The notes under the pieces are model-generated. The model was not told the origin of the DNA and made no database searches. It saw only the letters and a list, made by a program, of their open reading frames with translations. From positions 2,356,001-2,420,000 of the forward strand of contig NZ_CP033878.1 in assembly GCF_009690625.1 (NCBI RefSeq): a stretch of DNA of 64,000 nt, written 5' to 3'. The translations under genes and the position numbers were made by a program. This stretch comes from Halorhabdus sp. CBA1104. GTDB taxonomy: Archaea > Halobacteriota > Halobacteria > Halobacteriales > Haloarculaceae. Every line of letters starts with the position of its first letter. Position 1 is the stretch's first letter. This document shows positions 1-64,000 of the stretch, piece by piece.

Positions 1-338
1 TACTGCTGTGGCCACGGTGCACCCAGCGCGTCAATTAGCTCCTCCTGCCGGTTCTGCGTCAGGTCTGACGGCCAGTAATCCCGCACGTGCTCAATCGCTT
101 CGCGGAATGCCTTCGGGACGTCTGGTTGGACAGCCCGTGGGTCCGTCTGTTCCTGCCACTGGTGCCAGATGTCCTCTTTCGCGTCCTCCCACGCACCGTA
201 AACCCCCTCTTTGAAATCGGTCGGGAGTTCGCGGTCGGTATCGCGGTCACAGTCGATCCGCTGGAGGCAAGTGAGCGTGTCGTCGATTATCTCGCTCTCA
301 TCGTCGTTGGGGACGAATCGCATGAATGCTTCTTCCCC
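1..338 (-). pseudogene. Out-of-frame C-terminal continuation of the PLD-SNF2 helicase
   Basis: On the minus strand, the frame next to the helicase frame stays open from about 338 to position 1 and encodes about 112 acidic residues with haloarchaeal codon use (it begins GEEAFMRFVPNDDE). It joins the helicase sequence directly if one G is added to the four-G run (CCCC at 335-338 on the plus strand). It has no start of its own and leaves the window open. It is therefore either the true C-terminus hidden by a one-base sequencing error or the tail of a gene broken by a real frameshift. Confidence 0.75.
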
Positions 339-3112
339 ACCCGAGCACAGAAGAAGTAGCCAGGGTTCTCACCGCGGAATCCAGACCCTGCTGCCCACGG
401 GAGCGAGGTGATTTGTTCCTCTCTGTCTTCCAGACCCTCCCGAAGTTCCTGGCGGTACTCCTCACCTGAGTACGCCGCTGCTTGGCCACCGCCCTTCTCG
501 TAGACCTCTTCGTCTTCATCGCGAATCGATTCGATGTCCTCGACCCGGTCAGAGAAGTTCTGCTGCATCGTGTCCATGTCCGGGATGACTTGGCTGTCTA
601 AGCCAACAGACCGGGCCGCCTGGGTCACCTTTTGACGAACTCGAAGTTCGAGTTCGAGCAGGTCGTCGAGGCGGTCTTCGGGGAAGAACGTCATCGGGAA
701 TATCTCGGGATGTGGCGAGTTGATGCGGTCGATTCGACCGTTTCGCTGAACGACACGCATTGGGTTCCACGGCAGGTCGTAGTTGATGACGTTCCGGGCT
801 TGCTGGAGGTTGACACCCTGGCCGAGCACGTCGGTCGTGACGAGAATGTCGTACTGGTCCTCGACGCCCGCAGGCGCATCTGCTGAATCAGGAGCGAAGC
901 CGTGGACTGCGTCTTCTCTCGTGATTCCACGTACTGAGCCGTCGCCAGTGACACCAGCGATCCGGCCCTCGTAGCAGGAGAGCGTCTCGTCGTTCTGGAC
1001 GCGCTCTTCCAAGTAGTCCAGGATCCACTCGACTGTGTCGGCGTAGTAGGAGAAAATGACGACCTTCCGGTTCTCTCGGAATGCTTCTTCCTTCTCGAGT
1101 TCAGGGTCTGTCTCGGCATCCTCTTCGGCGTCCTCGGCGATGTCGACGAGCGTCTCGCCCAGGGTATCGAGTTTTTCGTCGTCGTCCTGCGTAACGACGC
1201 TGACGCGCTCGTACCAGCCCTGTAGGATCTCCAAGTCAGTTTCGAGATCCTGACGGAATTCTTCGACTTCCGCTTCCGTCGCACCAAGGTTGTATACGGT
1301 ATTGTCGTCGGCTTGATTGAAGGCGTCGTCAAGTGCCTCGTCGCTATCGGCTTCGACCCACTCATCTATAGCGTCCGGCTTGGGGAACATCCCGTTGTCG
1401 AGCAGATCCAGTGCAGCGCGGTTCTGGTTGATCATCCGCTCTAACGTGTTTGCGAACGCTTTGCTCGAGGACTCGAAGCGCTTCAGTAGGCCAGTCCTGA
1501 GCAGACCGACAAGCGACAGTTCCGAGGCGTCTTCTTCCCCTTCGAGGTAGTACGACGGTCGGTACCGAGCGAGTGTGAGGTCTGACTCGTCGCGATCTCC
1601 AGCTGCCAACCCTTCTGCGACGTCGTCGAAGAACGTATCCCCGAACGTGTCGCTGAAGTCGTAGTCGATACGGCGCGGCTTGGACTCGGGGAACGTGATT
1701 CTGACTTCGCCACCCTCGCCGTCTGGAAGGGTCGCGTTCTCGTAGTGTTCCCGGATGAACCGCCGAGTCCGTCGAACAGTTGTCTCGTCGAGGACGTCGA
1801 ACAGGAGGTCGGGACTCAGGTCGGATGGGTCCTCGGACTGCGCATGCTTGAACCGATCGCGTAGCGATCGAATCCCTTCCGAGGCGAACGCTCCGTCGTT
1901 CTTGATGAAGTAGTACAGGAGGTAGTAGAGGTCCCACAGCGAGTTGTTCACTGGCGTCGCCGTGAGCATCACGACGTCTTTTGGCGGGTCATCACGCAGG
2001 AGCTGTCGAAGTGCGTCGGCCTGCTGTGTCCCAGGGTTGCGGAACGCGTGCGCCTCGTCGATGATGACGAGCTGGTACTCCTCCTTGTCCAGATCCAAGT
2101 ACGACCGGTCACCGCCAAGCTGGCGTTCGTTCCGCAACTCAGAGTACGAGAGGGTCTCGAACTGGACGCCCCACTCTGGGGCCTTCGACTCCCACATACC
2201 GTCCCGGAGGTAGGCTGGCGCCACCACCAGCGCGCGTTGGCGGTTCTCGTTGACCGTCTTCTCGAGGAGCTTCCCGGCGATGTAGGTCTTCCCGAGGCCG
2301 ACCTCGTCGGCGACGATTACGCCGTTATGTTCGTCGAGGAATCGTTCGGCGCGGCGGACCCCGTCCTGCTGGAAGTTGGTGAGGTTGACCGCGCCGTCGT
2401 CCTCGGCTTCCTCCTCAAGTTCGTCGCCGTAGCGTTCGTAGAGAACGCGTAGGTAGATGAGGTACGGGTCGTAGGGGTCGAACCTCTCCTCGTAGATCGA
2501 CGCCAGGTCATAGGGTTCGGCGTCGGCCCAGATGTCCTCGAACCACTCGTTGACTTGCCCCGTCACAGAGGGGCTGTACTGGCCGACGTTCAACTCCATG
2601 TTCGACGTCAGGCCTGCACCCGTGAAGTTGGAGGAACCGACCAGAGTGCCCTGGTCGTGAGAAAAGAGATACGCCTTCCCGTGGAGGAATTGCTCCTCGT
2701 AGCGCCTGACTTTGACGTCGTCACTTCTGAGGAAGTCGACGAGTTGCTGGAGGCGACTGTCGATTCGCCGAGAAAACCCCAACAGATCTCGGTCTTGGTC
2801 GAGATTCTGATCCAGCGTCTTGAGTGACTCCTCGAGGCGCTTCTGGTTGTAGTCCTCACCACGCGGCTCGCCCGGCTGGCGCCAGCGCTCAGTGTCCTTC
2901 TGATCTGGCTGCGCGCCGAGTAGGAGGCGAACCTCGCCGACTTGGTCGAGAGCGTCGGCGACCGCGAAGTAGCCGCGGGGGTTGAAATAGCCCGTCGCGA
3001 TGTCCAGATTGGGCTCGGGCCCCATCTTCTCCCGCAGGTCGTCGATGTACTCGTTGATGGCCACGGCAAGGGTGTTCCCCTCCCGATTGTCGATAAACTC
3101 TGGCCTGGTCAT
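287..3112 (-). CDS. PLD-domain SNF2-type helicase, C-terminus frameshifted
   Basis: Probable restriction/defence helicase. Residues about 144-166 carry a phospholipase-D-like motif (HGK...GSSNF). The SNF2 core follows: Walker A (GLGKT, about 270), DEAH box (about 350), motif III (TATP) and a motif VI arginine pair (GRIDR, near 787). The ATG overlaps the stop of the upstream methyltransferase as ATGA, so the two are one leftward operon. The last about 15 residues are out of frame: acidic, protein-like sequence continues in another frame from the C-run at 335-338 to the window edge, so the intact protein would be more than 1030 residues. PLD-helicase plus N6-methylase pairs recall class 1 DISARM (DrmMI with the DrmD SNF2 helicase), but DrmA/B/C are not visible here. 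The family is sure; the system is inference. Confidence 0.85.
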   Translation of the reverse strand: MTRPEFIDNREGNTLAVAINEYIDDLREKMGPEPNLDIATGYFNPRGYFAVADALDQVGEVRLLLGAQPDQKDTERWRQPGEPRGEDYNQKRLEESLKTLDQNLDQDRDLLGFSRRIDSRLQQLVDFLRSDDVKVRRYEEQFLHGKAYLFSHDQGTLVGSSNFTGAGLTSNMELNVGQYSPSVTGQVNEWFEDIWADAEPYDLASIYEERFDPYDPYLIYLRVLYERYGDELEEEAEDDGAVNLTNFQQDGVRRAERFLDEHNGVIVADEVGLGKTYIAGKLLEKTVNENRQRALVVAPAYLRDGMWESKAPEWGVQFETLSYSELRNERQLGGDRSYLDLDKEEYQLVIIDEAHAFRNPGTQQADALRQLLRDDPPKDVVMLTATPVNNSLWDLYYLLYYFIKNDGAFASEGIRSLRDRFKHAQSEDPSDLSPDLLFDVLDETTVRRTRRFIREHYENATLPDGEGGEVRITFPESKPRRIDYDFSDTFGDTFFDDVAEGLAAGDRDESDLTLARYRPSYYLEGEEDASELSLVGLLRTGLLKRFESSSKAFANTLERMINQNRAALDLLDNGMFPKPDAIDEWVEADSDEALDDAFNQADDNTVYNLGATEAEVEEFRQDLETDLEILQGWYERVSVVTQDDDEKLDTLGETLVDIAEDAEEDAETDPELEKEEAFRENRKVVIFSYYADTVEWILDYLEERVQNDETLSCYEGRIAGVTGDGSVRGITREDAVHGFAPDSADAPAGVEDQYDILVTTDVLGQGVNLQQARNVINYDLPWNPMRVVQRNGRIDRINSPHPEIFPMTFFPEDRLDDLLELELRVRQKVTQAARSVGLDSQVIPDMDTMQQNFSDRVEDIESIRDEDEEVYEKGGGQAAAYSGEEYRQELREGLEDREEQITSLPWAAGSGFRGENPGYFFCARVGKKHSCDSSPTTMRAR

Positions 3113-6100
3113 TCTTCACTCTCCACTCGATCGGCCCACTCGTCGTAGTGCTCCAGCACTGCGTTCATCCGGGGCTCGTGATCCCAGTTTTCGTGGAACG
3201 TCTCAAAGACGACCTGGAGGTTCTCACGGCTGAGGCCGTAGAGATGCGCTGAGAGCGCGTCGATCTCTTGCATCATCTCCTCACGCTCATCTTTGCTGTG
3301 AGCAGTACAGGAGACCCCGACTGCGTCAGCCCACTCCTGAAACCGCTCATCGGTTGACGCAAGGGTTCCGGACAGTTCCACCATCCGAGACCACAAACGG
3401 CTGTCACGTTCTGGCCGCGGGACCGGTAACCCGTTGAGAAGGTAGAAGCTCACGTGGTTTTCAACAAACCGTCTCGCGCACCAGTCGAAGGGGATAGACC
3501 CCATAATCCCCATCAGGAACGCCTGATCTTTCTCATCGCCTCGTGGCCAAATCAGATATGGGGCCGTATCAAGCAAAATCACATTAGGTGGGGCAAGCGC
3601 CGGCAACACAGTTCTTGTATTGGTTTTGTTAGTAGAATCGCGGAAAACGACACGAGCACTGTAGCAAGGGAGTGTCGATTTGTCGTGAACCCAGTCCTCG
3701 GGCATCTCTGAGAAGGGAGAGCGACTGCCAATACGGTACGAGTTTTCCCGTTTCTCCTGAAGATAGTCAAATATCATATCAGGGTCAGTCCAGACAGTTG
3801 CCTTAGACACATCAACTGACCAGAAATCAAACGCCTTTCCACCCAATACTGGTAGGAAATCCTCTTCCGGCGGATGGTCTGAACGGTGAAGAAGCGTAGT
3901 ACCGTCGTCCAATTCCTCGTCCTCGTATGGAGCGAGCTTAAGGGGGGTAACAGGAACTGGCTTCCAGTCACCGCCGTCGTAGCTAAACTTGGGGTGTGAA
4001 ACTAGCTGTTCAAACGCTTCACTTGCCTCGTCGCTCGGCGGGAGTGGGACAACTGAAGAAGTGGTCCAGCTTCGAATGTCCTCTATACTGAAGTAGTGGG
4101 GGTCCCCCTGCATTCCTTCCTCGTACTCTTCTTCGTTGTAATATGGTCCCCGAAGGGGCAGTTTCTCACCCGGCTCCTCAGAGTTGTGATAAGATGCCAG
4201 GGAAATAGTCATCTGACCATGAATCCCCTCGAAAACCCACTCGTTGGTATTGACTAGGAAGGTCAGGTCGTCTATCGTGGTGGTGTCGAAAAGCTCCTCC
4301 CTGAAGTCAGAAGTGTTGTCCCCGGAAAACGCTCCTCGAGGGACGATAATACCAACATGCCCTCGATCCCCAGCAAGATGCTTGAATCTCCACGAGAAAG
4401 CGATGTACATCTCTGGGGCAGAACCGCCCGAACTATTACCGTCATACGGACCGTTCTTCAGAATGGTACTTCTCTGTCTTTTCTCATTCTTCTCCCGCTT
4501 GAGTTCTGCTTCCAGTCCTGGCCGTCGTTCCAACAGTCTTTGTTTTGCCTCTTCCTGTTTCTGTTCGGACTTGCCCTGAAAACCGGGGATATACCTGGCC
4601 CAGAACTCCTTGTCTTCCAAGGTAGATTCATCCCACGGTGGATTCCCGAGGAGGGCGTCGAACCCGGGGTTCTCACCGTTAAATACTTCGGGAAACGCCG
4701 TCGGGAAGTGTAGCGGGTTAGTCGCTGCCAATACATCCTGTGCAATCTCGTACTCTTCCGACTCCAGCAGATCCACCCCGTCGTCGTTGACCACTTCGGG
4801 ATCGATTTCATCGTCAATTCGTGAGGCTGCCAGAATGTCGAATGCTGCTCGGGTCTCCTCAAGCTGGTCCTGAATCCTTTCGCGCGTTTCCCGGGCCTCG
4901 GCGACCTGCTGGGCGTCAGCGTCCGCGAAGCTCCCCAGATCGTCGATGGCGTCCTCGATGTCGTTCATCACGCTGGAGCCGCCCATGAACATCCCGAGGT
5001 TCGTCTGATCGACGTCAAGGATGTCGCTCACCTCGTCCAACGTGCCGATGCCTGCCAGCGAGTCACCCGTGGTGAGGTTGTAGTCGAGGAACGCCAGCGG
5101 GAGCCCCGGAACGAACGTGTGCACCCACAGCGAGAGGCGCGCCAGTTCTGTCGAGAGGTCGTTCACGTCGACACCGTAGATACACCGGCGGGCGACTTGC
5201 CGCCGAAGGAGTTGGCTGCGCTCGACTTCGGGCATCTCTTCGCTGCTCTCGAAGGCGTCCTCGGCGGCCTCGCGCAGGCGGTCGAGCTCTTCTTCGACCT
5301 GTGGGAGGTGGACATCGTCCCGAGTGAGGTACTTCATTAGGCGGTTCTCGATGCGGTCGACAGCGCCGACGAGGAAGTGTCCCGATCCCATCGCAATGTC
5401 GGAGACACGGAAATCGAAGAACGCGTTCGCCGCCGCTGTACGGCCTTCCTCTTCACGCAGGCGGTCAAGCCGTTCGAGGTGGTCGTCCAGCGCAGGTTCG
5501 AGTGAGTGGTCAAGAAGATGTTCGACAAACCGAGTCTTCGTGTAGTACGTCCCTGTGGCTTTCCGCTCACCGGACTGGCCGTGGAGGTATACTTCGCCCT
5601 CCTCGACGACGACGTCTGAATCGTTCTCACCTAACTCTTGCTGGCCTGTCGGGTCGACCGGCGTGTAGTGTCCTTCGTCGTCGACGGTCAGGTCCTGCTC
5701 AGCGACCGAGAGTTCAGACTCGAGCAGTCCCTCGTAGATAACGCCGAACTCCCGGACGCCGATGTTCCGGAAGTCAACCGGACCCTCGATGTCGTCGGCC
5801 TCGGACTCGTCGATGAGCAGATTCGCCAAGACTGGGCCGAATTGCTCGTCAGTCAGTTCGATTTCTGCCAGCTTAGCCCCCGCTTCCGAGATGTCCTCGT
5901 CAGAGGAGAGCAGCCGCCCGTTGTACTCGGGCAGACTCCACTCGGAATGCCCGTCGTGAATCGCTCGGGAGAGTTCCATCACGTCGTCCCAGTGGGTCGC
6001 CTGGTCATCGAACTCAACCCCCTCTTCTCGAAGGTCGTGAAGTTCGTGGGCTTTCGCCTTCAGTGAACGGCGCTCGTACCGAGGATTGTGTCGCGGGAGG

Positions 6101-7209
6101 AAGCCTTCGTCTTCAGCGTACGCGATGAATAGAAGCCGGTAGAGCTTGATCAGCGCCATCCGGTAGGTCTCGTCCAGCTCGTCCTTCGTGGGATCCTCGA
6201 GATCGCGGGCGTCAGCGATGGCTTCTGCAAGGTCGGGAATGACGTCGTCGTAGATTCGCTCACGAAGACGTCGACCCAACTCGGCAGCGTAATCCTTCGA
6301 GTCGGCCATGATCTCGTGGAGCGACCCCTCGTCTTGGAGAGCGCCCGACGAGAACAGCAGTGATAGGTACCCGGCGTTGTCGTCAGTGAGAAGGTCAGTG
6401 TTAACCTCAACAAAGGTGTCTGTTCGACCACGAGAACCGAACCCTGCATCGGGGTTCGTCGTATACAGTCGCAGACGGCTCTCTGAACTGGCGATGACGT
6501 AGTCAAGATTCTCCTTGTCCGCTTCACTGAGTGCGTAGGATACGGGGGTCTGACCAGTGAATCGGTCCTGAGCGTGGTCGAATGACTCGTCCTCGTTCAG
6601 GAAGACCGCAACCGCTTGTTGCCGACCCTCAGTTGTGTCCTTGAGGATGTAGCTGTGGTCCTGAAGACGATCGACCTCGTAACCCAGCCCCTCAACCAAG
6701 TCGCGTCCTTCCTCGTCCAGCAACCCTTCAGCTTGACCGACTGCGTCCTCCCAATCATCCCGGTCAGGAACGCCGCTTTTCAACTCGTGTGTCGAGAGAA
6801 GCCCCTGATTGCGAAGACCGACTAGTTCTTCATCGATCTGGGCTAAGACGGCGCTGAGGAAGCGCTGTGCAGCGTGGTGGTCAGGTCGATCGAGTGCAGA
6901 TTCACAGATCCTCTCGACCTGCGAGGGCTCGAGATCACGCTTGACGTCAGGATCCTCGCCCGCAGGGCCGATGATGTCGACTGTTTGGCCGCCATCTCGA
7001 AGCACGACGACCAGGATCGGGTTGATGCGCTGGTTCCGACGGTCGGTGTAGAGTCGCTGAAGCCAGCTCTTCTGGGGCCGATCGTCACGTTCCGTGACGA
7101 CGATTTCGAGGCCGTTGGATCCTTCTCCAAGATAAAGGTCACAGTCGGTACTCACACGTTCCGATGTCCATGAGCGTGGAGTTTCGGATGTAAGGAAGGA
7201 ACGAGGCAT
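3109..7209 (-). CDS. Large N6-adenine DNA methyltransferase (Eco57I/type IIG-like)
   Basis: About 1366 residues. Motif I for S-adenosylmethionine binding (SDIAMGSGHFL) is near residue 605, and the catalytic NPPW motif of N6-adenine methylases is near 855. The region before motif I is long and could hold a nuclease or specificity part; the C-terminal third is probably target recognition. I chose the ATG at 7209 rather than the GTG at 7221 because an AT-rich TATA-like box (about 7237-7243) would place a leaderless transcript near 7209. The stop overlaps the helicase start by 4 bases, so both are one operon. The likely role is self-marking, and perhaps cutting, in a restriction-type or DISARM-like system. 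Methylase identity is firm, nuclease activity unproven. Confidence 0.85.
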   Translation of the reverse strand: MPRSFLTSETPRSWTSERVSTDCDLYLGEGSNGLEIVVTERDDRPQKSWLQRLYTDRRNQRINPILVVVLRDGGQTVDIIGPAGEDPDVKRDLEPSQVERICESALDRPDHHAAQRFLSAVLAQIDEELVGLRNQGLLSTHELKSGVPDRDDWEDAVGQAEGLLDEEGRDLVEGLGYEVDRLQDHSYILKDTTEGRQQAVAVFLNEDESFDHAQDRFTGQTPVSYALSEADKENLDYVIASSESRLRLYTTNPDAGFGSRGRTDTFVEVNTDLLTDDNAGYLSLLFSSGALQDEGSLHEIMADSKDYAAELGRRLRERIYDDVIPDLAEAIADARDLEDPTKDELDETYRMALIKLYRLLFIAYAEDEGFLPRHNPRYERRSLKAKAHELHDLREEGVEFDDQATHWDDVMELSRAIHDGHSEWSLPEYNGRLLSSDEDISEAGAKLAEIELTDEQFGPVLANLLIDESEADDIEGPVDFRNIGVREFGVIYEGLLESELSVAEQDLTVDDEGHYTPVDPTGQQELGENDSDVVVEEGEVYLHGQSGERKATGTYYTKTRFVEHLLDHSLEPALDDHLERLDRLREEEGRTAAANAFFDFRVSDIAMGSGHFLVGAVDRIENRLMKYLTRDDVHLPQVEEELDRLREAAEDAFESSEEMPEVERSQLLRRQVARRCIYGVDVNDLSTELARLSLWVHTFVPGLPLAFLDYNLTTGDSLAGIGTLDEVSDILDVDQTNLGMFMGGSSVMNDIEDAIDDLGSFADADAQQVAEARETRERIQDQLEETRAAFDILAASRIDDEIDPEVVNDDGVDLLESEEYEIAQDVLAATNPLHFPTAFPEVFNGENPGFDALLGNPPWDESTLEDKEFWARYIPGFQGKSEQKQEEAKQRLLERRPGLEAELKREKNEKRQRSTILKNGPYDGNSSGGSAPEMYIAFSWRFKHLAGDRGHVGIIVPRGAFSGDNTSDFREELFDTTTIDDLTFLVNTNEWVFEGIHGQMTISLASYHNSEEPGEKLPLRGPYYNEEEYEEGMQGDPHYFSIEDIRSWTTSSVVPLPPSDEASEAFEQLVSHPKFSYDGGDWKPVPVTPLKLAPYEDEELDDGTTLLHRSDHPPEEDFLPVLGGKAFDFWSVDVSKATVWTDPDMIFDYLQEKRENSYRIGSRSPFSEMPEDWVHDKSTLPCYSARVVFRDSTNKTNTRTVLPALAPPNVILLDTAPYLIWPRGDEKDQAFLMGIMGSIPFDWCARRFVENHVSFYLLNGLPVPRPERDSRLWSRMVELSGTLASTDERFQEWADAVGVSCTAHSKDEREEMMQEIDALSAHLYGLSRENLQVVFETFHENWDHEPRMNAVLEHYDEWADRVESEE

Positions 7210-7349
7210 TGACAAGACCACAATCTCGGGAGAGTATTATTCTTTTGTAGTTCCACAAAGCGGAACCCGGTCCTCATCAATAGCGGTATTTGGTGTGCAA
7301 CTAGACACCAAATCATTCATAGTGCTGTCACTATCTGGTTTGGATACGA
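7210..7349. promoter_or_regulatory. Divergent promoter region, methyltransferase / SbcD-like
   Basis: This 140-base gap separates the leftward methylase-helicase operon from the rightward SbcD-SbcC-like pair. It is AT-rich relative to the neighbours, with a TATA-like stretch on the minus strand near 7237-7243 and the sequence GGTGTGCAACTAGACACC at about 7291-7308, which has GGTGT/ACACC ends as an imperfect dyad. No small gene is supported here. Confidence 0.4.
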
Positions 7350-8675
7350 ATGAGTGTCCGGTTCCTCCATACTGCGGACCTCCACCTCGGAAGTCAGCTC
7401 AAAACACAGCATCGACAGGCCACCGAAACGGTGGACACGCTCAGTTCGGCTATCTATACGGCTGTCGAACGACTCTTCGATACGGCGATTGAGGAAGACG
7501 TCGATTTCGTGGTTATCGCGGGTGATCTCTACGACGAAGACTCACGGAGCGTCAAGGCGAACACCTTCCTGAAAGAGCAGTTCGACCGACTCGCTGATCA
7601 GGGTATTCCCGCATACGTTTCCTACGGTAATCACGACCCTGTCGGAAGCGCGACCGACTACGTCGACCTACCGGAGAATGTCTACGAGTTCGACCATGAA
7701 GGCCCTCAGGAGTTCCACTATCCCGATGAAGAATCACCAGCGGCCAGGATCTGGGGGCAATCCTATCGCGACCGTCACGAAAGTCGTTCGATGTACCGCC
7801 GATTCACACCAGCTGACGAACGAGTTCCAAACATCGGCGTGCTTCACACGGGATTGAACCCCGATGGACGGCAGTACGTCCCGGTTGCCCGTAGTGACCT
7901 CGAAAGCAAAGACGAGATCCATTACTGGGCACTCGGCCATATTCACGATCCGCGCATCCACGAGAACGAACAGCCGGTTGCTTATTCAGGTGTCCCGCAG
8001 GGCCGGCAAATCACGGAACCCGGACTTGGGGGTGGCTATCTCGTCGAACTAGATGCCGACGGCGACTACGAAATTGAGTTCGTCCCAACGAGTCCGGTTG
8101 TCTGGCAGACGGTCGAGGTCGATGTCGGAGACGAAGATATCGCTTCGATTCCCGACATTGAGCGCCGTATCGAGCAGACGCTTGAGGATTTCTCCGTACC
8201 TACAGACCTCTTCGACGGGACGAGCGTAACACTTCGCGATCCTGACTGGGGGATCGACGGCTATGTCTGCCGATGGGAACTGACCGGAAACGGACCAGTT
8301 CACGAGACGTTGTCGAATGATGAGGACGCGCTTCACGAACTCACTCGCCGGCTTCGAGACGGCCTCACCTCACGGAAGCCATTCGTCTGGACAGAGGCAG
8401 TCCGGAACTCGACAGGACCGCCGATCCCATCTATCGACGAGCTCCGCGGCGATGATCGGGTGATCGACGAGTATCTGGCTCTCGTCGACGAGCTCAATGG
8501 GGAGGAGGCGCGCGAGCACTTCCGCGATCAAGTTGGTATGGCCTGGGAATCTGTTGATGACCACGAGGATGGTCGCCCGGACGAACTCCCGCTTACCGAT
8601 GACCGGCTTGACGAACTCATCGAACGCGCACAGGAGCGCGTCCTCGAAGAACTGGCACTGCGGAGGGCAACGTAA
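7350..8675 (+). CDS. SbcD/YhaO-like DNA repair exonuclease (metallophosphoesterase)
   Basis: 441 residues. All calcineurin-like metal-binding motifs are present in order: DLHLG near residue 10, GDLYD near 58, GNHDP near 92 and GHIHD near 195. The C-terminal part resembles the capping and partner-binding region of SbcD/Mre11-type nucleases. The stop directly abuts the ATG of the next gene (8676), so nuclease and ATPase are almost certainly translated together as a complex. The match is closer to the YhaO type (paired with YhaN) than to the housekeeping Rad50-Mre11 pair of haloarchaea. The expected role is Mn-dependent cleavage of DNA ends or hairpins; in this island it may serve defence. Confidence 0.85.
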   Translation: MSVRFLHTADLHLGSQLKTQHRQATETVDTLSSAIYTAVERLFDTAIEEDVDFVVIAGDLYDEDSRSVKANTFLKEQFDRLADQGIPAYVSYGNHDPVGSATDYVDLPENVYEFDHEGPQEFHYPDEESPAARIWGQSYRDRHESRSMYRRFTPADERVPNIGVLHTGLNPDGRQYVPVARSDLESKDEIHYWALGHIHDPRIHENEQPVAYSGVPQGRQITEPGLGGGYLVELDADGDYEIEFVPTSPVVWQTVEVDVGDEDIASIPDIERRIEQTLEDFSVPTDLFDGTSVTLRDPDWGIDGYVCRWELTGNGPVHETLSNDEDALHELTRRLRDGLTSRKPFVWTEAVRNSTGPPIPSIDELRGDDRVIDEYLALVDELNGEEAREHFRDQVGMAWESVDDHEDGRPDELPLTDDRLDELIERAQERVLEELALRRAT

Positions 8676-11555
8676 ATGCATCTGAACGACTTCCGAATCG
8701 ACGATTTCGGCTGCTTCAGAAATGCCCGGCTTGAAACACTCGATGACAACCTTATCGTTATCGGCGGTCCGCAGCGAGCCGGGAAAACGACATTCATGCA
8801 GGCGTTGCGGCAGTTCCCCGACGGGGTTGACCGGAGCGACGGCATCCCGCCGGCGACCGACGAATATCGTATCGACGCTGAACTCACGCACAATGGGAAT
8901 CGCTATCGTTACGTGCTGAACGGGCACGCGAGTCCATCCGTGTCGCCCATCGGTGATGGGCCCGAGATTGAGGCTAAAGATATCTTCGGGCCAATCACCG
9001 AGCGGCAGTACCGGAATCTCTACACGATTAGTCTCGATGAACTACGACGACTTCCACCGGGGATTGATGATTCCGAGGACCTCGCACGAATCTTACTTGG
9101 CGGAGCATACGGTGATATCGCGGATATCCCTGAAATTGAAGAAGAATTTAGCGACCAAGCGCACAAGATCGGGCTTTCGAAGGGGAATCCGAACACCAAG
9201 ACGTCGCAGCTCCATGACCCGTATCAGACCGTCAAGGACGGTATTGAGGCACGTAAAGAGGCAAGTCAGCAGGTCGACGAATACCGATCTGTCACACAAG
9301 AGCTCACCAACAAGCGGTCGGAACTAGCTGACCTCAAGAATAAGATAGAGCACCGGCAACGAACACGGGACCGGCTGAATATTCTCCAAGAGCTGTTCGA
9401 CCCCCTGCAACAGATTGAGACTTTGAACGCACGGCTTGAAGACGCCGACCAGGATTTCGTAGAGAAGTTCCCGACGCATCTAACGGATCAGCTTGAGCAC
9501 TTCGAAGAACAATTTAACGCGGCGACGACGGGGCTTACCGAGGCACAACAAGAATTCACCCAGGAGGCGTCGATCAAGACGACCGATGAGTATTACGAGT
9601 GGCTTCTCAAGCATGAGGAGGAGATTGAGTCACTCGCAGAGAATCAAAAGCTATGGGCAAAAACTGCTGAGCAACTTACCGAGCGCCGGGATCAACTCGA
9701 AACCAGAAAGAGAGATCTTGAGCGGGAGATTTCCTCCTTGTATTCGGAGTGGGACGAGTCGTTCACGCATCTCGACGAGATAGAAACAAGTGCCGTCGAC
9801 ACGGCTCAAGTCGACGATATTGTGTCTACGATAGAAGACCTTCAGGCTGAACACGATAGCTTGGAGGAATCTATCGATTCAGACCGGACGCGAAAGAGGG
9901 AACTCGAATCGGAATTGGCCGAGATGGAGGAAGAACACGAGGAAACGAAAGAAATCACAGTTTCAAAGCGTAAGCCGGCGCTTATTGCGGGGATCGCTAT
10001 CGTGGCCGGTACAGGTGTCGGGTTTGTCGCCACTCCCCTCGTTGGTGGGCTTGTTGGACTCGGAATTCTCGGTGCTGGACTGTATGCAATCGACTCGACG
10101 GTTTCCGTCGAGACGACTGTCGACGCCGATCCTTACCGAGAAGTCAAAAGTCAAGTAACGACACTCAAGGGAGACATCGAAGCCGACTCGCAGCGGCGCG
10201 CTGAACTCGAGGAAGAAATCGCCGAAAAAGAAGCAGAGCTGACCGATCTCATAACGGAATTAGGTCTTCCCGAGGAACTCCCGACAGACGACGTCCCTGA
10301 GTTTTACGAGCAAGTTGTCGAACTCGACGAGCAGATTGGTGAGTTTCGGGACGACCGGACGGAATGGGAAGAAGAAAATACAGAGTTCGCGACAGAACTC
10401 GAAGAGGTCGCATCACTACTTGCCGACGTAACGGAGGTTTCATGGACAGCTGAAGATCCGCTGACGGATACCAACGCCCTTCTCTTTACGCTCGAAGGAG
10501 TCGCGGCCGATCTCGAGTTGGCACAGGAGGTTCGACGAGCTGAAACCGAACGCGATGACTGTATTGCGGATATCGATTCTGTACTTAGCAAATGGGACGA
10601 GGAGAAGTCAGCTGGGGCCGCTACTAACGATGACCAGATTCTCCAGCATATCCAAGCATTCAAAGACGAAGCCGAACGGGTCGGACATCTCGAAGACGCA
10701 TTCGAGGAATATGAGCAACTCCAGACACAAGTCACGACACGTTTAGATACGCCCTCTGCTCGGGAAGTCTTCGAACCGCTCCGAGATGGCGACGAACCGT
10801 GGATCGACGTCGTCCAAGAGGCTGCTGCCGAGTACGCTGACACGGATGCAATTGCCGACGATATTCGGGAACAAAACAGCCAGATCGACGAAATGGAGAC
10901 TCAGCGTGAGGAATTGCGAGAAGCCTGCATCGAACTCGAACAGCGGCAGGAAGAACTTGCCTCGGAAGATGATCTGCAAGAGGCACAAGCGAAGATCGAT
11001 GAAGGCCGGGTTGAGTTCGAACGCCTCGGCGAAACCTACGCTGTCAACCGGATTGCTGAAGAGATTGTCAAGCAGCTGCACGAGCGATTGATGGCAGATG
11101 TGGTTCACTCGCTCGTCGATGATGCGAGTAGCATCTTCAGCGAGATCACGCAAGAGTACGATGGAATCGAACTGAACGGCGATATTCAGGACCTTGAATT
11201 CCGTGCGCTCCGGGAAGACAAGCCTGCCCACGGCGTTGGTGAGTTGAGTCGCGCGACTGGAGAACAACTCTTCCTGGCTGTTCGGTTAGCCCGAATCCGA
11301 CAGACGGATGTCTCGCTCCCAGTCGTACTCGATGACGCTGCTACGAACTTTGATCCTAATCATATGAGCCGCGTATTCGAAGTCATCGACCAGCTAACGG
11401 AATCGAATCAGGTGTTCTTCCTTACTTGCCATCCTGAGTGCGTCCGTATAACAGCGTCAAATGACCTCTCTGCACAGTACTGGTCACTCAATAGTGGACA
11501 GTTCACTCGGCGTGAAACTGCCGATACTTTAGAACAAACTCTATCGGCTGATTGA
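8676..11555 (+). CDS. SbcC/YhaN-like AAA ATPase with coiled coils and membrane hairpin
   Basis: 959 residues. Walker A (GGPQRAGKTTF) lies near residue 31. The ABC signature is the variant LSRATGEQL near 857, followed by Walker B and D-loop (LDDAATNFD) near 886. Long acidic coiled-coil segments fill about 170-425 and 480-830. Between them, residues about 432-475 form a strongly hydrophobic hairpin (glycine/alanine/valine-rich), as in YhaN-type proteins and unlike Rad50 with its zinc hook (no CxxC is seen). It follows the SbcD-like gene without a gap. The predicted role is an ATP-gated clamp that controls the nuclease, possibly anchored in the membrane. Confidence 0.82.
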   Translation: MHLNDFRIDDFGCFRNARLETLDDNLIVIGGPQRAGKTTFMQALRQFPDGVDRSDGIPPATDEYRIDAELTHNGNRYRYVLNGHASPSVSPIGDGPEIEAKDIFGPITERQYRNLYTISLDELRRLPPGIDDSEDLARILLGGAYGDIADIPEIEEEFSDQAHKIGLSKGNPNTKTSQLHDPYQTVKDGIEARKEASQQVDEYRSVTQELTNKRSELADLKNKIEHRQRTRDRLNILQELFDPLQQIETLNARLEDADQDFVEKFPTHLTDQLEHFEEQFNAATTGLTEAQQEFTQEASIKTTDEYYEWLLKHEEEIESLAENQKLWAKTAEQLTERRDQLETRKRDLEREISSLYSEWDESFTHLDEIETSAVDTAQVDDIVSTIEDLQAEHDSLEESIDSDRTRKRELESELAEMEEEHEETKEITVSKRKPALIAGIAIVAGTGVGFVATPLVGGLVGLGILGAGLYAIDSTVSVETTVDADPYREVKSQVTTLKGDIEADSQRRAELEEEIAEKEAELTDLITELGLPEELPTDDVPEFYEQVVELDEQIGEFRDDRTEWEEENTEFATELEEVASLLADVTEVSWTAEDPLTDTNALLFTLEGVAADLELAQEVRRAETERDDCIADIDSVLSKWDEEKSAGAATNDDQILQHIQAFKDEAERVGHLEDAFEEYEQLQTQVTTRLDTPSAREVFEPLRDGDEPWIDVVQEAAAEYADTDAIADDIREQNSQIDEMETQREELREACIELEQRQEELASEDDLQEAQAKIDEGRVEFERLGETYAVNRIAEEIVKQLHERLMADVVHSLVDDASSIFSEITQEYDGIELNGDIQDLEFRALREDKPAHGVGELSRATGEQLFLAVRLARIRQTDVSLPVVLDDAATNFDPNHMSRVFEVIDQLTESNQVFFLTCHPECVRITASNDLSAQYWSLNSGQFTRRETADTLEQTLSAD

Positions 11556-11660
11556 TAATTTAATCCAATATCCAGGCCCGCTTGCTTTCGTCTACAATCT
11601 AACGCCCTCCAAATTACCGAACACCAAATTGATTGAAAAACATTTACCATTTTCAAAGCT

Positions 11661-13862
11661 GTGTCTAGCTATCAGATGGCGTACTCTCTCAACGCGTTTG
11701 AGTTAGAAATTCCGGATATCGATGCAGACCTGTACAAACTAGACCCCCAACCATCGGATGATCCTTACCGAGTTCTCGGTCGGTTAGAGAGAAGCTTTGA
11801 GCAGCAACTTGACGGGAAAGCGCAAAAGTGGAAACAAGCGGAGGACGGAGATTGGTATATTGCCGTCATAGATGCGAGCGAGCGGAAAACCATCGAATCT
11901 CCCAGTAGTGGTACGAGTGCTACTCCTACATCGACTCACACGTTGGATCCATCGTCTTTCTGGGACCGAATGGTCCTCCAACGAGCAATCTCGGATTCTG
12001 TCCAATGGTACATGACGAATTACCAGGACTTCTGGTATCACGAGGACGCAGACGCACTATTCTATCCCTCCCCTCGCGGTAAAGTCGATGAGTATGATGT
12101 GTACACGGGATTTTCGCACAGAGTCGAATTCCAGGACAGTCCACAGTTAGTGGTGAGATCGGTTACCAAGTTCATTAGTAGTGAGTCGCTCGCAGACCGA
12201 ATCAACCGCCAAGGGATTGAGGAAGCCACAAAGAAGTATGGTGGCGAGAACTTCAGGCTTGATCGTCCTGAACCCACTAAATGTACGCTTCACGGCATCT
12301 CGACGGAGAAGAAGGTCTCGGACAAAACCATCGACTTTGGAGATGAGATGCTCTCCGTACTTGAATTTGCACAGCGGGAATACGGGAGCGAATGGGCAGA
12401 CAAGATAGACCCTGACGAACCATTAGTCCAAATCCGATTCGGGAACAGTGATCCGTACGATACCTCCCCTTCGCTGTTGAACGCATCTCCTGAAGAACTG
12501 AACCACCGCTTAACCAGTGAGGCCGCACTGTCCGCAAAAGAACGGCAAAAAGCCATTCAGAATTTCATCGGTCGAATTCACTACATTCAGGTCGAAGACG
12601 AGAAAGTGTCCGTCAGCGATGACGGAGTGAGACCAACCGAGCAGGGTGACTTCGATTACCCGGACTTAGCGTTCGGGAACGATGAGGTCCTCTCGACTGG
12701 CGCGCCAAACGCTGTGGATCCGAGCCAAGAGGTCCACCCTGGAAACTGGCGCTGGATTACCCGTGACTACCTTGAGGAGTACGGGTTCTGGGAGTCACAG
12801 AGGAAGCTATCCGAAATCGTACTCGTATATCCTGGGGGAGAAGAGACGCGGGCTGAAAACCTCTATCAAGATGTCCGGGAGAAACTCTCAGAGATCGGTG
12901 GAGTCCAAATCCGGTCCGACCCTCACCGTGTTTGCTATACTGATCAAGTGGAGTTCGACGAATGGGTGGCTGAGTTCGGCGACTCTATCGACGGCGTTCT
13001 CGGTCTTATTGAGGGCGACGGCGACGAATATTACGAAATCATCGATGCATTCGGAGGTGCACCAACCCAGTACGTGAACACATCGACCTACTCTGAACAT
13101 CGGGGGGCATCTGACGACGTCATCTTCAACACGGCTTGTGGACTCGCCGTTAAGTTGGGTGCGTACCCGTTTGGTCTCGCAAACGACCTCAATTCAGATG
13201 TGTATCTCGGGCTCAGCGTCGCTGGAGATCGATCCACAACGGCAACCGCCGTTGCTATCGACGGACGGGACGGCAGGATTCTCTACCAGACCGAAGAGCC
13301 ACTCGGTCAGGGTAGCAGCACTGTGTCAGAGGGATACCCTGCCAAGCGAATTATCCAACGGAGTCTGAAGACAGCCAGCTCAGCATTTGACCGCCCAATT
13401 GAGTCATTCGACATTCATCGGAACGGTGATTTTGGGGACGCGGAGCTAGAAACGCTATCATCAGAACTTCCTGCGCTTCAGGACCAGAAATACGTGCACA
13501 CCGATGTTTCGTGGTCAGCGGTTGAAGTCATCGAAAACCACCCATATCGGTTGTTCTCAGAACGAGGGGACCGTGCTCCGGACACGGGTGCATACGCTAA
13601 ATTAGACGACGAACACGTGTTGGTCACCACGTTCGGTGAGCCGCAGATTCACCAAGGAACACCCAAACCAGTTCTGTGTAAGAGACGAGCTGCATCTCAG
13701 GACCAGGACATCACAGCCATCGGTGAAGATGTCTTCAAGTTGTCTCTCCTGAACTGGGGCTCGCCGATGATGAAAATGAAGCCGCCGGTGACGACCAAGA
13801 TTCCGAAGGAGCTCAACGAAATTTTCGACAAGTGTAGTCGCGTTCGCTATCCGCCGTTCTGA
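11661..13862 (+). CDS. Long prokaryotic Argonaute with degenerate PIWI catalytic residues
   Basis: 733 residues from GTG 11661 (or 728 from ATG 11676). The C-terminal 300 residues are a PIWI domain and can be aligned by eye with Natronobacterium gregoryi Ago. The catalytic aspartates look replaced: GIDV becomes GLSV (Ser near 519), HRDG becomes HRNG (Asn near 588), and the final TTAYAD becomes TTKIPK (Lys near 716). A loose YPAKRII segment near 550 is all that remains at the glutamate-finger position. This is the state of long-B pAgos, which bind a guide and target and signal to a partner effector. The gene starts 105 bases after the SbcC-like gene, and its end overlaps the convergent peptidase gene by 16 bases. 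The Argonaute call is good; the inactive state is inferred from manual alignment. Confidence 0.8.
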   Translation: MSSYQMAYSLNAFELEIPDIDADLYKLDPQPSDDPYRVLGRLERSFEQQLDGKAQKWKQAEDGDWYIAVIDASERKTIESPSSGTSATPTSTHTLDPSSFWDRMVLQRAISDSVQWYMTNYQDFWYHEDADALFYPSPRGKVDEYDVYTGFSHRVEFQDSPQLVVRSVTKFISSESLADRINRQGIEEATKKYGGENFRLDRPEPTKCTLHGISTEKKVSDKTIDFGDEMLSVLEFAQREYGSEWADKIDPDEPLVQIRFGNSDPYDTSPSLLNASPEELNHRLTSEAALSAKERQKAIQNFIGRIHYIQVEDEKVSVSDDGVRPTEQGDFDYPDLAFGNDEVLSTGAPNAVDPSQEVHPGNWRWITRDYLEEYGFWESQRKLSEIVLVYPGGEETRAENLYQDVREKLSEIGGVQIRSDPHRVCYTDQVEFDEWVAEFGDSIDGVLGLIEGDGDEYYEIIDAFGGAPTQYVNTSTYSEHRGASDDVIFNTACGLAVKLGAYPFGLANDLNSDVYLGLSVAGDRSTTATAVAIDGRDGRILYQTEEPLGQGSSTVSEGYPAKRIIQRSLKTASSAFDRPIESFDIHRNGDFGDAELETLSSELPALQDQKYVHTDVSWSAVEVIENHPYRLFSERGDRAPDTGAYAKLDDEHVLVTTFGEPQIHQGTPKPVLCKRRAASQDQDITAIGEDVFKLSLLNWGSPMMKMKPPVTTKIPKELNEIFDKCSRVRYPPF

Positions 13863-14908
13863 GCCCACTTCCGGTTGACTTTCACTCGATATTTGATTTC
13901 TGAGTCGATTTCGTCGAGAGATTCATCGGAGTTGACTTTCCCCGTTATCCTCGGGAGTTCGTTGTCTACCTCCCGCTGAGCAGCGTCGCTGACCAAAGTC
14001 AACAGATCCTCCGCGACGTAACTATCATAGTCCTCCGGTTTGTTCTGCGTTTGGTTATTCAGGTGGCCATCTATCGAGGCCAACACCGGTTGAACCATTT
14101 CCAAGGCTGATTCTGGGAAGACATCCCTCGTCAATTGGCTTATGAATCTGAGGCGGAGGGCGTTCGGAGGGTGTTCGGTGAATAGGTTATACGGACGCTG
14201 GTTATGCAGGTAATCCGAGATTGCGTACACGTAGGCAGGGCCGAACGTGAGGACACCACAGGCGTCACAGAGGAACTCTGTGTACCATTCGTCCCAGTAC
14301 TCGGCGAAATCTCCTCTCTCCCCTCCCCAGTCAGCGTCGATCTCCCACATCCGGTCGTGATACGCGCGATCCTTCCCGACTTGGTCGAAGAGGGCGTGAC
14401 CCAACTCGTGTGCTAGCAGAGGTTGGTACTGTCTCGGGTTCGCGTGGCGAGGTGCTAAGAGACTGTATATTTCGCCACTCCTTTCTTGCAGAGGGAATAT
14501 TGCGTATGACTCCCAGATCGTCGGAAGTACGGTGATAGAGATGTTCAGCGGACTGCTGACCTCCGAACACACTTCGCTAATATCGTCGATCATCTCTGTG
14601 TCCTCTGCGCGCTGACGAGCGTGGAGTTCGATGTACCCCGTTATTTCGTGGAGGTTATCCAGACGAACATCAAGGTCATCGAGCGCGGAGACGTATCGAT
14701 CATAGAAGTCTGGCACTGAATCTTCTGATGCCTGTGCCAGCGCCTCTTGACGTGTCTTCGCTCTTTCGAGCGTATTCTCGACCGGTTCAAGGAACGTCTC
14801 GTTCTCTTCGTCAGAAAGGCCAGAATCCAGTTCAAGGAGGTCACTACGCAGTTGGGTTAACTGGCTCTCAAGCCTCGTCAAGCGTCGATTAGCGAGCTCC
14901 TCCAGCAA
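13847..14908 (-). CDS. HELGH zinc metallopeptidase with N-terminal coiled coil
   Basis: 353 residues. The zinc-binding HExxH motif (HELGH) is near residue 165 and a likely third ligand lies in TEFLCDACG near 208, a gluzincin-like layout. The N-terminal about 60 residues are leucine- and glutamate-rich and probably coiled coil. There is no signal peptide, so it should act in the cytoplasm. It is the second gene of a leftward pair: its start lies 20 bases inside the end of the upstream gene. Its own end overlaps the Argonaute gene tail to tail. A cytoplasmic peptidase beside a catalytically dead Argonaute could be its effector, but nothing in the sequence proves the link. Confidence 0.75.
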   Translation of the reverse strand: MLEELANRRLTRLESQLTQLRSDLLELDSGLSDEENETFLEPVENTLERAKTRQEALAQASEDSVPDFYDRYVSALDDLDVRLDNLHEITGYIELHARQRAEDTEMIDDISEVCSEVSSPLNISITVLPTIWESYAIFPLQERSGEIYSLLAPRHANPRQYQPLLAHELGHALFDQVGKDRAYHDRMWEIDADWGGERGDFAEYWDEWYTEFLCDACGVLTFGPAYVYAISDYLHNQRPYNLFTEHPPNALRLRFISQLTRDVFPESALEMVQPVLASIDGHLNNQTQNKPEDYDSYVAEDLLTLVSDAAQREVDNELPRITGKVNSDESLDEIDSEIKYRVKVNRKWAQNGG

Positions 14909-15386
14909 GATTCCCTCTCATATGATCCACATTCCGTTTAGAAGTTTCCGACGTGAACTCCTCGACTCGCTGAAGAAGTTGCTTGGCCTTGTTCAGCCCT
15001 GACTCGCATCGTAGACTCTCGGAAGACTTCGCCAACGCAGTAGTGGCGGTTTCTAGGTCCCGGCTGAACTGTTTGGCCGTCTGCTTGCGCCCCGTGGTTC
15101 GAAGATGGTCCGCTAACGCGAGGTAATAACTCGAAACCTCATTCGGGTTCTGTAGAGCGTCACGGACCCCCTGCAAGATCTTGCAGCCATCTTCCAGGTT
15201 TTCCCTCACCTCCTGTGACGTGTACACTCCGAAGTCGTCGCTCTCGTTTTTGAGTATAGCGATGGCTAGCAAAGCGTCGTCGGCAGTTTCGTTGAGGCTT
15301 TGATTGGCCTCGTATTTACGCTTTGCTCGCCAGAGCGACATCCTGAGGTAGAACGTAGTAGGTCTGATACAATAAATTTTCGCCAT
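14889..15386 (-). CDS. Helical protein of unknown function, partner of the metallopeptidase
   Basis: About 165 residues starting at MAKIYCIRP (a longer start at 15437 exists). I recognise no family. The sequence is rich in Leu, Ala, Glu and Lys with heptad-like spacing and no membrane segment, consistent with an all-helical or coiled-coil protein. It overlaps the metallopeptidase gene by 20 bases, so it is translated just before it and is a plausible regulator, inhibitor or substrate of that enzyme. It faces away from the ATPase-nuclease gene, with about 170 bases of shared promoter space. Confidence 0.6.
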   Translation of the reverse strand: MAKIYCIRPTTFYLRMSLWRAKRKYEANQSLNETADDALLAIAILKNESDDFGVYTSQEVRENLEDGCKILQGVRDALQNPNEVSSYYLALADHLRTTGRKQTAKQFSRDLETATTALAKSSESLRCESGLNKAKQLLQRVEEFTSETSKRNVDHMRGNLAGGAR

Positions 15387-15554
15387 ATCGACCTCCTTAC
15401 GAGCCGCGTAAGGGGCGTACGGAGCTAGCAATTCCAACGTTCAATTTGGAGTCGATAGCTCTGCTGAATCGTAACCCCGATTATGAAATCCTCCTGACGG
15501 CGTCGATTTTCCTGCGAACTTTGATAAGAATTCGCTATGTTGCCTTTTCTATTA

Positions 15555-18500
15555 ATGTCGGTATTGTCCGAGCAGGAATTGCGGACCAGATGGCAAGATC
15601 GATGGGACAGTTTTCTATCCCACGTTCGAGAAGCAGATACAGCAGAAGCTGCTCAGAATGCACTCCGGGACAAGGTAATCATCGGTAATGCTGAACGGAA
15701 AATTGCTGGCGGGCACGAAGGGCGAGAAATCCTTGAGCTACTTCAGAATGCTCGGGATGCAATCTGGCAAGGGGATGCAGAGCAGGGCCGTGTCTACGTT
15801 GGCGTCTACGACGAAGGGGTGTTAGTGGCTAATACGGGCAGCCGATTCGATCTCTTTGACCCACAAGTCGAAGACGCCGTCACGATGATCGGCGAGACCG
15901 GGAAGGGAGACGACGATCAATCCATCGGTCACAAAGGTGTCGGCCTGAAATCCATCCTCGCAACGGGTGACGCTTTTGAGATCTTCACTCGGCCGGACCA
16001 GTCTTCCGACGACATCCTTGCTGTTCAATTGAGTCGAGCATATCTCGTCGCTGCTATCCGTAATCGGCTAGGCCAGGATAGCAACATCTCGGATCTTACC
16101 GGCGATCTCGATGATGCGACTCTACAAGAGGTGCTGACAAACAGCAGTCCAGACGAGACGATTCCGCTCACAGACGGGGTTCAGGATTCAATCTCCAAAC
16201 TCCCGCTGTTCAATTTCCCGGTTCCGTTAGCTATGAACGGATCGGAGGCAGATTCCGACCCAGTTCGCTCTCGTGTTCGTGAGCTACTAACTGGCTCCTC
16301 CAGCACTTCGATTGAGAATCAGTTCCGTACTGCAGTGTTCATCCGGTACGAAGATTCTGAGTGGCGCTCACAACTATCCGATATCGGCACTTCGACTCCC
16401 GAAGAGGAGGATACTGGATCGATTGAGGATCGGCCGCAGCGGATTTGGGAGTATCTCTCTGCGACAGCAAGCGAAGATGGGCTCCAACCCGAAACGCTCG
16501 TTCAACTCGGCGGTATTGAGGAACTCACGCTTGAGCGTGCCACTGATGGCGGCAGCGATACCGTGCGCAAAGAACGGTGGGAGATCCAACGCGATTCAAG
16601 CCCGAATGTCGAGACCCCGGATCTCGCACACAGCGAAGTTGATGTCCATATACAGTCACCGGACGATACCGAAACCACCCATCGCTTCGATCAATTCCAA
16701 TTCACGAACGCCCGTCAACACCATACTACATTACTCGTGAACAAGGCTGCGGACGGTGGCTCAGTCCCAACTGCTTCGTACCCTCTCTATCTATTCTATC
16801 CGATCGAAGGAACGAGCGCAGTCGAGCTTCCGTTTTGTCTTCACGGTCGCTTCCGAGTCGAAACGAACCGTAAGGACCTCAGTTCGAACAACTTGGCGGC
16901 GAACTGGAGCGTCCTTCAGGAGGGACTAGATCTCATCGAGTTAGTTGGTGAGGAAGTTGCTATTGCTGCAACCGACCAGGATGCGCCCAGTTATAGCTCG
17001 CATCTTCCGTGGTGTCTTTTACCGTCTATTCCAGATGTCGACGAAATATCGGAACCAACGTCGAACGACGAACTGTTCGACTGGTTCCGCCTCGAACTGT
17101 TCGAGCGACTTGGGGCGACTGAATGCATCCCAACCGTGGATGGGCCACGCCAACCAGAAAATACGCTGCTCCACTGGGATAGTTCTGTCCTCGAAGGCCA
17201 GCTCGCATACCGAACGCTCGTCGACCACCTAGAGCGCTCTATAGCGACCGCTCCAGAGTCGTCACCGCTACTCACTCAGAAAGCACTGAATGCTGTCCTC
17301 GAAATCCCGTCAATGTGGCGCGAGCGTATTCAAATGCTTCTCGCGATCGAGGACGGGCAGACTGCCTCGAAGGCACTACTCGAGGCGTGGGTTGAACAAC
17401 TCGCAACCGGGCTTGCGATGCAAGATGACGATCCGCCGGCCCAGATCGTTCCCGCGGCTGCTGCCAGAACCCTCCTTCGAGGCACAGTAACTCTGCTGGC
17501 AGCTGCAACGGAAGGCGATGAATCTCTTGATGAGACCCTCACCGACCTTGGCGACAGATTCGACAGCATCTATCTCTTACCGTGTCGAATTCGCGAGGTC
17601 GACCCTGATGAAGAACTTGCGCTCGTCACAATCGAACGACGTCAAACTCCGACAGGTGGGCAGCGTACACAGCGTCGCGTTCGATCGGTGATCTGGGATA
17701 TCGAATCGACCACTCGTGATATCGAGCGCCCGCCGACGCCACCGCGAACCTCTAATATGACCGTCTATTTCCTCGATGACGTTATTCAGGAGGACGCCAC
17801 CGTTCATCACGTTCTGAGTACGGCGGGCAGGGTCTGGGGGCTCCGCGCGTACGAAGGCATTCCGAGCTTTGTCCGCTCGCTCCTCGACACGTTCGCTGAT
17901 GGGCGACACGAAACAGTCGAACCAATCGACTTCGCGTTTCTAACTGCGCTTGTTGATCGCATCGGAGCCGAATCGGACGACCTGCAGATGGGAGAAGGCG
18001 ATTTCTTCCCGCTCTCATACCTCGAAACCGCGATCACACAACAGGAAGGCGATCAGCGAGCGAATCTCCGTCGACGGGTACAGCTTCGTACCTGTGATCT
18101 CCAACTACATCGAACGCAGCCGGAACCGATTGCAGAAACCGTTCTCTCGGATGAGTGGCAGTCAGTTCGCGAGCGAGCACTCAGATCCGATGAAGAAGAG
18201 CAGGCAGATAATGACGGCGAGGTGACCGCGGATTGGACTGACGTCCCTGCAGATCAGTATCCCGCCCCGACGTGGCCGATCCCGGACACAGAGACATGGG
18301 CGACCTTTCGTGAACAGATCAAACGGGACGTTTCGGACGCTGATTTCGTCCGCGCTTTGTCTCTCCTTGGTACGGGTTCGTTGCCGGGCGTCAGCGTTCT
18401 CTGGATGTACGGTGACGACCACCCTTCGATGCGTCGGGACCACCATTGGAACCCGACGGAGTGGGGTGGTGACGATTTCACCGATTCTGTGCCTGATATC

Positions 18501-21500
18501 GTCCAAAGATTACAGACGACTCTTTCGGGGAACACAGACTATGCATCACTTCTCACCGGTGTAGAGCATCATCCGCAGGTTAGTGCCGATCATTCCCCGA
18601 AATGTAACGTCAAGACAGATGGTGAACTCTCTCAAGTAAACCTGGCCTCGTGGGTCTGGATAGATGACCCTGAACGTCTTTCTCAGCGCGCCCATGCGGT
18701 TCGAGAGGTTCTCCGCCGACACGGTGATGCACTCGTCTCGACGCTCTTGCAGACCGGCTGGTCGTGTAACAACGGCCACAAGCGACGGTCGTGGGCCTCG
18801 TCAGTCCCGAGTCTGTTGAACTGGCAGCTTCGCAGCCTCGAGATCTGGGGTCCTGTTGTTGATGTCGAAGATGAGCTCGCCGAACAGTGGGCTGAGTATA
18901 CCTCGCAGCTTCGCTTTGCCGTACGGAAGGAAAGTAGCCGTGGCGCACAGGCTGCTCGGATGTTTCCGCACGTTGACGAGGATAGCGGGTTCTCCGAGGA
19001 GCTACTCGATACGCTTGACGTTCAACCTGTGAACGACCTCGGGCCAACCGGTGCGACGAGACGGCTACAGCAGTTGCAATCTGTTCTGGTCGATGGACCA
19101 CTACCAGATGATGATCCAGCGCGTCTCTGGATTCCAGGTGAACGCATCAACGACTGGAATCAAGCGTATACTCAACTCTTACAACCGTTGGTTCGAGAGT
19201 TCCCAGACGATTCAGCGGATCAACGCGACGAACTGGACTGGGGTGCCTTGACGCACCTTCCGCTGCGTGACGGCGACCAGTGGCTGACGGCACCTATCGA
19301 GTGGATTCAGGACAATACAGATCAGATCCGCTACTATCAGGATCAGTCTCCCAAACCGTGGGAGCTGCAGACCGCCGAAGAAAACGACTACTATATTCTT
19401 CCTCGACCGAGAAGCGGGCCGTTCGTTCGGCTGGCGACAGCACTCGGAGTTGACCAACTACAGGCATCGAAGCTCGTACTCGATCTGGAGAATGATGACT
19501 TAGCCGTCGTAACTGATCAGCACACCGGCCGCGTCGCCGAGTTCCAACAGGCCTTGACGGAACGGCAGGATCTTCTCGTTGCTTCGACGGAACGATCCGA
19601 TGAGGAAGAAATCGTAGATACTGCAGAAAATCTCGCAACTGCTGCAACAAATATCGCTGTCGTAGAAGCGTTCCCCGACGATGTGCTTCGACAACTGTCA
19701 GATCCCGCATCTGCACTCTATAGGACTGACGACGGCAATGAGGCCCTCCTCCTGAATGCCGCCGAAGCCGGTGATTCACTCTCGTTGCAAGGGCTTTCAA
19801 TGGGGATCGCCCTGCTCGTCGAACGACCGACGAAAGTTGCTACCTTCCGGGAGGCACTGCGCAGCGACGTCGAGGTCGATGAACTCGAATCACGCTGGAA
19901 GAAGCGGACGTTCCCAATCGAGGCGGTCAAACAGGTGCTCGGATCGAACGCGCTTCAGTCGTTTGAACGCGATGTCGGAGCAGTCAACGATCTGCTTGAC
20001 CGGCTCGATTGCTCGTCAGTTGATGCTGATCCGCTTCTCGATGCGCTTGAGGATGCAGACTCCGATACGATCGGCTTCATCCGGGAGTGGTACGCAACGG
20101 GCGAACAACCGAATCTTGACGCCGATGTTGACCACGATCTCACAGACCTTGCTCCGACGATCCGAGAATGGATCGATGGTGTCCACGCAACACTTCCGGA
20201 CAAGCTGCAGTTCATCGCTGCGGGCCTCTTCTCCGAGACGGCTACCTATTGGGTTCGCGAACTGGAAGCACAGGACGTTGATGAAGCAACCGTAGCTGTT
20301 GTCATCAATTGGCTCGATGCTCACCGCGGGGCACTCGACCGACCACCGTTCGATAGCGATGCCAGACAAGCGTACGTGCGCCTTCGAACCGTCGCCGAAC
20401 TCTGGGAACAGACCGATCCCGCAGAACTCACTGAACTCAACACTTGGAGCGAACGACTCCGCGAACTCCACTCATCTGCGTCTCCCGAATGGTCGGATTC
20501 AATCCCCGAATCGTATGCGACAACGCTCGGTTGCCCGCCGTTCGTTGCGCACGTCAGCATCAACGACCGAATTCAGACTCTCCTTGAAACCTTCTGTGAG
20601 GACATCGACAGTAAACTGCCGGAGGTCGACTTCGACTGGGAAAGTCTCGTTATCACCTACGTTGAGGAGGAGACGATTCCGGAACCGGAAACTGATCGAG
20701 GGGCTAAGGACCATCAAGAGCGAGCGTTTGCAGATCTCGCGACAGCGATCGATACTGATGGCGAAATCGCGGGCGGGAGTTCTGATGGCTCCATAGTTCC
20801 TGAAGGCGTCGAGGTAGCTGGTACTGATAGTTCTCTCTCTGTCTCGACTGGTGGCGGCAGCGGCGGTGGGAGTACACAGTATCGCGGGCGTGGCCAGCAA
20901 GCAGAAGCGTACGTTATGGCTGGTGTCCTCGATCGAATCGCCACGTGGCTTGACGAGCATCCTGCTGGAGACATTCGCCAGTTCCGCTCCCGGTTCAAAC
21001 GGTTACATTCTAATCAGCAGGAGCGGTCATACAAATGGCACGTCGAGAACGTGTGGTCGTCCGATCTCCTCCCACTCTTGGGAGACTTAGAAGCGTTGAA
21101 TCACAGTACGATAAGCAACTGGCGAGCAGAAGTAGATGAAGATTCGTTCGCCGGGTTCCCGCTCGTTCGTCTCGTCAATGTCACAATGGAACGGGGACCA
21201 GGATTCGACGTCATCGATCCCCTTGGACCGCTTTCTGATGACGAAGGGACCGATGATTTTGGCCTCCAGTTCGTTCCCGTGGAGGTCAAAGCCGTGAACG
21301 GAACCACCCCGCCATTTAATTTCCGGCTCACAACAAACGAGTACCGTCAAGCCAAGGCATTCGTTCGGGACGGGGATATTCCGTACGTTATTCGTCTTGT
21401 CTCGGTTCCTGATGCTGGAACCCCAGATTGGCCGTCACAAACAGAAATCGCGGCAGAAAAAGTTCTGAGCACCGAAGCAGAGCTTGAAGCAGTCGTGGAG

Positions 21501-21557
21501 TCCCAACGGTTCGAGGAAGTAGTCAAAGGCGGATACATGAATATGCGGATAGAGTAG
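15555..21557 (+). CDS. Giant GHKL-ATPase protein with C-terminal DUF3883 (NO VEIN)-like nuclease fold
   Basis: 2000 residues from the ATG at 15555 (a TTG at 15537 is in frame). The N-terminus is a sacsin/Hsp90-type Bergerat ATPase: N-box ELLQNARDA near 60, G1 region (YDEG...NTG) near 90, G2 loop GHKGVGLKS near 125. The middle about 1500 residues are unassigned. A natural GGGSGGGS linker sits near 1765. The last about 130 residues resemble DUF3883, with a possible PD-(D/E)xK core (GFDVID near 1880, PVEVKAV near 1908). Proteins of this plan occur in bacterial and archaeal defence islands, where ATP-driven conformational change may release a nuclease. It stands alone in its transcription unit downstream of the divergent peptidase operon. 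Confidence 0.8.
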   Translation: MSVLSEQELRTRWQDRWDSFLSHVREADTAEAAQNALRDKVIIGNAERKIAGGHEGREILELLQNARDAIWQGDAEQGRVYVGVYDEGVLVANTGSRFDLFDPQVEDAVTMIGETGKGDDDQSIGHKGVGLKSILATGDAFEIFTRPDQSSDDILAVQLSRAYLVAAIRNRLGQDSNISDLTGDLDDATLQEVLTNSSPDETIPLTDGVQDSISKLPLFNFPVPLAMNGSEADSDPVRSRVRELLTGSSSTSIENQFRTAVFIRYEDSEWRSQLSDIGTSTPEEEDTGSIEDRPQRIWEYLSATASEDGLQPETLVQLGGIEELTLERATDGGSDTVRKERWEIQRDSSPNVETPDLAHSEVDVHIQSPDDTETTHRFDQFQFTNARQHHTTLLVNKAADGGSVPTASYPLYLFYPIEGTSAVELPFCLHGRFRVETNRKDLSSNNLAANWSVLQEGLDLIELVGEEVAIAATDQDAPSYSSHLPWCLLPSIPDVDEISEPTSNDELFDWFRLELFERLGATECIPTVDGPRQPENTLLHWDSSVLEGQLAYRTLVDHLERSIATAPESSPLLTQKALNAVLEIPSMWRERIQMLLAIEDGQTASKALLEAWVEQLATGLAMQDDDPPAQIVPAAAARTLLRGTVTLLAAATEGDESLDETLTDLGDRFDSIYLLPCRIREVDPDEELALVTIERRQTPTGGQRTQRRVRSVIWDIESTTRDIERPPTPPRTSNMTVYFLDDVIQEDATVHHVLSTAGRVWGLRAYEGIPSFVRSLLDTFADGRHETVEPIDFAFLTALVDRIGAESDDLQMGEGDFFPLSYLETAITQQEGDQRANLRRRVQLRTCDLQLHRTQPEPIAETVLSDEWQSVRERALRSDEEEQADNDGEVTADWTDVPADQYPAPTWPIPDTETWATFREQIKRDVSDADFVRALSLLGTGSLPGVSVLWMYGDDHPSMRRDHHWNPTEWGGDDFTDSVPDIVQRLQTTLSGNTDYASLLTGVEHHPQVSADHSPKCNVKTDGELSQVNLASWVWIDDPERLSQRAHAVREVLRRHGDALVSTLLQTGWSCNNGHKRRSWASSVPSLLNWQLRSLEIWGPVVDVEDELAEQWAEYTSQLRFAVRKESSRGAQAARMFPHVDEDSGFSEELLDTLDVQPVNDLGPTGATRRLQQLQSVLVDGPLPDDDPARLWIPGERINDWNQAYTQLLQPLVREFPDDSADQRDELDWGALTHLPLRDGDQWLTAPIEWIQDNTDQIRYYQDQSPKPWELQTAEENDYYILPRPRSGPFVRLATALGVDQLQASKLVLDLENDDLAVVTDQHTGRVAEFQQALTERQDLLVASTERSDEEEIVDTAENLATAATNIAVVEAFPDDVLRQLSDPASALYRTDDGNEALLLNAAEAGDSLSLQGLSMGIALLVERPTKVATFREALRSDVEVDELESRWKKRTFPIEAVKQVLGSNALQSFERDVGAVNDLLDRLDCSSVDADPLLDALEDADSDTIGFIREWYATGEQPNLDADVDHDLTDLAPTIREWIDGVHATLPDKLQFIAAGLFSETATYWVRELEAQDVDEATVAVVINWLDAHRGALDRPPFDSDARQAYVRLRTVAELWEQTDPAELTELNTWSERLRELHSSASPEWSDSIPESYATTLGCPPFVAHVSINDRIQTLLETFCEDIDSKLPEVDFDWESLVITYVEEETIPEPETDRGAKDHQERAFADLATAIDTDGEIAGGSSDGSIVPEGVEVAGTDSSLSVSTGGGSGGGSTQYRGRGQQAEAYVMAGVLDRIATWLDEHPAGDIRQFRSRFKRLHSNQQERSYKWHVENVWSSDLLPLLGDLEALNHSTISNWRAEVDEDSFAGFPLVRLVNVTMERGPGFDVIDPLGPLSDDEGTDDFGLQFVPVEVKAVNGTTPPFNFRLTTNEYRQAKAFVRDGDIPYVIRLVSVPDAGTPDWPSQTEIAAEKVLSTEAELEAVVESQRFEEVVKGGYMNMRIE

Positions 21558-21716
21558 TCCGTTAGCGTTCTGCTCGTTAAATTACGATAATATTATGTGC
21601 CATCTATATACTACTAGATATTCTACTAAATTTATAGATGGGTACTATTCTGGCATATCTCTCCGTGAGATAACAGCCCTCTGAGTTTATCTCCTATCTC
21701 CTCCATCCAATCTGGG

Positions 21717-21998
21717 TTATTCACGAGGATCTTCAATAAATTCGTACAGACCGCCTTGGTTCACTTGTCTTAGCCATCCCGCATTTCTGAGATTGCGTAG
21801 AGCGTACTCAACTTGGCCTTTATCAAGAGACGTGTTTTGACGTACATACAGCGGGTTCGCACGTCCCCAGGGATTATTTGAATCGCGGCCCCTTTTAAAT
21901 AACTCAAGGACTATCTCTTCTCGTTCGTTTGGGTCGTATTGCTCGTTGACCATCTCTTGTTTGTGTCTCGTTGGTCCTGAGATATAATACTCAATCAT
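21717..21998 (-). CDS. Small winged-helix DNA-binding protein
   Basis: 93 residues. The middle (NPLYVRQNTSLDKGQVEYAL...GWLRQVNQGGLYEF) has the length and pattern of a winged helix-turn-helix of the PhiH1-repressor type, with a recognition helix followed by a wing ending in an aromatic Tyr-Glu-Phe strand. It is divergent from the micro-operon at 22071, and the 73 bases between contain two copies of a palindrome. It is therefore the likely local repressor of that operon and of itself. DNA binding is inferred from fold only. Confidence 0.65.
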   Translation of the reverse strand: MIEYYISGPTRHKQEMVNEQYDPNEREEIVLELFKRGRDSNNPWGRANPLYVRQNTSLDKGQVEYALRNLRNAGWLRQVNQGGLYEFIEDPRE

Positions 21999-22022
21999 AT
22001 TTTTGCGACCAGATCAAGGAGG

Positions 22023-22055
22023 TTGCTTAGCATTTTGCTTAGCAAAAGTTAAATA
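22023..22055. promoter_or_regulatory. Twin operator-like palindromes and TATA box
   Basis: A perfect palindrome with 7-base arms, TTTTGCT-T-AGCAAAA, covers 22033-22047. A second copy of its core, TGCT-T-AGCA, is at 22024-22032, centre to centre 12 bases away, about one helical turn. The TATA-like GTTAAATA at 22048-22055 follows directly. Such an arrangement fits two repressor dimers on one DNA face blocking the TATA box. The divergent winged-helix gene begins 25 bases to the left. Confidence 0.6.
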
Positions 22056-22070
22056 CCCTCGTCACTATAG

Positions 22071-22160
22071 ATGAGCCTGAGGAGTGCGGGACATGGTCAA
22101 GATATGGCCGGGCGTGTTGGAGCACGCCAGACCGCGCTTCGCCGCCTAGACGAAGCATGA
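22071..22160 (+). CDS. Possible 29-residue leader peptide or small protein
   Basis: ATG 22071 opens a 29-codon frame (starting MSLRSAGHGQ) that ends in ATGA, overlapping the next gene. The composition is arginine-rich and not acidic, unlike normal haloarchaeal proteins. The start is only about 19 bases from the TATA centre, slightly too close for a leaderless transcript; an internal in-frame ATG at 22104 is an alternative. Its only support is the exact overlap with the next start. It may be just the leader of the operon. Confidence 0.3.
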   Translation: MSLRSAGHGQDMAGRVGARQTALRRLDEA

Positions 22161-22330
22161 CTAACTCACAGACTAAATCCAAAGAAGCTGTCGGACAGCC
22201 CCCTGACAAGCAGAGTGGTTCGTTGCTCATTCCTCTGCAAGTGTGCAGTATTGACAATACATTCAATCTGTCCATAGATTGCCTTCTAGACCCTTCTCAG
22301 CTAGCTGACTTGGCTGGGGGATCCATCTAA
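22157..22330 (+). CDS. 57-residue protein, first firm gene of the micro-operon
   Basis: A 57-residue frame (begins MTNSQTKSKE, ends DLAGGSI). Its ATG overlaps the preceding frame as ATGA and its stop overlaps the next ATG (TAATG), so translation is coupled on both sides. The N-terminal third is polar and probably disordered; the rest has alternating hydrophobic residues. No family is recognised. Conserved overlaps make it a likely real gene; its role may be an accessory or regulatory peptide for the downstream nuclease. Confidence 0.5.
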   Translation: MTNSQTKSKEAVGQPPDKQSGSLLIPLQVCSIDNTFNLSIDCLLDPSQLADLAGGSI

Positions 22331-23004
22331 TGACGCGGTTTCATAATCCGGTTCTTGCTCGTTGCACCAGCATTCTTGAGCCAATTGACTGCGTTGAGTC
22401 TGCAGTCGTTCAAACGAACCGGCGGGATCTCGACGGCCAGTGTGCTGAAATACGTATTAACCCGGAGTCGGGCCGCGCAACTATTCCACCGGAGGTGACT
22501 GCTATCATCGCCCGTCTTGGGTTGGCAGTGAGAGAAGTCGCTCCACGACCGCAGAATTACCTCCGGTGTACAGTTGTCCCCTGTGATGCTCCTCGAAAGT
22601 CAACGCCGACGCCAGAGGAAGCAGCGAGTAACCACCCAGATGGTACGCCAGAACACATTACGCATCCAGAGCTCTTGTGTACGCCGGCGACGACCGTCAC
22701 CCCGACATCCGGTGAAACAACTGGATCACTCGAGGTAGCCCGTGATTCAACGGGCCGACCGACGATCAACTGCCACATCAAAACCAGCGAAGTTACTACA
22801 ACCGCCGACTTGCGACCCGCAGAATCGTGGAAGGTAGCTAACGCTCTCACAACGGCAGCACTCCGCGTCACGACATCCAACACTCGCCCTATCGGCAACC
22901 ACCTCGACTGTTCTACAGACACCAACGCAGAACCGTCAGAGACCCCGAACTCCGACCAGAACCCTACGAACCGGAATTCCACTGGAGATGATCACAATGC
23001 GTGA
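22330..23004 (+). CDS. Hypothetical protein with disordered Thr/Asn-rich C-terminus
   Basis: 224 residues. Residues about 35-75 look like a small folded beta-rich domain (EIRINPESGRATIPPEV). From about residue 80 the sequence is Thr/Pro/Ser/Asn-rich and low in hydrophobics. It has six cysteines, some spaced so that they could bind metal. The start overlaps the previous stop by one base, and its stop overlaps the best start of the nuclease gene (ATGCGTGA). I recognise no family. Its place in the operon suggests a dedicated partner of the nuclease. Confidence 0.6.
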   Translation: MTRFHNPVLARCTSILEPIDCVESAVVQTNRRDLDGQCAEIRINPESGRATIPPEVTAIIARLGLAVREVAPRPQNYLRCTVVPCDAPRKSTPTPEEAASNHPDGTPEHITHPELLCTPATTVTPTSGETTGSLEVARDSTGRPTINCHIKTSEVTTTADLRPAESWKVANALTTAALRVTTSNTRPIGNHLDCSTDTNAEPSETPNSDQNPTNRNSTGDDHNA

Positions 23005-23668
23005 CGACGAACTGGACCCTGACCGAGACACAACGCCTGGGCGTGGTCAAGGCCACGGTGAATGGCTCGAAATACGTCTCCAGCAAGCACTTGAAGAATG
23101 GGGGTACGGCACCGCCCGTCGAAAATCAATCATCGTGATGACGGCCGATGTCATCGCCCGCCGTAAGGGATCCAACGATGATCCGGCCGATTTCATCATC
23201 GCTGAGTGTAAAGACTGGCAGGACCGGCCAATTGACGACTCAGTCATCATTCGACTGTGTCTCCTCGCGTTCATGGGTCGTGCGATGCCTGTGCTTTGTC
23301 ACACGTCACGGCTGACTGACCGCGCATGGGAACTCGCACAGGCCTACGATGTCCGCTTGCTCACACTCGAAGACCTTGAGAAGGACCAGCTCCCCGCCTT
23401 GACCAAGCGACGCCCCCCACGTAATGCGGACGTCCACCGGTCGTCGACTAGCCCGAGAGCGCTTCGGACGACCCCGCCCACGATTCTTCAGCGACTCCAA
23501 GATGACCCTCCGGACGTCGACATTGAAGCCCCGGTTTACGACAGGACTGTAACTGCACCATGTTATGTGCCTGATCGGACAGACCATGGCCGATACGAAG
23601 ATACAAACCTCGACCGGTACCGTCGACGAGAGCGCTTGAAACGGGATACCCAGCCTGACGACGAATAG
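22997..23668 (+). CDS. Mrr-like restriction endonuclease (PD-(D/E)xK fold)
   Basis: 223 residues from ATG 22997 (22988 gives three more). The nuclease core is at the N-terminus: GHGEWLEIRLQQALEEWGYG is a typical first helix, TADVIARR gives the metal-binding Asp, and AECKDW gives the E-x-K pair. It is close to the Mrr_cat pattern, where the same fold cleaves methylated DNA. The C-terminal 80 residues are Arg/Asp/Pro-rich and probably flexible. It is the last of at least three genes joined by overlapping stop/start codons and is likely under the divergent winged-helix repressor. Substrate (methylated DNA, foreign DNA or recombination intermediates) is unknown. Confidence 0.7.
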   Translation: MRDDELDPDRDTTPGRGQGHGEWLEIRLQQALEEWGYGTARRKSIIVMTADVIARRKGSNDDPADFIIAECKDWQDRPIDDSVIIRLCLLAFMGRAMPVLCHTSRLTDRAWELAQAYDVRLLTLEDLEKDQLPALTKRRPPRNADVHRSSTSPRALRTTPPTILQRLQDDPPDVDIEAPVYDRTVTAPCYVPDRTDHGRYEDTNLDRYRRRERLKRDTQPDDE

Positions 23669-23821
23669 GTCCATCCCCCAATACAGTTTCTCGACAGGGC
23701 CCGTGTTCGATCTACTTTCACTCTGGTTTACCGAGATATATGTGGATTCGTGCATTTAGTAAATTCAAAGGGTAGCGTGCCCTCCGTCACACAGACATTC
23801 CAATCCCCGTTCCCCATCAAA

Positions 23822-23959
23822 ATGAGTTCGCAGAATCCATGTCTTGGCAACTGCCCACATTGTGGGTTTGAGCTTCGGTCCCAGCATACGCTCATCGAGT
23901 ATGAAAACGGTATTTGGGCTGAATGCCCCGAGTGCCGAGATGTCGCCGATCCCCAGTAA
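23822..23959 (+). CDS. 45-residue zinc-ribbon protein
   Basis: Starts MSSQNPCLGN and has two CxxC knuckles (CPHC and CPEC) about 26 residues apart, the minimal zinc ribbon. An in-frame longer start at 23750 adds a less typical N-terminus; I prefer 23822. Such micro zinc ribbons are numerous in haloarchaea and often bind nucleic acids or proteins; no specific role can be given. Confidence 0.6.
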   Translation: MSSQNPCLGNCPHCGFELRSQHTLIEYENGIWAECPECRDVADPQ

Positions 23960-23965
23960 TTCCCT

Positions 23966-24112
23966 ATGTTACAGGCACTAACTCGTCTCTCTCCATTTTC
24001 AGCGAATTCCGAGGAGTTGCTTGAGTGTCGGCACTGCGGAGCCAGTTTAGATGAAAATTATGAGTCATGTCCCGACTGTAACTGTCGTGATATTGCCCGT
24101 TACGAGCTATAG
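23966..24112 (+). CDS. 48-residue zinc-ribbon protein
   Basis: A second micro zinc ribbon only 6 bases after the first (CRHC...CPDC, 15 residues between knuckles, followed by one more Cys). The tight spacing and parallel orientation suggest cotranscription with the preceding ribbon gene. After its stop, 24113-24386 is AT-rich and holds no supported gene. Confidence 0.55.
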   Translation: MLQALTRLSPFSANSEELLECRHCGASLDENYESCPDCNCRDIARYEL

Positions 24113-24386
24113 ATATATTTCCTGCTAAGGTCAGAAGGCGGATTCTCGACTGGTTCTATTGAGCTAACTATTATTGTTAAAATTCTATTAGCTCCCCCAC
24201 TCCAGAAGCTGGAGCACCCGGTAAGTAGGTTTGCATATTTGCCACTATCATCTAATTAGAGCATGTACTCAAACTGGAGAGTGCTACCAGTACTTACGTC
24301 GCGGATACGTCCGTCTCGCATCTAATCCTTGATTATCACAGAGATTGAACTGGGTGGTAATGTATCACACAGTGATAATTGCTATC

Positions 24387-25829
24387 TTATGAATCGTGCC
24401 TCTCTTGTTTTCGCTCTGTAAGGAACTCAATAGCCTGCTCTATTTTCCATTCAGGGACGTCATGCTGTTCACCGATATTCTTTATATTTCGCATTCCTTT
24501 ATCGTAGAACTCTGCTTCAGAATTGGATTTGATTTTCGCTGTTGCGTGTGTGAGGCTTGCTTCCGCCTCAACGAAATCGAAGGGATTGAATTCGTACCCC
24601 TGATTCGTGCTTCCTCTAGCGATTTCCTTTGCTCGTTCAAACGCCGCTTTCTCTCGCCCATTAGCCCCGTCGCGCCGCCAATTGTGGCCGACAGCGATTT
24701 CTCGTTTGAATTCCAGTCCCTGATGAAGATGCGATGGAAGATGGTCCGGTGCCAGTTTCTTTGCACCAGCGTATAGAAGCGGTCTGAATTTTGCTTTGCC
24801 GTGATATCCGTCCGCTGTGTGTTTCAGATAATTGAACCCATCAAAGCGGAAATCGTCGGATTCTGCTTCCTGCGTTATCGCGACCACAGTACCCCAAGCT
24901 GGCCCGCGATCGTTGTCTGCCGTACGAGCCTTCTGTTTCAACTCGTCATATGCCTCTGTGCGTGGGACGGGACGGCTGTGGACGAACGGTCGCGCTGCCT
25001 CAATATCTTCTGAGAGGACGAGATGAGCTATCCAACAAGCTGGTACCACTGTCTCCCACTCTGGGTCAAACGTCACCGGGTCAAATCCGATTACAACAAG
25101 TTCGTTCCGCTCGTCTCCGAACTCTTCCCTATACCAAGTCCGACCGAGTTTCTCGCCAATGACTTCGGGTAGTGAAACATCCTTCAGTTGCTCTTTCTCA
25201 TTCCAGTAGCTAATTCGCTCTTTGAGCGTTTCGAAGGACGAGATACTTTGGGGGCCGTCGTCGCAGATTCGTTTTGCAAAGTAGCCGATCCCGGAGCGAA
25301 ACTGCGCATACGTGAGATCGCCCGATCTTTCGGCAAATGCATTGAGGATATCGGCATAGGCCTTGAAGCAGAGTGTATCCCTGCAATTGTTCCGAAAATC
25401 CCACGCCCACCTTGAGCCGTAGTGCTGTTGTACCGTCTTCAAAGCTTCCTCAGTGTTGCCGTTCAAACCTCGCTCGACAGCGAAGTATGCCGGGCCAGAA
25501 AGGATCGGGAGGAAAGCCTCAGCATCGTCATTGACAAGACGAATGCTATCTTGTGTTTTTTCGCCGGTTGTGAGCGTTACCTGTAGTGTTCCCGTCTCCC
25601 AGTTCTGTGCTTGGACTTCAAGAAACGATGGAACGTCATACTCATCTGGCTCGATTGGCTGTGAGAACCGGATACTCCCGTGAATCTTGCAAGGCCCGTC
25701 AATGAATCTCGGGATAAATTCGTATCTCCCTGCTAGGTCTAATTCCCCCGTAATCGGTTCCATATTAGATTTGTTTGACAAGGATGCCGCATATCTCTTG
25801 CGTGGAGACTTCGTTTTGCCCGACCGCAT
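24387..25829 (-). CDS. Hypothetical protein, 480 residues
   Basis: No family recognised. The first 22 residues are basic (many Lys/Arg) and may be spurious; an internal ATG at 25763 (MEPITGELDL) gives a 458-residue acidic protein. Visible features are a beta-rich N-terminal third, an aromatic helical middle (CFKAYADILNAFAE) and a charged helical C-terminus. There is no membrane segment and no clear catalytic motif. It stands alone, convergent with the zinc-ribbon genes and divergent from the gene at 26065. Low-GC codon use marks it as part of the accessory region. Confidence 0.6.
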   Translation of the reverse strand: MRSGKTKSPRKRYAASLSNKSNMEPITGELDLAGRYEFIPRFIDGPCKIHGSIRFSQPIEPDEYDVPSFLEVQAQNWETGTLQVTLTTGEKTQDSIRLVNDDAEAFLPILSGPAYFAVERGLNGNTEEALKTVQQHYGSRWAWDFRNNCRDTLCFKAYADILNAFAERSGDLTYAQFRSGIGYFAKRICDDGPQSISSFETLKERISYWNEKEQLKDVSLPEVIGEKLGRTWYREEFGDERNELVVIGFDPVTFDPEWETVVPACWIAHLVLSEDIEAARPFVHSRPVPRTEAYDELKQKARTADNDRGPAWGTVVAITQEAESDDFRFDGFNYLKHTADGYHGKAKFRPLLYAGAKKLAPDHLPSHLHQGLEFKREIAVGHNWRRDGANGREKAAFERAKEIARGSTNQGYEFNPFDFVEAEASLTHATAKIKSNSEAEFYDKGMRNIKNIGEQHDVPEWKIEQAIEFLTERKQERHDS

Positions 25830-25927
25830 TCTGTTCTGTACCGATCAGAATGATGGATATATCATCTGCAATTAGCAATAGAGAGCTAGGGTCTGTTGGC
25901 GATTGAGGAGTTCAACAGAGCCAGCTA

Positions 25928-25980
25928 ACCTTACCAAGTAATCCCAACGAGAATATTAGATACTTGGTAAGGTATATAAA
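25928..25980. promoter_or_regulatory. Perfect 13-base inverted repeat abutting a TATA box
   Basis: ACCTTACCAAGTA at 25928-25940 is the exact reverse complement of TACTTGGTAAGGT at 25961-25973, with 20 bases between. TATATAAA follows at once (25974-25980), so the right arm lies over the BRE position where TFB binds. The gene at 26065 is the likely target. It may be an operator, or a replicon or recombination site. Confidence 0.6.
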
Positions 25981-26064
25981 AACACTCCAAACGAATATCA
26001 CCTCAATCGGCTATAAACCCTATACTCGCACAAAATGTTTGTATAGTGGGTGTGAATCATCATT

Positions 26065-27120
26065 ATGGCCGATCTCAAAATTCCCGATAATGCACTAACT
26101 GCGTCAGATGTGAACTCTGAGGCTCTTACGAACGCACATCTCGCAATCCTCTGGGCAATCACACTCTGGTATAATGGCGTCGGGATTCAACATGAATCCC
26201 AAGTTCTTCACCTTAGTCACACCAAACCGCCATCACTGCAGACGTTGCTTGGCTGTTCTGACGCCGAGTGGAAGAACGTGTACAAACCCGCATTTGAGGA
26301 CCTCAAGATGGAGGACGGCGTTGCCGAAAAGACAATCCTTCGGCGAAAAGTCCCGTGGGCACCTACAGGGGAACTATTAGATCTCACTGCTGATCTCTTC
26401 TCTGACCCTCTCGAATCGATTGTTGTCCCACATTCGGCGTTCAACCCCAGTAAGGGGCATATCGGTGATCCGCTCGAATCGTTACCTCACCGAACTGGAG
26501 TTGAACAAGCACTATCGTGGCTTGATGATGCGGGGTATCAATGGAAGCTTTATCCAGGAAAAGCTGGCCACAAACGGCCTGATGTCGGGGTTTGGCCGTT
26601 ACATAGCGATGCTACAGACGGAATGTTGGGCTCGCATATTGAGATGATTTCAGCCCATCATAACAAACAGATGTATATCAAGAAGTACGCGATGTTCACG
26701 AAGTTCGCCCGCGATTCGCTTTGGATCTTCGAAAATAGAAAAGCAGCTGCCGACACTATCAACCATCTCTCAGAAACCAACTTGTCTGGATATATGCAAG
26801 ACGAGTGTCCCTCATGCCGAATAGACAACACACCGCTTCGAAATACTGAGAACTACTCGATACAGACGCTAAACAGGTATCTCGAGCAGAGTAGAGAAAA
26901 GCCTGAACTTACGTGCACCGGCCTAGATTATCTCCAGACGATTACTGGAATTCACCAGAAACGCGATATCGATTATATCCGGCGACCAGTTACCATTTGG
27001 AATTCGAGCACCGACGAAATCGAACTTGTTGGACCGCTAGGCCAGACAGCTAGCATAACGATAGACGAACTAAACGCCGGGGCTCAACTGCGTATGGGGA
27101 TGTTGCAAAGTCACGTGTAG
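26065..27120 (+). CDS. Possible replication-relaxation/PD-(D/E)xK-like protein
   Basis: 351 residues. The N-terminal half looks like a winged helix (helices around residues 20-110). The centre has RPDVGVW followed by HIEMISAHHNKQMYIKKYAMF, which recalls the D...E...K-Y layout of replication-relaxation family proteins and other PD-(D/E)xK folds. A CPSC pair near 248 could bind metal if others join. It is preceded by a strong TATA and a perfect inverted repeat, which suggests autoregulation as in plasmid replication or mobilisation genes. The family call is a guess from the local pattern; the gene itself is convincing. Confidence 0.5.
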   Translation: MADLKIPDNALTASDVNSEALTNAHLAILWAITLWYNGVGIQHESQVLHLSHTKPPSLQTLLGCSDAEWKNVYKPAFEDLKMEDGVAEKTILRRKVPWAPTGELLDLTADLFSDPLESIVVPHSAFNPSKGHIGDPLESLPHRTGVEQALSWLDDAGYQWKLYPGKAGHKRPDVGVWPLHSDATDGMLGSHIEMISAHHNKQMYIKKYAMFTKFARDSLWIFENRKAAADTINHLSETNLSGYMQDECPSCRIDNTPLRNTENYSIQTLNRYLEQSREKPELTCTGLDYLQTITGIHQKRDIDYIRRPVTIWNSSTDEIELVGPLGQTASITIDELNAGAQLRMGMLQSHV

Positions 27121-27140
27121 TAAGAGCAAACTGTCCTAAG

Positions 27141-27884
27141 TTAGAGTGCTGAATCGATTTCTTCGTTGTAATTGTAGAGGATTCGGTCCAGAGCCCACGA
27201 GTTAACACCAAGGTCTTGAGCGACTTCCTGTAAAAATGCTTCATGCTCGTCGTACGTGCGACTCTCAAGCGGATACTCTGCTTTCTCTAAGAGGCCTTCA
27301 ATCCGGGTGTCGATAGCAATGAAGTCCCGAAATTCTTCAAGATATAGATCCATTGGAATATTACGAGCATACTTCTGACCAATCCAGGAAAACTGCTTGA
27401 GGAACTCCAACTTCTCTTCTATCCCGTCTGCTTCAATGAACGCCTCTTTCGCACGCTTTGGATCTCCATATTCGTTTTCGATCAGCTCAAAGTTCGATTC
27501 TAAGGCCTCTGCTTTCGTTGGGTGCATTGCCACGTTCCCGTACAGCCGAGCCTCCAAGTACTGGTTGCGGTGGTCCTCGTCAATCTGCGCTAACGTGTCG
27601 AACGCAACGCTCCCATACAGATGCTCATCAATCTCTCCGTCATCATCAACGACAATTTGAGATCCATACGACCCTCGAAGTGTAGAGAGACTCAACACGA
27701 TCTCAAACCAGATAACATCGTCTCGCTCCCACCATCGCTGACCCTGATCTCGTAATTCTTGCAGTGTCTCCTCGACTGGGTGTTCGGCTCTGACTGCAGC
27801 AACGGCGTCAGTGAGCGTTTTTCTCGCCACTTCGACGCGCTCCTGATCCGATGGATCTGGCATATCCAGCTTATCTCTAATCAA
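27141..27884 (-). CDS. HhH-GPD DNA glycosylase/AP lyase-like protein
   Basis: 247 residues. Near residue 170-205, SWIGQKYARNIPMD and FIAIDTRIEGLL match the helix-hairpin-helix plus Gly/Pro-Asp segment of endonuclease III-type enzymes. Both the hairpin lysine and the catalytic aspartate (AIDTR) are present. The C-terminal 4Fe-4S cysteines of Nth/MutY are absent. The N-terminal half is not typical and may set specificity. It lies 25 bases downstream of the ADP-ribosylglycohydrolase gene on the same strand, so it is likely in one unit with it. Base-excision activity is a reasonable inference. Confidence 0.6.
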   Translation of the reverse strand: MIRDKLDMPDPSDQERVEVARKTLTDAVAAVRAEHPVEETLQELRDQGQRWWERDDVIWFEIVLSLSTLRGSYGSQIVVDDDGEIDEHLYGSVAFDTLAQIDEDHRNQYLEARLYGNVAMHPTKAEALESNFELIENEYGDPKRAKEAFIEADGIEEKLEFLKQFSWIGQKYARNIPMDLYLEEFRDFIAIDTRIEGLLEKAEYPLESRTYDEHEAFLQEVAQDLGVNSWALDRILYNYNEEIDSAL

Positions 27885-27909
27885 TACATTTCAACACAGG
27901 GGTCAGTAC

Positions 27910-29736
27910 CTACTCCCGGAGTTGATTCCACGTCTCAAAATCAACCTCTGGGTGCCGAACAGCGACTCGATGTAGCGATTCACCGAGTAACGCACTCTCC
28001 CGGACCGCAGTCCGTGCTTCTTCTTTGAGCGTTTCAACCTCCGTGACGCTCGTCTTTCCGTCGCCAGCCGGTTCTGATGCTGACTCCACGTGAACAACGT
28101 AATCTAGGAGAGCCCCCGTCTCACTCTCCAACTCACCAAGTTGCTCAGCGGCGTCAAGAAGCTCCCTTGGTCGCTCCATAATGACTTCCTCAATGTTCTC
28201 GGCGGCGAACTCCTGCGTCACCTGTTCAGGGACAGCATAGCCGCCACCAACCCTCGTCGAGAGAAGAAGATCCCCGAGCTCTCCATAAGTGTTCGATAGA
28301 ACACGAGTCGCCCCAGCAATCGGGTCGACACGCTCTATCCCAACAGTCTCGATCTCCATCTCGGTAATCGGATGCCGTATTGCCGTGAACGCCCGATAGG
28401 ACCGAATGAACGCACGTGCCGCTTCGCGCGCATCGCCCAGAATACGGTCCTGGTCCCACGCAGGCAGTTCGTCAAACGAGCCAACAAACGGGTACTGGGG
28501 TACCTGAACAACATCAGGGCCACGCGGAGAATCGTCTGTGTCAAGCGAAAGGTGGGGACTATACGCTGAGGCGCGGCCGCTGTAGACAGCGTACGCGCGT
28601 CGTTCCCAGTCTAGCATAGCCGCCGACTGCGGCGTTACATCCCGATACCGCGTGTTGAGTGTTCGATGTGGTGCCGGGTGCGGACGATGCCCAATCGTCG
28701 CCTCCTGAAACTCACTGGCAGAAATGTAGGTTGGCCCCTCAACAGTCCGCTCTTTGAGTATGAGGCTTCCATCATCCAAGGTCACGCCGTCCTTTTGCGG
28801 GATATTCTGTCGGATCGCAAGGAGACGTTCAGCACGCTGTTTGAGGGAATCTGCCTCATTGAGTTCATTACGCCATCTGTCAGGGATGTTGGTGTGGCCG
28901 AATCTGGCTCCGGCGACTGCCCCGGCGATGGCACCAATCGTATCCGTGTCACCACCTCGATTCACGGCTCGTGTCACTGCTGCCTCGACGGAATCCGCTG
29001 TCAACCCATAATAGAGAGCAGTTTGGAGTGAGTCGACGACATACCCGGACGTCGATAGCTGCTGTTCGAACTCGGTCGGGTCGGTTGCTCGCTGGGCTTC
29101 AACGACACGTTCTAATTCAGTCCGCAACTCATCGGGTGCTGCATATCCACCATTGAGCGCTGACTGGAGCGGGTTTTCAACATCCTGAATGAGGTTTGCG
29201 AGCGTTCGATTGAGGAACACACAGCCCCACTGGCAGCGTGGGTCGGCGTGCGTGATCGCTGAGGAGAGCCGGCTAACGTACGTTAGTTCGTCGTGGAACT
29301 GTCTAAAGGAGATAGCGTGGGGTGCACACCGCATGACACTCCCGTTGCCCGCGTTGGACCCTTCCGGGCGGTCCTCCCACACCTCAACGCCGGCGGTGTG
29401 CCAGGGAGTATTATTTCGCAATCGTGCGAGAGAATCACGAGTCATCAGGCCAATATCGAACGGCTCGGTGTCAAGCCAGGCAACGAATTTGTCGCCGATG
29501 TCTGCCGGATCGAAGCCCTGCTGTTCGATGAGGCTGTCCGCAATTCGGAGTGCCATCTCGGTATCATCGGTCACGGTCCCCGGTGGTTGCCCATGAGTCC
29601 CGTGACCGAGCATTTCTGTGACCTCGCCATGCTCTGCCTCAATTGCGGCTTCCGTGTTGAACTCAACCGGGCGACCCAGTGCATCGCCACACGCTAATCC
29701 GAGTAGGCAGCCCTGGGCCCGACTCAACTCTGTCAT
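27910..29736 (-). CDS. ADP-ribosylglycohydrolase with long C-terminal extension
   Basis: About 608 residues from ATG 29736 (MTELSRAQGC). The first about 300 residues are a canonical ARH domain: CGDALGRPVEF, TDDTEMALRIA, NAGNGSVMRCAP and GGDTDTIGAIAGAVAG supply the Mg-binding and ADP-ribose sites. It should remove ADP-ribose from protein or nucleic acid. The other about 300 residues have no recognised domain. It is about 100 bases from the zinc protein gene and 25 bases from the glycosylase-like gene. Next to DNA-repair genes it may reverse DNA or protein ADP-ribosylation, possibly from a toxin that is not in the window. Confidence 0.85.
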   Translation of the reverse strand: MTELSRAQGCLLGLACGDALGRPVEFNTEAAIEAEHGEVTEMLGHGTHGQPPGTVTDDTEMALRIADSLIEQQGFDPADIGDKFVAWLDTEPFDIGLMTRDSLARLRNNTPWHTAGVEVWEDRPEGSNAGNGSVMRCAPHAISFRQFHDELTYVSRLSSAITHADPRCQWGCVFLNRTLANLIQDVENPLQSALNGGYAAPDELRTELERVVEAQRATDPTEFEQQLSTSGYVVDSLQTALYYGLTADSVEAAVTRAVNRGGDTDTIGAIAGAVAGARFGHTNIPDRWRNELNEADSLKQRAERLLAIRQNIPQKDGVTLDDGSLILKERTVEGPTYISASEFQEATIGHRPHPAPHRTLNTRYRDVTPQSAAMLDWERRAYAVYSGRASAYSPHLSLDTDDSPRGPDVVQVPQYPFVGSFDELPAWDQDRILGDAREAARAFIRSYRAFTAIRHPITEMEIETVGIERVDPIAGATRVLSNTYGELGDLLLSTRVGGGYAVPEQVTQEFAAENIEEVIMERPRELLDAAEQLGELESETGALLDYVVHVESASEPAGDGKTSVTEVETLKEEARTAVRESALLGESLHRVAVRHPEVDFETWNQLRE

Positions 29737-29831
29737 ATCCGAACGACACGCTCGCGGAATCTTAAAGCATGGTAACAAGTCAGTTCTCGACAGGCAGACC
29801 CAGTTTCAGTCTGGGCTGAGTCGGCAGGTAA

Positions 29832-30227
29832 TCAGTCAGAACTGGAGAGTAGCTGTATGCCTGCCTGATGTTTCTCGTTGAATTCGATGAGGCTCTCGCA
29901 GTCAAACTCGTCGACCTGGGTTACATGCCCGCCGAGGCGGTATCGCCGCCAGCATTTCTTTCCATCAATGAATACGGGGTTCTCGCCAGAATCAGATGGC
30001 ACACTCACCTCTTCTGGATTGTCGCTTTTCGTTTTCTGTTTCTCACGATACGCTGCTCCCACAGCTGGCTCCTCCCCCCACGTATTGACTGCTCGCAGGT
30101 CACACTCCCAACACACCAGATTCGGATACGACTTCGTCAGTTCCCCCGCGATACTCTCAAGCATTTCCCCGCAAATCGCACACTCCTCCTGCCGCTCCCC
30201 CACAGGATACTCGATATCCGTGATCAT
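29832..30227 (-). CDS. Small zinc-binding protein
   Basis: 131 residues with two cysteine knuckles, CAIC near residue 16 and CWEC near 39, likely one zinc site. The rest is polar with a basic YRLGGH segment near 97. No enzyme motif. It shares orientation with its neighbours from the phosphodiesterase to the glycohydrolase, 64 and 96 bases away, so it may belong to the same unit. Probably a nucleic-acid or protein binder of haloarchaea. Confidence 0.65.
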   Translation of the reverse strand: MITDIEYPVGERQEECAICGEMLESIAGELTKSYPNLVCWECDLRAVNTWGEEPAVGAAYREKQKTKSDNPEEVSVPSDSGENPVFIDGKKCWRRYRLGGHVTQVDEFDCESLIEFNEKHQAGIQLLSSSD

Positions 30228-30290
30228 AGACCCTCTATTCTAGTGGGCTACAAATAGTCGTTTCCCGCACCTAAGAACTCCTCCGGTCAC

Positions 30291-30953
30291 TCATTGCCCC
30301 TCAAACAGTCGTTCGCCCGTTTCAGTCGGCAATCCCGTGACGACAACCTCGTGATGTACACGATCCACATCATAATGGGTTCGCCGAAGGTCAACCTCGC
30401 CAGTCTCTATGTTCAAGACTGCGTACGCCGCCGTAGGACTGCCGTCCCGGGGCTGGCCCACACTCCCCGGATTCACCACGAGTCTCCCATCAACTCGTGA
30501 GACATCCTGAACGTGAGTGTGGCCGAGAAAGACCCCAGCATACCCGTCAATCGTCCCTGAGAGGGACTCTACATCCTCTGGGAACACGTATCCATCCTGT
30601 TTCGTTGGGTGGTCATGGACTACGAGGTACGACCCATCCACGTGTGCTGTACGAGGGAGAGTCTGGAGCCACTGACGCTGCTCGGCAGACAGTTGTGATT
30701 GTGCGTACTCAAGACCTGCCCGCGCCATCTTGTTCCCAGTCATCCGCAGCGGCCTCTCAATCAAGCGGTCATGATTCCCCTGCACAACGACATCCGCGCG
30801 ATCACGAACCAACTCTACACAGGCTGCCGGCATTGGATTGTAGCCCACGATATCCCCGAGACAAACGAGCTGATCTATGTCGGGAAGGTCAGCGAGTACC
30901 GCCTCCAAGGCAGGCTGGTTGGCATGGATATCCGCAAGTAGACCAATTCGCAT
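30291..30953 (-). CDS. Metallophosphoesterase, YfcE/MJ0936-like phosphodiesterase
   Basis: 220 residues with the full motif series: ADIHAN, GDIVGYNP, GNHDR, a conserved HDHP, and GHTHVQ. Length and motif spacing fit single-domain phosphodiesterases such as YfcE and MJ0936. Substrate is unknown; nucleotide or phosphodiester bonds are likely. It is one of two enzymes of this superfamily in the window (the other is the SbcD-like protein) but lacks the SbcD capping domain. Confidence 0.8.
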   Translation of the reverse strand: MRIGLLADIHANQPALEAVLADLPDIDQLVCLGDIVGYNPMPAACVELVRDRADVVVQGNHDRLIERPLRMTGNKMARAGLEYAQSQLSAEQRQWLQTLPRTAHVDGSYLVVHDHPTKQDGYVFPEDVESLSGTIDGYAGVFLGHTHVQDVSRVDGRLVVNPGSVGQPRDGSPTAAYAVLNIETGEVDLRRTHYDVDRVHHEVVVTGLPTETGERLFEGQ

Positions 30954-31114
30954 TACTGAATAGTATCACTCATCACCGCTTGAATTTGTAGGTCGTAAGG
31001 AGTCCACCTTTCGCCTGACAAGGACGCTGTGTGGGACTTGCGCGATGGATCTCGCATGGCAGCATTTGGTTCTGGCCGAATTCTGCCAGTAACCCTGTAT
31101 CCGATGTGGAATGT

Positions 31115-33211
31115 TTATCGGTTGGTTCGCTTAGCGAGGGCAAATGGATAGACCGTGTCGCTACCCGCATCGCGGAGCGTTATCCCCGCCTCAGTGAGCG
31201 TCCAGCGCGAGTTCACCGTATCATCGACAAGCAGCACGGGTCCCTCACGTAGCGAGTCGGTTGCCTCGAAGACGCCCTCGACGTTCCATCGTTTCTGGAA
31301 TGAATTCGCAAACTCATGCTGGGGCTTGGTGGATTCAACTTTCTCGAGAGCGGGCTCATACGGAAGCCCCAAACCATCCGCTATTCGTCGAGCAACGTCA
31401 GTGACCGCGTCACTCCCCGATTCTGGTGGGATGGCCGTAACCCAGGCTAACTCGGGCGATAGCCCCCATACGTCCTCGATATGATTGACCGCTGCAGTGA
31501 CGAGTTCGTCACTATACCGGCTCCCAGATTGGTCCTGTTCACGCATCAGTTTGCCGAGCCCTGGGTCACCGTACTGGCAGAGTGCACGCCCGTCAGCTGG
31601 TTTCCGAGACTCCTCAATCTTGGTCTTACCGCCGTCCCGCTGGGGCATGAAGTACCGCGGCGAGATCTCCTCCCAGGATTCCTTCCGATAATGCTTGACG
31701 GCCGCCTGAACGAGTTCATCATCCTCGGCGGCAGTCGGGAAGAAGTCTCCCGTACAGTTGGCACAGCGACCGCACGCGGACTCTAAGGAGCCGTCAAGTA
31801 CATCGTCGATGAACTTCGTCAAGCAGGCATCCGTCTCCACGAAATCTTGGATCTCTGCCAGCTCCCGATAGCGCTGCTCGGTAATCGACTCAATACGCTC
31901 ATGGTCATACCGCCAGTCCTTGGTCGTCCGCTCGAACCCATCATCCACCCGGATCACCGCATTCTCTACGCGAAGAATATTCAAGCACTTTGTCGTCGCT
32001 TTCCACGACACATCCGCCCGCTGCAGAATCTCGTATTTATACAGCGGCCGCTCACTCTCCTCGAGGACCTCTAAGACAGTCTCAAACTCACCTGGCGTGG
32101 GAAACGCCTGCTCGATAAAGTATTCCGCAACCTCATCGTCCTCCTCACCAGAGAGCATAACCGCGAACGCCTCGTCAAGACCCCGCCCGGCACGTCCGAT
32201 CTCCTGGTAGTAGCGAATGAGATTCGGTGGTCGCTGGAAGTGGATAACCCAGCCGAGATCAGGTTTGTTGTACCCCATTCCCAACGCGTTCGTCGCGACA
32301 AGTGCATCGACGTCGTTAGTCATGAGGCGATCCTCGAGTTCACGCCGTCGTTCCCCATCCATTCCACCGTGATACGGTTCGACGTCTATCCCCTGCCGAT
32401 TCAACCACTCCGCAACGATTTCAACCTCATCGGTCGTCAAACAGTAGATAATTCCAGAAGAGGGGACTTCCTGGATGTTCTCCGCGAGCCAGGCAAGCCG
32501 TTCAGCCCGCGATTCGATCTCGATGGTCTGAATCCGTAACGACTCGCGAACCAAATCACCACGGATCACATCCAGGTCAGGAACCTGTTTGGTGACATCC
32601 TCGACCACACGGTCGTTGGCTGTCGCAGTTGTTGCCGCCACTGGAATGTGGTCGGGGAGCTCTTGGAGGATGCGTTTGATGCGTCGATAGTCGGGCCGGA
32701 AGTCGTGGCCCCAGTCGGAGATGCAGTGTGCTTCGTCGACGACCAGGAGGCCGAACTCCTCTTCCATCTCGACTAACACCTCTTCCTGGAATTCCTGATT
32801 CGCAAGCCGCTCCGGCGAAATCAATAGGATATCACAGCTCCCATCGATGACGCTCTGTTTTGCTTCCTCCCACTCTTCCGTATTGTTGGAGTTGATTGTC
32901 CAGGCTTCGAGGCCAAGCTGTTGTTCAGCGTCTTGAATCTGATTATGCATCAACGCCAGCAACGGACTGATAATCAGCGTCGGCCCTTCTCCCTGCTCTC
33001 GCAGTAGTTTCGTCGCGATGAAATAGACTGTACTCTTCCCCCAGCCCGTCCGCTGGACAAGCAATAACCGGTCCTTCTCGTTCACCAAGCCGTCAATCGC
33101 TTCCCACTGTTGTCGACGGAACTCCGCATCAGACCCGATGCTCTGCTCAAGAAGTCGCTGCGCCTGCTCTTTCGACACGAGATTGGACGCCGACGTCACA
33201 CCCGCGTCCAC
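31115..33211 (-). CDS. recQ: RecQ helicase fused to a phosphoribosyltransferase-like domain
   Basis: 698 residues. The 3'-5' helicase core is complete: Walker A TGWGKST near 57, motif II DEAHCISDWGHDFRPDY near 160, motif III TATAN near 195, motif VI QEIGRAGRG near 320. RecQ zinc cysteines (ACGRCANC) lie near 485. There is no HRDC domain. Instead the last about 140 residues resemble a type I phosphoribosyltransferase, with the PRPP-binding VLLVDDTVNSRWT near 667. Helicase-PRTase fusions are known in some prokaryotes but their use is unclear. It may unwind DNA at stalled forks or in defence. It is the first gene of the leftward group. Confidence 0.88.
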   Translation of the reverse strand: MDAGVTSASNLVSKEQAQRLLEQSIGSDAEFRRQQWEAIDGLVNEKDRLLLVQRTGWGKSTVYFIATKLLREQGEGPTLIISPLLALMHNQIQDAEQQLGLEAWTINSNNTEEWEEAKQSVIDGSCDILLISPERLANQEFQEEVLVEMEEEFGLLVVDEAHCISDWGHDFRPDYRRIKRILQELPDHIPVAATTATANDRVVEDVTKQVPDLDVIRGDLVRESLRIQTIEIESRAERLAWLAENIQEVPSSGIIYCLTTDEVEIVAEWLNRQGIDVEPYHGGMDGERRRELEDRLMTNDVDALVATNALGMGYNKPDLGWVIHFQRPPNLIRYYQEIGRAGRGLDEAFAVMLSGEEDDEVAEYFIEQAFPTPGEFETVLEVLEESERPLYKYEILQRADVSWKATTKCLNILRVENAVIRVDDGFERTTKDWRYDHERIESITEQRYRELAEIQDFVETDACLTKFIDDVLDGSLESACGRCANCTGDFFPTAAEDDELVQAAVKHYRKESWEEISPRYFMPQRDGGKTKIEESRKPADGRALCQYGDPGLGKLMREQDQSGSRYSDELVTAAVNHIEDVWGLSPELAWVTAIPPESGSDAVTDVARRIADGLGLPYEPALEKVESTKPQHEFANSFQKRWNVEGVFEATDSLREGPVLLVDDTVNSRWTLTEAGITLRDAGSDTVYPFALAKRTNR

Positions 33212-33234
33212 TCCACCAGGCGTTATGATACTTT

Positions 33235-33788
33235 GCTTGGGACAATCCTACCACGACCTCGCTTTCAGGCACCTCCTTAGACTGACCTCCTATCCTGATT
33301 CCAACCTCCTAACACCACCCTCATCTGGCCAGTGAGTTCATCGACTATCGATAGCTTGCAAATGATGGATGACTACCCCGAAACAGAGCCACCCCATCCG
33401 CTCCCTTGACTAACGCCTATCACTGCAACCCCAATATACTATCAAAGTTATATCATACGCTCCGCTGGTACTATCCCGACTACGTTCAGACGCCTCAACT
33501 AATTCTATTATATTACTTACTCTGGATTTTACGCAGTAGCCTATCCTGCCGAAATCCGATTTCTCAACTCCTCCACGTGGGAGATTACCCGAATATATGT
33601 CCGTACCTATTTTACTCACAATCGGCCGATTTTTCGCAGTTACTGAGGTGGTTTACACAGGTCTATAAACCAGATTACGGACTTTTCGAGCTCAGAATAC
33701 GCAGTTTCAATCAGATTTCTGGTATAAGTGGGGCATAGTAGCCAGGCTCAGGACATGTAGCTTTCATATAATAACGCGAAAAACTGTT
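33235..33788. other. AT-rich non-coding stretch
   Basis: About 550 bases between recQ and the parA partner gene. It is rich in A/T and has pyrimidine-rich runs. The only long open frame (33406-33738 plus) has Tyr/Leu/Ser-rich, non-acidic composition and looks spurious. The core CGCAGT occurs three times (near 33530, 33634 and 33695), too loosely to call an iteron. It could hold a centromere or origin for the neighbouring parA, but I see no firm element. Confidence 0.35.
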
Positions 33789-34175
33789 TTAGAGGTCTAA
33801 GATTTCTTCGAGGTCTTTATCGTTTAGTCCGGCTTGAATAATTGCTGGATAGTAGTCTCGATTCTTCTCTAGTGCTTCGCCATGCTGGCGCTTGTGTTTT
33901 GCATTTAGCTCGTCGAAGCGGACATCTAGCTCACGCCAGACCTCATCTGGTAAGTACATCAAGACGCTCTGCCGATCCTTGATTGATTCCTCAGATTCGG
34001 TTGCCTTTACGTCCTCATCACTATCTTCATCTTCAGCAGGCTCCTCTACTTCCTCCCCATTACTCTTAGACGTATTAGCGGTCTGTTCGCTCTTATCTTT
34101 ACCAGTTGACTCAACCGAAACCCCTGACGAGAACCGCTCTTTGAACCGGTCGGAGCGTTCATCTCGATCTGTCAT
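33789..34175 (-). CDS. ParA-partner protein, likely ParB-equivalent adaptor
   Basis: 128 residues. The first about 70 are Ser/Glu/Lys-rich and disordered; the C-terminal part (VLMYLPDEVWRELDVRFDELNAKHKRQHG) is helical with a basic patch and resembles small partners of haloarchaeal ParA proteins. Its start overlaps the parA stop by 4 bases. By position it would be the DNA-binding or adaptor part of the partition module. It is not a classical ParB (no ParB/Spo0J nuclease-like domain). Confidence 0.6.
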   Translation of the reverse strand: MTDRDERSDRFKERFSSGVSVESTGKDKSEQTANTSKSNGEEVEEPAEDEDSDEDVKATESEESIKDRQSVLMYLPDEVWRELDVRFDELNAKHKRQHGEALEKNRDYYPAIIQAGLNDKDLEEILDL

Positions 34176-34939
34176 GCAACCCCCTCCAGATGCACTGCAA
34201 TATCCTCAAACACCGTTTCCATGTCTGAGGACTCGTCGTGGTCAAATATTGAAACCCCACTACTCCAAGCTCGTTTCAACGCGACTCGCTTGCGAACTTC
34301 CCAGATCGGCAATTGTCCGCCGAACGTCCCCTCGAACCATTCCATCATATCTTCTGCTTCTCCATCGTTCTCAACCCGGTTTGCCACCAGTCCAAGTTCG
34401 GTGATCTCTGTGTCGTATCCCTGCTCAAGGGACTCGACTTGATCGTATAGAATCTCCAGTGCACGGATAGACGTACCCTCTGCTAATGCTGGAATTAGTA
34501 CGTTGCGGCACGCCAAGAGGGCGTTGTCCGTTAGATGGCCTAAAGAAGGCGGGCAATCTACAAGAATGAACTCATAGTCCTCTTCGATCTCTTCGAGAAC
34601 TAATCGAAGCCGTTGGCGCGCACGCATTGCGCCTGTGAGTTCTGACTCCAACATGAACATATCGACGTTCGAGGAGATGAGATCGAACTCATTGTGGGAA
34701 TAGATAAGCTCGTCTGCAGAGTGTGGTGCATTCAGATCCTGGAGTCTACTTGCAAGGTGAGGCTCGGTTTCATCGTAAATTTCCGTGAGACCGAGACCTT
34801 CAGTCGCGTGTCCCTGTGGATCCAAGTCGACGAGCAATACCTTTCGACCTTGAGCGGCGAGTGCGCCAGCGACGTTGATCGTGACGGTTGTCTTCCCGAC
34901 CCCGCCCTTTTGATTTGTCACTGCAATCTTTACTGCCAT
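34172..34939 (-). CDS. parA: ParA-type partition ATPase
   Basis: 255 residues from ATG 34939. The deviant Walker A KGGVGKTT is at residue 10, Walker A' LLVDLDPQGH near 40, and Walker B LVDCPPS near 125. I prefer MAVKIAV over the upstream ATG at 34963 because the latter lies inside a perfect inverted repeat that also spans the promoter. The protein drives plasmid or chromosome segregation together with the overlapping downstream gene. In this setting it suggests that the accessory region came from, or contains, an integrated plasmid. Confidence 0.88.
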   Translation of the reverse strand: MAVKIAVTNQKGGVGKTTVTINVAGALAAQGRKVLLVDLDPQGHATEGLGLTEIYDETEPHLASRLQDLNAPHSADELIYSHNEFDLISSNVDMFMLESELTGAMRARQRLRLVLEEIEEDYEFILVDCPPSLGHLTDNALLACRNVLIPALAEGTSIRALEILYDQVESLEQGYDTEITELGLVANRVENDGEAEDMMEWFEGTFGGQLPIWEVRKRVALKRAWSSGVSIFDHDESSDMETVFEDIAVHLEGVA

Positions 34940-34940
34940 T

Positions 34941-34983
34941 ACTATCTTAGAGGGCATAGGCATCTAAGATAGTTTAACTTTTT
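34941..34983. promoter_or_regulatory. Perfect 10-base inverted repeat over the parA promoter
   Basis: ACTATCTTAG (34941-34950) and CTAAGATAGT (34964-34973) are exact reverse complements, 13 bases apart. On the minus strand a TATA-like AAGTTAAAC (about 34974-34982) sits just upstream of the right arm, and the left arm ends one base before the parA start codon. The arms therefore bracket the transcription start: a natural autorepression site and also a candidate partition site. Confidence 0.65.
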
Positions 34984-35133
34984 GGCTGGGCGATGGTTTA
35001 TTTCCGTGGAATCTGGCCAGAGGAAAGTTCTGTACTCTGCCCCGCTGGACAAGTCTCACTGTGGACTAATCACTTCTAGAAATGCGCATCAATTAGCAAA
35101 AGTTTCACACTTTCTCAAATAATATCTCTGGCT

Positions 35134-35822
35134 ATGGCCGACATAAAGGACTTAACCAACTTTTGCGAAGAGTTGGACGAGTTACAAGGCAAAGAGGCGG
35201 TTATGGCCGATCTCAGTCGGTGGATCTCTGGCGAGAAGGTCGATATTCTCTGGAGACAGAATACAGATCGATATCCCTCATTCACTCCAGTTGCCCGTCC
35301 TGCGCCAGATATGCTTATTGACGGTATAAATGAAGTCTATGCAGTCTGTGTGGTTCACGGTGACGGTAGTAGTGAGGAAATACGTGAAGCCATCCGTAAG
35401 GCTGTCAACATCTGGGAGCGAATGACTGCGGATCCTCCAGACTATGATATCGCCCTCTCTGCAGAGACGCCCTCCGCTGTCCTTGTTGCAACTGAACAGA
35501 GCCCGAACGGACACCTGTTTAGCGGAACAAAAATCGAGAAAATCTTGTGGAGTTCTCAGAGGATAGGCAACAGGCGGTCGATCTCGGAATTCTCCCTCAG
35601 CGCGAGTTCGCTGCAACTCAAGAAGCTATTCGTTCTGCGTGGGGATTCGCTAAAGACCGCAGAGAGTCAGACGATATTGGCGTTGGGGCTTTGCTCTCCT
35701 CTCGGCTTGACAACATGGAGGATAAGCAGGGTGAAGACCCTGATCCTGCCGCCTTCTATTACTTACCAGGACAATCACAGCCCCATCGATGGGAGTCCGT
35801 TCCGTGGGTTCTCTGGAGCTAA
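35134..35822 (+). pseudogene. Frameshifted plasmid-type gene of unknown function
   Basis: From ATG 35134 an acidic protein (MADIKDLTNFCEEL...) runs in one frame to about 35543. Good haloarchaeal coding sequence then continues in another frame (from VEFSEDRQQAVDLG at 35547 to WVLWS, stop at 35822). The original frame goes on to 35952, but its sequence becomes Ser/Leu/Arg-rich and atypical. A one-base insertion (or two-base deletion) near 35541-35550 would restore a 230-residue protein. No family recognised; the PDMLIDG...EVYAVCVV stretch could be a nuclease-like strand pair, but that is weak. After the gene, 35953-36212 has no supported feature. Confidence 0.6.
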
Positions 35823-36212
35823 TCGCTTTCTAAGCGTGAGGGTAGTTGTCAGCGACAACGATGGGCACCTATCTGGAGTTCATGCTACAGAACCTATCGT
35901 TTACGGGGTAGTCGTAGATAATGTATGCGACTTATTCTATGCCCCCAATTGAGAAGCATATCTCTCAAACAGTGTTGTTTGAACTGTTGAGCTTCGCTAT
36001 GTTGGCTTACTCCTGCCAATTTGTAAAATGGAGGCCGGCCCCAACGCTGTTCGTGTTAGAGATTATAATCTACAATCATCCTCGCGAGATTTAATCTCTG
36101 ACGTTCTATCCGATTCCCTCAGTAGAAGTAAGATGAAACGCGTTCTTCGGGGTATCTGCTAACACTCTCTCTGAGTTCTTCTCCAACAACGCTGTAAGAG
36201 AACTTTTGAGCA

Positions 36213-36905
36213 TCAGCGATTGACCTCCACGAGAACTTTGTAGGTCTCTTCATTATCCGGGGTCACACGCTCGTGGTATTCGAAATCACCACCTGTGAGA
36301 TGGATACGATTACCCTCGTCAATCGACTGTTCACTCCCGGAAAGTTCCGCAACAGCCTTCATCGCCCGGTAGATCTGGGCCCAGGCAAGCTCGTCATCAA
36401 GAATCTTGTTGAGTTCCGTTCTAATCTTACTGGGTGCGTTCTTTTTTACTGATGACCGGCGGGTTGAGAGGGCCCAGCCCTTCGTAGCCCTCTCCGCGAT
36501 ATCATCCCAGTTCTCGTAAATCACCACCGCGCGTCGATCAGTTGCACCCAATAGGTCCTTCCGTTGGTCTTCAGGAATGCTTGCGTATCGCTCGAGAGTT
36601 GAATCGCTGTCCCCTACTGAAGACCCATCTACGTTCTTCAGAACTCCCGATAATTTATCCATCCGTTGTTCAGCATGAGTGCTTGCTATTAGCCAGGATT
36701 TAGATGTAGATCCAACCTCTCTATCAGACACAGCTTCCAAACAGCGGCGTAACGCTGCTGCTTCAGGGCTATCTCTTCGGAGAGCTTTCTCTTCGAGATC
36801 TGTAATCCGTTCTTCGTATTCCTCGATTCGCTCAGTTAGAACTTCGATTGAATCTACTAACTCATCTCGGTCTAAGGACTCTGGTTCTATCTCCGAGAGG
36901 TTCAT
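36213..36905 (-). CDS. Hypothetical protein with N-terminal coiled coil
   Basis: 230 residues. Residues about 10-60 are Glu/Leu-rich with heptads (LTERIEEYEERITDLEEK), a clear coiled coil. The middle and C-terminal parts form a helical and then beta-rich region ending in YKVLVEVNR. No catalytic motif. It resembles proteins often found in haloarchaeal plasmids and integrated elements. It lies alone, with about 110 bases to the next small gene on the same strand. Confidence 0.6.
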   Translation of the reverse strand: MNLSEIEPESLDRDELVDSIEVLTERIEEYEERITDLEEKALRRDSPEAAALRRCLEAVSDREVGSTSKSWLIASTHAEQRMDKLSGVLKNVDGSSVGDSDSTLERYASIPEDQRKDLLGATDRRAVVIYENWDDIAERATKGWALSTRRSSVKKNAPSKIRTELNKILDDELAWAQIYRAMKAVAELSGSEQSIDEGNRIHLTGGDFEYHERVTPDNEETYKVLVEVNR

Positions 36906-37016
36906 TCAATCCACTCACCTAATTTCCTAACTTTCGAGCAATGGGCGTACCATGCTTGACCCACCTGGCTAATTAGCATCTCACTTGTTTCGGTCTCTTG
37001 ACAGAATATCCTATAA

Positions 37017-37244
37017 CTACAGAACATCCGTTTCTTGCAGCTGATCGAGTTCCTTCTTTATTTGATCAATCCCTGTTTCGCCCTGTCCATATTTAACTAG
37101 AGCAGCTAAACACAACCCTCGAATAAACTGGTCATTACTGTGTTTTATAATAAATGCAAGCTGGTCTGAATTCTCGCTGACGTACTCCTCTGGATCAATA
37201 CCTTCGTTGCTCACCGCAGTCCTGCTCATTGTTCTTATAGCCAT
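37017..37244 (-). CDS. Small hypothetical protein
   Basis: 75 residues; a shorter start at MSRTAV is possible. Acidic, helical (DQLAFIIKHSNDQFIRGLCLAALVKYG), no motif. Divergent from the PhiH1-type repressor gene 70-90 bases away, so it may be under its control. Codon use looks real for this element, but function is unknown. Confidence 0.5.
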   Translation of the reverse strand: MAIRTMSRTAVSNEGIDPEEYVSENSDQLAFIIKHSNDQFIRGLCLAALVKYGQGETGIDQIKKELDQLQETDVL

Positions 37245-37331
37245 ATGAACACCAAAACAACTTATAGTTTATCCAGCCGCCTATGAGTGGGAGGAGAAAC
37301 TCTATAATAGGAATTGCCCACTAGTACGTGT

Positions 37332-37679
37332 ATGAGAAAGCAGGGCGATTGGATGGCTAACTGGGACGATCGATTTTTAGAGTACATCTATGACCATGGT
37401 GGAGGGACACCAACGGAAATCGCAGATAGTGAACATATTCGAGTTTCAAATCAATATATCTCAAAACGACTTCGAGAATTGTCTGATCGAGGTCTACTAA
37501 ACCGGATCGGTAGAGGGTCATACACTACTACGAAAGCGGGGCGATATTATTTGGCAGGTGCATACGATGCAGAGAGCGAAGAGTTTCTGGAGCAAGAACT
37601 AAGAAATTATCAGTGGTTGATTATTGAGTCCGAGAATAAGCTTTCAGACTTTAAATCCTGGCTCAATAAAAAGGGCTGA
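37332..37679 (+). CDS. PhiH1-type winged-helix repressor
   Basis: 115 residues from ATG 37332. The opening MRKQGDWMANWDDRFLEYI is the hallmark of haloarchaeal PhiH1-repressor-like proteins. A winged helix follows (GTPTEIAD...VSNQYISKRLRELSDRGLLNRI...YTTTKAGRYYL). The C-terminal 35 residues may dimerise. It probably represses genes of this element, such as the divergent small gene at 37244. The 237 bases after it (37680-37915) hold no supported gene. Confidence 0.75.
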   Translation: MRKQGDWMANWDDRFLEYIYDHGGGTPTEIADSEHIRVSNQYISKRLRELSDRGLLNRIGRGSYTTTKAGRYYLAGAYDAESEEFLEQELRNYQWLIIESENKLSDFKSWLNKKG

Positions 37680-37915
37680 TCAACCCCGTAATTTCAGTAT
37701 ACTGTGATGCCATCCCGATTAATAGAGACCGAGAAATGCGTAATCATCCCAGTCAGTAATCTACTTGCATTTTGATCATCGAGACGTACTGCATCCCGAA
37801 GTTGGACAATGCGATATGTGGGCGCGAACACCTGCTTTGCGCCCTTACCACCCAATTATTGGGTTTTATGTGAGCACCGAATGTTCTCAGGGGTAACATC
37901 GCATCTCCGGCACAC

Positions 37916-39931
37916 ATGGCATCGTGTACATATTCATTTGACTCGCAAGACTGGCAGGAGAAGCACGGGGTAGATATTATTGATCACTGGACGTGGGACT
38001 GTCCCCACGAGCAATATGGAGAAGATACTGAGCGATGTATATTCCATATGTCGAGCGACGCTCGAGATGCTGCAGGGATTGGTGAGGAGGAGTTTCGGGA
38101 ACGGTTTATCGAGGATATCCTCCGGGGCGAAGAGAATGAATTGCATGGGGCGATCCTTGATGATTTGCCGCTGGATTTTCTCTCACTCCGGAACACAGCA
38201 GACCAGCCGATTAACTTGCGGGCGAACGCATTTCAACAGCTGTCATTCGCGAATTCTCAGGTACGAAGCGCCATACTGCTAGACTACAGTACGTTTACTG
38301 ATATTGATGTCTCCCATGCCGTGTTTGACCACGCATTAGGCCTGCAACGCGTCGCTGTTGACGGCACGTTTTTGGCAGTGATGTCGGATTTGGATAGAAT
38401 ATACGGAGAAGGACTGACAGTTGCCGAAATCGACTTTACAGAAGCCGAGATCAACCGTGCTGGGTTCCACGAAGCACATATCGATGTCTTCCGCTGCCCC
38501 AACGCCCATCTTTCCGTGATTCTGGCTGAGGCGACATTTTACGAGGAATTTACCGTTGATAATGCGACGTTTGAAACAGTAGTTGATGGGCAAGAGGCTA
38601 CGTTCGAGTGCTCTTGTACCATCAGTGAGGCTGAGTTCGCGGACAAGCTCCGTCTGGAAGATTCAACGTTTGACGACGGTCTAAAAATCGAAGACTCGGT
38701 ACTCCAAGGCGTAGGGCTAGCGCATGCAGATGTGGCTGGCGACCTGCAGATTTCAGACTGTACAATAGACACACTGGTCCTAGATGCCGCAACCATCGAC
38801 GAGGAGCTGTGGGTTCAAGGAACGTTTGAGGAAACGCTCCGGGCTTCTAAGACAACCTGTGGGAAAGCATGGTTCAGCGATGTCACAACGGACAAAGTGG
38901 ATATATTTGATATCGATGTCGATCAACTTCTCATCTCAGCAGATCACGTGGACGAACTCCATATCAAGTCCTCCGATCTCCCATCACTCCACATTAGCGA
39001 TGGCGAATATGGATCAATCGGGTTAACCGATTCCGTCATTAGAGATTTCGCCGCTATCGGCTGTGAGATTCATTCACTGAACCTCGTTGAGGCTACAATT
39101 AATGGCGATCATCAACAGAACGAAATCGGCGACACGAGGTTTAGAGGCACCGAAATTCACGATATTAGCTGGCGAGGAAGTCCCGTAGACAAGGACGCCG
39201 AAATCAGGTTTGTTGGGGGATCTCTTGAGGAGGGTGCTCTTCACCAACCAGACAACGGCAAGTTCCGATTTGTCTTCTATCAAACTACTGTTGGAACCAT
39301 CCACTTCCACAATACCAACGGCGACGATCTGCAGCAGGCATATTTTGTTGCTCCCGCCTTCGACAATTTCCCATTCGACGACTACACAACCGAACTCGCC
39401 CCCACCTGGCGATTGAATGTTAACCCAGAGTTTGAAGACACAGACTTTGAACCCGGCCAACTGGAAGCATACCAGACGTACCAATCAGCACGAGCCAGTG
39501 CCGGAGCTTCCAACCAAGAAGATGCCCGTGCCGGGTTTTACAAACGTGAAATGCAGTATCGAGGCGATATTCTTAGAGACAGATGGGGTGAGGACCGGCA
39601 CTGGGACTCCTTGTTCAAATGGCTCGAACTGCGGTTACTGGACTGGATTTGCGGCTATGGTGAGGACCCTGGCCGGCCGGTTCTGATTGCGACTGGAACC
39701 ATTAGCGTATTCGCCGTGATTTACACTTGGATGCTCTGTGGCACTGGGACAACAGCTGGCAACTTCCTCACTGGAATTACGCTAAGCTTGCAAGCATTTG
39801 CGACACTGGTATTCGGTCCGAGTCAAACGTTTTCTGGATTGCTCGGTCGGTTCCTGACAAGTCTTGAGGGCGTGATTGCCACGCTTCTGATCCCCTTCCT
39901 TGTGTTCTCTCTCACGAAGTCAATCGACTAG
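37916..39931 (+). CDS. Pentapeptide-repeat-like protein with C-terminal ion-channel segment
   Basis: 671 residues. About residues 50-450 are a long series of short beta-turn repeats (for example TFDDGLKIEDSVL, ADVAGDLQISDCTI) typical of a degenerate pentapeptide right-handed helix. Two membrane segments near 590-608 and 645-668 flank a pore-like GITLSLQAFATLVFG stretch, resembling two-helix ion channels but without a potassium-filter TVGYG. The N-terminus is cytoplasmic with a CPHE/CIF cysteine cluster. A large cytoplasmic sensor attached to a pore suggests gated ion flow; such designs occur as membrane effectors in defence as well as in transport. Confidence 0.7.
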   Translation: MASCTYSFDSQDWQEKHGVDIIDHWTWDCPHEQYGEDTERCIFHMSSDARDAAGIGEEEFRERFIEDILRGEENELHGAILDDLPLDFLSLRNTADQPINLRANAFQQLSFANSQVRSAILLDYSTFTDIDVSHAVFDHALGLQRVAVDGTFLAVMSDLDRIYGEGLTVAEIDFTEAEINRAGFHEAHIDVFRCPNAHLSVILAEATFYEEFTVDNATFETVVDGQEATFECSCTISEAEFADKLRLEDSTFDDGLKIEDSVLQGVGLAHADVAGDLQISDCTIDTLVLDAATIDEELWVQGTFEETLRASKTTCGKAWFSDVTTDKVDIFDIDVDQLLISADHVDELHIKSSDLPSLHISDGEYGSIGLTDSVIRDFAAIGCEIHSLNLVEATINGDHQQNEIGDTRFRGTEIHDISWRGSPVDKDAEIRFVGGSLEEGALHQPDNGKFRFVFYQTTVGTIHFHNTNGDDLQQAYFVAPAFDNFPFDDYTTELAPTWRLNVNPEFEDTDFEPGQLEAYQTYQSARASAGASNQEDARAGFYKREMQYRGDILRDRWGEDRHWDSLFKWLELRLLDWICGYGEDPGRPVLIATGTISVFAVIYTWMLCGTGTTAGNFLTGITLSLQAFATLVFGPSQTFSGLLGRFLTSLEGVIATLLIPFLVFSLTKSID

Positions 39932-40027
39932 GTTTAGAAAAAAGGTCGTCAGCTGTGGAGAAGTTTGATACTGCTCCATCAATCCTCCTAGGTGTATTAC
40001 CGCAAGTTACTACGCCTATTCGTAGGA

Positions 40028-40558
40028 ATGTCGAATATGCTGATTGATGCACTCGTACGGATATTCGGGCCGAATCTCCCAGCGTTCGGGTTACTGGTCG
40101 TCGGGATCGCTGTCGAGAAATACTACGTTAGTCGAGTTACCGTATTCACGAACGTTTTAGCGCTCAATGTGTCGTTTCTGAGCTTGGATCAAGCGCCGAG
40201 ACTCCTCGTATGGTACGGTGACATTGGGCTGCTGCTCGGTGTGTACGGTATGGCTGCGTATCTTCTTGATATGAAGACGTGGCGGTTGTACAACCTGCCT
40301 GCGTTCACGATGTACGCGTCACTACCGGTCGCGGCCGTGGTTCTGGCGGCCCCAAGTGACTGGTGGATTGCGCTGCTCCTCGCTGGAGTTGTGAACTTTG
40401 TTGGAGGCATAGTGTTAGAGTCAGAGGGGGTTGCAGTGGCGCACTGGGGGCCACGCCATGGGGAGGTGAGTCGGTTCATCCGGACGAAAACGATGGAATT
40501 CGTCGATCCGTATGGCGTGCACCAGAAAGTGGATGTTGAAATCGGATTCGAACCGTGA
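40028..40558 (+). CDS. Four-helix membrane protein of unknown function
   Basis: 176 residues from ATG 40028 (MSNMLIDALVR); a start at 39992 adds 12 residues. About four hydrophobic segments lie in the first 130 residues, followed by a soluble tail with HWGPRHGEVSRFIRTK. No family recognised. It follows the pentapeptide-channel gene by about 100 bases in the same direction and may be functionally linked. Confidence 0.55.
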   Translation: MSNMLIDALVRIFGPNLPAFGLLVVGIAVEKYYVSRVTVFTNVLALNVSFLSLDQAPRLLVWYGDIGLLLGVYGMAAYLLDMKTWRLYNLPAFTMYASLPVAAVVLAAPSDWWIALLLAGVVNFVGGIVLESEGVAVAHWGPRHGEVSRFIRTKTMEFVDPYGVHQKVDVEIGFEP

Positions 40559-40653
40559 TACGCGAGGTTGGCCATAACAGGCCTACAAAACCATCCATAG
40601 TGGACTGTGTTCAGAGAATCCCTTACTGCGCGCATCTGTGCTGGCAAACAAGT

Positions 40654-41016
40654 TCATCTTCTTCGGATGCCTCGAAAGTAGCTAACCATCCACCCTGGAA
40701 GAGACAGAATAGCGAGGAGCGTAAGCACTGCTCGTAGGCCGAACAAGCCAAATACGTCTCCGATGAGAGGATCGAAAAAGTAGGAGAACGTGAGTAGTGT
40801 CCCGGTATCCATCCCCGCGAACAGTAGTGTGATTCCACTCAGCCGAATCAAATCAAGGTTGTTCGCGTACCCCAGTTCCAGTCCTAACAGCCCAGCCACG
40901 ACAAGTATCCAGAGAAGAGACGCCCCTCCGCCGCTGCTTATGAGATCTGTCTTTCGACTACTAAACATCGATGTCCCCCAGTTCAACGTCTGTAAAAGAT
41001 CGCGGCCCAGCCCCAT
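40654..41016 (-). CDS. Small membrane protein
   Basis: 120 residues; a start at MFSSRKTDL gives about 104. Three hydrophobic stretches (LLWILVVAGLLGLELG, ITLLFAGMDTGTLLTFSYFF, LRAVLTLLAILSLPGWMV) and a basic C-terminal tail (FRGIRRR). No recognised family. It is convergent with the preceding membrane protein gene. Confidence 0.5.
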   Translation of the reverse strand: MGLGRDLLQTLNWGTSMFSSRKTDLISSGGGASLLWILVVAGLLGLELGYANNLDLIRLSGITLLFAGMDTGTLLTFSYFFDPLIGDVFGLFGLRAVLTLLAILSLPGWMVSYFRGIRRR

Positions 41017-41143
41017 GTTATCCCTTGTAGGGGTTTAGAGAGCATTATTAAAAACAGTACGCCAAATAACGTGTACTCTCCAGATAACCTCTCAAAGCGA
41101 GATTCAGCCCTAATTCCCGTCTATTCAGTAGGCAGTCGCCTGT

Positions 41144-41674
41144 TCACCCGAAGACGCCTATTGCAAGGAGAATTTGGATTAGAGCGAACACAATCAGGAT
41201 AACCGACGTCCCGACCATGGCGAGCTGCATATGTTTCGGTCGCCGTATCGACGCGTTGTAATCTGATTCATCCCACACGGAGAAACTGTACGCTGGGTCA
41301 GCCGAATTCCGTCTGCCCGAATTCAATTCCCAGCGATGTGACTCGTTTTTACTGGCCGCCCCAGACGTTGCGATCCCGAGAACACCGTGCCCTTCGTACG
41401 CAAGGACTTTCCCGCCGACAGTAACCGTCGTTTCCTCACCGTGGTCTAATGGACCAAATTCAACCTCACCGGCGTGTACGACTTGCATCGGGTTCGTTTC
41501 AATAGTCCATAGAATCTCGCTTCCCTCTGAGAATTCGTATTTCGCGTCGTTGTTCCGTAAGTGGATATTGAACTCCGGTTCGTCACTCGTGAAATACACT
41601 GGGTCAGGTTCCTCAACGGGTTCGACGTTGATTTCTAATCCGTCGAAAATGTTGATCGTCTGTGTTGCCGGCAT
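41144..41674 (-). CDS. C-terminally anchored protein with Ig-like domain
   Basis: 176 residues. Residues 1-120 are beta-rich (alternating strands such as PEFNIHLRNNDAKYEF and EETTVTVGGKVLAYEG), like an Ig/CARDB-type fold. One membrane segment lies at the C-terminus (AMVGTSVILIVFALIQILLAIG). No signal peptide, so the domain probably faces the cytoplasm. Function unknown; its neighbours are also small membrane proteins. Confidence 0.55.
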   Translation of the reverse strand: MPATQTINIFDGLEINVEPVEEPDPVYFTSDEPEFNIHLRNNDAKYEFSEGSEILWTIETNPMQVVHAGEVEFGPLDHGEETTVTVGGKVLAYEGHGVLGIATSGAASKNESHRWELNSGRRNSADPAYSFSVWDESDYNASIRRPKHMQLAMVGTSVILIVFALIQILLAIGVFG

Positions 41675-41814
41675 CCTATCACAGCCTTACTGTCTGCTTC
41701 CAAGTGGTCAGTCAAAAGTCCTCTCAACCCTACTGTTTCATAGACCGGGGTTTCTGGAACGCCTCCACACCCAATCTGTTCTTTGAACCGATACAGCACG
41801 CAATATAGCACACT

Positions 41815-42115
41815 ATGTATAGAATCGAAAGCCGAGAAACCACTCTTCCGGAGGTGGAGATTGGTGAAGTTCAACACGAAGTTGTGACAGCGCTCACAGA
41901 ACAGTTACGCAGCCACCATTCCACGAGAAACCCTGACAACCAAAGATGTCCGTGTAGACTCGGACTTCCAAGTCGAGTGGTCAATCAACCCGGAAACTGG
42001 ACAGATCAAAACCGAACTCAAGAAGAGTTCAACTCCTCTTCCCAATCAGTTACTGCGTATATATCGTCGTCGGGAGCAGTCTCATGTAGGCGTTTGGCGG
42101 CGTCAACCGACTTAA
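41815..42115 (+). pseudogene. Frameshifted AbrB/SpoVT-like small gene
   Basis: ATG 41815 starts an acidic frame (MYRIESRETTLPEVEIGEVQHEVVTALTE). At about 41890-41905 coding quality moves to the +1 frame, which reads NSYAATIPRETLTTKDVRVDSD...VEWSINPETGQIKTEL. This recalls the swapped-hairpin AbrB/MazE pattern (a YAVTIP strand, a short helix, then VEW and an ETG turn). The second frame runs to 42115, overlapping the convergent gene by about 98 bases, so its true end may also be damaged. Likely a decayed antitoxin or regulator. Confidence 0.4.
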
Positions 42116-42362
42116 GTCGAGATTTGATATCTTCTGCACGATCTGAGTCGACGTAGTAATCATCCTGATCGTGTTCGACGAGATTCTTTTCGAGGAGATC
42201 ATGTAGCGTTTCAGGCGCACTTGCTTCGTTGACGTCTGCGTGTACAGCGATTTCAGAGAGAGTGAACCGCTCTCCTCGATTGCGTACCAGGAAGCTGAGT
42301 ACCTCGTACTCGTCGGTCTTCGGGAGCACTGGGAACGTCTCGTGATCTCGGGAGTCGTCCAT
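42018..42362 (-). CDS. MarR-like winged-helix protein
   Basis: 114 residues. The centre (YEVLSFLVRNRGERFTLSEIAVHADVNEASAPETLHDLLEKNLVEHDQDDYYV) is a standard winged helix with an acidic tail. Proteins like this often sit as antitoxins or regulators in haloarchaeal toxin-antitoxin pairs. No intact toxin gene follows on the same strand; the damaged AbrB-like gene is convergent. It may be a remnant of a larger module. Confidence 0.65.
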   Translation of the reverse strand: MDDSRDHETFPVLPKTDEYEVLSFLVRNRGERFTLSEIAVHADVNEASAPETLHDLLEKNLVEHDQDDYYVDSDRAEDIKSRLKSVDAAKRLHETAPDDDIYAVTDWEEELNSS

Positions 42363-42461
42363 GATTGTATTATTGACGAATCACACTGAAGCCTGTGAAC
42401 TATTCTACGATAGACTTATTTCGGTCAACTGGAACCGAAAGCCGATCTCAATTTTCCCATC

Positions 42462-43760
42462 TCATTCGACTGCTTCGGTGAAGCTTGCTGCCGCATCGAT
42501 CAGTTCCGCATCGCCACCAAGTGCTTCGACGAGCGGTTCCATCTCCTCGAGCGTTTCGAGGAGTTCTGGGTTTTCCTGAGCGATTCGGAGTAGCTTTCGC
42601 CGTTGCTCGTCTTCCCGTTCTTCGAGTTCCTGTACCGCATCGGGCTCCATTGCTTGGTGACACCAGACGCAGAAGGGTTCGTCACGTGGAGTCTGCTTGT
42701 CGCACCGAGGACACGTGAGGGGAGTCCGATCTTCCGTTTTCTCTGTCTGTACCTCGAGCCCTTGGAGCTCTGCGTACTGGTTATTCTCGTTTTCAGGCCC
42801 GAACTCTGCGATGTACCGCCGTGCATGGTCAGAGGTCGGTTTCCTGCCTTGTCGTTCGTTGATGAACGACTCATTCGCTCCCTGTTTGGCGAGCCAGTAG
42901 GTGTTTGATTTCCGGAAGTTCGTAGGTGTCACAGGCTTATCGATGTCCGCTCGCCGTCCTGCCTCCTTGAATCGGCCAAGGAACGTTTGGTAGCTCGCAT
43001 TATCATGAGGGTCGTCGAGATTACACCAGAGGAATGCCTGGTCGTCGTCTGGTGCGGGATGCTTACTGAGCCACTGCTGTAAGTAGGGAACGCTGTTGAT
43101 CAGGGTGACTGAATGCTCCCCTTGTTTCCCGTCGAGACTGATCTGGATTCCGTGGTCTGCGTCGTTCACTTGCCCCATCCTAACCTCGTGCATCTCCTCT
43201 CCTCGCGGTCCGAGTTCGTGCGCGACTGTGATTAGGGCCTTGTCCCGGGAATTGGTCGTTCCCTCGACGGCCATTCGTTTGGCCTCCTCCCAATCCAGCA
43301 TATCTGACCGGCTGGGCGAGGGGTCGTAGGAATTGCTCGTGCCTGTTGGAATCCACGCCAGCGAGTCCGGCACTTCATCATCTGCCATCTTGAGAGTCCG
43401 TTTACCAAAGATACGAAGCGCGACCCGGTAGTCTTGATTCGTCTCTTCACTGTATTCTGGAACGCCTCGTTTCCGGTTGATCCACACGACAATCTCTTCG
43501 GCAGCATCTCGACTTTCGAGCGCGTCGGCGAGCCCACCAATCTGCTCTGCCATAATGACGCAGTGGCGGAGGAGTTTGAGGTGTCTATAGTCGGTGTATT
43601 TCGAACTTAGCAGGTCGAGTTGCCGACTGAACTCGAGGAGGGCTTCCGCGTCATCCTCGGAGATCGACGGTGCGCTCTCGTCATCAGGCTTCTCGTCCGC
43701 CAGACCTGACCGTTTCTTGATTCTTTCTTGGAGGTGTTCGATTTGGTCTCTCGTCCCCAT
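42462..43760 (-). CDS. Tyrosine recombinase (haloarchaeal integrase) with zinc ribbon
   Basis: 432 residues. The catalytic domain shows the first arginine in HELGPRGEEM near 186, the box II segment TPTNFRKSNTYWLA (the usual His appears as Thr, as in many haloarchaeal integrases), and the nucleophilic tyrosine in ARRYIAEFG near 313. A zinc ribbon (CPRC...CVWC) follows at about 349-366, then a charged coiled coil. The N-terminal 130 residues form the core-binding domain. It lies at the right end of the low-GC accessory region, next to metabolic genes, and is the likely enzyme that inserted this region or part of it. Confidence 0.85.
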   Translation of the reverse strand: MGTRDQIEHLQERIKKRSGLADEKPDDESAPSISEDDAEALLEFSRQLDLLSSKYTDYRHLKLLRHCVIMAEQIGGLADALESRDAAEEIVVWINRKRGVPEYSEETNQDYRVALRIFGKRTLKMADDEVPDSLAWIPTGTSNSYDPSPSRSDMLDWEEAKRMAVEGTTNSRDKALITVAHELGPRGEEMHEVRMGQVNDADHGIQISLDGKQGEHSVTLINSVPYLQQWLSKHPAPDDDQAFLWCNLDDPHDNASYQTFLGRFKEAGRRADIDKPVTPTNFRKSNTYWLAKQGANESFINERQGRKPTSDHARRYIAEFGPENENNQYAELQGLEVQTEKTEDRTPLTCPRCDKQTPRDEPFCVWCHQAMEPDAVQELEEREDEQRRKLLRIAQENPELLETLEEMEPLVEALGGDAELIDAAASFTEAVE

Positions 43761-44046
43761 CTCTGCTTATATGTTTTATTTGCTGGGCTTTAACCCTTCG
43801 CCCTAAAGCCGGCCCTTGGCTTTTTGCCTTTTGAGTGGTAGTTGCGATCGTGACACAATCGGGGTACAACTGCACTTCACCAAACTGGGGTGGATTGATA
43901 GCTGAGTGGAAGTCACATTCATCGGCGACAGTTGGGTCCTCAGTCTCGGTTCGAACTAGTGGTGTGGATCAGCTCTTAGCACTACCCTTATTGGAGCAAT
44001 TTTCGACGACGGTGGGCTCTTCTATCAGGCTCCCGACTACCCACGC
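43761..44046. other. Presumed right junction of the integrated region
   Basis: About 285 bases with no supported gene between the integrase and moaB. Base composition changes across it from the AT-richer accessory style to the GC-rich core style. Runs such as GGCTTTAACCC and GGCCCTTGGCTTTTTGCC near 43785-43830 could be terminator-like stems. No tRNA gene is visible, so the attachment site cannot be named. Confidence 0.4.
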
Positions 44047-44547
44047 ATGAGTCCACATCACGACCACGGTGTCGATGAGGTGTCGATCGCCCTCGTGACG
44101 ATTTCAACGTCCCGGACCAAAGCGACGGATGCTTCGGGTGATGCCATCGTCGCGGCGGTTACAGACACTCCTGGTGTGACGCTTTCTGACCGGCGACTCG
44201 TCGACGATGATGCCGACGCAATCGAGACGACGCTTGGTAACCTCGTGGCCGATCCGGATGTCGACGCGATTGTCACGACGGGTGGCACGGGGATTACGCC
44301 GGACGACGTGACAATTGATGTCGCCGAGGACGCCTTCGAGGTCGAACTACCGGGGTTCGGTGAACACTTCAGGCGACGCTCGATAGAGGATATTGGCACG
44401 CACGCGATTGCGACCCGGGCGACTGCTGGCGTCATCGATCAGACCGTTGTCTTTTGCCTGCCCGGCAGCGAAGCCGCAGTCACGCTCGGGACTGAAGAGA
44501 TCATCTTGCCGGAAATTGCCCACCTCGTTGCGATGGCGACTCGGTAG
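44047..44547 (+). CDS. moaB: Molybdopterin adenylyltransferase MoaB/MogA family
   Basis: 166 residues. The family signature is intact: TTGGTGITPDD near 78-88 and the PGFGEHFRRRS segment near 99, followed by FCLPGSEAAV. It activates molybdopterin by adenylation before molybdate insertion by MoeA. It starts the molybdenum-cofactor gene set and is 50 bases ahead of moaC, probably in one operon. The GC-rich codon use contrasts with everything to the left. Confidence 0.9.
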   Translation: MSPHHDHGVDEVSIALVTISTSRTKATDASGDAIVAAVTDTPGVTLSDRRLVDDDADAIETTLGNLVADPDVDAIVTTGGTGITPDDVTIDVAEDAFEVELPGFGEHFRRRSIEDIGTHAIATRATAGVIDQTVVFCLPGSEAAVTLGTEEIILPEIAHLVAMATR

Positions 44548-44600
44548 CGTTGATCAGGCGTGCCCGAACCTACAACATCGGGCGCGGTCAAGGCTCGTGC

Positions 44601-45095
44601 ATGACCGAGGAGTTTACCCACGTCAAGGATGGGGCGGCCGACATGGTCGACGTCGGCGAGAAACCATCAGCGAAGCGACGCGCAGTTGCGGCTGGGTCGA
44701 TCGTGCTCACGCCTTCCACTCTCGAGGCGATTCGCAAGAACGCCGTCGCGAAAGGTGACGTTCTCGCGACAGCCCGCATCGGCGCGATACAGGCGGTCAA
44801 ACACACTTGGGAGACGATTCCGCTCTGTCACCAGATTCCAATCACGAATGTCGAGACAGATTTCGCTCTCGACGACGAGGCGATCACTCTCCGCGTCGCC
44901 GTCGAGACGACCGGCCAGACTGGCTGTGAAATGGAAGCCTTGGAAGGCGTGACGACGGGGCTAAATGTCGTCTGGGATATGGTCAAGGCTGCCGAGAAAG
45001 ACGCCACTGGTGAGTATTCCGGGACGGCGATTCAGGACGTCCGGGTCGTCGAGAAGACCGTCGACGAACTCGACGCGGGTGACGCGATGGGCTGA
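44601..45095 (+). CDS. moaC: Cyclic pyranopterin monophosphate synthase MoaC
   Basis: 164 residues from ATG 44601; an upstream TTG at 44550 would add an atypical basic stretch. Core MoaC features are present: MVDVGEKP near 14, ETIPLCHQIP with the conserved CHQ/His near 75, and EMEALEGVT near 113. It works after MoaA to make cPMP from the 3',8-cyclo-GTP intermediate. It is cotranscribed with moaB and convergent with moaA. Confidence 0.93.
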   Translation: MTEEFTHVKDGAADMVDVGEKPSAKRRAVAAGSIVLTPSTLEAIRKNAVAKGDVLATARIGAIQAVKHTWETIPLCHQIPITNVETDFALDDEAITLRVAVETTGQTGCEMEALEGVTTGLNVVWDMVKAAEKDATGEYSGTAIQDVRVVEKTVDELDAGDAMG

Positions 45096-45134
45096 CAGGC
45101 TCGGCTTCGGTGGCACGCTGGTTTCATACCCCGG

Positions 45135-46172
45135 TCAGTCGTCGGTACTCGGAGTCGGCACGTCGCGGTCGGCGTACTCAGGATTTCGCACCCATTCGCC
45201 GTCCTCGCGGGTCATGTACTCACCGTAGTAGGGGACACGCTCGGCGACGGCGGTTTCGAACGCCTCGCGGATTGCCTTCCGGGAGCACTCGCCAAGCGAG
45301 ACACGCTCGTCGGGGCGATTGAGACAGCCCATCAGGTGCCCTTCCGGCGTCACCCGCACGCGGTGGCAGTTCGCACAGAAGTCTTCGTTGCCAACTGGAT
45401 CGACGATCTCGACGATGCCGATACCCTCGCCCGCTTGTGCTGTCGACCCATCGCCTGTGGCGTCGGCCGCGCCCGCTGGGATGTGGTAGCGGGTCCGGTC
45501 GTGCATCTCGCGCGATTCGATCTCGACGGCCAGACCGGACAACCAGTCGTGGACGCGCTCGATTTCGACCGCCCATTCTGGACTTCCAACCAGTTCCGGC
45601 ATGAATTCGATGAGTTGCAACACTAATTCGTCCCGGCTGGCGACATACTCGACCAGGTCGGGGATGTGATGGGCTGTCTGTTCGAAAACGACCGCGTTGA
45701 GCTTGACGGGATCGAGCCCGGCCTCGCGCGCGGCATCGATCCCTGCAAAGACCTGCCCGGACGCGCCGGCGTTCGTCAGATCGGCAAACGCCGCCGGGTC
45801 GATCGCGTCTCGCGAGACGTTGACGCGCTCGAGGCCGGCCGCGGCAAGTGCTTCGGCTCGATCCGGGAGGAAGACGCCGTTGGTCGTCATCGAGACCTCG
45901 AGGGCGTCGGGCGCGCGCCGGACGATCGCTTCGAGGTCCTCGCGCAACATCGGCTCCCCGCCGGTGAGCTTGACGGCATCGACGCCCACGTCGGCCGCCA
46001 CGTCCAGGACGCGGACCACTTCGTCAGTCCCCAGTTCGTCCTCGCGGGGGGCCATCGGGCCGCGGGTATCACCCAAGCCCTCGTTGTGGCAATAAACGCA
46101 ATCGAAGTTACACCGGTCGGTCAGTGACACCCGGATCCCGGTGAGCGCTCGATCGAAGCGGTCCGCAAGCAT
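45135..46172 (-). CDS. moaA: GTP 3',8-cyclase MoaA (radical SAM)
   Basis: 345 residues from ATG 46172 ([10 protein letters not shown]); upstream in-frame sequence is out of family. The radical SAM cluster is CNFDCVYC near residue 20, with the GGEP motif near 70. The second 4Fe-4S cluster, which binds GTP, is [10 protein letters not shown]...GCL near 265-283. The usual C-terminal GG is absent, as in some archaeal forms. It performs the first step of molybdopterin synthesis, with MoaC. Confidence 0.93.
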
Positions 46173-46285
46173 GTTCGATATCCAGTGACCCAGGTACCTA
46201 AAAGGCGCGCCCGTTCCACACACTCGGTAGGTGGACCGAACATGGTCCCGACTCGCTTTTTGCTCGGGGGCTCTCAACCCCGGAC

Positions 46286-47497
46286 ATGGCTGATCGTCAC
46301 CGAGCTGGGTTCCAGTCGGTAACAAGACTGGCTGACGCTCGCCGGCAATGGCTGGACCTGATCGCGCCACACGACCGGATCGATTCTGTCCCTCCGGACG
46401 AGGCCGCCGGTCGGGTACTCGCCGCGTCGGTCGACGCACACCGACCGGTCCCACACTTCGAGCGAGCAGCAATGGACGGGTACGCTGTCCGGGCAACCGA
46501 CACCACTGGCGCAGGCGCTCGGTCTCCCCGACGGTTGCAGCCCGCCAGTGGGTCGATCTCGGCCGGCGACGCCGTTCGCGTCCATACCGGGCAGCCGATC
46601 CCCGAGGGAGGTGACGCCGTGGTCATGATCGAGCACGTCACCCAACGAGCGGACGAACTCGCCGTCGAGTCAGCCGCCGCGCCTGGCGAGAACGTCTCCC
46701 CGGTTGGTGAGGATATCCCAGCAGGCAAGACGTTGTTCGATGCGGGACATCGACTCGGGCCGGCCGACATCGCGCTCTTGAAGGCGACCGGTGTGACAGA
46801 GATACCGGTCAGGGACCCGCCGACCGTCGGGGTCGTTCCGACTGGCGAAGAACTCGTGGCGGCCGACCCCGACCCGGGTGAAGTTGTCGAGACCAACGGG
46901 ACAATGGTCGCCGGACTGGTCGAGCAGTGGGGTGGGCAGGCGACGAAAGCTGAGATCGTGACCGACGACGTTGATAGACTATCTGATGCCATCGTGAGAC
47001 GAACCGACCGGGATTTGCTCGTGACGACTGGGGGCTCATCCGTGGGCGATCGTGACCTGCTGCCCGAGGTTATCGAGTCGGTCGGCGAACTGGTCGTCCA
47101 CGGCGTCGCGATCAAGCCCGGCCACCCTCTCGGATTCGGGACCGTCGACGAGACACCGGTGCTGATTCTCCCGGGCTATCCAGTCTCGTGCTATGTCGGT
47201 GCGCTTCAGTTACTCCGGCCGTCACTGGCCCACGCTGTCGGACGTACTCCGCCGTCGATTCACACTTTCGCGGCGGAACTGGACGGCAAGATAGCCAGCG
47301 AGCCGGGTGTTCGCACCTTTGGGAGAGTGCGCCAGAGCGAGGACAACCCCGATCGTGTCGAACCGATTCGGGTCGCGGGCGCGAGCGTGTTGTCGAGCGT
47401 CACTGCTGCTGATGGCTGGGTGGTCGTCCCCGAGTCCGTCGAGGGATACGAGGCTGGCGAACGCGTTCGAGTCGAGGACTGGCGGGCTACCCGCTGA
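46286..47497 (+). CDS. moeA: Molybdopterin molybdenumtransferase MoeA (first copy)
   Basis: 403 residues with the complete four-domain plan. [13 protein letters not shown] near 62 is the active-site loop, followed by GTEV-like VVPTGEELV near 183, [11 protein letters not shown] near 245 and LPGYPVS near 288. It inserts molybdate into adenylated molybdopterin. It is divergent from moaA, and its end overlaps the convergent DUF2061 gene by 11 bases. A second, longer MoeA paralogue lies 1.3 kb away. Confidence 0.93.
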
Positions 47498-47744
47498 CGT
47501 CTTCAACGCCCCACGCAATCCGATCCCAGAGGCGCTCGTACCCGTAATAGGTCCCTGTTTTGACGACGTTCGTGACCAGCCCGATACTGAACGCTTGGTC
47601 GAGTTCCCCGGTCACCGCCAGCGCGACCACGATGGTAATGAGGATCATCACCGTCCGGTACAGCAGCGTCTTCACGATGGCCCGCGAACGAGCCTGTCGG
47701 GCCTGGTTTCGAAAGAGCGAACGGATCGACATGTATCCCATCAC
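47487..47744 (-). CDS. DUF2061-like small membrane protein
   Basis: 85 residues. An N-terminal basic amphipathic part is followed by one or two membrane segments (VMILITIVVALAVTG; FSIGLVTNVVKTGTYYGYERLWDRIAW). The C-terminal TYYGYERLWDRI pattern is characteristic of DUF2061. No known biochemical role. It is tail to tail with moeA and unrelated to cofactor synthesis by sequence. Confidence 0.75.
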   Translation of the reverse strand: MMGYMSIRSLFRNQARQARSRAIVKTLLYRTVMILITIVVALAVTGELDQAFSIGLVTNVVKTGTYYGYERLWDRIAWGVEDVSG

Positions 47745-47822
47745 TCCCGCCGGCTACTCGAAAGCCCTGGTGAACTCACTCTCGGGTGCGGAACGCGGAT
47801 TGCCTGACTTCACCCGCTCACG

Positions 47823-48650
47823 CTATCGTTCGTGGGCCCAGAAATCGTCTTCGACGGTCACTTCCTTTTTGAACAGCGGGACTTCGGCTTTCACACGATC
47901 GATGGCGTCTTCGACTGCGCTGAAGGCCTCGGCCCGATGCCCGGCGAGGACGACCACGTAGACGACGTCTTCGCCGGCTTCGACGACGCCCGTCCGGTGA
48001 TGGACCAGCACTTCGAAGACACCCTCCCGGTCGGTCAACTCTTCCCGGATTGTCCTGATGCGTTCGGCAGCGACCTCGTCGTAGCGCTCGAATTCGAGGG
48101 ATTCGGTCCGGGCGTCCTCGGGGGCGTCTTTCACCCGGACGCGACCGGTAAACGTCGCGATCGCACCTGCGTACTCGGCCTGTTCGGACCCGACTGCCCG
48201 CGCGATCAGCGAGTCCAGCGTCACGTACGGCTCGACACTTTCGATCGCCTCGACGGCGGCGTCCAGATTCACACCGTCGGCCGAACTCGCGGCTAAGAGT
48301 GTCTCGCCGGTGTGGTCTCGCCCGCCCAGCGCGATCGTCGGGAGAGTCGCGTCGCTGTATCCCTCGACGAGCACGTACTCGTAGTCGGGCGCGAGGTCGT
48401 CCAGAACAGCCCCGAGTGTCCGGTCAGTCCCCGTCCCGAACCACGTTCCGTCGGCCTCGATCCCGTAGGTTTCGGCGGCACCTGCCTCCCGGTGGCGGGC
48501 AGTGTCAGTCCCGGTGGTGTCGATGTCGGGAGTACACCGGAGGTGTTTGACGGTTGCGACCGGTCCGCGATCGGCGAGTCGCTCGGTCAGACGTTCGATT
48601 AGCGTGGTCTTTCCTGCATCGGAGGGGCCGACTATCGAGACCGGCTTCAT
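47823..48650 (-). CDS. MobB-MoaE fusion protein
   Basis: 275 residues from ATG 48650 (MKPVSIVGPSDAGKTTL). Residues 1-140 are a MobB GTPase-like domain with Walker A GPSDAGKTT and VEGYSD. Residues about 145-275 are MoaE, the large subunit of molybdopterin synthase, with HRTGVVEAGEDVV and the active-site lysines in PLFKKEVTVEDDFWAHER. One chain thus joins sulphur insertion with a late cofactor-handling GTPase. No moaD (small subunit) is seen in the window. Such fusions are known in haloarchaea. Confidence 0.9.
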   Translation of the reverse strand: MKPVSIVGPSDAGKTTLIERLTERLADRGPVATVKHLRCTPDIDTTGTDTARHREAGAAETYGIEADGTWFGTGTDRTLGAVLDDLAPDYEYVLVEGYSDATLPTIALGGRDHTGETLLAASSADGVNLDAAVEAIESVEPYVTLDSLIARAVGSEQAEYAGAIATFTGRVRVKDAPEDARTESLEFERYDEVAAERIRTIREELTDREGVFEVLVHHRTGVVEAGEDVVYVVVLAGHRAEAFSAVEDAIDRVKAEVPLFKKEVTVEDDFWAHER

Positions 48651-48753
48651 CGTTAGGGTAGGGGGGATCGGTGCCCTTGAACCTGCTGGCGAAAGTGTCC
48701 AGCCGAACGCGTTCACCGGCGTGCTTTTCGGCGCCCGGGGCCTACGAGATCCT

Positions 48754-50613
48754 ATGACAGAGCGCCGGGAAATGCGCGAACTGGTAACTCCCGAAGACGC
48801 TCGCGAGGCGATCGCGGCCGTCGAGCGGCCCGCCCGGACTGAGGCGGTTCCAGTCGAGTCCGCGTCGGGCCGCGTACTCGCCCAACCAGTCACGGCATCG
48901 ATCGACGTGCCCGGCTTCGACCGGGCGGCGATGGACGGCTACGCCGTCCGGGCGACAGATACGACGGGGGCCGGCGAGACGAACCCTGTCGAACTCGGTG
49001 TCGAGGGCTCTTTGGCGGCCGGGGAGGAGCCAGATTATCGGGTCCGGCCGGAAACGGCCATCGAGATCGCGACCGGCGCCGTCTTGCCGCCCGGCGCCGA
49101 CGCCGTCGTGAAAGTCGAGCGTACCGAGCGTCGGGGCGAGACTGTCGCCGTCGAGCAGGCCGTCCCATCCGGAACGAACGTCGCACCCGCGGGCAGTGAC
49201 GTCGCGGCCGGCGATCGCACGTTGAGTGCCGGGACGCGACTCGCGCCGCGAACGCTGGGGCTGTTGTCGGCGATCGGCCAGGAGACTGTCACTGTCCGTG
49301 CGCGCCCGGACGTCGGCGTCGTTTCGACCGGCGCTGAACTCGTCGCTCCCGGTAGTGCCCTAGATCACACTGCCGGCCAGATCTACGACGTCAACGAAAC
49401 CACTCTCACCAGCGCGGTCCGGGCGGCAGGCGCGAATCCGGTCCCATATGGTACGGTCGAAGACGACGAGGACGCGATTCGCGAGACGTTACAGCGAGCG
49501 GCCAAAGAGTGCGATCTCGTCCTTACCTCCGGGTCGACGAGTGCTGGGAGCGGCGATATGCTGTACCGGATCGTCGAGGAAGACGGCGAGTTGTCCGTCC
49601 ACGGCGTCGCGATCAAGCCCGGCAAGCCGACAGTCGTTGGCCGGTACGGCGGGACGCCGCTGGTCGGGCTGCCAGGCTATCCCGTCTCGGCGCTGTCGAT
49701 CTTCCGGTTGCTGGTCGCGCCCACGCTCCGCCGGTGGACGGGCACCGAGCGGGACGCCGAAACCGTCACTGCTGAGCTGGCCGTCGAGGAACGGTACGCC
49801 GAGGGACGCCACCGCGCACTGCCGGTCGGGTTGATTCGGGACGGTGCGGACGAACTCTTGGCCTATCCCGTCGACCGAGGGAGCGGCGCGACGACGAGCC
49901 TGGCCTACGCCGACGGGGTCGTCGAGATGCCGGCCGACACGCGCGTCTTGCCGGCCGGCGAACGCCTCGCAGTCGAACGGTTTTCGACGGCCGATCGCCC
50001 CCCTGCCCTGCTGGCAGTTGGGGAATCAGACCCCGGATTTGCGGCTGCGATCGCCGGGATCGACGCGACCCGTTATCGCACGATTGGAACCCGCGGCGGT
50101 GCCCGCTGGCTCCGGGACGGTATCGCCGATGTCGCCGTCCTCACCGGCGATTCCCACCCCGGGGACAGCGAGACTCTCGCGACCTGGACGCGCGAGTGGG
50201 GCGTGGTCCTTTCTGCGGACGCGACCGACGTCGAATCGCTCGATGAGCTGGCCGTCGGTGACTATCGACTGGTCAACCGCGACCGTGAGTCGGGGCTGCG
50301 AGCGGTCTTCGACGCGGTGATCGACCAGCGAGCCGAGCCCGAGGCACTGCGGAAGTCGATCGACGGGTACGATGTGGCGGTTCCGGGCCTCGAGAGTCCT
50401 GCCCGCCGGGTCGCCCGCGGTGACGCGGATGCCGGGCTTGGCCTGCGATCGACCGCGAGTGATCTGGGACTGGCGTTCCTGTCGCTTGGCACCCAGCGCG
50501 TGCGTGCCGTCGCAGCGACCGGTCGAACCGGGAAATCCGCGGTCACATCGCTGGCACGAACCCTCGATGAGGCTCGCTTCCTCGCCGGTCTAGATGGCTA
50601 TGCAGCCGACTGA
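48754..50613 (+). CDS. moeA: MoeA fused to a substrate-binding-like domain (second copy)
   Basis: 619 residues from ATG 48754 (MTERREMREL). The first about 400 residues are MoeA with [13 protein letters not shown] near 55, VVSTGAELV near 190, TSGSTSAGSGD near 260 and LPGYPVS near 305. The last about 210 residues resemble a periplasmic-binding/LysR-substrate-type domain (LAVGESDPGFAAAI..., GDYRLVNRDRESGLR). That type is often fused to archaeal MoeA, where it may sense or bind molybdate or a cofactor intermediate. The end overlaps mobA by 20 bases. Confidence 0.9.
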   Translation: MTERREMRELVTPEDAREAIAAVERPARTEAVPVESASGRVLAQPVTASIDVPGFDRAAMDGYAVRATDTTGAGETNPVELGVEGSLAAGEEPDYRVRPETAIEIATGAVLPPGADAVVKVERTERRGETVAVEQAVPSGTNVAPAGSDVAAGDRTLSAGTRLAPRTLGLLSAIGQETVTVRARPDVGVVSTGAELVAPGSALDHTAGQIYDVNETTLTSAVRAAGANPVPYGTVEDDEDAIRETLQRAAKECDLVLTSGSTSAGSGDMLYRIVEEDGELSVHGVAIKPGKPTVVGRYGGTPLVGLPGYPVSALSIFRLLVAPTLRRWTGTERDAETVTAELAVEERYAEGRHRALPVGLIRDGADELLAYPVDRGSGATTSLAYADGVVEMPADTRVLPAGERLAVERFSTADRPPALLAVGESDPGFAAAIAGIDATRYRTIGTRGGARWLRDGIADVAVLTGDSHPGDSETLATWTREWGVVLSADATDVESLDELAVGDYRLVNRDRESGLRAVFDAVIDQRAEPEALRKSIDGYDVAVPGLESPARRVARGDADAGLGLRSTASDLGLAFLSLGTQRVRAVAATGRTGKSAVTSLARTLDEARFLAGLDGYAAD

Positions 50614-51253
50614 CGAAGCGACGGCAGTCGTCCTGGCCGGTGGGGGGAGCCGCCGCTTCGCCGATGGTTCGAAAGCCCTCGCTACCGTCGACGGGGAGCC
50701 GATGCTCGAACGCGTCGTCCGAACGGCCGCGTCAGTGACTGATGGGACGCCGATCGTCGCCGTGGGATCGGCCGACCAGCGTGAGGGCTATGCCGACGCC
50801 CTGGATACAGCCGTCCGGTTCGTCGTCGACGCTGGCGATCGTGCGGGGCCGCTCGCAGGGTTGGAACGCGCTGTCACTGTCGCTGACTCGGGGTGGCTGC
50901 TCGTCCTCGCCTGTGACCTTCCGCTTGTCGACCCGAGAGTGCTCTCCTGGCTTGCAGACCACCAGTCCCCGGAAATCGACGCGATCATCCCGGAGACCGG
51001 CGGCGAGACCCACCCCCTGCACGCGTGGTATCGCCGCGAGTCCCTCCGCAACGAACTGGTTACCAATCCAGAGACTCAAAGTGTCCGTGAGTTGCTCGAC
51101 GGACTGGCAGTCCGGCCGATTCCGGCGGCGGAACGCCCGGACGAATTCGATCTGGCGCGGTCGGTTCGGAACGTCAACACGGTCGCCGAGTTGCGACGCG
51201 TCCGGCAGGCCATCGACGACGAGCGGGCGGATGGTGAGGCGGCCGATCGATAG
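50594..51253 (+). CDS. mobA: Molybdenum cofactor guanylyltransferase MobA
   Basis: 219 residues. The nucleotide-binding LAGGGSRRFADGSKAL (near 14-29) and the catalytic LACDLPLVDP near 110 mark the MobA NTP-transferase fold. It links GMP to molybdopterin to form MGD, the cofactor form required by the NarG encoded downstream. The start lies inside the moeA gene; an ATG at 50600 is also possible. Confidence 0.92.
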   Translation: MAMQPTDEATAVVLAGGGSRRFADGSKALATVDGEPMLERVVRTAASVTDGTPIVAVGSADQREGYADALDTAVRFVVDAGDRAGPLAGLERAVTVADSGWLLVLACDLPLVDPRVLSWLADHQSPEIDAIIPETGGETHPLHAWYRRESLRNELVTNPETQSVRELLDGLAVRPIPAAERPDEFDLARSVRNVNTVAELRRVRQAIDDERADGEAADR

Positions 51254-51324
51254 TTTCCTGGCGCCTACCGACGCCGAAGATGTTCGATGAAGACTATTAG
51301 CCGGTCCTGGTCTTCCGTGGGTCT

Positions 51325-51600
51325 GTGCAGTGTTCCGCGAGCCGAGCCGAACAGGATGATCCCAATGTACAGGCGGCTGCCCGCCGACTCCGCGAGCGGG
51401 CAAAGCGAGAGAAGCGGCGCCAACTTGCAGTGGCCCGCCGGGATGTCGATGACTGCCACCACGAGGCCCTCGAACAACTGGCCGACCAACTCGTCGCGAG
51501 ACTGCTTGCCCGGCCCCAGGCGGCGCTTTCGCTGGCCGAAGAGTGTCACGACGAGGAACTTGCGGAGACACTTCTCTCTCTGTACGATCTGGACTCTTGA
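51325..51600 (+). CDS. Orphan glutamyl-tRNA reductase C-terminal-like domain
   Basis: 91 residues from GTG 51325; the frame is open only back to a TAG near 51297. The sequence matches the dimerisation domain of GluTR (HemA) in pattern: a long helix with RLRERAKREKRRQLAVARR, then ALEQLADQLVARLLARPQAALSLA and a final ETLLSLYDLD. The catalytic and NADPH domains are missing. It may be a decayed hemA copy or a stand-alone helical protein linked to heme supply for the adjacent nitrate reductase. Its stop abuts the stop of the convergent regulator gene. Confidence 0.5.
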   Translation: MQCSASRAEQDDPNVQAAARRLRERAKREKRRQLAVARRDVDDCHHEALEQLADQLVARLLARPQAALSLAEECHDEELAETLLSLYDLDS

Positions 51601-52287
51601 TCAGTCCCCATCGGGCTTCTTTCGTGGGGACGTCCGGCGCTCGCCGTCTGTTTCGAGACACTCCGCGAGTAGCTTCCGCTGGGCGGCCGCCAGGTGTTCG
51701 GTGAACGTCGGCGTCGCAATCCCGAGGGTGTCGGCGATCTCCTCGGCGCTCGCTCGCCGTGGGTACTCGAAGTAGCCCCGCTCGTAGGCCGTCCGGAGCA
51801 CTTCCCGCTGGCGAGCAGTCAGTTCGTCCGGATCAGTGACCCACAGCGGGCCGGCGTCGTTCTCCGGCGCCGCACGGACCAGTTTCCCGACCTGAACGCC
51901 GTCGTGGGTCTCTCGCAGTGCCGAGACGATGGCGCGGATTCCGTCGAGGTCCCGGGCGAGGACCGTCACGAACAGGGTACCGTCGGCGGCCTGGACGTCC
52001 CGGACGGTACAGCCTTCGCGCTCGATACACTCACAGACACAGCCCCGGCCGGGCGTGCGCGCTAGCCGGTAGATGGTCCGGCGGTCGTCACTGAAGATGG
52101 CTGTCGCGTCGCCGAGGGAATCCGGCCGCTTGCCGTCCCGGACCGTGAACTCGTCGTGGACGCGTCCCTCGCCGTCCGGGACGCCACTTCGCGAAACCGA
52201 CGCGACCGGCCCACACTCCCGGGACGCGGCCGCCACGTCGCACTGCTTGGGGTCCTCGACGACGAGTTCTGCCCGAATTCCCTCCAT
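51601..52287 (-). CDS. narO: NarO/DmsR-like anaerobic regulator (bacterio-opsin-activator HTH)
   Basis: 228 residues. The C-terminal HTH_10 domain (LTARQREVLRTAYERGYFEYPRR...IADTLGIATPTFTEHL, about 155-205) is that of bacterio-opsin-activator-type regulators. The N-terminal part has cysteines at 16, 25, 83, 85, 87 and 93. C83-x-C85-x7-C93 fits the CxnCxCx7C motif that I recall for Haloferax NarO, proposed to bind an oxygen-labile iron-sulphur cluster. It is divergent from the nitrate-reductase operon, so anaerobic activation of that operon is the natural role. Confidence 0.85.
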   Translation of the reverse strand: MEGIRAELVVEDPKQCDVAAASRECGPVASVSRSGVPDGEGRVHDEFTVRDGKRPDSLGDATAIFSDDRRTIYRLARTPGRGCVCECIEREGCTVRDVQAADGTLFVTVLARDLDGIRAIVSALRETHDGVQVGKLVRAAPENDAGPLWVTDPDELTARQREVLRTAYERGYFEYPRRASAEEIADTLGIATPTFTEHLAAAQRKLLAECLETDGERRTSPRKKPDGD

Positions 52288-52327
52288 CGTCTATATCTAC
52301 TACCGGACGATCCATATTTCATTTGGG

Positions 52328-52366
52328 CCGAACGGGTTCGGGCTGGGCCACCATTCGCTTATAAAT
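52328..52366 (+). promoter_or_regulatory. Candidate NarO site and TATA box of the nar operon
   Basis: CCGAAC-GG-GTTCGG (52328-52341) is a perfect 6-base inverted repeat, and the TATA box CTTATAAAT is at 52358-52366, about 27 bases further. A second half site, CCGAAC, is at 52373-52378. I recall a semi-palindromic CGAAC/GTTCG motif at haloarchaeal denitrification promoters. Here the spacer is 2 bases. A transcript would start near 52390, leaving a leader of about 130 bases before the first gene. Confidence 0.55.
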
Positions 52367-52520
52367 GCCGTCCCGAACATATTTTACAATATTCTAACAT
52401 AAAGGCCCTCAGCGTTGAGGTTCTGTAGCTTTGGGGGTTGGGGAACAATCACGAACTGACCGACGTCTCCGCTCATCTACCGCTGTCCCGAGCGCGAGAC
52501 ATCAGTTCACAGTGATCAAC

Positions 52521-53096
52521 ATGAGACGGTCCACACTCGTCATCGCGGTCGTGGTGCTCGCCGTACTCTTGCCGATGTGGTTCGTAGCGCTGCACGGCGA
52601 GCCCCCCGCAGCAGAGATCGCGATCGACCAGAGCGTCTCCGAAATGCAGCCCTTGGGGAGCCTGGTCGATACGCCGAACAAACTCTCGCCCAGCCAGGTC
52701 GGGGTGATCATCTGGGTCGTCCTGTTTGCCCTCGTGGGCGTCCTGGCCGCCGCCCACCGGTTCATGAACCGGGCAGTGCGGCGATCGAGTCCAGGGGATT
52801 CCCCTTCGCTCCCGGATCGACTCCTCCCCTGGCTTGAGACCGAAGACCGGTGGCTGGTCGCCTACGAGGACGCGCCGGACTCGATCGAGGGCCTGGTCGC
52901 GATGGCCGGCCTGACGGTGCTTTCGATCGTCTTTGCCGCGCTGTTCACCGGCGAATACCTCACGCTTGCACGCACCCAGTACTTCGGGCTGTACGCGACC
53001 GGGCTGTTCCTCTCGCTGGCTCTGCTCACAGTCGCGTATTACGCCTGGTTCATGCCCCACGTTGCGGTGGCCGAACGGAGGGGTCACGGTGAGTGA
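52521..53096 (+). CDS. Membrane protein at the head of the nar operon
   Basis: 191 residues from ATG 52521 (MRRSTLVIAV); in-frame upstream sequence to 52431 looks non-native. Four hydrophobic segments: about 4-22, 55-75, 121-142 and 150-175. The first may be a signal anchor, putting residues 25-50 outside the cell. No heme-binding or metal motif is obvious. Its stop overlaps the GTG start of the Rieske gene by 8 bases. Proteins at this position are regular members of haloarchaeal nar operons; the role is unknown, possibly membrane anchoring. Confidence 0.75.
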   Translation: MRRSTLVIAVVVLAVLLPMWFVALHGEPPAAEIAIDQSVSEMQPLGSLVDTPNKLSPSQVGVIIWVVLFALVGVLAAAHRFMNRAVRRSSPGDSPSLPDRLLPWLETEDRWLVAYEDAPDSIEGLVAMAGLTVLSIVFAALFTGEYLTLARTQYFGLYATGLFLSLALLTVAYYAWFMPHVAVAERRGHGE

Positions 53097-53739
53097 CGAT
53101 TGCCCCTGTGAGTCCGACGGAGACCAACCTCCCGTCCGGCCGAGCCTCTTCGACGACGACCGGGCGACACTCCAGCGCCGTGACATCGCCAAACTCCTGG
53201 CGACGGGGGGCGGACTCACTGCTTTGGCCAGCCTCGCCGCACCGCTTGCGGGCCTCCAGCAGGTCTTCCAGCGCACCTACACCGGCCCGATCTACGGTGA
53301 GAGTATCCCGCTGGTTGATGGGGACGGCAACCGGATCACGCCCGATCGCCTCGAAGCAGGCGAGCAGTTGACGGTGTTCCCCGAGCCCCGGCCCGGGATC
53401 GGCGACGCACCCACGCTGCTCGTGCGCTTCCCCGAGACCGACTACGGCGACGGGACCGAACTCGCCTACACCGTCGAGGGCTATGCGGCCTACTCGAAGA
53501 TCTGCACGCATGCGGGCTGTACCGTCTCCGATCGGGAGGACGACACACTCGTCTGTCCGTGTCACTACGGAAAGTTCGATCCGACAAACGGTGCGGCAGT
53601 GACAGGGGGGCCGCCACCCCGAGCGCTGCCCCAGCTCCCGATCACGCTCGCCAGCGACGGCCATTTGATCGCGACGGGCGACTTCGACGGCCACGTCGGC
53701 GCGGGGGTGAGTGATGTCCCGAACTCGCCGCCTCTATGA
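53089..53739 (+). CDS. narB: Rieske 2Fe-2S protein
   Basis: 216 residues from GTG 53089. Both cluster-binding boxes are present: CTHAGC near 142 and [10 protein letters not shown] near 163. The N-terminus has [10 protein letters not shown] followed by a hydrophobic stretch, a Tat-type signal anchor that would export the folded cluster domain. It overlaps the cytochrome b gene by 29 bases. With that cytochrome it forms a bc1-like quinol-oxidising module that feeds the nitrate reductase. The symbol follows Haloferax usage as I recall it. Confidence 0.88.
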
Positions 53740-55126
53740 CTGGTTCGACGACCGCCTCGATCTGGGTGACGCCGAGGATTTCCTCGGGAAAGCCTTCCCT
53801 GCCGAAGACTCGTTCCTGCTCGGGGAGGTCGCGCTGTTCTCCTTTGTGATGCTCGGGCTGACTGGCATCTTCTTGGCCTTTTTCTACGAGCCGTCGACAG
53901 CAGAGATGACCTACGAGGGCAGTGTCGCCAAATTCCAGGGCGAAGACCTGCCGGCAGCCTTTGGCAGTGTCCTCCAGTTGACCTACGACGTGCCTTTCGG
54001 CATGTTCATCCGTCGGTTCCACCACTGGGCGGCCCACCTCTTTGTCGCCGCGATCGGCCTGCACATGCTGCGGGTGTTCTTCCACGGGGCCTACCGCAAC
54101 CCACGGGAGATCAACTGGGTCGTCGGGACCGTGCTGGCGATCCTGGCGATGGGGGCGGCTTACACTGGCTACGCGCTGCCCTTCGACGAGTTCGCCTCGA
54201 CGGCGACCGGGATCGGCTACAACATCGCCGGCTCGATCCCGATTCTGGGAGATGCTATCGCCGCGATCGTCTTCGGTGGGGATTTCCCCTCCAGTGCGAC
54301 GATCCCGCGATTGTACTTCTTACACGTCTTCTTCATTCCGGCGCTGATCGCCGTTGGCCTGGCGGCCCACATGGGGCTGCTCGTCCGGCAGAAACACACC
54401 GAGGCACAGCGTGAGGAGGACGTCGAGCCGGTCGATTCGTCGGCGGCCGCCGACGGTGGGGTCAACCACGATACCGTCGATCGCGAGGACGATAGTGTCG
54501 TCGTCGGGCTCCCGGCCGTCCCCAATCAGGCGGCAGTCAGTGCTGTCGTGTTCTTCCTGACGCTGGCGACGCTCTCGGCACTTGCCGGGTTTCTGCCCGT
54601 CCACAACATCGCCGAGTACGGGCCGAACAACCCGGCGGGCACGCCTGCGCTGATCATGCCCGACTGGTTTTTCATGTGGCTGTATGGCTTCCTGAAAGTC
54701 CTGCCCTCCTCGCTGGGCTTTCACATTGGCCCGATCGAGATCAGCGCGGAGTTCCTCGGCGGGGTCGCCCTGCCGGCGCTGGTCTTCCTGGCCGTGTTCG
54801 CCTGGCCCTTTATCGACCGGCGGCGGGAGAGCGTCCACTTCACGGCCGATCCCTTCGAGCGACCGGTCCAGACGGGCGTCGGGGTCGCCGGCGTCGTCTT
54901 CGTCATGATCGCCTCGATCGCGGGCATGAACAACCTGCTCGCGGAGGCGCTGGGGACGACGACTGGTGCCGTCAACCTACCGCTCCTGGCCGCGATGATC
55001 GTCGGTCCGATCGCTGCCTTCGGCATCGTCCACTGGGCGATCACCCGCGAACGCGAGCCCGACGAGTCGCCGGCAGGATCGGACGACGACACAGCCCAAC
55101 CAGTGGAGGTGCCCGACGATGAGTGA
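53711..55126 (+). CDS. narC: Cytochrome b (b6/subunit IV fused)
   Basis: About 471 residues (GTG 53711 or ATG 53714). The N-terminal part is cytochrome b6-like: heme histidines in [11 protein letters not shown] and [21 protein letters not shown], and a second pair in LYFLHVFF and AAHMGLLV. The C-terminal part carries the quinol-site PDWFF (PEWY equivalent) and four more helices, as in subunit IV. A hydrophilic acidic linker (about 235-265) joins them. It passes quinol electrons to the Rieske protein. Coupled to the next gene by an 8-base overlap. Confidence 0.9.
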
Positions 55127-55304
55127 GTACCTGCCGGCGCTGTCCGGCCGGACGTATCGACGCGTAGATACGGCGAGTAAACTCGCGGGCCTGGCGGTAG
55201 CGACTGCGGCCCTGGAGGTTGGGCCGACGACCGCTGCCGGGATCGTCCTCGTCGTGATCGGAGCGATACTCGCGACTGCAACCGTCTTCATCGAGAACCA
55301 ATGA
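55119..55304 (+). CDS. 61-residue single-/double-span membrane protein
   Basis: Starts inside the cytochrome b gene and ends by overlapping narG (ATGA). A hydrophobic stretch, [36 protein letters not shown], can form one or two helices; the N-terminus is polar with basic residues. The strict coupling on both sides supports a real gene. It could stabilise the cytochrome b module or the NarGH membrane attachment. Confidence 0.7.
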
Positions 55305-58156
55305 GCGACGCAAATCCATCCGACGACAGTACAGACGGCCTCTCGCGCCGTGACTTCCTGCTGGGTGCCGGTGCGGCCGGCGTGGTCGGCGCGACCGGCC
55401 TGTCGGTCGCCGACCGGGCACTTGACGGCCTCGAAACCGTCGAGGACCCGATCGGCAATTACCCCTACCGCGACTGGGAGGACTTCTACCGCGAGGAGTG
55501 GGACTGGGATTCGGTCGCCCGTTCGACCCACTCGGTCAACTGCACCGGCTCCTGTTCGTGGGACGTCTACGTCAAGAACGGCCAGGTCTGGCGCGAACAG
55601 CAGGCCAACGACTACCCCCGCTTCGACGAGAGTCTGCCCGACCCCAACCCGCGGGGCTGCCAGAAAGGGGCCTGCTATAACGACTACGTTGACGCCGAAC
55701 AGCGCGTCCAGTACCCCATGCGCCGAACGGGCGAGCGTGGGGCTGGCGAGTGGGAACGCATCTCTTGGGACGAGGCCCTGACGGAGATCGCCGAGCACGT
55801 CATCGAGGAGGTCCAGGCTGGCCGCTACGACGCGATCTCCGGGTTCACGCCGATCCCGGCGATGAGTCCGATCTCCTTTGCGTCGGGAACCCGGCTGGTC
55901 AACCTCCTGGGCGGCGTCTCCCACTCTTTTTATGACTGGTACTCCGACCTGCCGCCGGGCCAGCCGATCACGTGGGGCCACCAGACCGACAACGCCGAGA
56001 GTGCCGACTGGCACAACGCCGAGTACATCATCGCCTGGGGGAGTAACATCAACGTCACGCGTATCCCCGACGCGAAGTACTTCCTCGACGCCGGCTACGA
56101 GGGCGCAAAGCGCGTTGGGATCTTTTCGGACTATTCCCAGACTGCTATCCACACCGACGAGTGGATCGCCCCGGACCCCGGGACCGACACCGCCCTGGCG
56201 CTGGGGATGGCCCGCACCATCGTCGAGGAAGGTCTCCACGACGAACAACATCTCAAAGAGCAGTCGGACATGCCACTGCTCGTCCGGGAAGACACGGGCA
56301 AGTTCCTTCGGGCCGACGAAGTGCCGGATCTCGATGTCGACGCCGACGAGCCCGAGAAGGTCATGGTCATGCAGGACGGCGACGGGAACCTCCGCTCTGC
56401 GCCTGGCTCGCTGGGCGAGCGGTCGGGGAAGTACGACGATTCGCTGTCGATCGAACTCGACTTCGACCCCCAGCTCGCCGTCGAGGATACCGTTGCGACG
56501 ACCGACGGGCAAGTCTCGGTCACCTCGGTCTGGAACAACCTCCGGGAGGAACTGGCCAACTACACGCCCGAGTACATCGCCGAGGAGACCGGCGTCGGGG
56601 CCGAAACCCACCAGCAGATCGCCCGGGAGTTCGCCGACGTCGACCGCGGGAAGATCATCCACGGCAAAGGTGTCAACGACTGGTATCACAACGACCTTGG
56701 CAACCGCGCGATCCAGTTGCTCGTGACGCTGACCGGCCACATCGGCCGGAACGGGACTGGCGTCGATCACTACGTCGGCCAGGAGAAGATCTGGACGTTC
56801 AAAGGCTGGAAATCCCTCTCGTTCCCGACCGGCTCCGTCCGTGGTGTCCCGACGACGCTGTGGACCTACTATCACGCCGGAATCCTCGAAAACACCGATC
56901 CGGATACGCGCGCGAAGATCGAAGAGGCCGTCGAGAGGGACTGGATGCCGGTCTATCCCGAGGAACGTGAGGACGGCTCCCGACCCGACCCCTCGACGAT
57001 GTTCGTCTGGCGTGGCAACTTCTTCAACCAGGCGAAAGGCAACATCGCTGTCGAGGAAGTTCTCTGGGACAAGCTGGATCTCGTCGTAGACATCAACTTC
57101 CGGCTGGACTCGACGGCGCTGTACGCTGACATCGTGCTGCCGGCCGCGAGCCACTACGAGAAACACGACCTCAACATGACGGACATGCACACCTACGTGC
57201 ATCCGTTCACGCCCGCCGTCGAACCCATCGGCGAGTCCAAGTCCGACTGGCAGATCTTCAAGGAACTCGCGGCGAAGATCCAGGAGCTCGCCATCGAGCG
57301 GGACATCGACCCGATCGACGACCGCAAGTTCGATCGGCAGATCGACTTGCAGTCGGTCTACGACGATTACGTCCGAGACTGGAAGACCGACGAGGCGGGT
57401 GGTCTGGAAGAAGACAAGGCCGCCTGTGAGTTCGTCCTCGAACACTCGACGGAGACCAATCCCGACGACTGCGGCGAGATAACTTTCGCCGATACCGTCG
57501 AACAGCCCCAGCGCTTCGAGGCTGCGGGCGGCCACTGGACTTCCGATCTGGAGGAAGGGAAAGCCTACGCGCCCTGGAAAGACTTCGTTCAGGACAAGGA
57601 ACCGTGGCCTACCCTCACGGGCCGCCAGCAGTATTACATCGATCACGACTGGTTCTTAGACGTCGACGAGCAGTTGCCCACCCACAAGCGCCCGGTCGAG
57701 ACGAACGACCAGAGTGAGTATCCGCTGCGGTACAACACGCCCCACGGCCGGTGGTCGATCCACTCGACGTGGCGCGACAGCGAGAAGATGCTCCAGCTCA
57801 ATCGGGGCGAACCCGTCGTCTTCATCCATCCCGAGGACGCCCAGCATCGCGGGATCGAGGACGGCGACACCGTCGAGATCTACAACGATCTGGCGACCAT
57901 CGAGGCCAACGCCAAAATCTACCCGGCCAGCGAACCCGGAACGGTCCGGCACTACTTCGCCTGGGAGAAGTACCAGTACCCCAGTCGCGACAACTTCAAC
58001 TCGCTGATCCCGATGTACATGAAACCCACCCAGCTCGTCCAGTACCCCGAAGATTCGGGCGAACACCTCCACTTCTTCCCGAACTTCTGGGGACCGACCG
58101 GCGTCAACAACGACGTTCGCTGTGATATCAGGCCCAAAGAAGGGGGTGAGGACTGA
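55301..58156 (+). CDS. narG: Tat-exported nitrate reductase alpha subunit NarG
   Basis: 951 residues. The Tat signal SRRDFLLGAGAAG is at 15-27. The FS0 cluster ligands are His then CTGSC near 78-86. WYSDLPPGQPITWGHQTDNAESADW near 213-237 is the NarG fingerprint; its Asp (near 215) is the molybdenum ligand of E. coli NarG. It binds bis-MGD and reduces nitrate outside the cell membrane. It overlaps the preceding gene by 4 bases and ends in TGATG with narH. The sequence belongs to the wider type II DMSO-reductase group (chlorate, selenate, dimethylsulphide enzymes), so the substrate is not strictly proven. Confidence 0.92.
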   Translation: MSDANPSDDSTDGLSRRDFLLGAGAAGVVGATGLSVADRALDGLETVEDPIGNYPYRDWEDFYREEWDWDSVARSTHSVNCTGSCSWDVYVKNGQVWREQQANDYPRFDESLPDPNPRGCQKGACYNDYVDAEQRVQYPMRRTGERGAGEWERISWDEALTEIAEHVIEEVQAGRYDAISGFTPIPAMSPISFASGTRLVNLLGGVSHSFYDWYSDLPPGQPITWGHQTDNAESADWHNAEYIIAWGSNINVTRIPDAKYFLDAGYEGAKRVGIFSDYSQTAIHTDEWIAPDPGTDTALALGMARTIVEEGLHDEQHLKEQSDMPLLVREDTGKFLRADEVPDLDVDADEPEKVMVMQDGDGNLRSAPGSLGERSGKYDDSLSIELDFDPQLAVEDTVATTDGQVSVTSVWNNLREELANYTPEYIAEETGVGAETHQQIAREFADVDRGKIIHGKGVNDWYHNDLGNRAIQLLVTLTGHIGRNGTGVDHYVGQEKIWTFKGWKSLSFPTGSVRGVPTTLWTYYHAGILENTDPDTRAKIEEAVERDWMPVYPEEREDGSRPDPSTMFVWRGNFFNQAKGNIAVEEVLWDKLDLVVDINFRLDSTALYADIVLPAASHYEKHDLNMTDMHTYVHPFTPAVEPIGESKSDWQIFKELAAKIQELAIERDIDPIDDRKFDRQIDLQSVYDDYVRDWKTDEAGGLEEDKAACEFVLEHSTETNPDDCGEITFADTVEQPQRFEAAGGHWTSDLEEGKAYAPWKDFVQDKEPWPTLTGRQQYYIDHDWFLDVDEQLPTHKRPVETNDQSEYPLRYNTPHGRWSIHSTWRDSEKMLQLNRGEPVVFIHPEDAQHRGIEDGDTVEIYNDLATIEANAKIYPASEPGTVRHYFAWEKYQYPSRDNFNSLIPMYMKPTQLVQYPEDSGEHLHFFPNFWGPTGVNNDVRCDIRPKEGGED

Positions 58157-59205
58157 TGGCCCACGATGACGTCGAGATCGCCGACGGCGTCGACCACCAG
58201 GTTGCGATGGTGATGGATCTCAACAAGTGTATCGGGTGTCAGACCTGCACGGTCGCCTGCGAGACCCTTTGGACCGAACGGGAGGGCACCGAGTACATGT
58301 ACTGGAACAACGTCGAGACCCGCCCCGGATCCGGCTACCCACGTGACTGGGAATCGAAAGGTGGCGGCTGGGAATCCGCGGAGCACAACGAGCGCTCCGT
58401 CGGGGAGATCCCCTCCCAGCAGGATTACGGCGAGAACTGGGAGTTCGATCACGAGGGCATCCTCAAGGAGGGCGAGGACAAGGCCCTCAAACCCGAGAAC
58501 GGCGATCCCGAGTGGGGGCCCAACTGGGACGAAGACCAGGGTGCCGGCGAGCATCCCAACAACTACTACTTCTACATGCCGCGGATCTGCAACCACTGCA
58601 CCCATCCCTCCTGTGTGGAGGCCTGCCCCCGGAAGGCGATCTACAAGCGCGAGGAAGATGGCGTCGTCCTGGTCGATCAGGAGCGCTGTCGGGGCTACCG
58701 ATACTGTGTCGAGGGCTGTCCCTACAAGAAAGTCTACTACAATGCCGTGACGAAAAACAGCGAGAAGTGCGTGTTCTGTTACCCTCGCATCGAGGGCGAG
58801 GGACCGGACGACGAGGTGCATCCGCCGGCCTGTGCGGATCAGTGTACGACCCAACTGCGGCTGGTGGGCTACCTCGACGATCAGGACGGGCCGATCTACA
58901 AACTCGTCGAGCAATACGAAGTTGCCCTCCCGCTCCATCCGGAGTACCAGACGACGCCGAACGTCTACTACATTCCGCCGGTCGCCCCGCCACAGCACTC
59001 AGAGGACGGCGAGAGCGTCGACGTCGAGCGCATTCCCCGATCCTACCTCGAAGAGCTGTTCGGCGAGCAGGTAAACGACGCCCTGGACACGATCGAGCGC
59101 GAACGCGCCAAGGTCGAACGCGGCGGCCACAGCGAACTCATGGAGATCCTCCAGGACAAGAATCCTGCCCAGCAGTACCGTTTGGAGGTGTTCGACGATG
59201 ACTGA
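58156..59205 (+). CDS. narH: Nitrate reductase beta subunit NarH (iron-sulphur)
   Basis: 349 residues with four cysteine groups: CIGCQTCTVAC near 27, CNHCTHPSCVEAC near 146, CRGYRYCVEGC near 180, and CVFCYP with CADQC near 210-230. In the third group one Cys is Tyr (NarH usually has Trp), as expected for a 3Fe-4S cluster. It carries electrons from the gamma heme to FS0 in NarG and has no signal of its own, so it rides with NarG through Tat. Its last codons lie in the first copy of a repeat that continues downstream. Confidence 0.92.
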   Translation: MAHDDVEIADGVDHQVAMVMDLNKCIGCQTCTVACETLWTEREGTEYMYWNNVETRPGSGYPRDWESKGGGWESAEHNERSVGEIPSQQDYGENWEFDHEGILKEGEDKALKPENGDPEWGPNWDEDQGAGEHPNNYYFYMPRICNHCTHPSCVEACPRKAIYKREEDGVVLVDQERCRGYRYCVEGCPYKKVYYNAVTKNSEKCVFCYPRIEGEGPDDEVHPPACADQCTTQLRLVGYLDDQDGPIYKLVEQYEVALPLHPEYQTTPNVYYIPPVAPPQHSEDGESVDVERIPRSYLEELFGEQVNDALDTIERERAKVERGGHSELMEILQDKNPAQQYRLEVFDDD

Positions 59206-59394
59206 CGACAGGAACGAATCGTCGAGCTCGGGACGCTTCGCCTCCCGGTGTTCGACGATGACTGACGACAGGAACGAATCGTCGAGCTCACCAGACGAGC
59301 GAAGCGAGTCTGGGGGTGTTCCAATGAGCGAACGAAGTGAGCGAATTGGAGCTCGCCGGAACGGCGTTCCGGGGGTGTTCGACGATGACTGACG
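59187..59394 (+). repeat. Tandem copies of the narH-end/next-start junction
   Basis: A 43-base unit (GGTGTTCGACGATGACTGAC plus 23 more) occurs at 59187-59229 and again at 59247-59289, a 60-base period. Its first 21 bases recur at 59374-59394, where they give the start of the gamma-subunit gene, and the core GGTGTTC is also at 59315-59321. Each copy contains the stop/start overlap GATGACTGA. Between copies lie purine-rich AGCGAA/GAAGTGAG words common in haloarchaeal intergenic repeats. A 64-codon frame (59198-59392) spans the block but is probably not a protein. Confidence 0.75.
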
Positions 59395-60236
59395 CTGCCC
59401 AGGGACGACGCCCACTGCTCGTCGCCGGCCTGCTCGCGGGCCTGCTGGTCGCCAGCGCCGCCCTCGTCCCGTTGATCGCCGATGCCCGCCCGGCCCGTGA
59501 GATTCCCGTCGAGAACGTCGATGGATCGCTGGCCGATCCGGGAGCGGACGGCTGGAGTGACGTGCCGGCGGCAACGATTCCGCTGGCGAGTGCCCCCAGT
59601 GGCGTGCCCAACGCCGACGATACCAGCGTTCGCGCCGTCGAGGTCGAGGCTGCCACGACGGACGACACGCTGTTCGTCCGCCTGCGCTGGGCTGATTCGA
59701 GCACTGATCGACAGACGAGTTCGCCACGGGCGTTCGCCGACATGGCGGCGATCCAGTTTCCCGTCAACGCCACGACGCAGCCTGCAATCGCGATGGGGAG
59801 CCAGAGCAATCTGGTGAACGTCTGGCAGTGGACGGGCACCGGGACGACCCAGGAACTACTCGCCGGCGGCCCGGGCTCGACGACGGCGTTCGAACAGCCC
59901 CAGGTGAGTGTCGAGGCGACGCGGACCACGATTGGCGAGGATGGCGGCTGGAGCGTCGTCTTCACGCGAGCGTTGAACGCTTCGGTCGACAATCGGACGC
60001 AGTTGGCTGCCGACGCGGATCTGAACGTCGCCTTTGGCGTCTGGAACGGCGAGAACAGCGAACGCGCCGGCCAGAAGGCCGTCAGCGAGTGGTACTACTT
60101 CCCCTTTGGACCTGCGGAGGACGGTGCCCCCTTCCAGACGATCCTCTGGGCAGTCGCCGGCATCGCGATCGCACTCGTGATCGCGGTCACGGCCATCAGC
60201 GTTCGTCGGGCCGGCCAGGAGGCTGAGTCGGGATGA
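59385..60236 (+). CDS. Heme-b gamma subunit, ethylbenzene-dehydrogenase type
   Basis: 283 residues from ATG 59385 (MTDAAQGRRP), inside the third repeat copy. An N-terminal membrane/signal segment (LLVAGLLAGLLVASAALV) is followed by an exported beta-sandwich with the family segments TLFVRLRWAD, FADMAAIQFP and GQKAVSEWYYFPFG. The Met and Lys there fit the heme ligands of ethylbenzene and dimethylsulphide dehydrogenase gamma subunits. A C-terminal membrane helix anchors it. It should pass electrons between the Rieske/cytochrome b side and NarH. The stop overlaps narJ by 4 bases. Confidence 0.82.
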   Translation: MTDAAQGRRPLLVAGLLAGLLVASAALVPLIADARPAREIPVENVDGSLADPGADGWSDVPAATIPLASAPSGVPNADDTSVRAVEVEAATTDDTLFVRLRWADSSTDRQTSSPRAFADMAAIQFPVNATTQPAIAMGSQSNLVNVWQWTGTGTTQELLAGGPGSTTAFEQPQVSVEATRTTIGEDGGWSVVFTRALNASVDNRTQLAADADLNVAFGVWNGENSERAGQKAVSEWYYFPFGPAEDGAPFQTILWAVAGIAIALVIAVTAISVRRAGQEAESG

Positions 60237-60967
60237 GTGACACCGACGCCGCCGGGCCAGACCAGCCCGACACTCGTCTCGACCGTGAAGCTGTCGCACC
60301 CGATCCGGCCGCCCGAGGCGTCCTCTACCAGACGCTCGCCCGGGTTTTCGAGCACCCGACCGAGCAACTCCATGCCGATCTCGCTGGCGGAGACATCGAA
60401 ACCGGACTGCGCGATGCGCTCGCAGCGACCACTCTCGAAGTGACGGTGCCCGCCCTCTCTGTCGAGGACGACTACCGGCAACTCAGTGCGCGGTACAACG
60501 GCTTGTTCGCCCTCGGATCGGCCGTCACCACGGACCGAACCGACGGCTCTGTCGAGACCGAGGGGCCGGCCGTCTCGCTGTACGAGTCGAGTCATCGGGA
60601 CGACGCGACCTGGGAGACGGTCAACGTCGACCTCGCGCGAGCCTACGAGTACTACGGACTCTCGGTCGACACTGACGAACGTGACCACCACGACAACCTC
60701 GGCCTGCAACTGGAATTCGCCGGCTATCTCGCCCGCCGGGAAGCCCTCGGCGAGGACGACGCCGCGGCTGCCCGCCGGGACCTTCTTGACCGCCACCTGA
60801 CTGTCTTTACGGATTCACTTCGAGAATCCCTTGCCGAACCCGCCACAGCGGGAATCTACACTGTTCTGGCTACCGTCTTGGATCGAGTCGTCGCGGCCGA
60901 TCACGCGGACTTGACAGACCGTCTCGACACCTCTGCCTCGACGGACGGACGCGAGGTGAGTTGGTGA
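60233..60967 (+). CDS. narJ: TorD/NarJ-family assembly chaperone
   Basis: 244 residues, mostly helical. The family pattern is visible as DDYRQLSARYNGLF near 80, LYESSHR near 117 and DHHDNLGLQLEFAGYLARRE near 150-170 (the DHI/EF helix of TorD/DmsD/NarJ). It binds the Tat signal of NarG and holds the apo-enzyme for cofactor loading. ATGA overlap with the gamma gene and TGATG with the next gene show coupled translation. Confidence 0.85.
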   Translation: MSDTDAAGPDQPDTRLDREAVAPDPAARGVLYQTLARVFEHPTEQLHADLAGGDIETGLRDALAATTLEVTVPALSVEDDYRQLSARYNGLFALGSAVTTDRTDGSVETEGPAVSLYESSHRDDATWETVNVDLARAYEYYGLSVDTDERDHHDNLGLQLEFAGYLARREALGEDDAAAARRDLLDRHLTVFTDSLRESLAEPATAGIYTVLATVLDRVVAADHADLTDRLDTSASTDGREVSW

Positions 60968-61836
60968 TGGCTGGACGCGTCCCGGCCCTGAATGCCGTTG
61001 TGGCTCCGCGGTCAGTTCACGGTGTGACACTCGATCGCGTCACGCTTTCGGCCCCGGCGGTCTTTGCGGTGGCGACGCTGTTCGTGAGCCGGCTGGCGAT
61101 CAACGCACGGACGCCTGTCCCGTTCGATCTTGTTGCCGTCCAGGACCTTCTCGTCCCCGTCACAGCGCTTGCCTGTGCCGGCTCACTGATCGCGATAGCT
61201 GTCCTCGACGCTGGGGGTTACGAGACGGTCGGGCTGGCGTTCGTCGGCGTCTTCGGCGTCACCGGCACGATCGCGCGACCGGCTTCCGTGCCCGCCGTCG
61301 TGGCACTCGTCGCCGGGTCGGGTGTGGCCGCCGGGGCGCGACTGTATGCAGAGCGGACGTTCCCCATCGGCCCGGCCGTCGTCACCGGTGTCCTCCTCGG
61401 TGGCCTCACGGCCTCGCTTGGGAGTTCCCTCGGGATTGCCGCGGCGACAACCCGATCGCTGGGGACACAACTGACGTTGCTCGGCGTCGCTGGGACACCG
61501 ATCTTCCTCGTGCGGGGCCGAACCGACTACCTGGCAGGTGCTGTGGCAGCCGGGTTGCTGGTGGCCCTCGGGATCGTTGCACCGTTCCTGCTCGGGGCGA
61601 CCGGCCTCGTTGCCGGCGGGATCGTCGGGGCCTCGCTCCCGCTGATGGCGCTTTCGGTCGGCGGGCTGACAGTCACCGCGAGTGCCGCGTTACGAACGCG
61701 CCAACATGCAGCCACACTGGGCGCCGGCTTGCTGCTGTTCGCTGGCGTGCCGGCGACGCTTCCGCGCGCAGTCGCTGTCGTCCTCGCGCTCGTGTTGCTC
61801 GTCGAGACGGCGACCGGAGGTGCTCGTGATGCCTGA
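60967..61836 (+). CDS. Multi-pass membrane protein in the nar operon
   Basis: 289 residues from ATG 60967 (TGATG with narJ). Alanine/valine/glycine-rich with about eight hydrophobic segments and almost no charged loops. No transporter signature is recognised. It resembles hypothetical proteins that follow narJ in other haloarchaeal nar clusters. A role in nitrate/nitrite passage or complex assembly is possible but unsupported by motif. Confidence 0.7.
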   Translation: MAGRVPALNAVVAPRSVHGVTLDRVTLSAPAVFAVATLFVSRLAINARTPVPFDLVAVQDLLVPVTALACAGSLIAIAVLDAGGYETVGLAFVGVFGVTGTIARPASVPAVVALVAGSGVAAGARLYAERTFPIGPAVVTGVLLGGLTASLGSSLGIAAATTRSLGTQLTLLGVAGTPIFLVRGRTDYLAGAVAAGLLVALGIVAPFLLGATGLVAGGIVGASLPLMALSVGGLTVTASAALRTRQHAATLGAGLLLFAGVPATLPRAVAVVLALVLLVETATGGARDA

Positions 61837-62614
61837 GCCCGATCGCGACCAGGCGGCGGACGAGCCCGACAGCAGTGACCCCGCTCATCCGGACGTGACG
61901 ACCAGCCGGGCGGACGTGACACTGGGCGAGGCCAGCCAGGCGGAGTTCGCGGCAGCCGACACCGATCCGGTCGCCGAGGACGGCCTCGCGGCCCTGCTCG
62001 ACCAGTTGGCTGCCAAAGCGCCGACCGAACGCCAGCGGGCGGCCCTGGCACTGGCCGAGCGCGATCCCAGCGAGGCGGCGATCGACGCACTCGGAGATCG
62101 GGCGACGGACGATCCAGACGCCCTCGTCAGACAGTTCGCCGTCGAGGCCCTGGGAGAACTGGCCGACGCGACGCCGGCGGCTGTTCTTTCGGCCACTGAC
62201 GATCCAGACCCCTGGGTTCGCGCTGAAGCGATCGTCGCCCTCGATCACCTCGACCGGGCGGGACAGGCCGACCGGATTGAGGCGGCTCTCGACGATACAC
62301 ACCACGCAGTCCGACGGAACGCTGTCATCTCGCTGTGGAAGGGCCGCGGTGCGGACGCGCTGCCGGAACTGCTTGCCCTGACCGACGACGACAACGATCG
62401 TGTCCGGGAGTGGGTCGCCGAACTGCTGGGTCGGATCGACGATCCGGACGCCGAGGCTGCCCTTCGAAAACTCCGGGCCGACGAGGCGTCCATCGTCGCA
62501 AAGACCGCTGCACACGCCCTCGAGGGGGATGGTTCGATGCCGGGGCCACCCGGCGGAACCGCCCCGGACGGGACCGACCCGACTGGATCGCACGACCAAC
62601 CGCCACAGCTCTGA
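61829..62614 (+). CDS. HEAT-repeat protein
   Basis: 261 residues from ATG 61829, 8 bases inside the previous gene. An acidic disordered N-terminus of about 50 residues is followed by about five PBS-lyase/HEAT repeats (LVRQFAVEALGEL, WVRAEAIVALDHL, AVRRNAVISLWKG, RVREWVAELLGRI), then a Gly/Pro/Thr-rich tail. Such scaffolds bind proteins. In this operon it may help to assemble or stabilise NarGH or its cofactor-loading complex. Confidence 0.8.
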   Translation: MPEPDRDQAADEPDSSDPAHPDVTTSRADVTLGEASQAEFAAADTDPVAEDGLAALLDQLAAKAPTERQRAALALAERDPSEAAIDALGDRATDDPDALVRQFAVEALGELADATPAAVLSATDDPDPWVRAEAIVALDHLDRAGQADRIEAALDDTHHAVRRNAVISLWKGRGADALPELLALTDDDNDRVREWVAELLGRIDDPDAEAALRKLRADEASIVAKTAAHALEGDGSMPGPPGGTAPDGTDPTGSHDQPPQL

Positions 62615-62641
62615 GCGACCGCCGACGCCACTCACGAAGCA

Positions 62642-62893
62642 ATGACAACCGACACGCTTTCCTCGCAGGTCAGGCGCTCGATCGATGCCATTACCGACGA
62701 AGGGGCAGCGAGCCCGATCGAGGTACTGTTCGTCGGCGAGGGCGCGGTCTGGCTGGTCGCCGATCCCGACTCGATCGACAGCGACGAAGCGATGATCGAT
62801 CTCTTTCGCACGCTGGAGGCGATCCCCGGCGTCGAGACGCTGTACGTCGAGCGAGCCGACACGATCGGGGCGGACCCGGGCCAGCCGTCGTGA
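62642..62893 (+). CDS. Small acidic protein before the radical SAM gene
   Basis: 83 residues. It alternates beta strands and helices (PIEVLFVGEGAVWLVADPDS, LFRTLEAIPGVETLYVERAD), a compact alpha-beta fold. No family recognised. It is 27 bases after the HEAT gene and overlaps the next frame by GTGA. It could be an accessory or peptide-binding protein of the radical SAM enzyme. Confidence 0.65.
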   Translation: MTTDTLSSQVRRSIDAITDEGAASPIEVLFVGEGAVWLVADPDSIDSDEAMIDLFRTLEAIPGVETLYVERADTIGADPGQPS

Positions 62894-63015
62894 GCCGTCT
62901 CCGGTCGAACACGTTCGGCACGGCCGACTTGCCTGGAGACGGCAACGTCTTCCCATGGATCGGTATGCCACGACATTTCTGGTTCGACGGGCGGGCGCTG
63001 ACTGCACTGGGGTGA
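62890..63015 (+). CDS. 41-residue peptide immediately before the radical SAM gene
   Basis: GTG 62890 overlaps the previous stop, and its own stop is 6 bases before the radical SAM start, with GAGGT acting as a Shine-Dalgarno for the latter. The peptide ends ...FPWIGMPRHFWFDGRALTALG: non-acidic and rich in Trp, Phe, Gly and Pro, unlike the surrounding proteome. It could be a peptide substrate for the radical SAM enzyme or a short helper protein. No family is recognised and translation is unproven. Confidence 0.5.
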   Translation: MSRLRSNTFGTADLPGDGNVFPWIGMPRHFWFDGRALTALG

Positions 63016-63021
63016 GGTAGC

Positions 63022-64000
63022 GTGCGGCCGACCGATATCGACCCGAGTGAGCGGCCGGTCGTCCTCATCTGGGAGTTGACCCAGGCCTGCGATCTGGCCT
63101 GTAAACACTGTCGGGCCGAGGCTGAAGACCGCCGTCACCCCGACGAACTCACAACCGAAGAGGGCAAGCAACTCCTCGCCGACGCCGCCGACTTCGGCGA
63201 CGACCAGCTCGTTGTCCTCTCGGGCGGTGACCCACTCTACCGGGACGACGTGGCCGAACTCGTCGAGTACGGCACCGAGCAGGGATTACGGATGACGCTG
63301 ACGCCAAGCGGGACGGCCTCGCTGACGGCCGACCGGATCGACGACCTCGCCGAGGCCGGCCTTCGCCGCATGGCGGTGAGTCTGGACGGCCCGGATGCCC
63401 AATCCCACGACGAGTTCCGAAAGGAAGAGGAGAGTTTCGCCCAGACGATCGCGGCCGCCCGTGCTGCACGCGACCGGGGGCTGCCGTTGCAGGTCAACAC
63501 GACTGTCTGTGGGGAGACAGTTGAGGATCTCCCGGCGATCCGTGAACTGGTGGCCGATCTCGGGGCGGTCCTGTGGTCGGTGTTCTTCCTCGTGCCAGTC
63601 GGTCGCGGGACCGTCCTCGACCCCATTTCGCCCGAGCGTGCCGAGACGGTGATGGAATGGCTCGTGGACGTCAACCAGGAAGCCGATTTCGGCATCAAGA
63701 CGACCGAAGCACCCCACTACCGGCGGGTCGCACTCCAGCACCACCGGGAGAGCGGCGGCCGACCGCCCAGTGGGAACGGCGAGTCCGCCGGCGACGATCG
63801 CTCGACGGGCATCACGGCCGGCAACGGCTTCGCGTTCGTCAGCCACACCGGCGAGGTGTTCCCGTCGGGCTTTCTGCCCAACTCGGCCGGGTCGGTTCGC
63901 GAGGCGAGTGTCGTCGACATCTACCGCAACGCGGAACTCTTCGAGCGACTGCGTGACCCTAACGAACTTTCCGGGAAGTGTGGGGCCTGTGAGTTCCGGT
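63022..64000 (+). CDS. Radical SAM/SPASM protein (AhbD/NirJ-like, TIGR04053 type), 3' end missing
   Basis: 326 codons from GTG 63022; the gene is open at the window end. The SAM-binding cluster is CDLACKHC (residues 23-30), followed by the GGDP loop near 71 and SLDGPDAQSHDEFR near 119. VNTTV, FFLVPVGRG, IKTTEAPHYRRV and PSGFLPNSAG follow, and KCGACEF at the cut end opens the SPASM cluster. This string of motifs is what I recall for the TIGR04053 family, related to the heme-synthesis enzymes AhbC/AhbD and NirJ. It may serve heme supply for the nar cytochromes or modify the small peptide just upstream. Confidence 0.85.
   Translation, partial: MRPTDIDPSERPVVLIWELTQACDLACKHCRAEAEDRRHPDELTTEEGKQLLADAADFGDDQLVVLSGGDPLYRDDVAELVEYGTEQGLRMTLTPSGTASLTADRIDDLAEAGLRRMAVSLDGPDAQSHDEFRKEEESFAQTIAAARAARDRGLPLQVNTTVCGETVEDLPAIRELVADLGAVLWSVFFLVPVGRGTVLDPISPERAETVMEWLVDVNQEADFGIKTTEAPHYRRVALQHHRESGGRPPSGNGESAGDDRSTGITAGNGFAFVSHTGEVFPSGFLPNSAGSVREASVVDIYRNAELFERLRDPNELSGKCGACEFR

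Follow-up and report, generated by a model that had tools for sequence, protein, structure and literature searches.

The question raised by this locus is what a haloarchaeal protein of 2000 residues, with an ATPase at one end and a nuclease-like domain at the other, is likely to do, and whether such a combination is new. The gene lies on the forward strand of the window, by which we mean the whole stretch of 64,000 nucleotides that was analysed, and at 2,371,537–2,377,554 of a 2.63-Mb single-contig genome in which it is the sole copy. Positions 15537–21557 (+) form a single unbroken ORF, with 2006 codons counting from the first ATG, and an intact reading frame of 2000 residues from 15555 to 21557, as proposed in the first-pass annotation, holds: the ORF is uninterrupted and its start is upheld by homologues. 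The position 15555 is the better candidate for the start because its ATG is present in both the 95.6 % and the 81 % homologues, while the in-frame ATG at 15537 is missing from the latter, and because a TATA-like CTTTGATAAG (15519–15528, +), some 27–36 bases 5' of the ATG at 15555, is spaced as one would expect for a leaderless transcript in haloarchaea. This element, kept in the form CTTTGATAAGA in two relatives (L032 and L002), is a possible promoter for such a transcript. Residues are numbered here with 15537 as origin, and six must be subtracted for the 15555 start. Compared with the 81 % homologue, the whole gene has a dN/dS of 0.08 and its C-terminal domain one of 0.05, so that tmtA is under purifying selection and the conservation of the motifs described below is not attributable to chance.

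The protein encoded at 15555–21557 (+; 2000 aa, or 2006 aa from 15537) is recognized by the PADLOC TmtA profile PDLC03964, which covers residues 17–2004 of 2006 and model positions 3–1533 of 1538 (E=1.7e-205), and this match argues strongly that the gene is a haloarchaeal long-form member of the single-gene antiviral family Tiamat. Tiamat defence consists of this one protein, TmtA. The bacterial relatives that were located by their GHKL motifs measure 1,400–1,550 aa, match the same profile (E about 1e-236 to 0 in four of them) and carry NOV_C (PF13020) above the Pfam cut-off at the C-terminus, from which it follows that ATPase–middle–NOV_C is, as judged by these comparisons, the normal Tiamat plan and not a novel fusion. 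One TmtA-like bacterial protein (L101) is without a recognizable NOV_C, and the nuclease may be dispensable in some members. A Pfam scan of the window protein itself matched no domain, including NOV_C, MORC, MutL, HEPN, DnaJ and SACS, and a sequence profile search among the sequences of solved structures returned nothing meaningful; a related plasmid protein is labelled 'DUF3883 domain-containing' by NCBI. The architecture thus belongs to a defence family that already has a name, a point that the first-pass annotation missed; the mechanism of Tiamat is given as unknown in surveys (PMC12926258, PMC10482375). Neither the family nor its domain order is a novelty. What this analysis adds is a resolved domain map of the haloarchaeal long form, together with a NOV_C domain overlooked by Pfam, a putative zinc module and the sharp boundaries of a single-gene transfer.

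At the N-terminal end, a Bergerat/GHKL ATPase domain (15684–16166, +; approximately residues 50–210) had been described as having its N-box and G2 loop intact, and both are borne out. The N-box reads ELLQNARDA (E67, N71, D74) and the G2 loop GHKGVG (131–136), with E67, N71, D74, G131, G134 and G136 unchanged across 20 haloarchaeal homologues; NCBIfam NF047352 (sacsin-like ATP-binding) matches residues 63–149 with 57.9 bits, above its cut-off of 50, and Foldseek relates the domain to Hsp90 N-domains. A transducer-like domain follows (16179–16976, +; approximately residues 215–480), placed by Foldseek and by a profile alignment of the window family with bacterial TmtA that pairs 49–543 with 40–443 (E=1.9e-25). 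The AlphaFold model of residues 1–1100, made from the 20-sequence alignment, has a mean pLDDT of 81.6, and the best PDB match of this N-terminal half is the MORC3 ATPase-CW structure (E=1.7e-4, 526 columns), with Hsp90 and TRAP1 next, aligned across some 500 columns; the top 50 PDB matches are all MORC, Hsp90, TRAP1 or HtpG. As modelled, then, the first 500 or so residues are one Hsp90/MORC-type ATPase cassette composed of GHKL and S5-type domains, and the roughly 1500 residues formerly considered unassigned are reduced by the portion that falls within it. On the window protein the Hsp90 (HtpG) family profile NF010683 scores 13.3 bits, below its cut-off of 455. In the transducer-like part H436, R445 and N456 do not vary, and their counterparts in bacterial TmtA are H350, R359 and N368; by analogy with the middle-domain arginine of Hsp90, R445 may be a sensor of the ATP gamma-phosphate.

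The cassette invites comparison with several known proteins. Besides MORC3, whose ATPase cassette it matches best, paraMORC3 and MutL likewise have C-terminal nucleases joined to GHKL-S5 modules (PMC2292703), but the window protein differs from all of these in having no Pfam MORC or MutL domain, another type of nuclease and a far longer scaffold. The likeness to sacsin is confined to the ATP-binding part, to which NCBIfam gives the sacsin-like label, whereas the HEPN, DnaJ and SACS domains of Pfam are absent.

Relative to bacterial TmtA, profile alignment shows the haloarchaeal protein to be enlarged at about 543–1085 and again at about 1372–1881. The first expansion contains a putative zinc site, H1019-x3-C1023 … C1077-x3-H1081 (18591–18779, +), recognized in the haloarchaeal alignment, where none of the 20 homologues departs from H1019, C1023 and C1077 and all have a histidine or cysteine, as a fourth ligand, 4 to 6 residues past C1077; the window protein contains just ten cysteines. 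Among the conserved residues of the bacterial relatives this H-C…C-H/C site has no equivalent, and it looks like a haloarchaeal zinc module. From approximately residue 1370 to 1740 (19644–20756, +), the AlphaFold secondary structure and the conservation profile outline a mostly helical scaffold, which is expanded relative to the bacterial relatives and has the lowest conservation in the protein. Constraint is weakest at residues 1500–1784, where dN/dS reaches 0.156; the gene as a whole has 0.081 and its nuclease domain 0.053. The first-pass annotation had expected domains of regulatory function in this middle region; that expectation holds only in part: one portion is the ATPase transducer, another carries the conserved metal-site-like motif, and the remainder is helical scaffold.

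A low-confidence linker (20757–20885, +; approximately residues 1741–1783, pLDDT<50) leads to the C-terminal domain, and the GGGS linker reported previously is found within it as GGGSGGGS at residues 1772–1779. The domain itself (20889–21554, +; residues 1785–2006) is defined by conservation, hhalign and fold as NOV_C/DUF3883-type and PD-(D/E)xK-like. E1790, D1891, D1894, E1916, K1918 and N1934 are identical in 20/20 haloarchaeal homologues, E1916-V-K1918 constituting the ExK motif, and among 41 bacterial relatives 90 % or more keep the equivalent E, D, E and K. When the last 237 residues are compared with the bacterial NOV_C region by hhalign, the alignment runs across the D…EVK…NE core with E=3e-6, while five other segments of the same bacterial proteins, used as controls, give E-values of 0.29–0.45. 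The PF13020 model itself finds no match in a genome-wide scan. These results support a NOV_C/DUF3883-type domain that lies below Pfam detection and is recovered through bacterial relatives and profile comparison; it has the G-x-D … (I/V)EVK … NE order and the invariant E, D, E, K and N of NOV_C/DUF3883 (PF13020), and differs from typical copies in escaping the Pfam model. Measured against the 81 % homologue, no other part of the gene is as tightly constrained (dN/dS 0.053). DUF3883 has been named as a novel REase domain, and its fusion to SNF2 helicases has been reported from R-M operons (PMC3710099).

The predicted fold is in keeping with this assignment. The model of residues 900–2006 (mean pLDDT 78.7) places E1790 in a helix, which further helices follow, and D1891 in a strand; the next strand bears E1916-V-K1918, after which come a strand, a helix beginning at N1934 and another strand. 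In a Foldseek search with the whole C-terminal half, the 22 best of the 37 PDB matches, and 26 in all, belong to Hjc resolvase, EcoRV, SwaI or SPARDA complexes, with Hjc and EcoRV the commonest; all E-values are above 1 and the matches are listed without their aligned region, so that individual matches are not significant and collectively lend weak support to a PD-(D/E)xK fold without proving it. The DUF3883/NO VEIN-like domain with D...ExK named in the first-pass annotation is therefore retained, and a model devoid of a nuclease core, which would have spoken against it, is not what was obtained: the order of strands and helices fits, and the PD-(D/E)xK matches are weak.

The nearest named relatives of tmtA are haloarchaeal, the closest being in Halapricum sp. 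CBA1109 (L032), with which the window shares a block of 95.6 % nucleotide identity by blastn at 15497–21557 (+), comprising the gene and about 58 bases before 15555. The flanks diverge on both sides and are unrelated in that strain, tmtA alone being shared; the sharpness of this block therefore indicates that tmtA moves by itself, and on this sequence comparison we regard it as transferred as a single gene. A quick tree built on the ATPase region places the 23 long haloarchaeal sequences together in a single clade (SH-aLRT 99), within which species of different families interleave. Bacterial Tiamat proteins (1,400–1,600 aa) have in common with the window protein the PDLC03964 match, the N-terminal sacsin-like ATPase, the C-terminal NOV_C and the lack of an obligate partner, while the haloarchaeal form is set apart by about 500 additional residues, its two enlarged middle regions, the H-C…C-H/C site and its own well-supported clade. 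Copies in some relatives are broken: the ORF of L032 stops early, an IS66 transposase is present in H1, and only fragments are found in G316.

In the window, tmtA sits in a low-GC defence island, the GC content being 46–59 % from 1 to about 44 kb and 62–68 % further on, and its neighbours include genes for a type IIG R-M system, an HKD-SNF2 helicase, a pAgo-like PIWI protein and PsyrT. Across 26 haloarchaeal and 55 bacterial loci, no gene family adjoins tmtA in the majority of either set, and by this survey tmtA has no obligate partner and is a standalone system. A UvrD-like helicase recurs at six of the 26 haloarchaeal loci and is not obligatory. Genome G099 has tmtA and an SbcD/SbcC-like pair in common with the window, with a different gene between them.

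We consider it reasonably probable that TmtA is a standalone ATP-gated nuclease, whose closure brings NOV_C domains together to cut viral DNA. The Hsp90/MORC-like cassette of the N-terminal 500 or so residues would bind ATP and probably close as a dimer, by analogy with MORC, MutL and Hsp90, and the helical scaffold, with its putative haloarchaea-specific zinc site, would probably touch or encircle the target nucleic acid. Upon ATP-driven closure, for which a virus would supply the trigger, the flexibly tethered NOV_C nuclease domains would meet on viral DNA and, once paired, cut it with the conserved E…D…ExK residues as metal site, this cutting being the presumed means of protection. GHKL-S5 modules in restriction systems have been proposed to use ATP to move DNA, coupling recognition to cleavage (PMC2292703). 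A more specific version, which we put forward as a tentative and rather doubtful suggestion, is that in haloarchaea TmtA acts as a DNA clamp closed by ATP, in which the zinc-bearing scaffold senses some structural feature of invader DNA and licenses the tethered nuclease in trans; were this true, Tiamat would gain a MutL/MORC-like sensing and cutting activity within one polypeptide, and plant NO VEIN would have a counterpart among prokaryotes.

Other readings differ as to what, if anything, is cut. The Tiamat nuclease could be directed at RNA or at host nucleic acid, the population being protected by shutdown of the infected cell and not by cutting of viral DNA, as many PD-(D/E)xK and other defence effector nucleases act on RNA or non-specifically. 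SPARDA complexes, which degrade nucleic acid once activated, are among the matches of the C-terminal half (E>1), and the broken copies in L032, H1 and G316 suggest a carrying cost. We nevertheless judge this unlikely, if well worth keeping in mind, given that the MORC/MutL-like cassette points to DNA, that Hjc and EcoRV are the most frequent fold matches (E>1), and that DUF3883 has been called an REase domain, with SNF2-helicase fusions reported from R-M operons (PMC3710099). It is less probable still that the C-terminal domain is a silent, DNA-binding PD-(D/E)xK fold and the protein a chaperone-like or clamp-like ATPase of the kind proposed for sacsin or MORC. The N-terminal half does resemble Hsp90 and MORC3, whose relatives work without a nuclease, and L101 has no recognizable NOV_C; but E1790, D1891, E1916 and K1918, residues that one would expect a silent domain to lose, persist in 20/20 haloarchaeal homologues and in no fewer than 90 % of bacterial relatives, and the domain is more constrained than any other part of the gene, at a dN/dS of 0.053.

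There is, finally, a very slight chance that tmtA works together with other genes as one system, these being either the neighbouring SbcD/SbcC-like pair or the pAgo and a peptidase gene. SbcD/SbcC-like genes lie 4–8 kb upstream of tmtA both here and in G099, and G343 has an SbcD-like gene about 15 kb away on the same contig. SbcD-like genes, however, occur in only 11 of the 391 genomes sampled from the class, whereas TmtA is present in 79, and six of those 11 are without TmtA; G099 has no pAgo or peptidase between SbcC and tmtA, L032 has only tmtA in common with the window, and no partner recurs in most of the named loci.

For the standalone ATP-gated nuclease, the domain plan and the invariant catalytic-type residues make a testable proposal of ATP gating within one protein, to which the haloarchaeal long form contributes a conserved metal-site-like module. 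Plant NO VEIN, whose C-terminus gives NOV_C its name, has an Hsp90-like ATPase, a long middle and NOV_C in the same order as TmtA, and this common architecture may hint at a tie to a plant developmental protein. Tiamat is also widespread: among the 391 sampled haloarchaeal genomes a TmtA profile match is present in 79 and a match to the window protein itself in 61, although in none of the six other genomes of the same genus in that sample, and a 2026 Halococcus study cites Tiamat in 20 of 382 archaeal genomes (PMC13321033). Phage records contain no tmtA match, while nine plasmid records do, every one of them haloarchaeal.

The first 44 kb of the window (1-44000) belong to a low-GC island of defence genes that begins beyond the window's left end; GC content is 46-59 % over this region, as against 62-68 % between 44 and 64 kb. 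At 287-7221 (- strand) there is an HKD+Snf2 helicase-nuclease (C3a139, DrmD-like) with an adjoining type IIG restriction-methyltransferase (E=8.7e-255), and a PsyrT-type helicase (31115-33211; PADLOC, E=2.6e-256) is followed downstream by a calcineurin-like phosphoesterase (30291-30953), both on the - strand; the two may conceivably make up a PsyrTA system in which the partner is atypical.

Upstream of tmtA lies a gene for a pAgo/PIWI-like protein of 733 aa (11661-13862, +; PADLOC PprPIWI, E=1e-126), which is itself immediately preceded by an SbcD/SbcC-like pair (7350-11555). Such a pair is also close to tmtA in a second genome, G099, and in a further one, G343, tmtA has an SbcD-like gene nearby. 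The ADP-ribosylglycohydrolase encoded at 27910-29778 (-), with 622 aa and a long C-terminal extension, has a 305-aa homologue in G099, just upstream of the SbcD-like gene. Of two overlapping genes at 13847-15437 (-), one encodes a protein of 353 aa that carries a HELGH zinc-peptidase motif and matches Peptidase_M78 weakly, and the other a 182-aa partner weakly similar to the IetA N-terminus; no family reached the cut-off for these two proteins. Six of the 26 haloarchaeal loci compared (L035, L039, L044, L046, L048 and L052) have a gene for a UvrD-like helicase of about 953 aa no more than 10 kb from tmtA.

Broken haloarchaeal copies of tmtA are present in the closest named relative, Halapricum sp. 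CBA1109 (L032), at L039 (genome G316) and L043, and on plasmid NZ_CP019286.1 (H1), the lesions among them comprising an ORF that stops early, fragments lying in different frames, truncation and an annotated IS66 transposase inside the gene; these copies hint that an active tmtA is costly to carry. The TmtA-like protein of Acholeplasmataceae bacterium UBA6150 (L101, 9884-16063; 2059 aa) has no recognisable NOV_C, the putative nuclease domain, at its C-terminus, and its effector domain has possibly been lost or swapped.

Follow-up and report, generated by a model that had tools for sequence, protein, structure and literature searches.

A structured leader RNA ahead of an Mrr-type nuclease operon in Halorhabdus and its counterparts in haloviral control regions

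The 2.63-Mb, single-contig genome of Halorhabdus sp. CBA1104 includes, within the stretch of 64,000 nucleotides analysed here (the window), a compact group of overlapping frames that ends in a gene for an Mrr-like nuclease and is preceded by a divergent regulator-like gene. An earlier note on this DNA likened the layout to a controlled nuclease module with antidote or guide proteins, and the question is which part of this arrangement is the unit that recurs in other genomes. The features of the locus, in window coordinates, are the following.

21717-21998, minus strand: winged-helix-like regulator P0005, 93 aa, presumed repressor, divergent from the operon
22023-22047, no strand assigned: putative operator (binding predicted only), TTGCTTAGCA beside the near-palindrome TTTTGCTTAGCAAAA, abutting the TATA box
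22048-22055, plus strand: TATA-like box GTTAAATA, its centre about 25 nt ahead of the first base of the modelled RNA
22071-22160: 29-aa frame, ATG at 22071
22077-22159, plus strand: structured 5'-leader RNA, 82 nt, ending in the ATG at 22157-22159
22157-22330, plus strand: 57-aa first frame, whose start codon is the ATG closing the leader RNA; ATGA joint to the 29-aa frame
22330-23004, plus strand: 224-aa partner frame, Thr/Pro-rich; TAATG joint to the 57-aa frame
22988-23668, plus strand: Mrr-family PD-(D/E)xK nuclease, 226 aa (223 aa if begun at the in-frame ATG 22997); ATGCGTGA overlap with the 224-aa frame

Conservation of the frames

The frames and the overlaps that join them are all present as the earlier note described them. 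The 29-aa frame, nevertheless, is almost certainly not a gene because its ATG lies upstream of the predicted transcription start of the operon (about 22077-22081) and its DNA is that of a covarying RNA. The claim that the operon ends in a nuclease holds: the protein reaches the Pfam Mrr_cat profile (PF04471) with 21.2 bits, just over the cut-off of 21, and 8 of the 15 members of its family match this profile at E<=0.01 (best E 1e-7). The active-site pattern D...(E/Q)xK, with E or Q two residues ahead of K, is present; D54 and K75 are invariant in 15 aligned homologues and E73 is replaced by Q in some, these three positions being what we take to be the PD-(D/E)xK active site. A profile search against PDB sequences gave no solved relative at E<=0.1, and the AlphaFold model, built from two sequences, has a mean pLDDT of 45, too low for conclusions on the fold. 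The protein shares its nuclease domain and residues with the Mrr-family restriction endonucleases (PF04471) and differs from them as a standalone domain with a partner gene and RNA-led control.

The small frames are a different case. The 57-aa frame is not conserved: in 135 genomes of the family, its own copy is the only convincing match, the other 6 being weak (E 0.01-0.1), and among the first ORFs of 122 leader-bearing loci no relatives were found except in the window itself. These two surveys are the basis of this result; the ORF set used for comparing the window with two other loci (G384 and L049, discussed below) omits ORFs that overlap longer ones, including the 57-aa frame. Of the 391 genomes of the class, 11 contain a match to the 224-aa frame (E<=0.01), and beyond the window two relatives were accepted. 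The one in the genome G384 is of full length, with 89% identity, and is the only such case in the 390 other genomes, whereas the one in Halohasta (G283) covers the C-terminal half (31% identity, E 2e-5) and is encoded directly before a nuclease gene; the remaining matches are weak (E 1e-4 to 0.01), and a nuclease neighbourhood was seen for none of them. Residues from about 92 to 206 of the 224-aa protein resemble the protein encoded before the Mrr-type gene in Halohasta and, weakly, in Halorubrum; in a three-sequence comparison, the former scores 30 bits with the C-terminal half of the 224-aa protein, and the protein from Halorubrum lacusprofundi pHLAC01 scores 14.8 bits with the 224-aa protein. 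Relatives of the nuclease occur in 54 of the 391 genomes (E<=0.01) and convincing relatives of the 224-aa protein in 3, its own genome included; therefore, the four parts of the micro-operon are not conserved as a unit.

The antidote role proposed in the earlier note, in which the 57- and 224-aa proteins would neutralise the nuclease, is in keeping with the tight frame overlaps and with the resemblance of part of the 224-aa protein to proteins encoded beside Mrr-type genes elsewhere. In type II toxin-antitoxin systems, however, the antitoxin is conserved together with the toxin, whereas most of the nuclease relatives lack a relative of the 224-aa protein and the first frame after the same leader changes from locus to locus. 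As the note had stated, the two small proteins are without a known family, and the failure of the family searches to return a match for either of them also counts against this role, which we regard as the least likely of the readings considered in this work.

The locus in G384 and the window are 92% identical over 1874 bp, with protein identities of 97% for the nuclease and 89% for the 224-aa partner, which supports the status of both frames as genes. The G384 regulator is just 55% identical to that of the window, and the ORFs between the leader and the partner are unlike those in the window. As far as sequence comparison goes, G384 shows modularity, with nearly the same nuclease and partner placed under a diverged regulator and behind other ORFs.

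Regulator, promoter and leader RNA

The regulator P0005 has weak HTH matches in Pfam and nothing stronger. It matches proteins in 94 of the 391 genomes at E<=0.001, those on plasmids often annotated as 'MarR family', and is 47.7% identical to the 'HTH domain protein' of the halovirus ChaoS9. The note's 'dedicated repressor' is borne out in that the nuclease operon adjoins its own divergent regulator-like gene, the repressor role being presumed. In front of the leader, TTAAATA is located at 22049-22055, and when 117 upstream regions are aligned at the first base of the RNA, the A+T fraction is 0.94-0.98 at positions -26 to -24; because the TATA box is at this fixed distance, the leader appears to be the complete 5' UTR. 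A site within 3 changes of CATTTTGCTTAGCAAAA precedes the leader in 19 of 43 loci. In a survey of 122 leader instances (46 from A3, the 60 best of the 391-genome list and 16 viral or plasmid loci, a non-random set with some near-identical copies), a P0005-like regulator is encoded upstream in 47. A divergent ORF of at least 50 aa, which near a leader can be a chance occurrence, is found upstream in 99 instances and is missing within 700 nt in the other 23.

The leader came to light when positions 21720-22168 of the window were found to be 66% identical to the locus L049 (genome G133) across the regulator and the 29-aa stretch, although the downstream genes in L049 are unlike those in the window. 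Searching the class with the regulator provided 40 loci for comparison, in 38 of which the leader was found by the covariance model; in L120 it was recognized by eye only, and L124 lacks it. With the model R2 at E<=1, 41 of 43 candidate loci match (16 of these are in the model; L094 and L127 are weak) and L120 and L124 do not. The leader of the window scores 51.6 bits (E 4e-10) with R2 and, in a search of its own genome, 55.6 bits (E 2e-10) with R3; it belongs to the training sets of both models, and the E-values are rough. The leader comes after the promoter, its 3' end being the start codon of a first ORF that varies greatly between loci. Thus, of the 'guide' suggested in the earlier note, the part that stands is that an RNA exists; this RNA, however, is the 5' leader lying under the 29-aa frame, and the same leader is present in viruses and in operons where no Mrr nuclease was seen.

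The fold of the leader is a three-way junction of the helices P1, P2 and P3 together with a hairpin, P4, in competition with P1 for a shared strand. In the window, P1 pairs 22081-22089 with 22132-22140, followed by P2 and P3, and P4 pairs 22136-22141 with 22151-22156, positions 22136-22140 being common to P1 and P4 (coordinates assigned by hand). Alignment A1 consists of 36 of the 43 candidate leaders; it omits L124 (no RNA), L100 and L101 (copies of L099), L086, L115 and L116 (all three the same as L114), and L093, although the leader of the last is detected by the covariance model. Applied to a plain MAFFT alignment of these 36 sequences, RNAalifold predicts P1 and P3; two-sided changes occur in 11 of 12 pairs, and the covariation is 0.359, compared to 0.200 for shuffled alignments and at most 0.139 for slid partners. 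In the model-fitted alignment, which includes P2, 20 of 23 pairs are two-sided and the covariation is 0.434 (shuffled, 0.149; slid, at most 0.076); the support for P2 derives from this structure-fitted alignment.

The hold-out set A6 comprises 51 of 60 fetched loci, none of them in any model (2 of the omitted loci are already in A3, and the others are near-duplicates or of odd length). In these 51 leaders, P1 is recovered, with 7 of 9 pairs double-changed, and RNAalifold draws neither P2 nor P3. The covariation of P4 in this set is 0.286 (shuffled, 0.094; slid, no more than 0.078), and its inner columns, which lie outside P1, alternate between GC, UA and CG; its count of pair types is no better than in shuffled alignments (295 of 500 shuffles reach it). 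In P1, there are 30 G-U cells vs. 4 A-C cells (shuffled, 42 vs. 14). The ratio runs in the opposite direction in P4, with 6 G-U cells vs. 25 A-C cells, so that the argument for the sense strand is clear for P1 alone. Collectively, the alignments support a structured leader RNA, with evidence for P1 and P3 from the unfitted alignment and for P1 and P4 from the hold-out set.

The excess of A-C cells in P4 would be compatible with an element that works as DNA, i.e., a recombination or operator site for payload exchange, and so would the variation of the payload after the same leader and the fact that the window and G384 have nearly identical payloads but diverged control regions. Given that the element is locked to the TATA spacing and to the ATG, that P1 favours G-U over A-C, and that the annotated start of the T4 transcript of the halovirus phiH falls exactly at the element, this explanation seems very unlikely.

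Across 100 leader instances, the P4 arms score 14.7 with their own partner and 11.6+-0.2 (s.d.) with swapped partners. In 86 of the 100 instances, the overlap of P4 with the 3' arm of P1 is 3 nt or longer, and in 73 P4 ends 0-1 nt ahead of the ATG, counts that are biased in favour of P4 since in the 60 fetched loci the ATG was chosen behind the best hairpin. Because P4 overlaps the 3' strand of P1, the two helices are mutually exclusive; P1 is more stable than P4 in 93 of the 100 instances, on average by 4.8 kcal/mol. Another hairpin, P5, located after the start codon and apparently conserved by eye, was discarded, its folding energy being barely better than that of shuffled sequences (mean z -0.23 and -0.12 for two segments, n=100). 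Among the same 100 instances, the loops of P3 are of few types, two of which, CTGGAA and TTCCAG, are mutually reverse-complementary; these could mediate loop-loop contacts between RNA types.

Distribution and haloviral counterparts

The leader is widespread among haloarchaea. At E<=0.01, the model R3 detects it in 242 of the 391 genomes, which represent 74 of the 86 genera, and a single genome can hold as many as 8 copies; of 294 genomes drawn from the phylum, 29 matched, all from a single order (the share of the draw outside this order is not stated). The Halorhabdus genome itself carries a second, weaker copy (C1:37826-37921, L162; 26.4 bits) that precedes a different small protein. The structure, position and distribution of the leader are matters of observation. 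No Rfam 15 family covers the leader in the seven loci and the part of the window that were scanned. A literature search returned no published description of this RNA, with most subscription papers, including the originals on phiH T4, outside its range. The leader RNA class, its breadth and its tie to defence-type payloads therefore appear to be new, whereas the control architecture is already known from phiH.

In the haloviruses ChaoS9 (E 6e-8) and HJTV-4 (E 2e-10), copies of the leader are located between an HTH gene and a divergent operon. Altogether, 74 viral-contig stretches preselected by the P1 pattern yielded 13 matches of at least 39 bits in 12 contigs, one of which is apparently ChaoS9 again. 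The annotated start of ChaoS9_315 (L223:4275-4880) takes in the structured leader; translation probably begins instead at the ATG that closes the RNA. In the available portion of the ChaoS9 genome paper, no RepR homologue is reported (PMC6471424).

The record of phiH1 places the start of the early lytic transcript T4, which is divergent from repR, at L312:2057. The 90 nt from this annotated start fold into a 16-bp P1, P2 and P3 (-45 kcal/mol), and the first base of the leader fold (L312:2057-2140) is the annotated T4 start itself. A similar P1/P2/P3 fold precedes ORF49 of phiCh1, for which no start is annotated. To our knowledge, phiH T4 is the only case in which the start of such a leader has been mapped experimentally. 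Both leaders score only about 9-10 bits with the covariance model, and BLASTP produced no alignment of the window regulator with phiH RepR, so that the link to phiH and phiCh1 is one of fold and position. The T1 leader of phiH, a region that carries the annotation of the antisense RNA, did not reveal the three-way-junction fold by eye.

The immunity region of phiH and phiCh1 (RepR or Rep, divergent from T4 or ORF49) has in common with the window a small divergent HTH regulator and a P1/P2/P3 leader that begins at +1, a position that is predicted in the window and annotated in phiH. It differs in the payload, which consists of replication genes in the viruses and of the nuclease pair in the window, and in the regulator, given that BLASTP aligns the window protein not with phiH RepR and that the protein is instead 47.7% identical to the HTH protein of ChaoS9. 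According to the accessible part of one report, Rep switches T4 off at its promoter (PMC4284463). The portions available of this and two other papers make no mention of the leader fold (PMC6210493, PMC6471424, PMC4284463).

The phiH record also bears on the possibility that the leader is primarily an element of processing or stability, with the 5'-terminal P1 blocking 5' exonucleases, cleavage after P4 producing a leaderless mRNA, and switching being secondary. Both leaderless translation and 5' exonucleases occur in haloarchaea, P4 typically ends at or next to the ATG, 8 nt separate the start of the phiH transcript T5 from the first ORF, and T4' is recorded as arising by cleavage. T5 is, however, annotated with its own start, and the sharing of a strand by P1 and P4 is not required by processing alone. 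We consider a primary role in processing unlikely and favour a two-state leader, the reading suggested by the shared strand of P4 and P1 and supported by the covariation of both helices.

Payloads and the proposed control mechanism

The genes that follow the leader are diverse. In the 4.5 kb downstream of the 122 surveyed leaders, a Cas5-like family (h311) is present in 22 cases and a Cas7-like family (h399) in 19; the Cas5-like members are Cmr3-like in 7 of 7 (best E 8.5e-9), and the Cas7-like ones are Csm3-like in the 3 checked. Against PDB sequences, the Cas5-like profile retrieved Csm4 alone, and not significantly (E 0.28). Mrr-type genes follow 6 of the 122 leaders, three of them encoding the same protein, and the family HNH321, named by eye, follows another 6. 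There is one clear restriction-methylation protein (L217), other cargo recognized by eye includes small zinc-type proteins and, in viral contigs, Orc1-like ATPases, and 31 of the 122 instances have none of the query families. In L049 (12751-17700), genes for a Cas7-like protein, an unknown protein, a Cas5-like protein, a fragment of a 950-aa-type protein and an Mrr nuclease all follow one leader. On the plasmid pNRC200 of Halobacterium salinarum NRC-1, a copy of the leader (L224:3720-3807) precedes a Cas5-like gene. These observations indicate that the recurring unit is the regulator-operator-RNA set, whereas the payload is exchangeable.

We know of no CRISPR array associated with HRAMP. The system is described, in the accessible part of the source, as a combination of Cas5 and Cas7 homologues with nucleases, and the title of one of the references therein also refers to HRAMP without a CRISPR array (PMC8730458). 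HRAMP-like operons share the leader and the regulator with the window, and the one in L049 also holds an Mrr nuclease. The window operon itself was considered as an HRAMP and rejected because no Cas5- or Cas7-like gene is among its products.

The frequency of Cas5- and Cas7-like genes behind the leader brings up the possibility of a trans-acting RNA that serves the payload as guide, scaffold or antitoxin, in HRAMP-type Cas5/Cas7 complexes for instance. The same RNA, however, precedes unrelated cargo (HNH-like, restriction-methylation, Orc1-like and small zinc-type proteins) and is present in viruses, and no variable guide-like segment was seen in it. In addition, scans of the viral contigs, although of limited sensitivity, confirmed no homologue of the nuclease or of the Cas5-like family. 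A function in trans appears improbable. The same scans, with the same limitation, confirmed no homologue of the 224-aa protein.

Judging by the features of the locus, we consider it reasonably probable that a repressor-operator-riboregulator module of the halovirus type controls the nuclease cassette in the window. The winged-helix regulator would bind the palindrome on the TATA box and shut the promoter. When the promoter is free, transcription would begin at the first bases of the 82-nt RNA, which would make up the whole 5' UTR and would fold as the three-way junction closed by P1 at its extreme 5' end. P4, formed with the middle strand that P1 also uses and usually ending just before the start codon, would be the alternative, and the P1 form, being generally the more stable, would be the default state. 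The switch most likely gates the translation or the processing of the downstream message. The payload, a partner protein and an Mrr-type DNA nuclease, would remain silent as long as the switch is not disturbed by infection or by another mobile element. The action of the RNA and its trigger we infer from the fold and the context of the leader; the nature of the trigger and the sign of the regulation are guesses. Riboswitches and 5'-UTR attenuators similarly contain two mutually exclusive helices, one of them beside the start codon, whereas the leader has no known ligand, precedes payloads of the mobile or defence type, and is outside Rfam 15 where scanned.

A further, speculative step, which we consider doubtful, is that the RNA switch between lysis and lysogeny in temperate haloviruses was taken over by defence-type cassettes (HRAMP-like, Mrr, HNH-like and restriction-methylation) and serves them as an infection sensor. 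If so, a virus that flips its own early leader would also turn the defence operon on, and a single undescribed class of RNA would be the common trigger of many defence payloads. Apart from this conjecture, the leader is a widespread, apparently undescribed haloarchaeal structured RNA, whose fold and position tie it to the classic immunity region of phiH; defence-type operons gain a shared, testable control logic, and the leader is a place to seek the RNA partner or the trigger of HRAMP.

Several additional observations pertain to the gene neighbourhoods. In five loci (L046, L047, L048, L049 and L050), a tandem series of nuclease copies, broken or C-terminal only, comes after the nuclease gene, interspersed with what by eye appear to be toxin-antitoxin genes, an array of gene remnants. 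A protein of 930-990 aa (L171:2239-5220), with relatives in L045-L048, L050 and L214, is encoded before the Mrr-type gene in L045-L048 and L050; in L171 and L214, no nuclease was seen near it in the surveyed stretch. The L171 member matches a CARF model (E 1.7e-7) and those in L047 and L048 weakly match HVO_A0261_N/DUF6293_C, so this protein is a possible sensor of a nucleotide signal. Upstream of the operon, at 287-21557 of the window, PADLOC identifies a series of defence-type genes: a Snf2-type helicase (287-3112), a type IIG restriction-methylation enzyme (3109-7221), an LmuB/DndD-like protein (8676-11555), a PprPIWI pAgo (11661-13862) and a 2006-aa TmtA-like protein (15537-21557).
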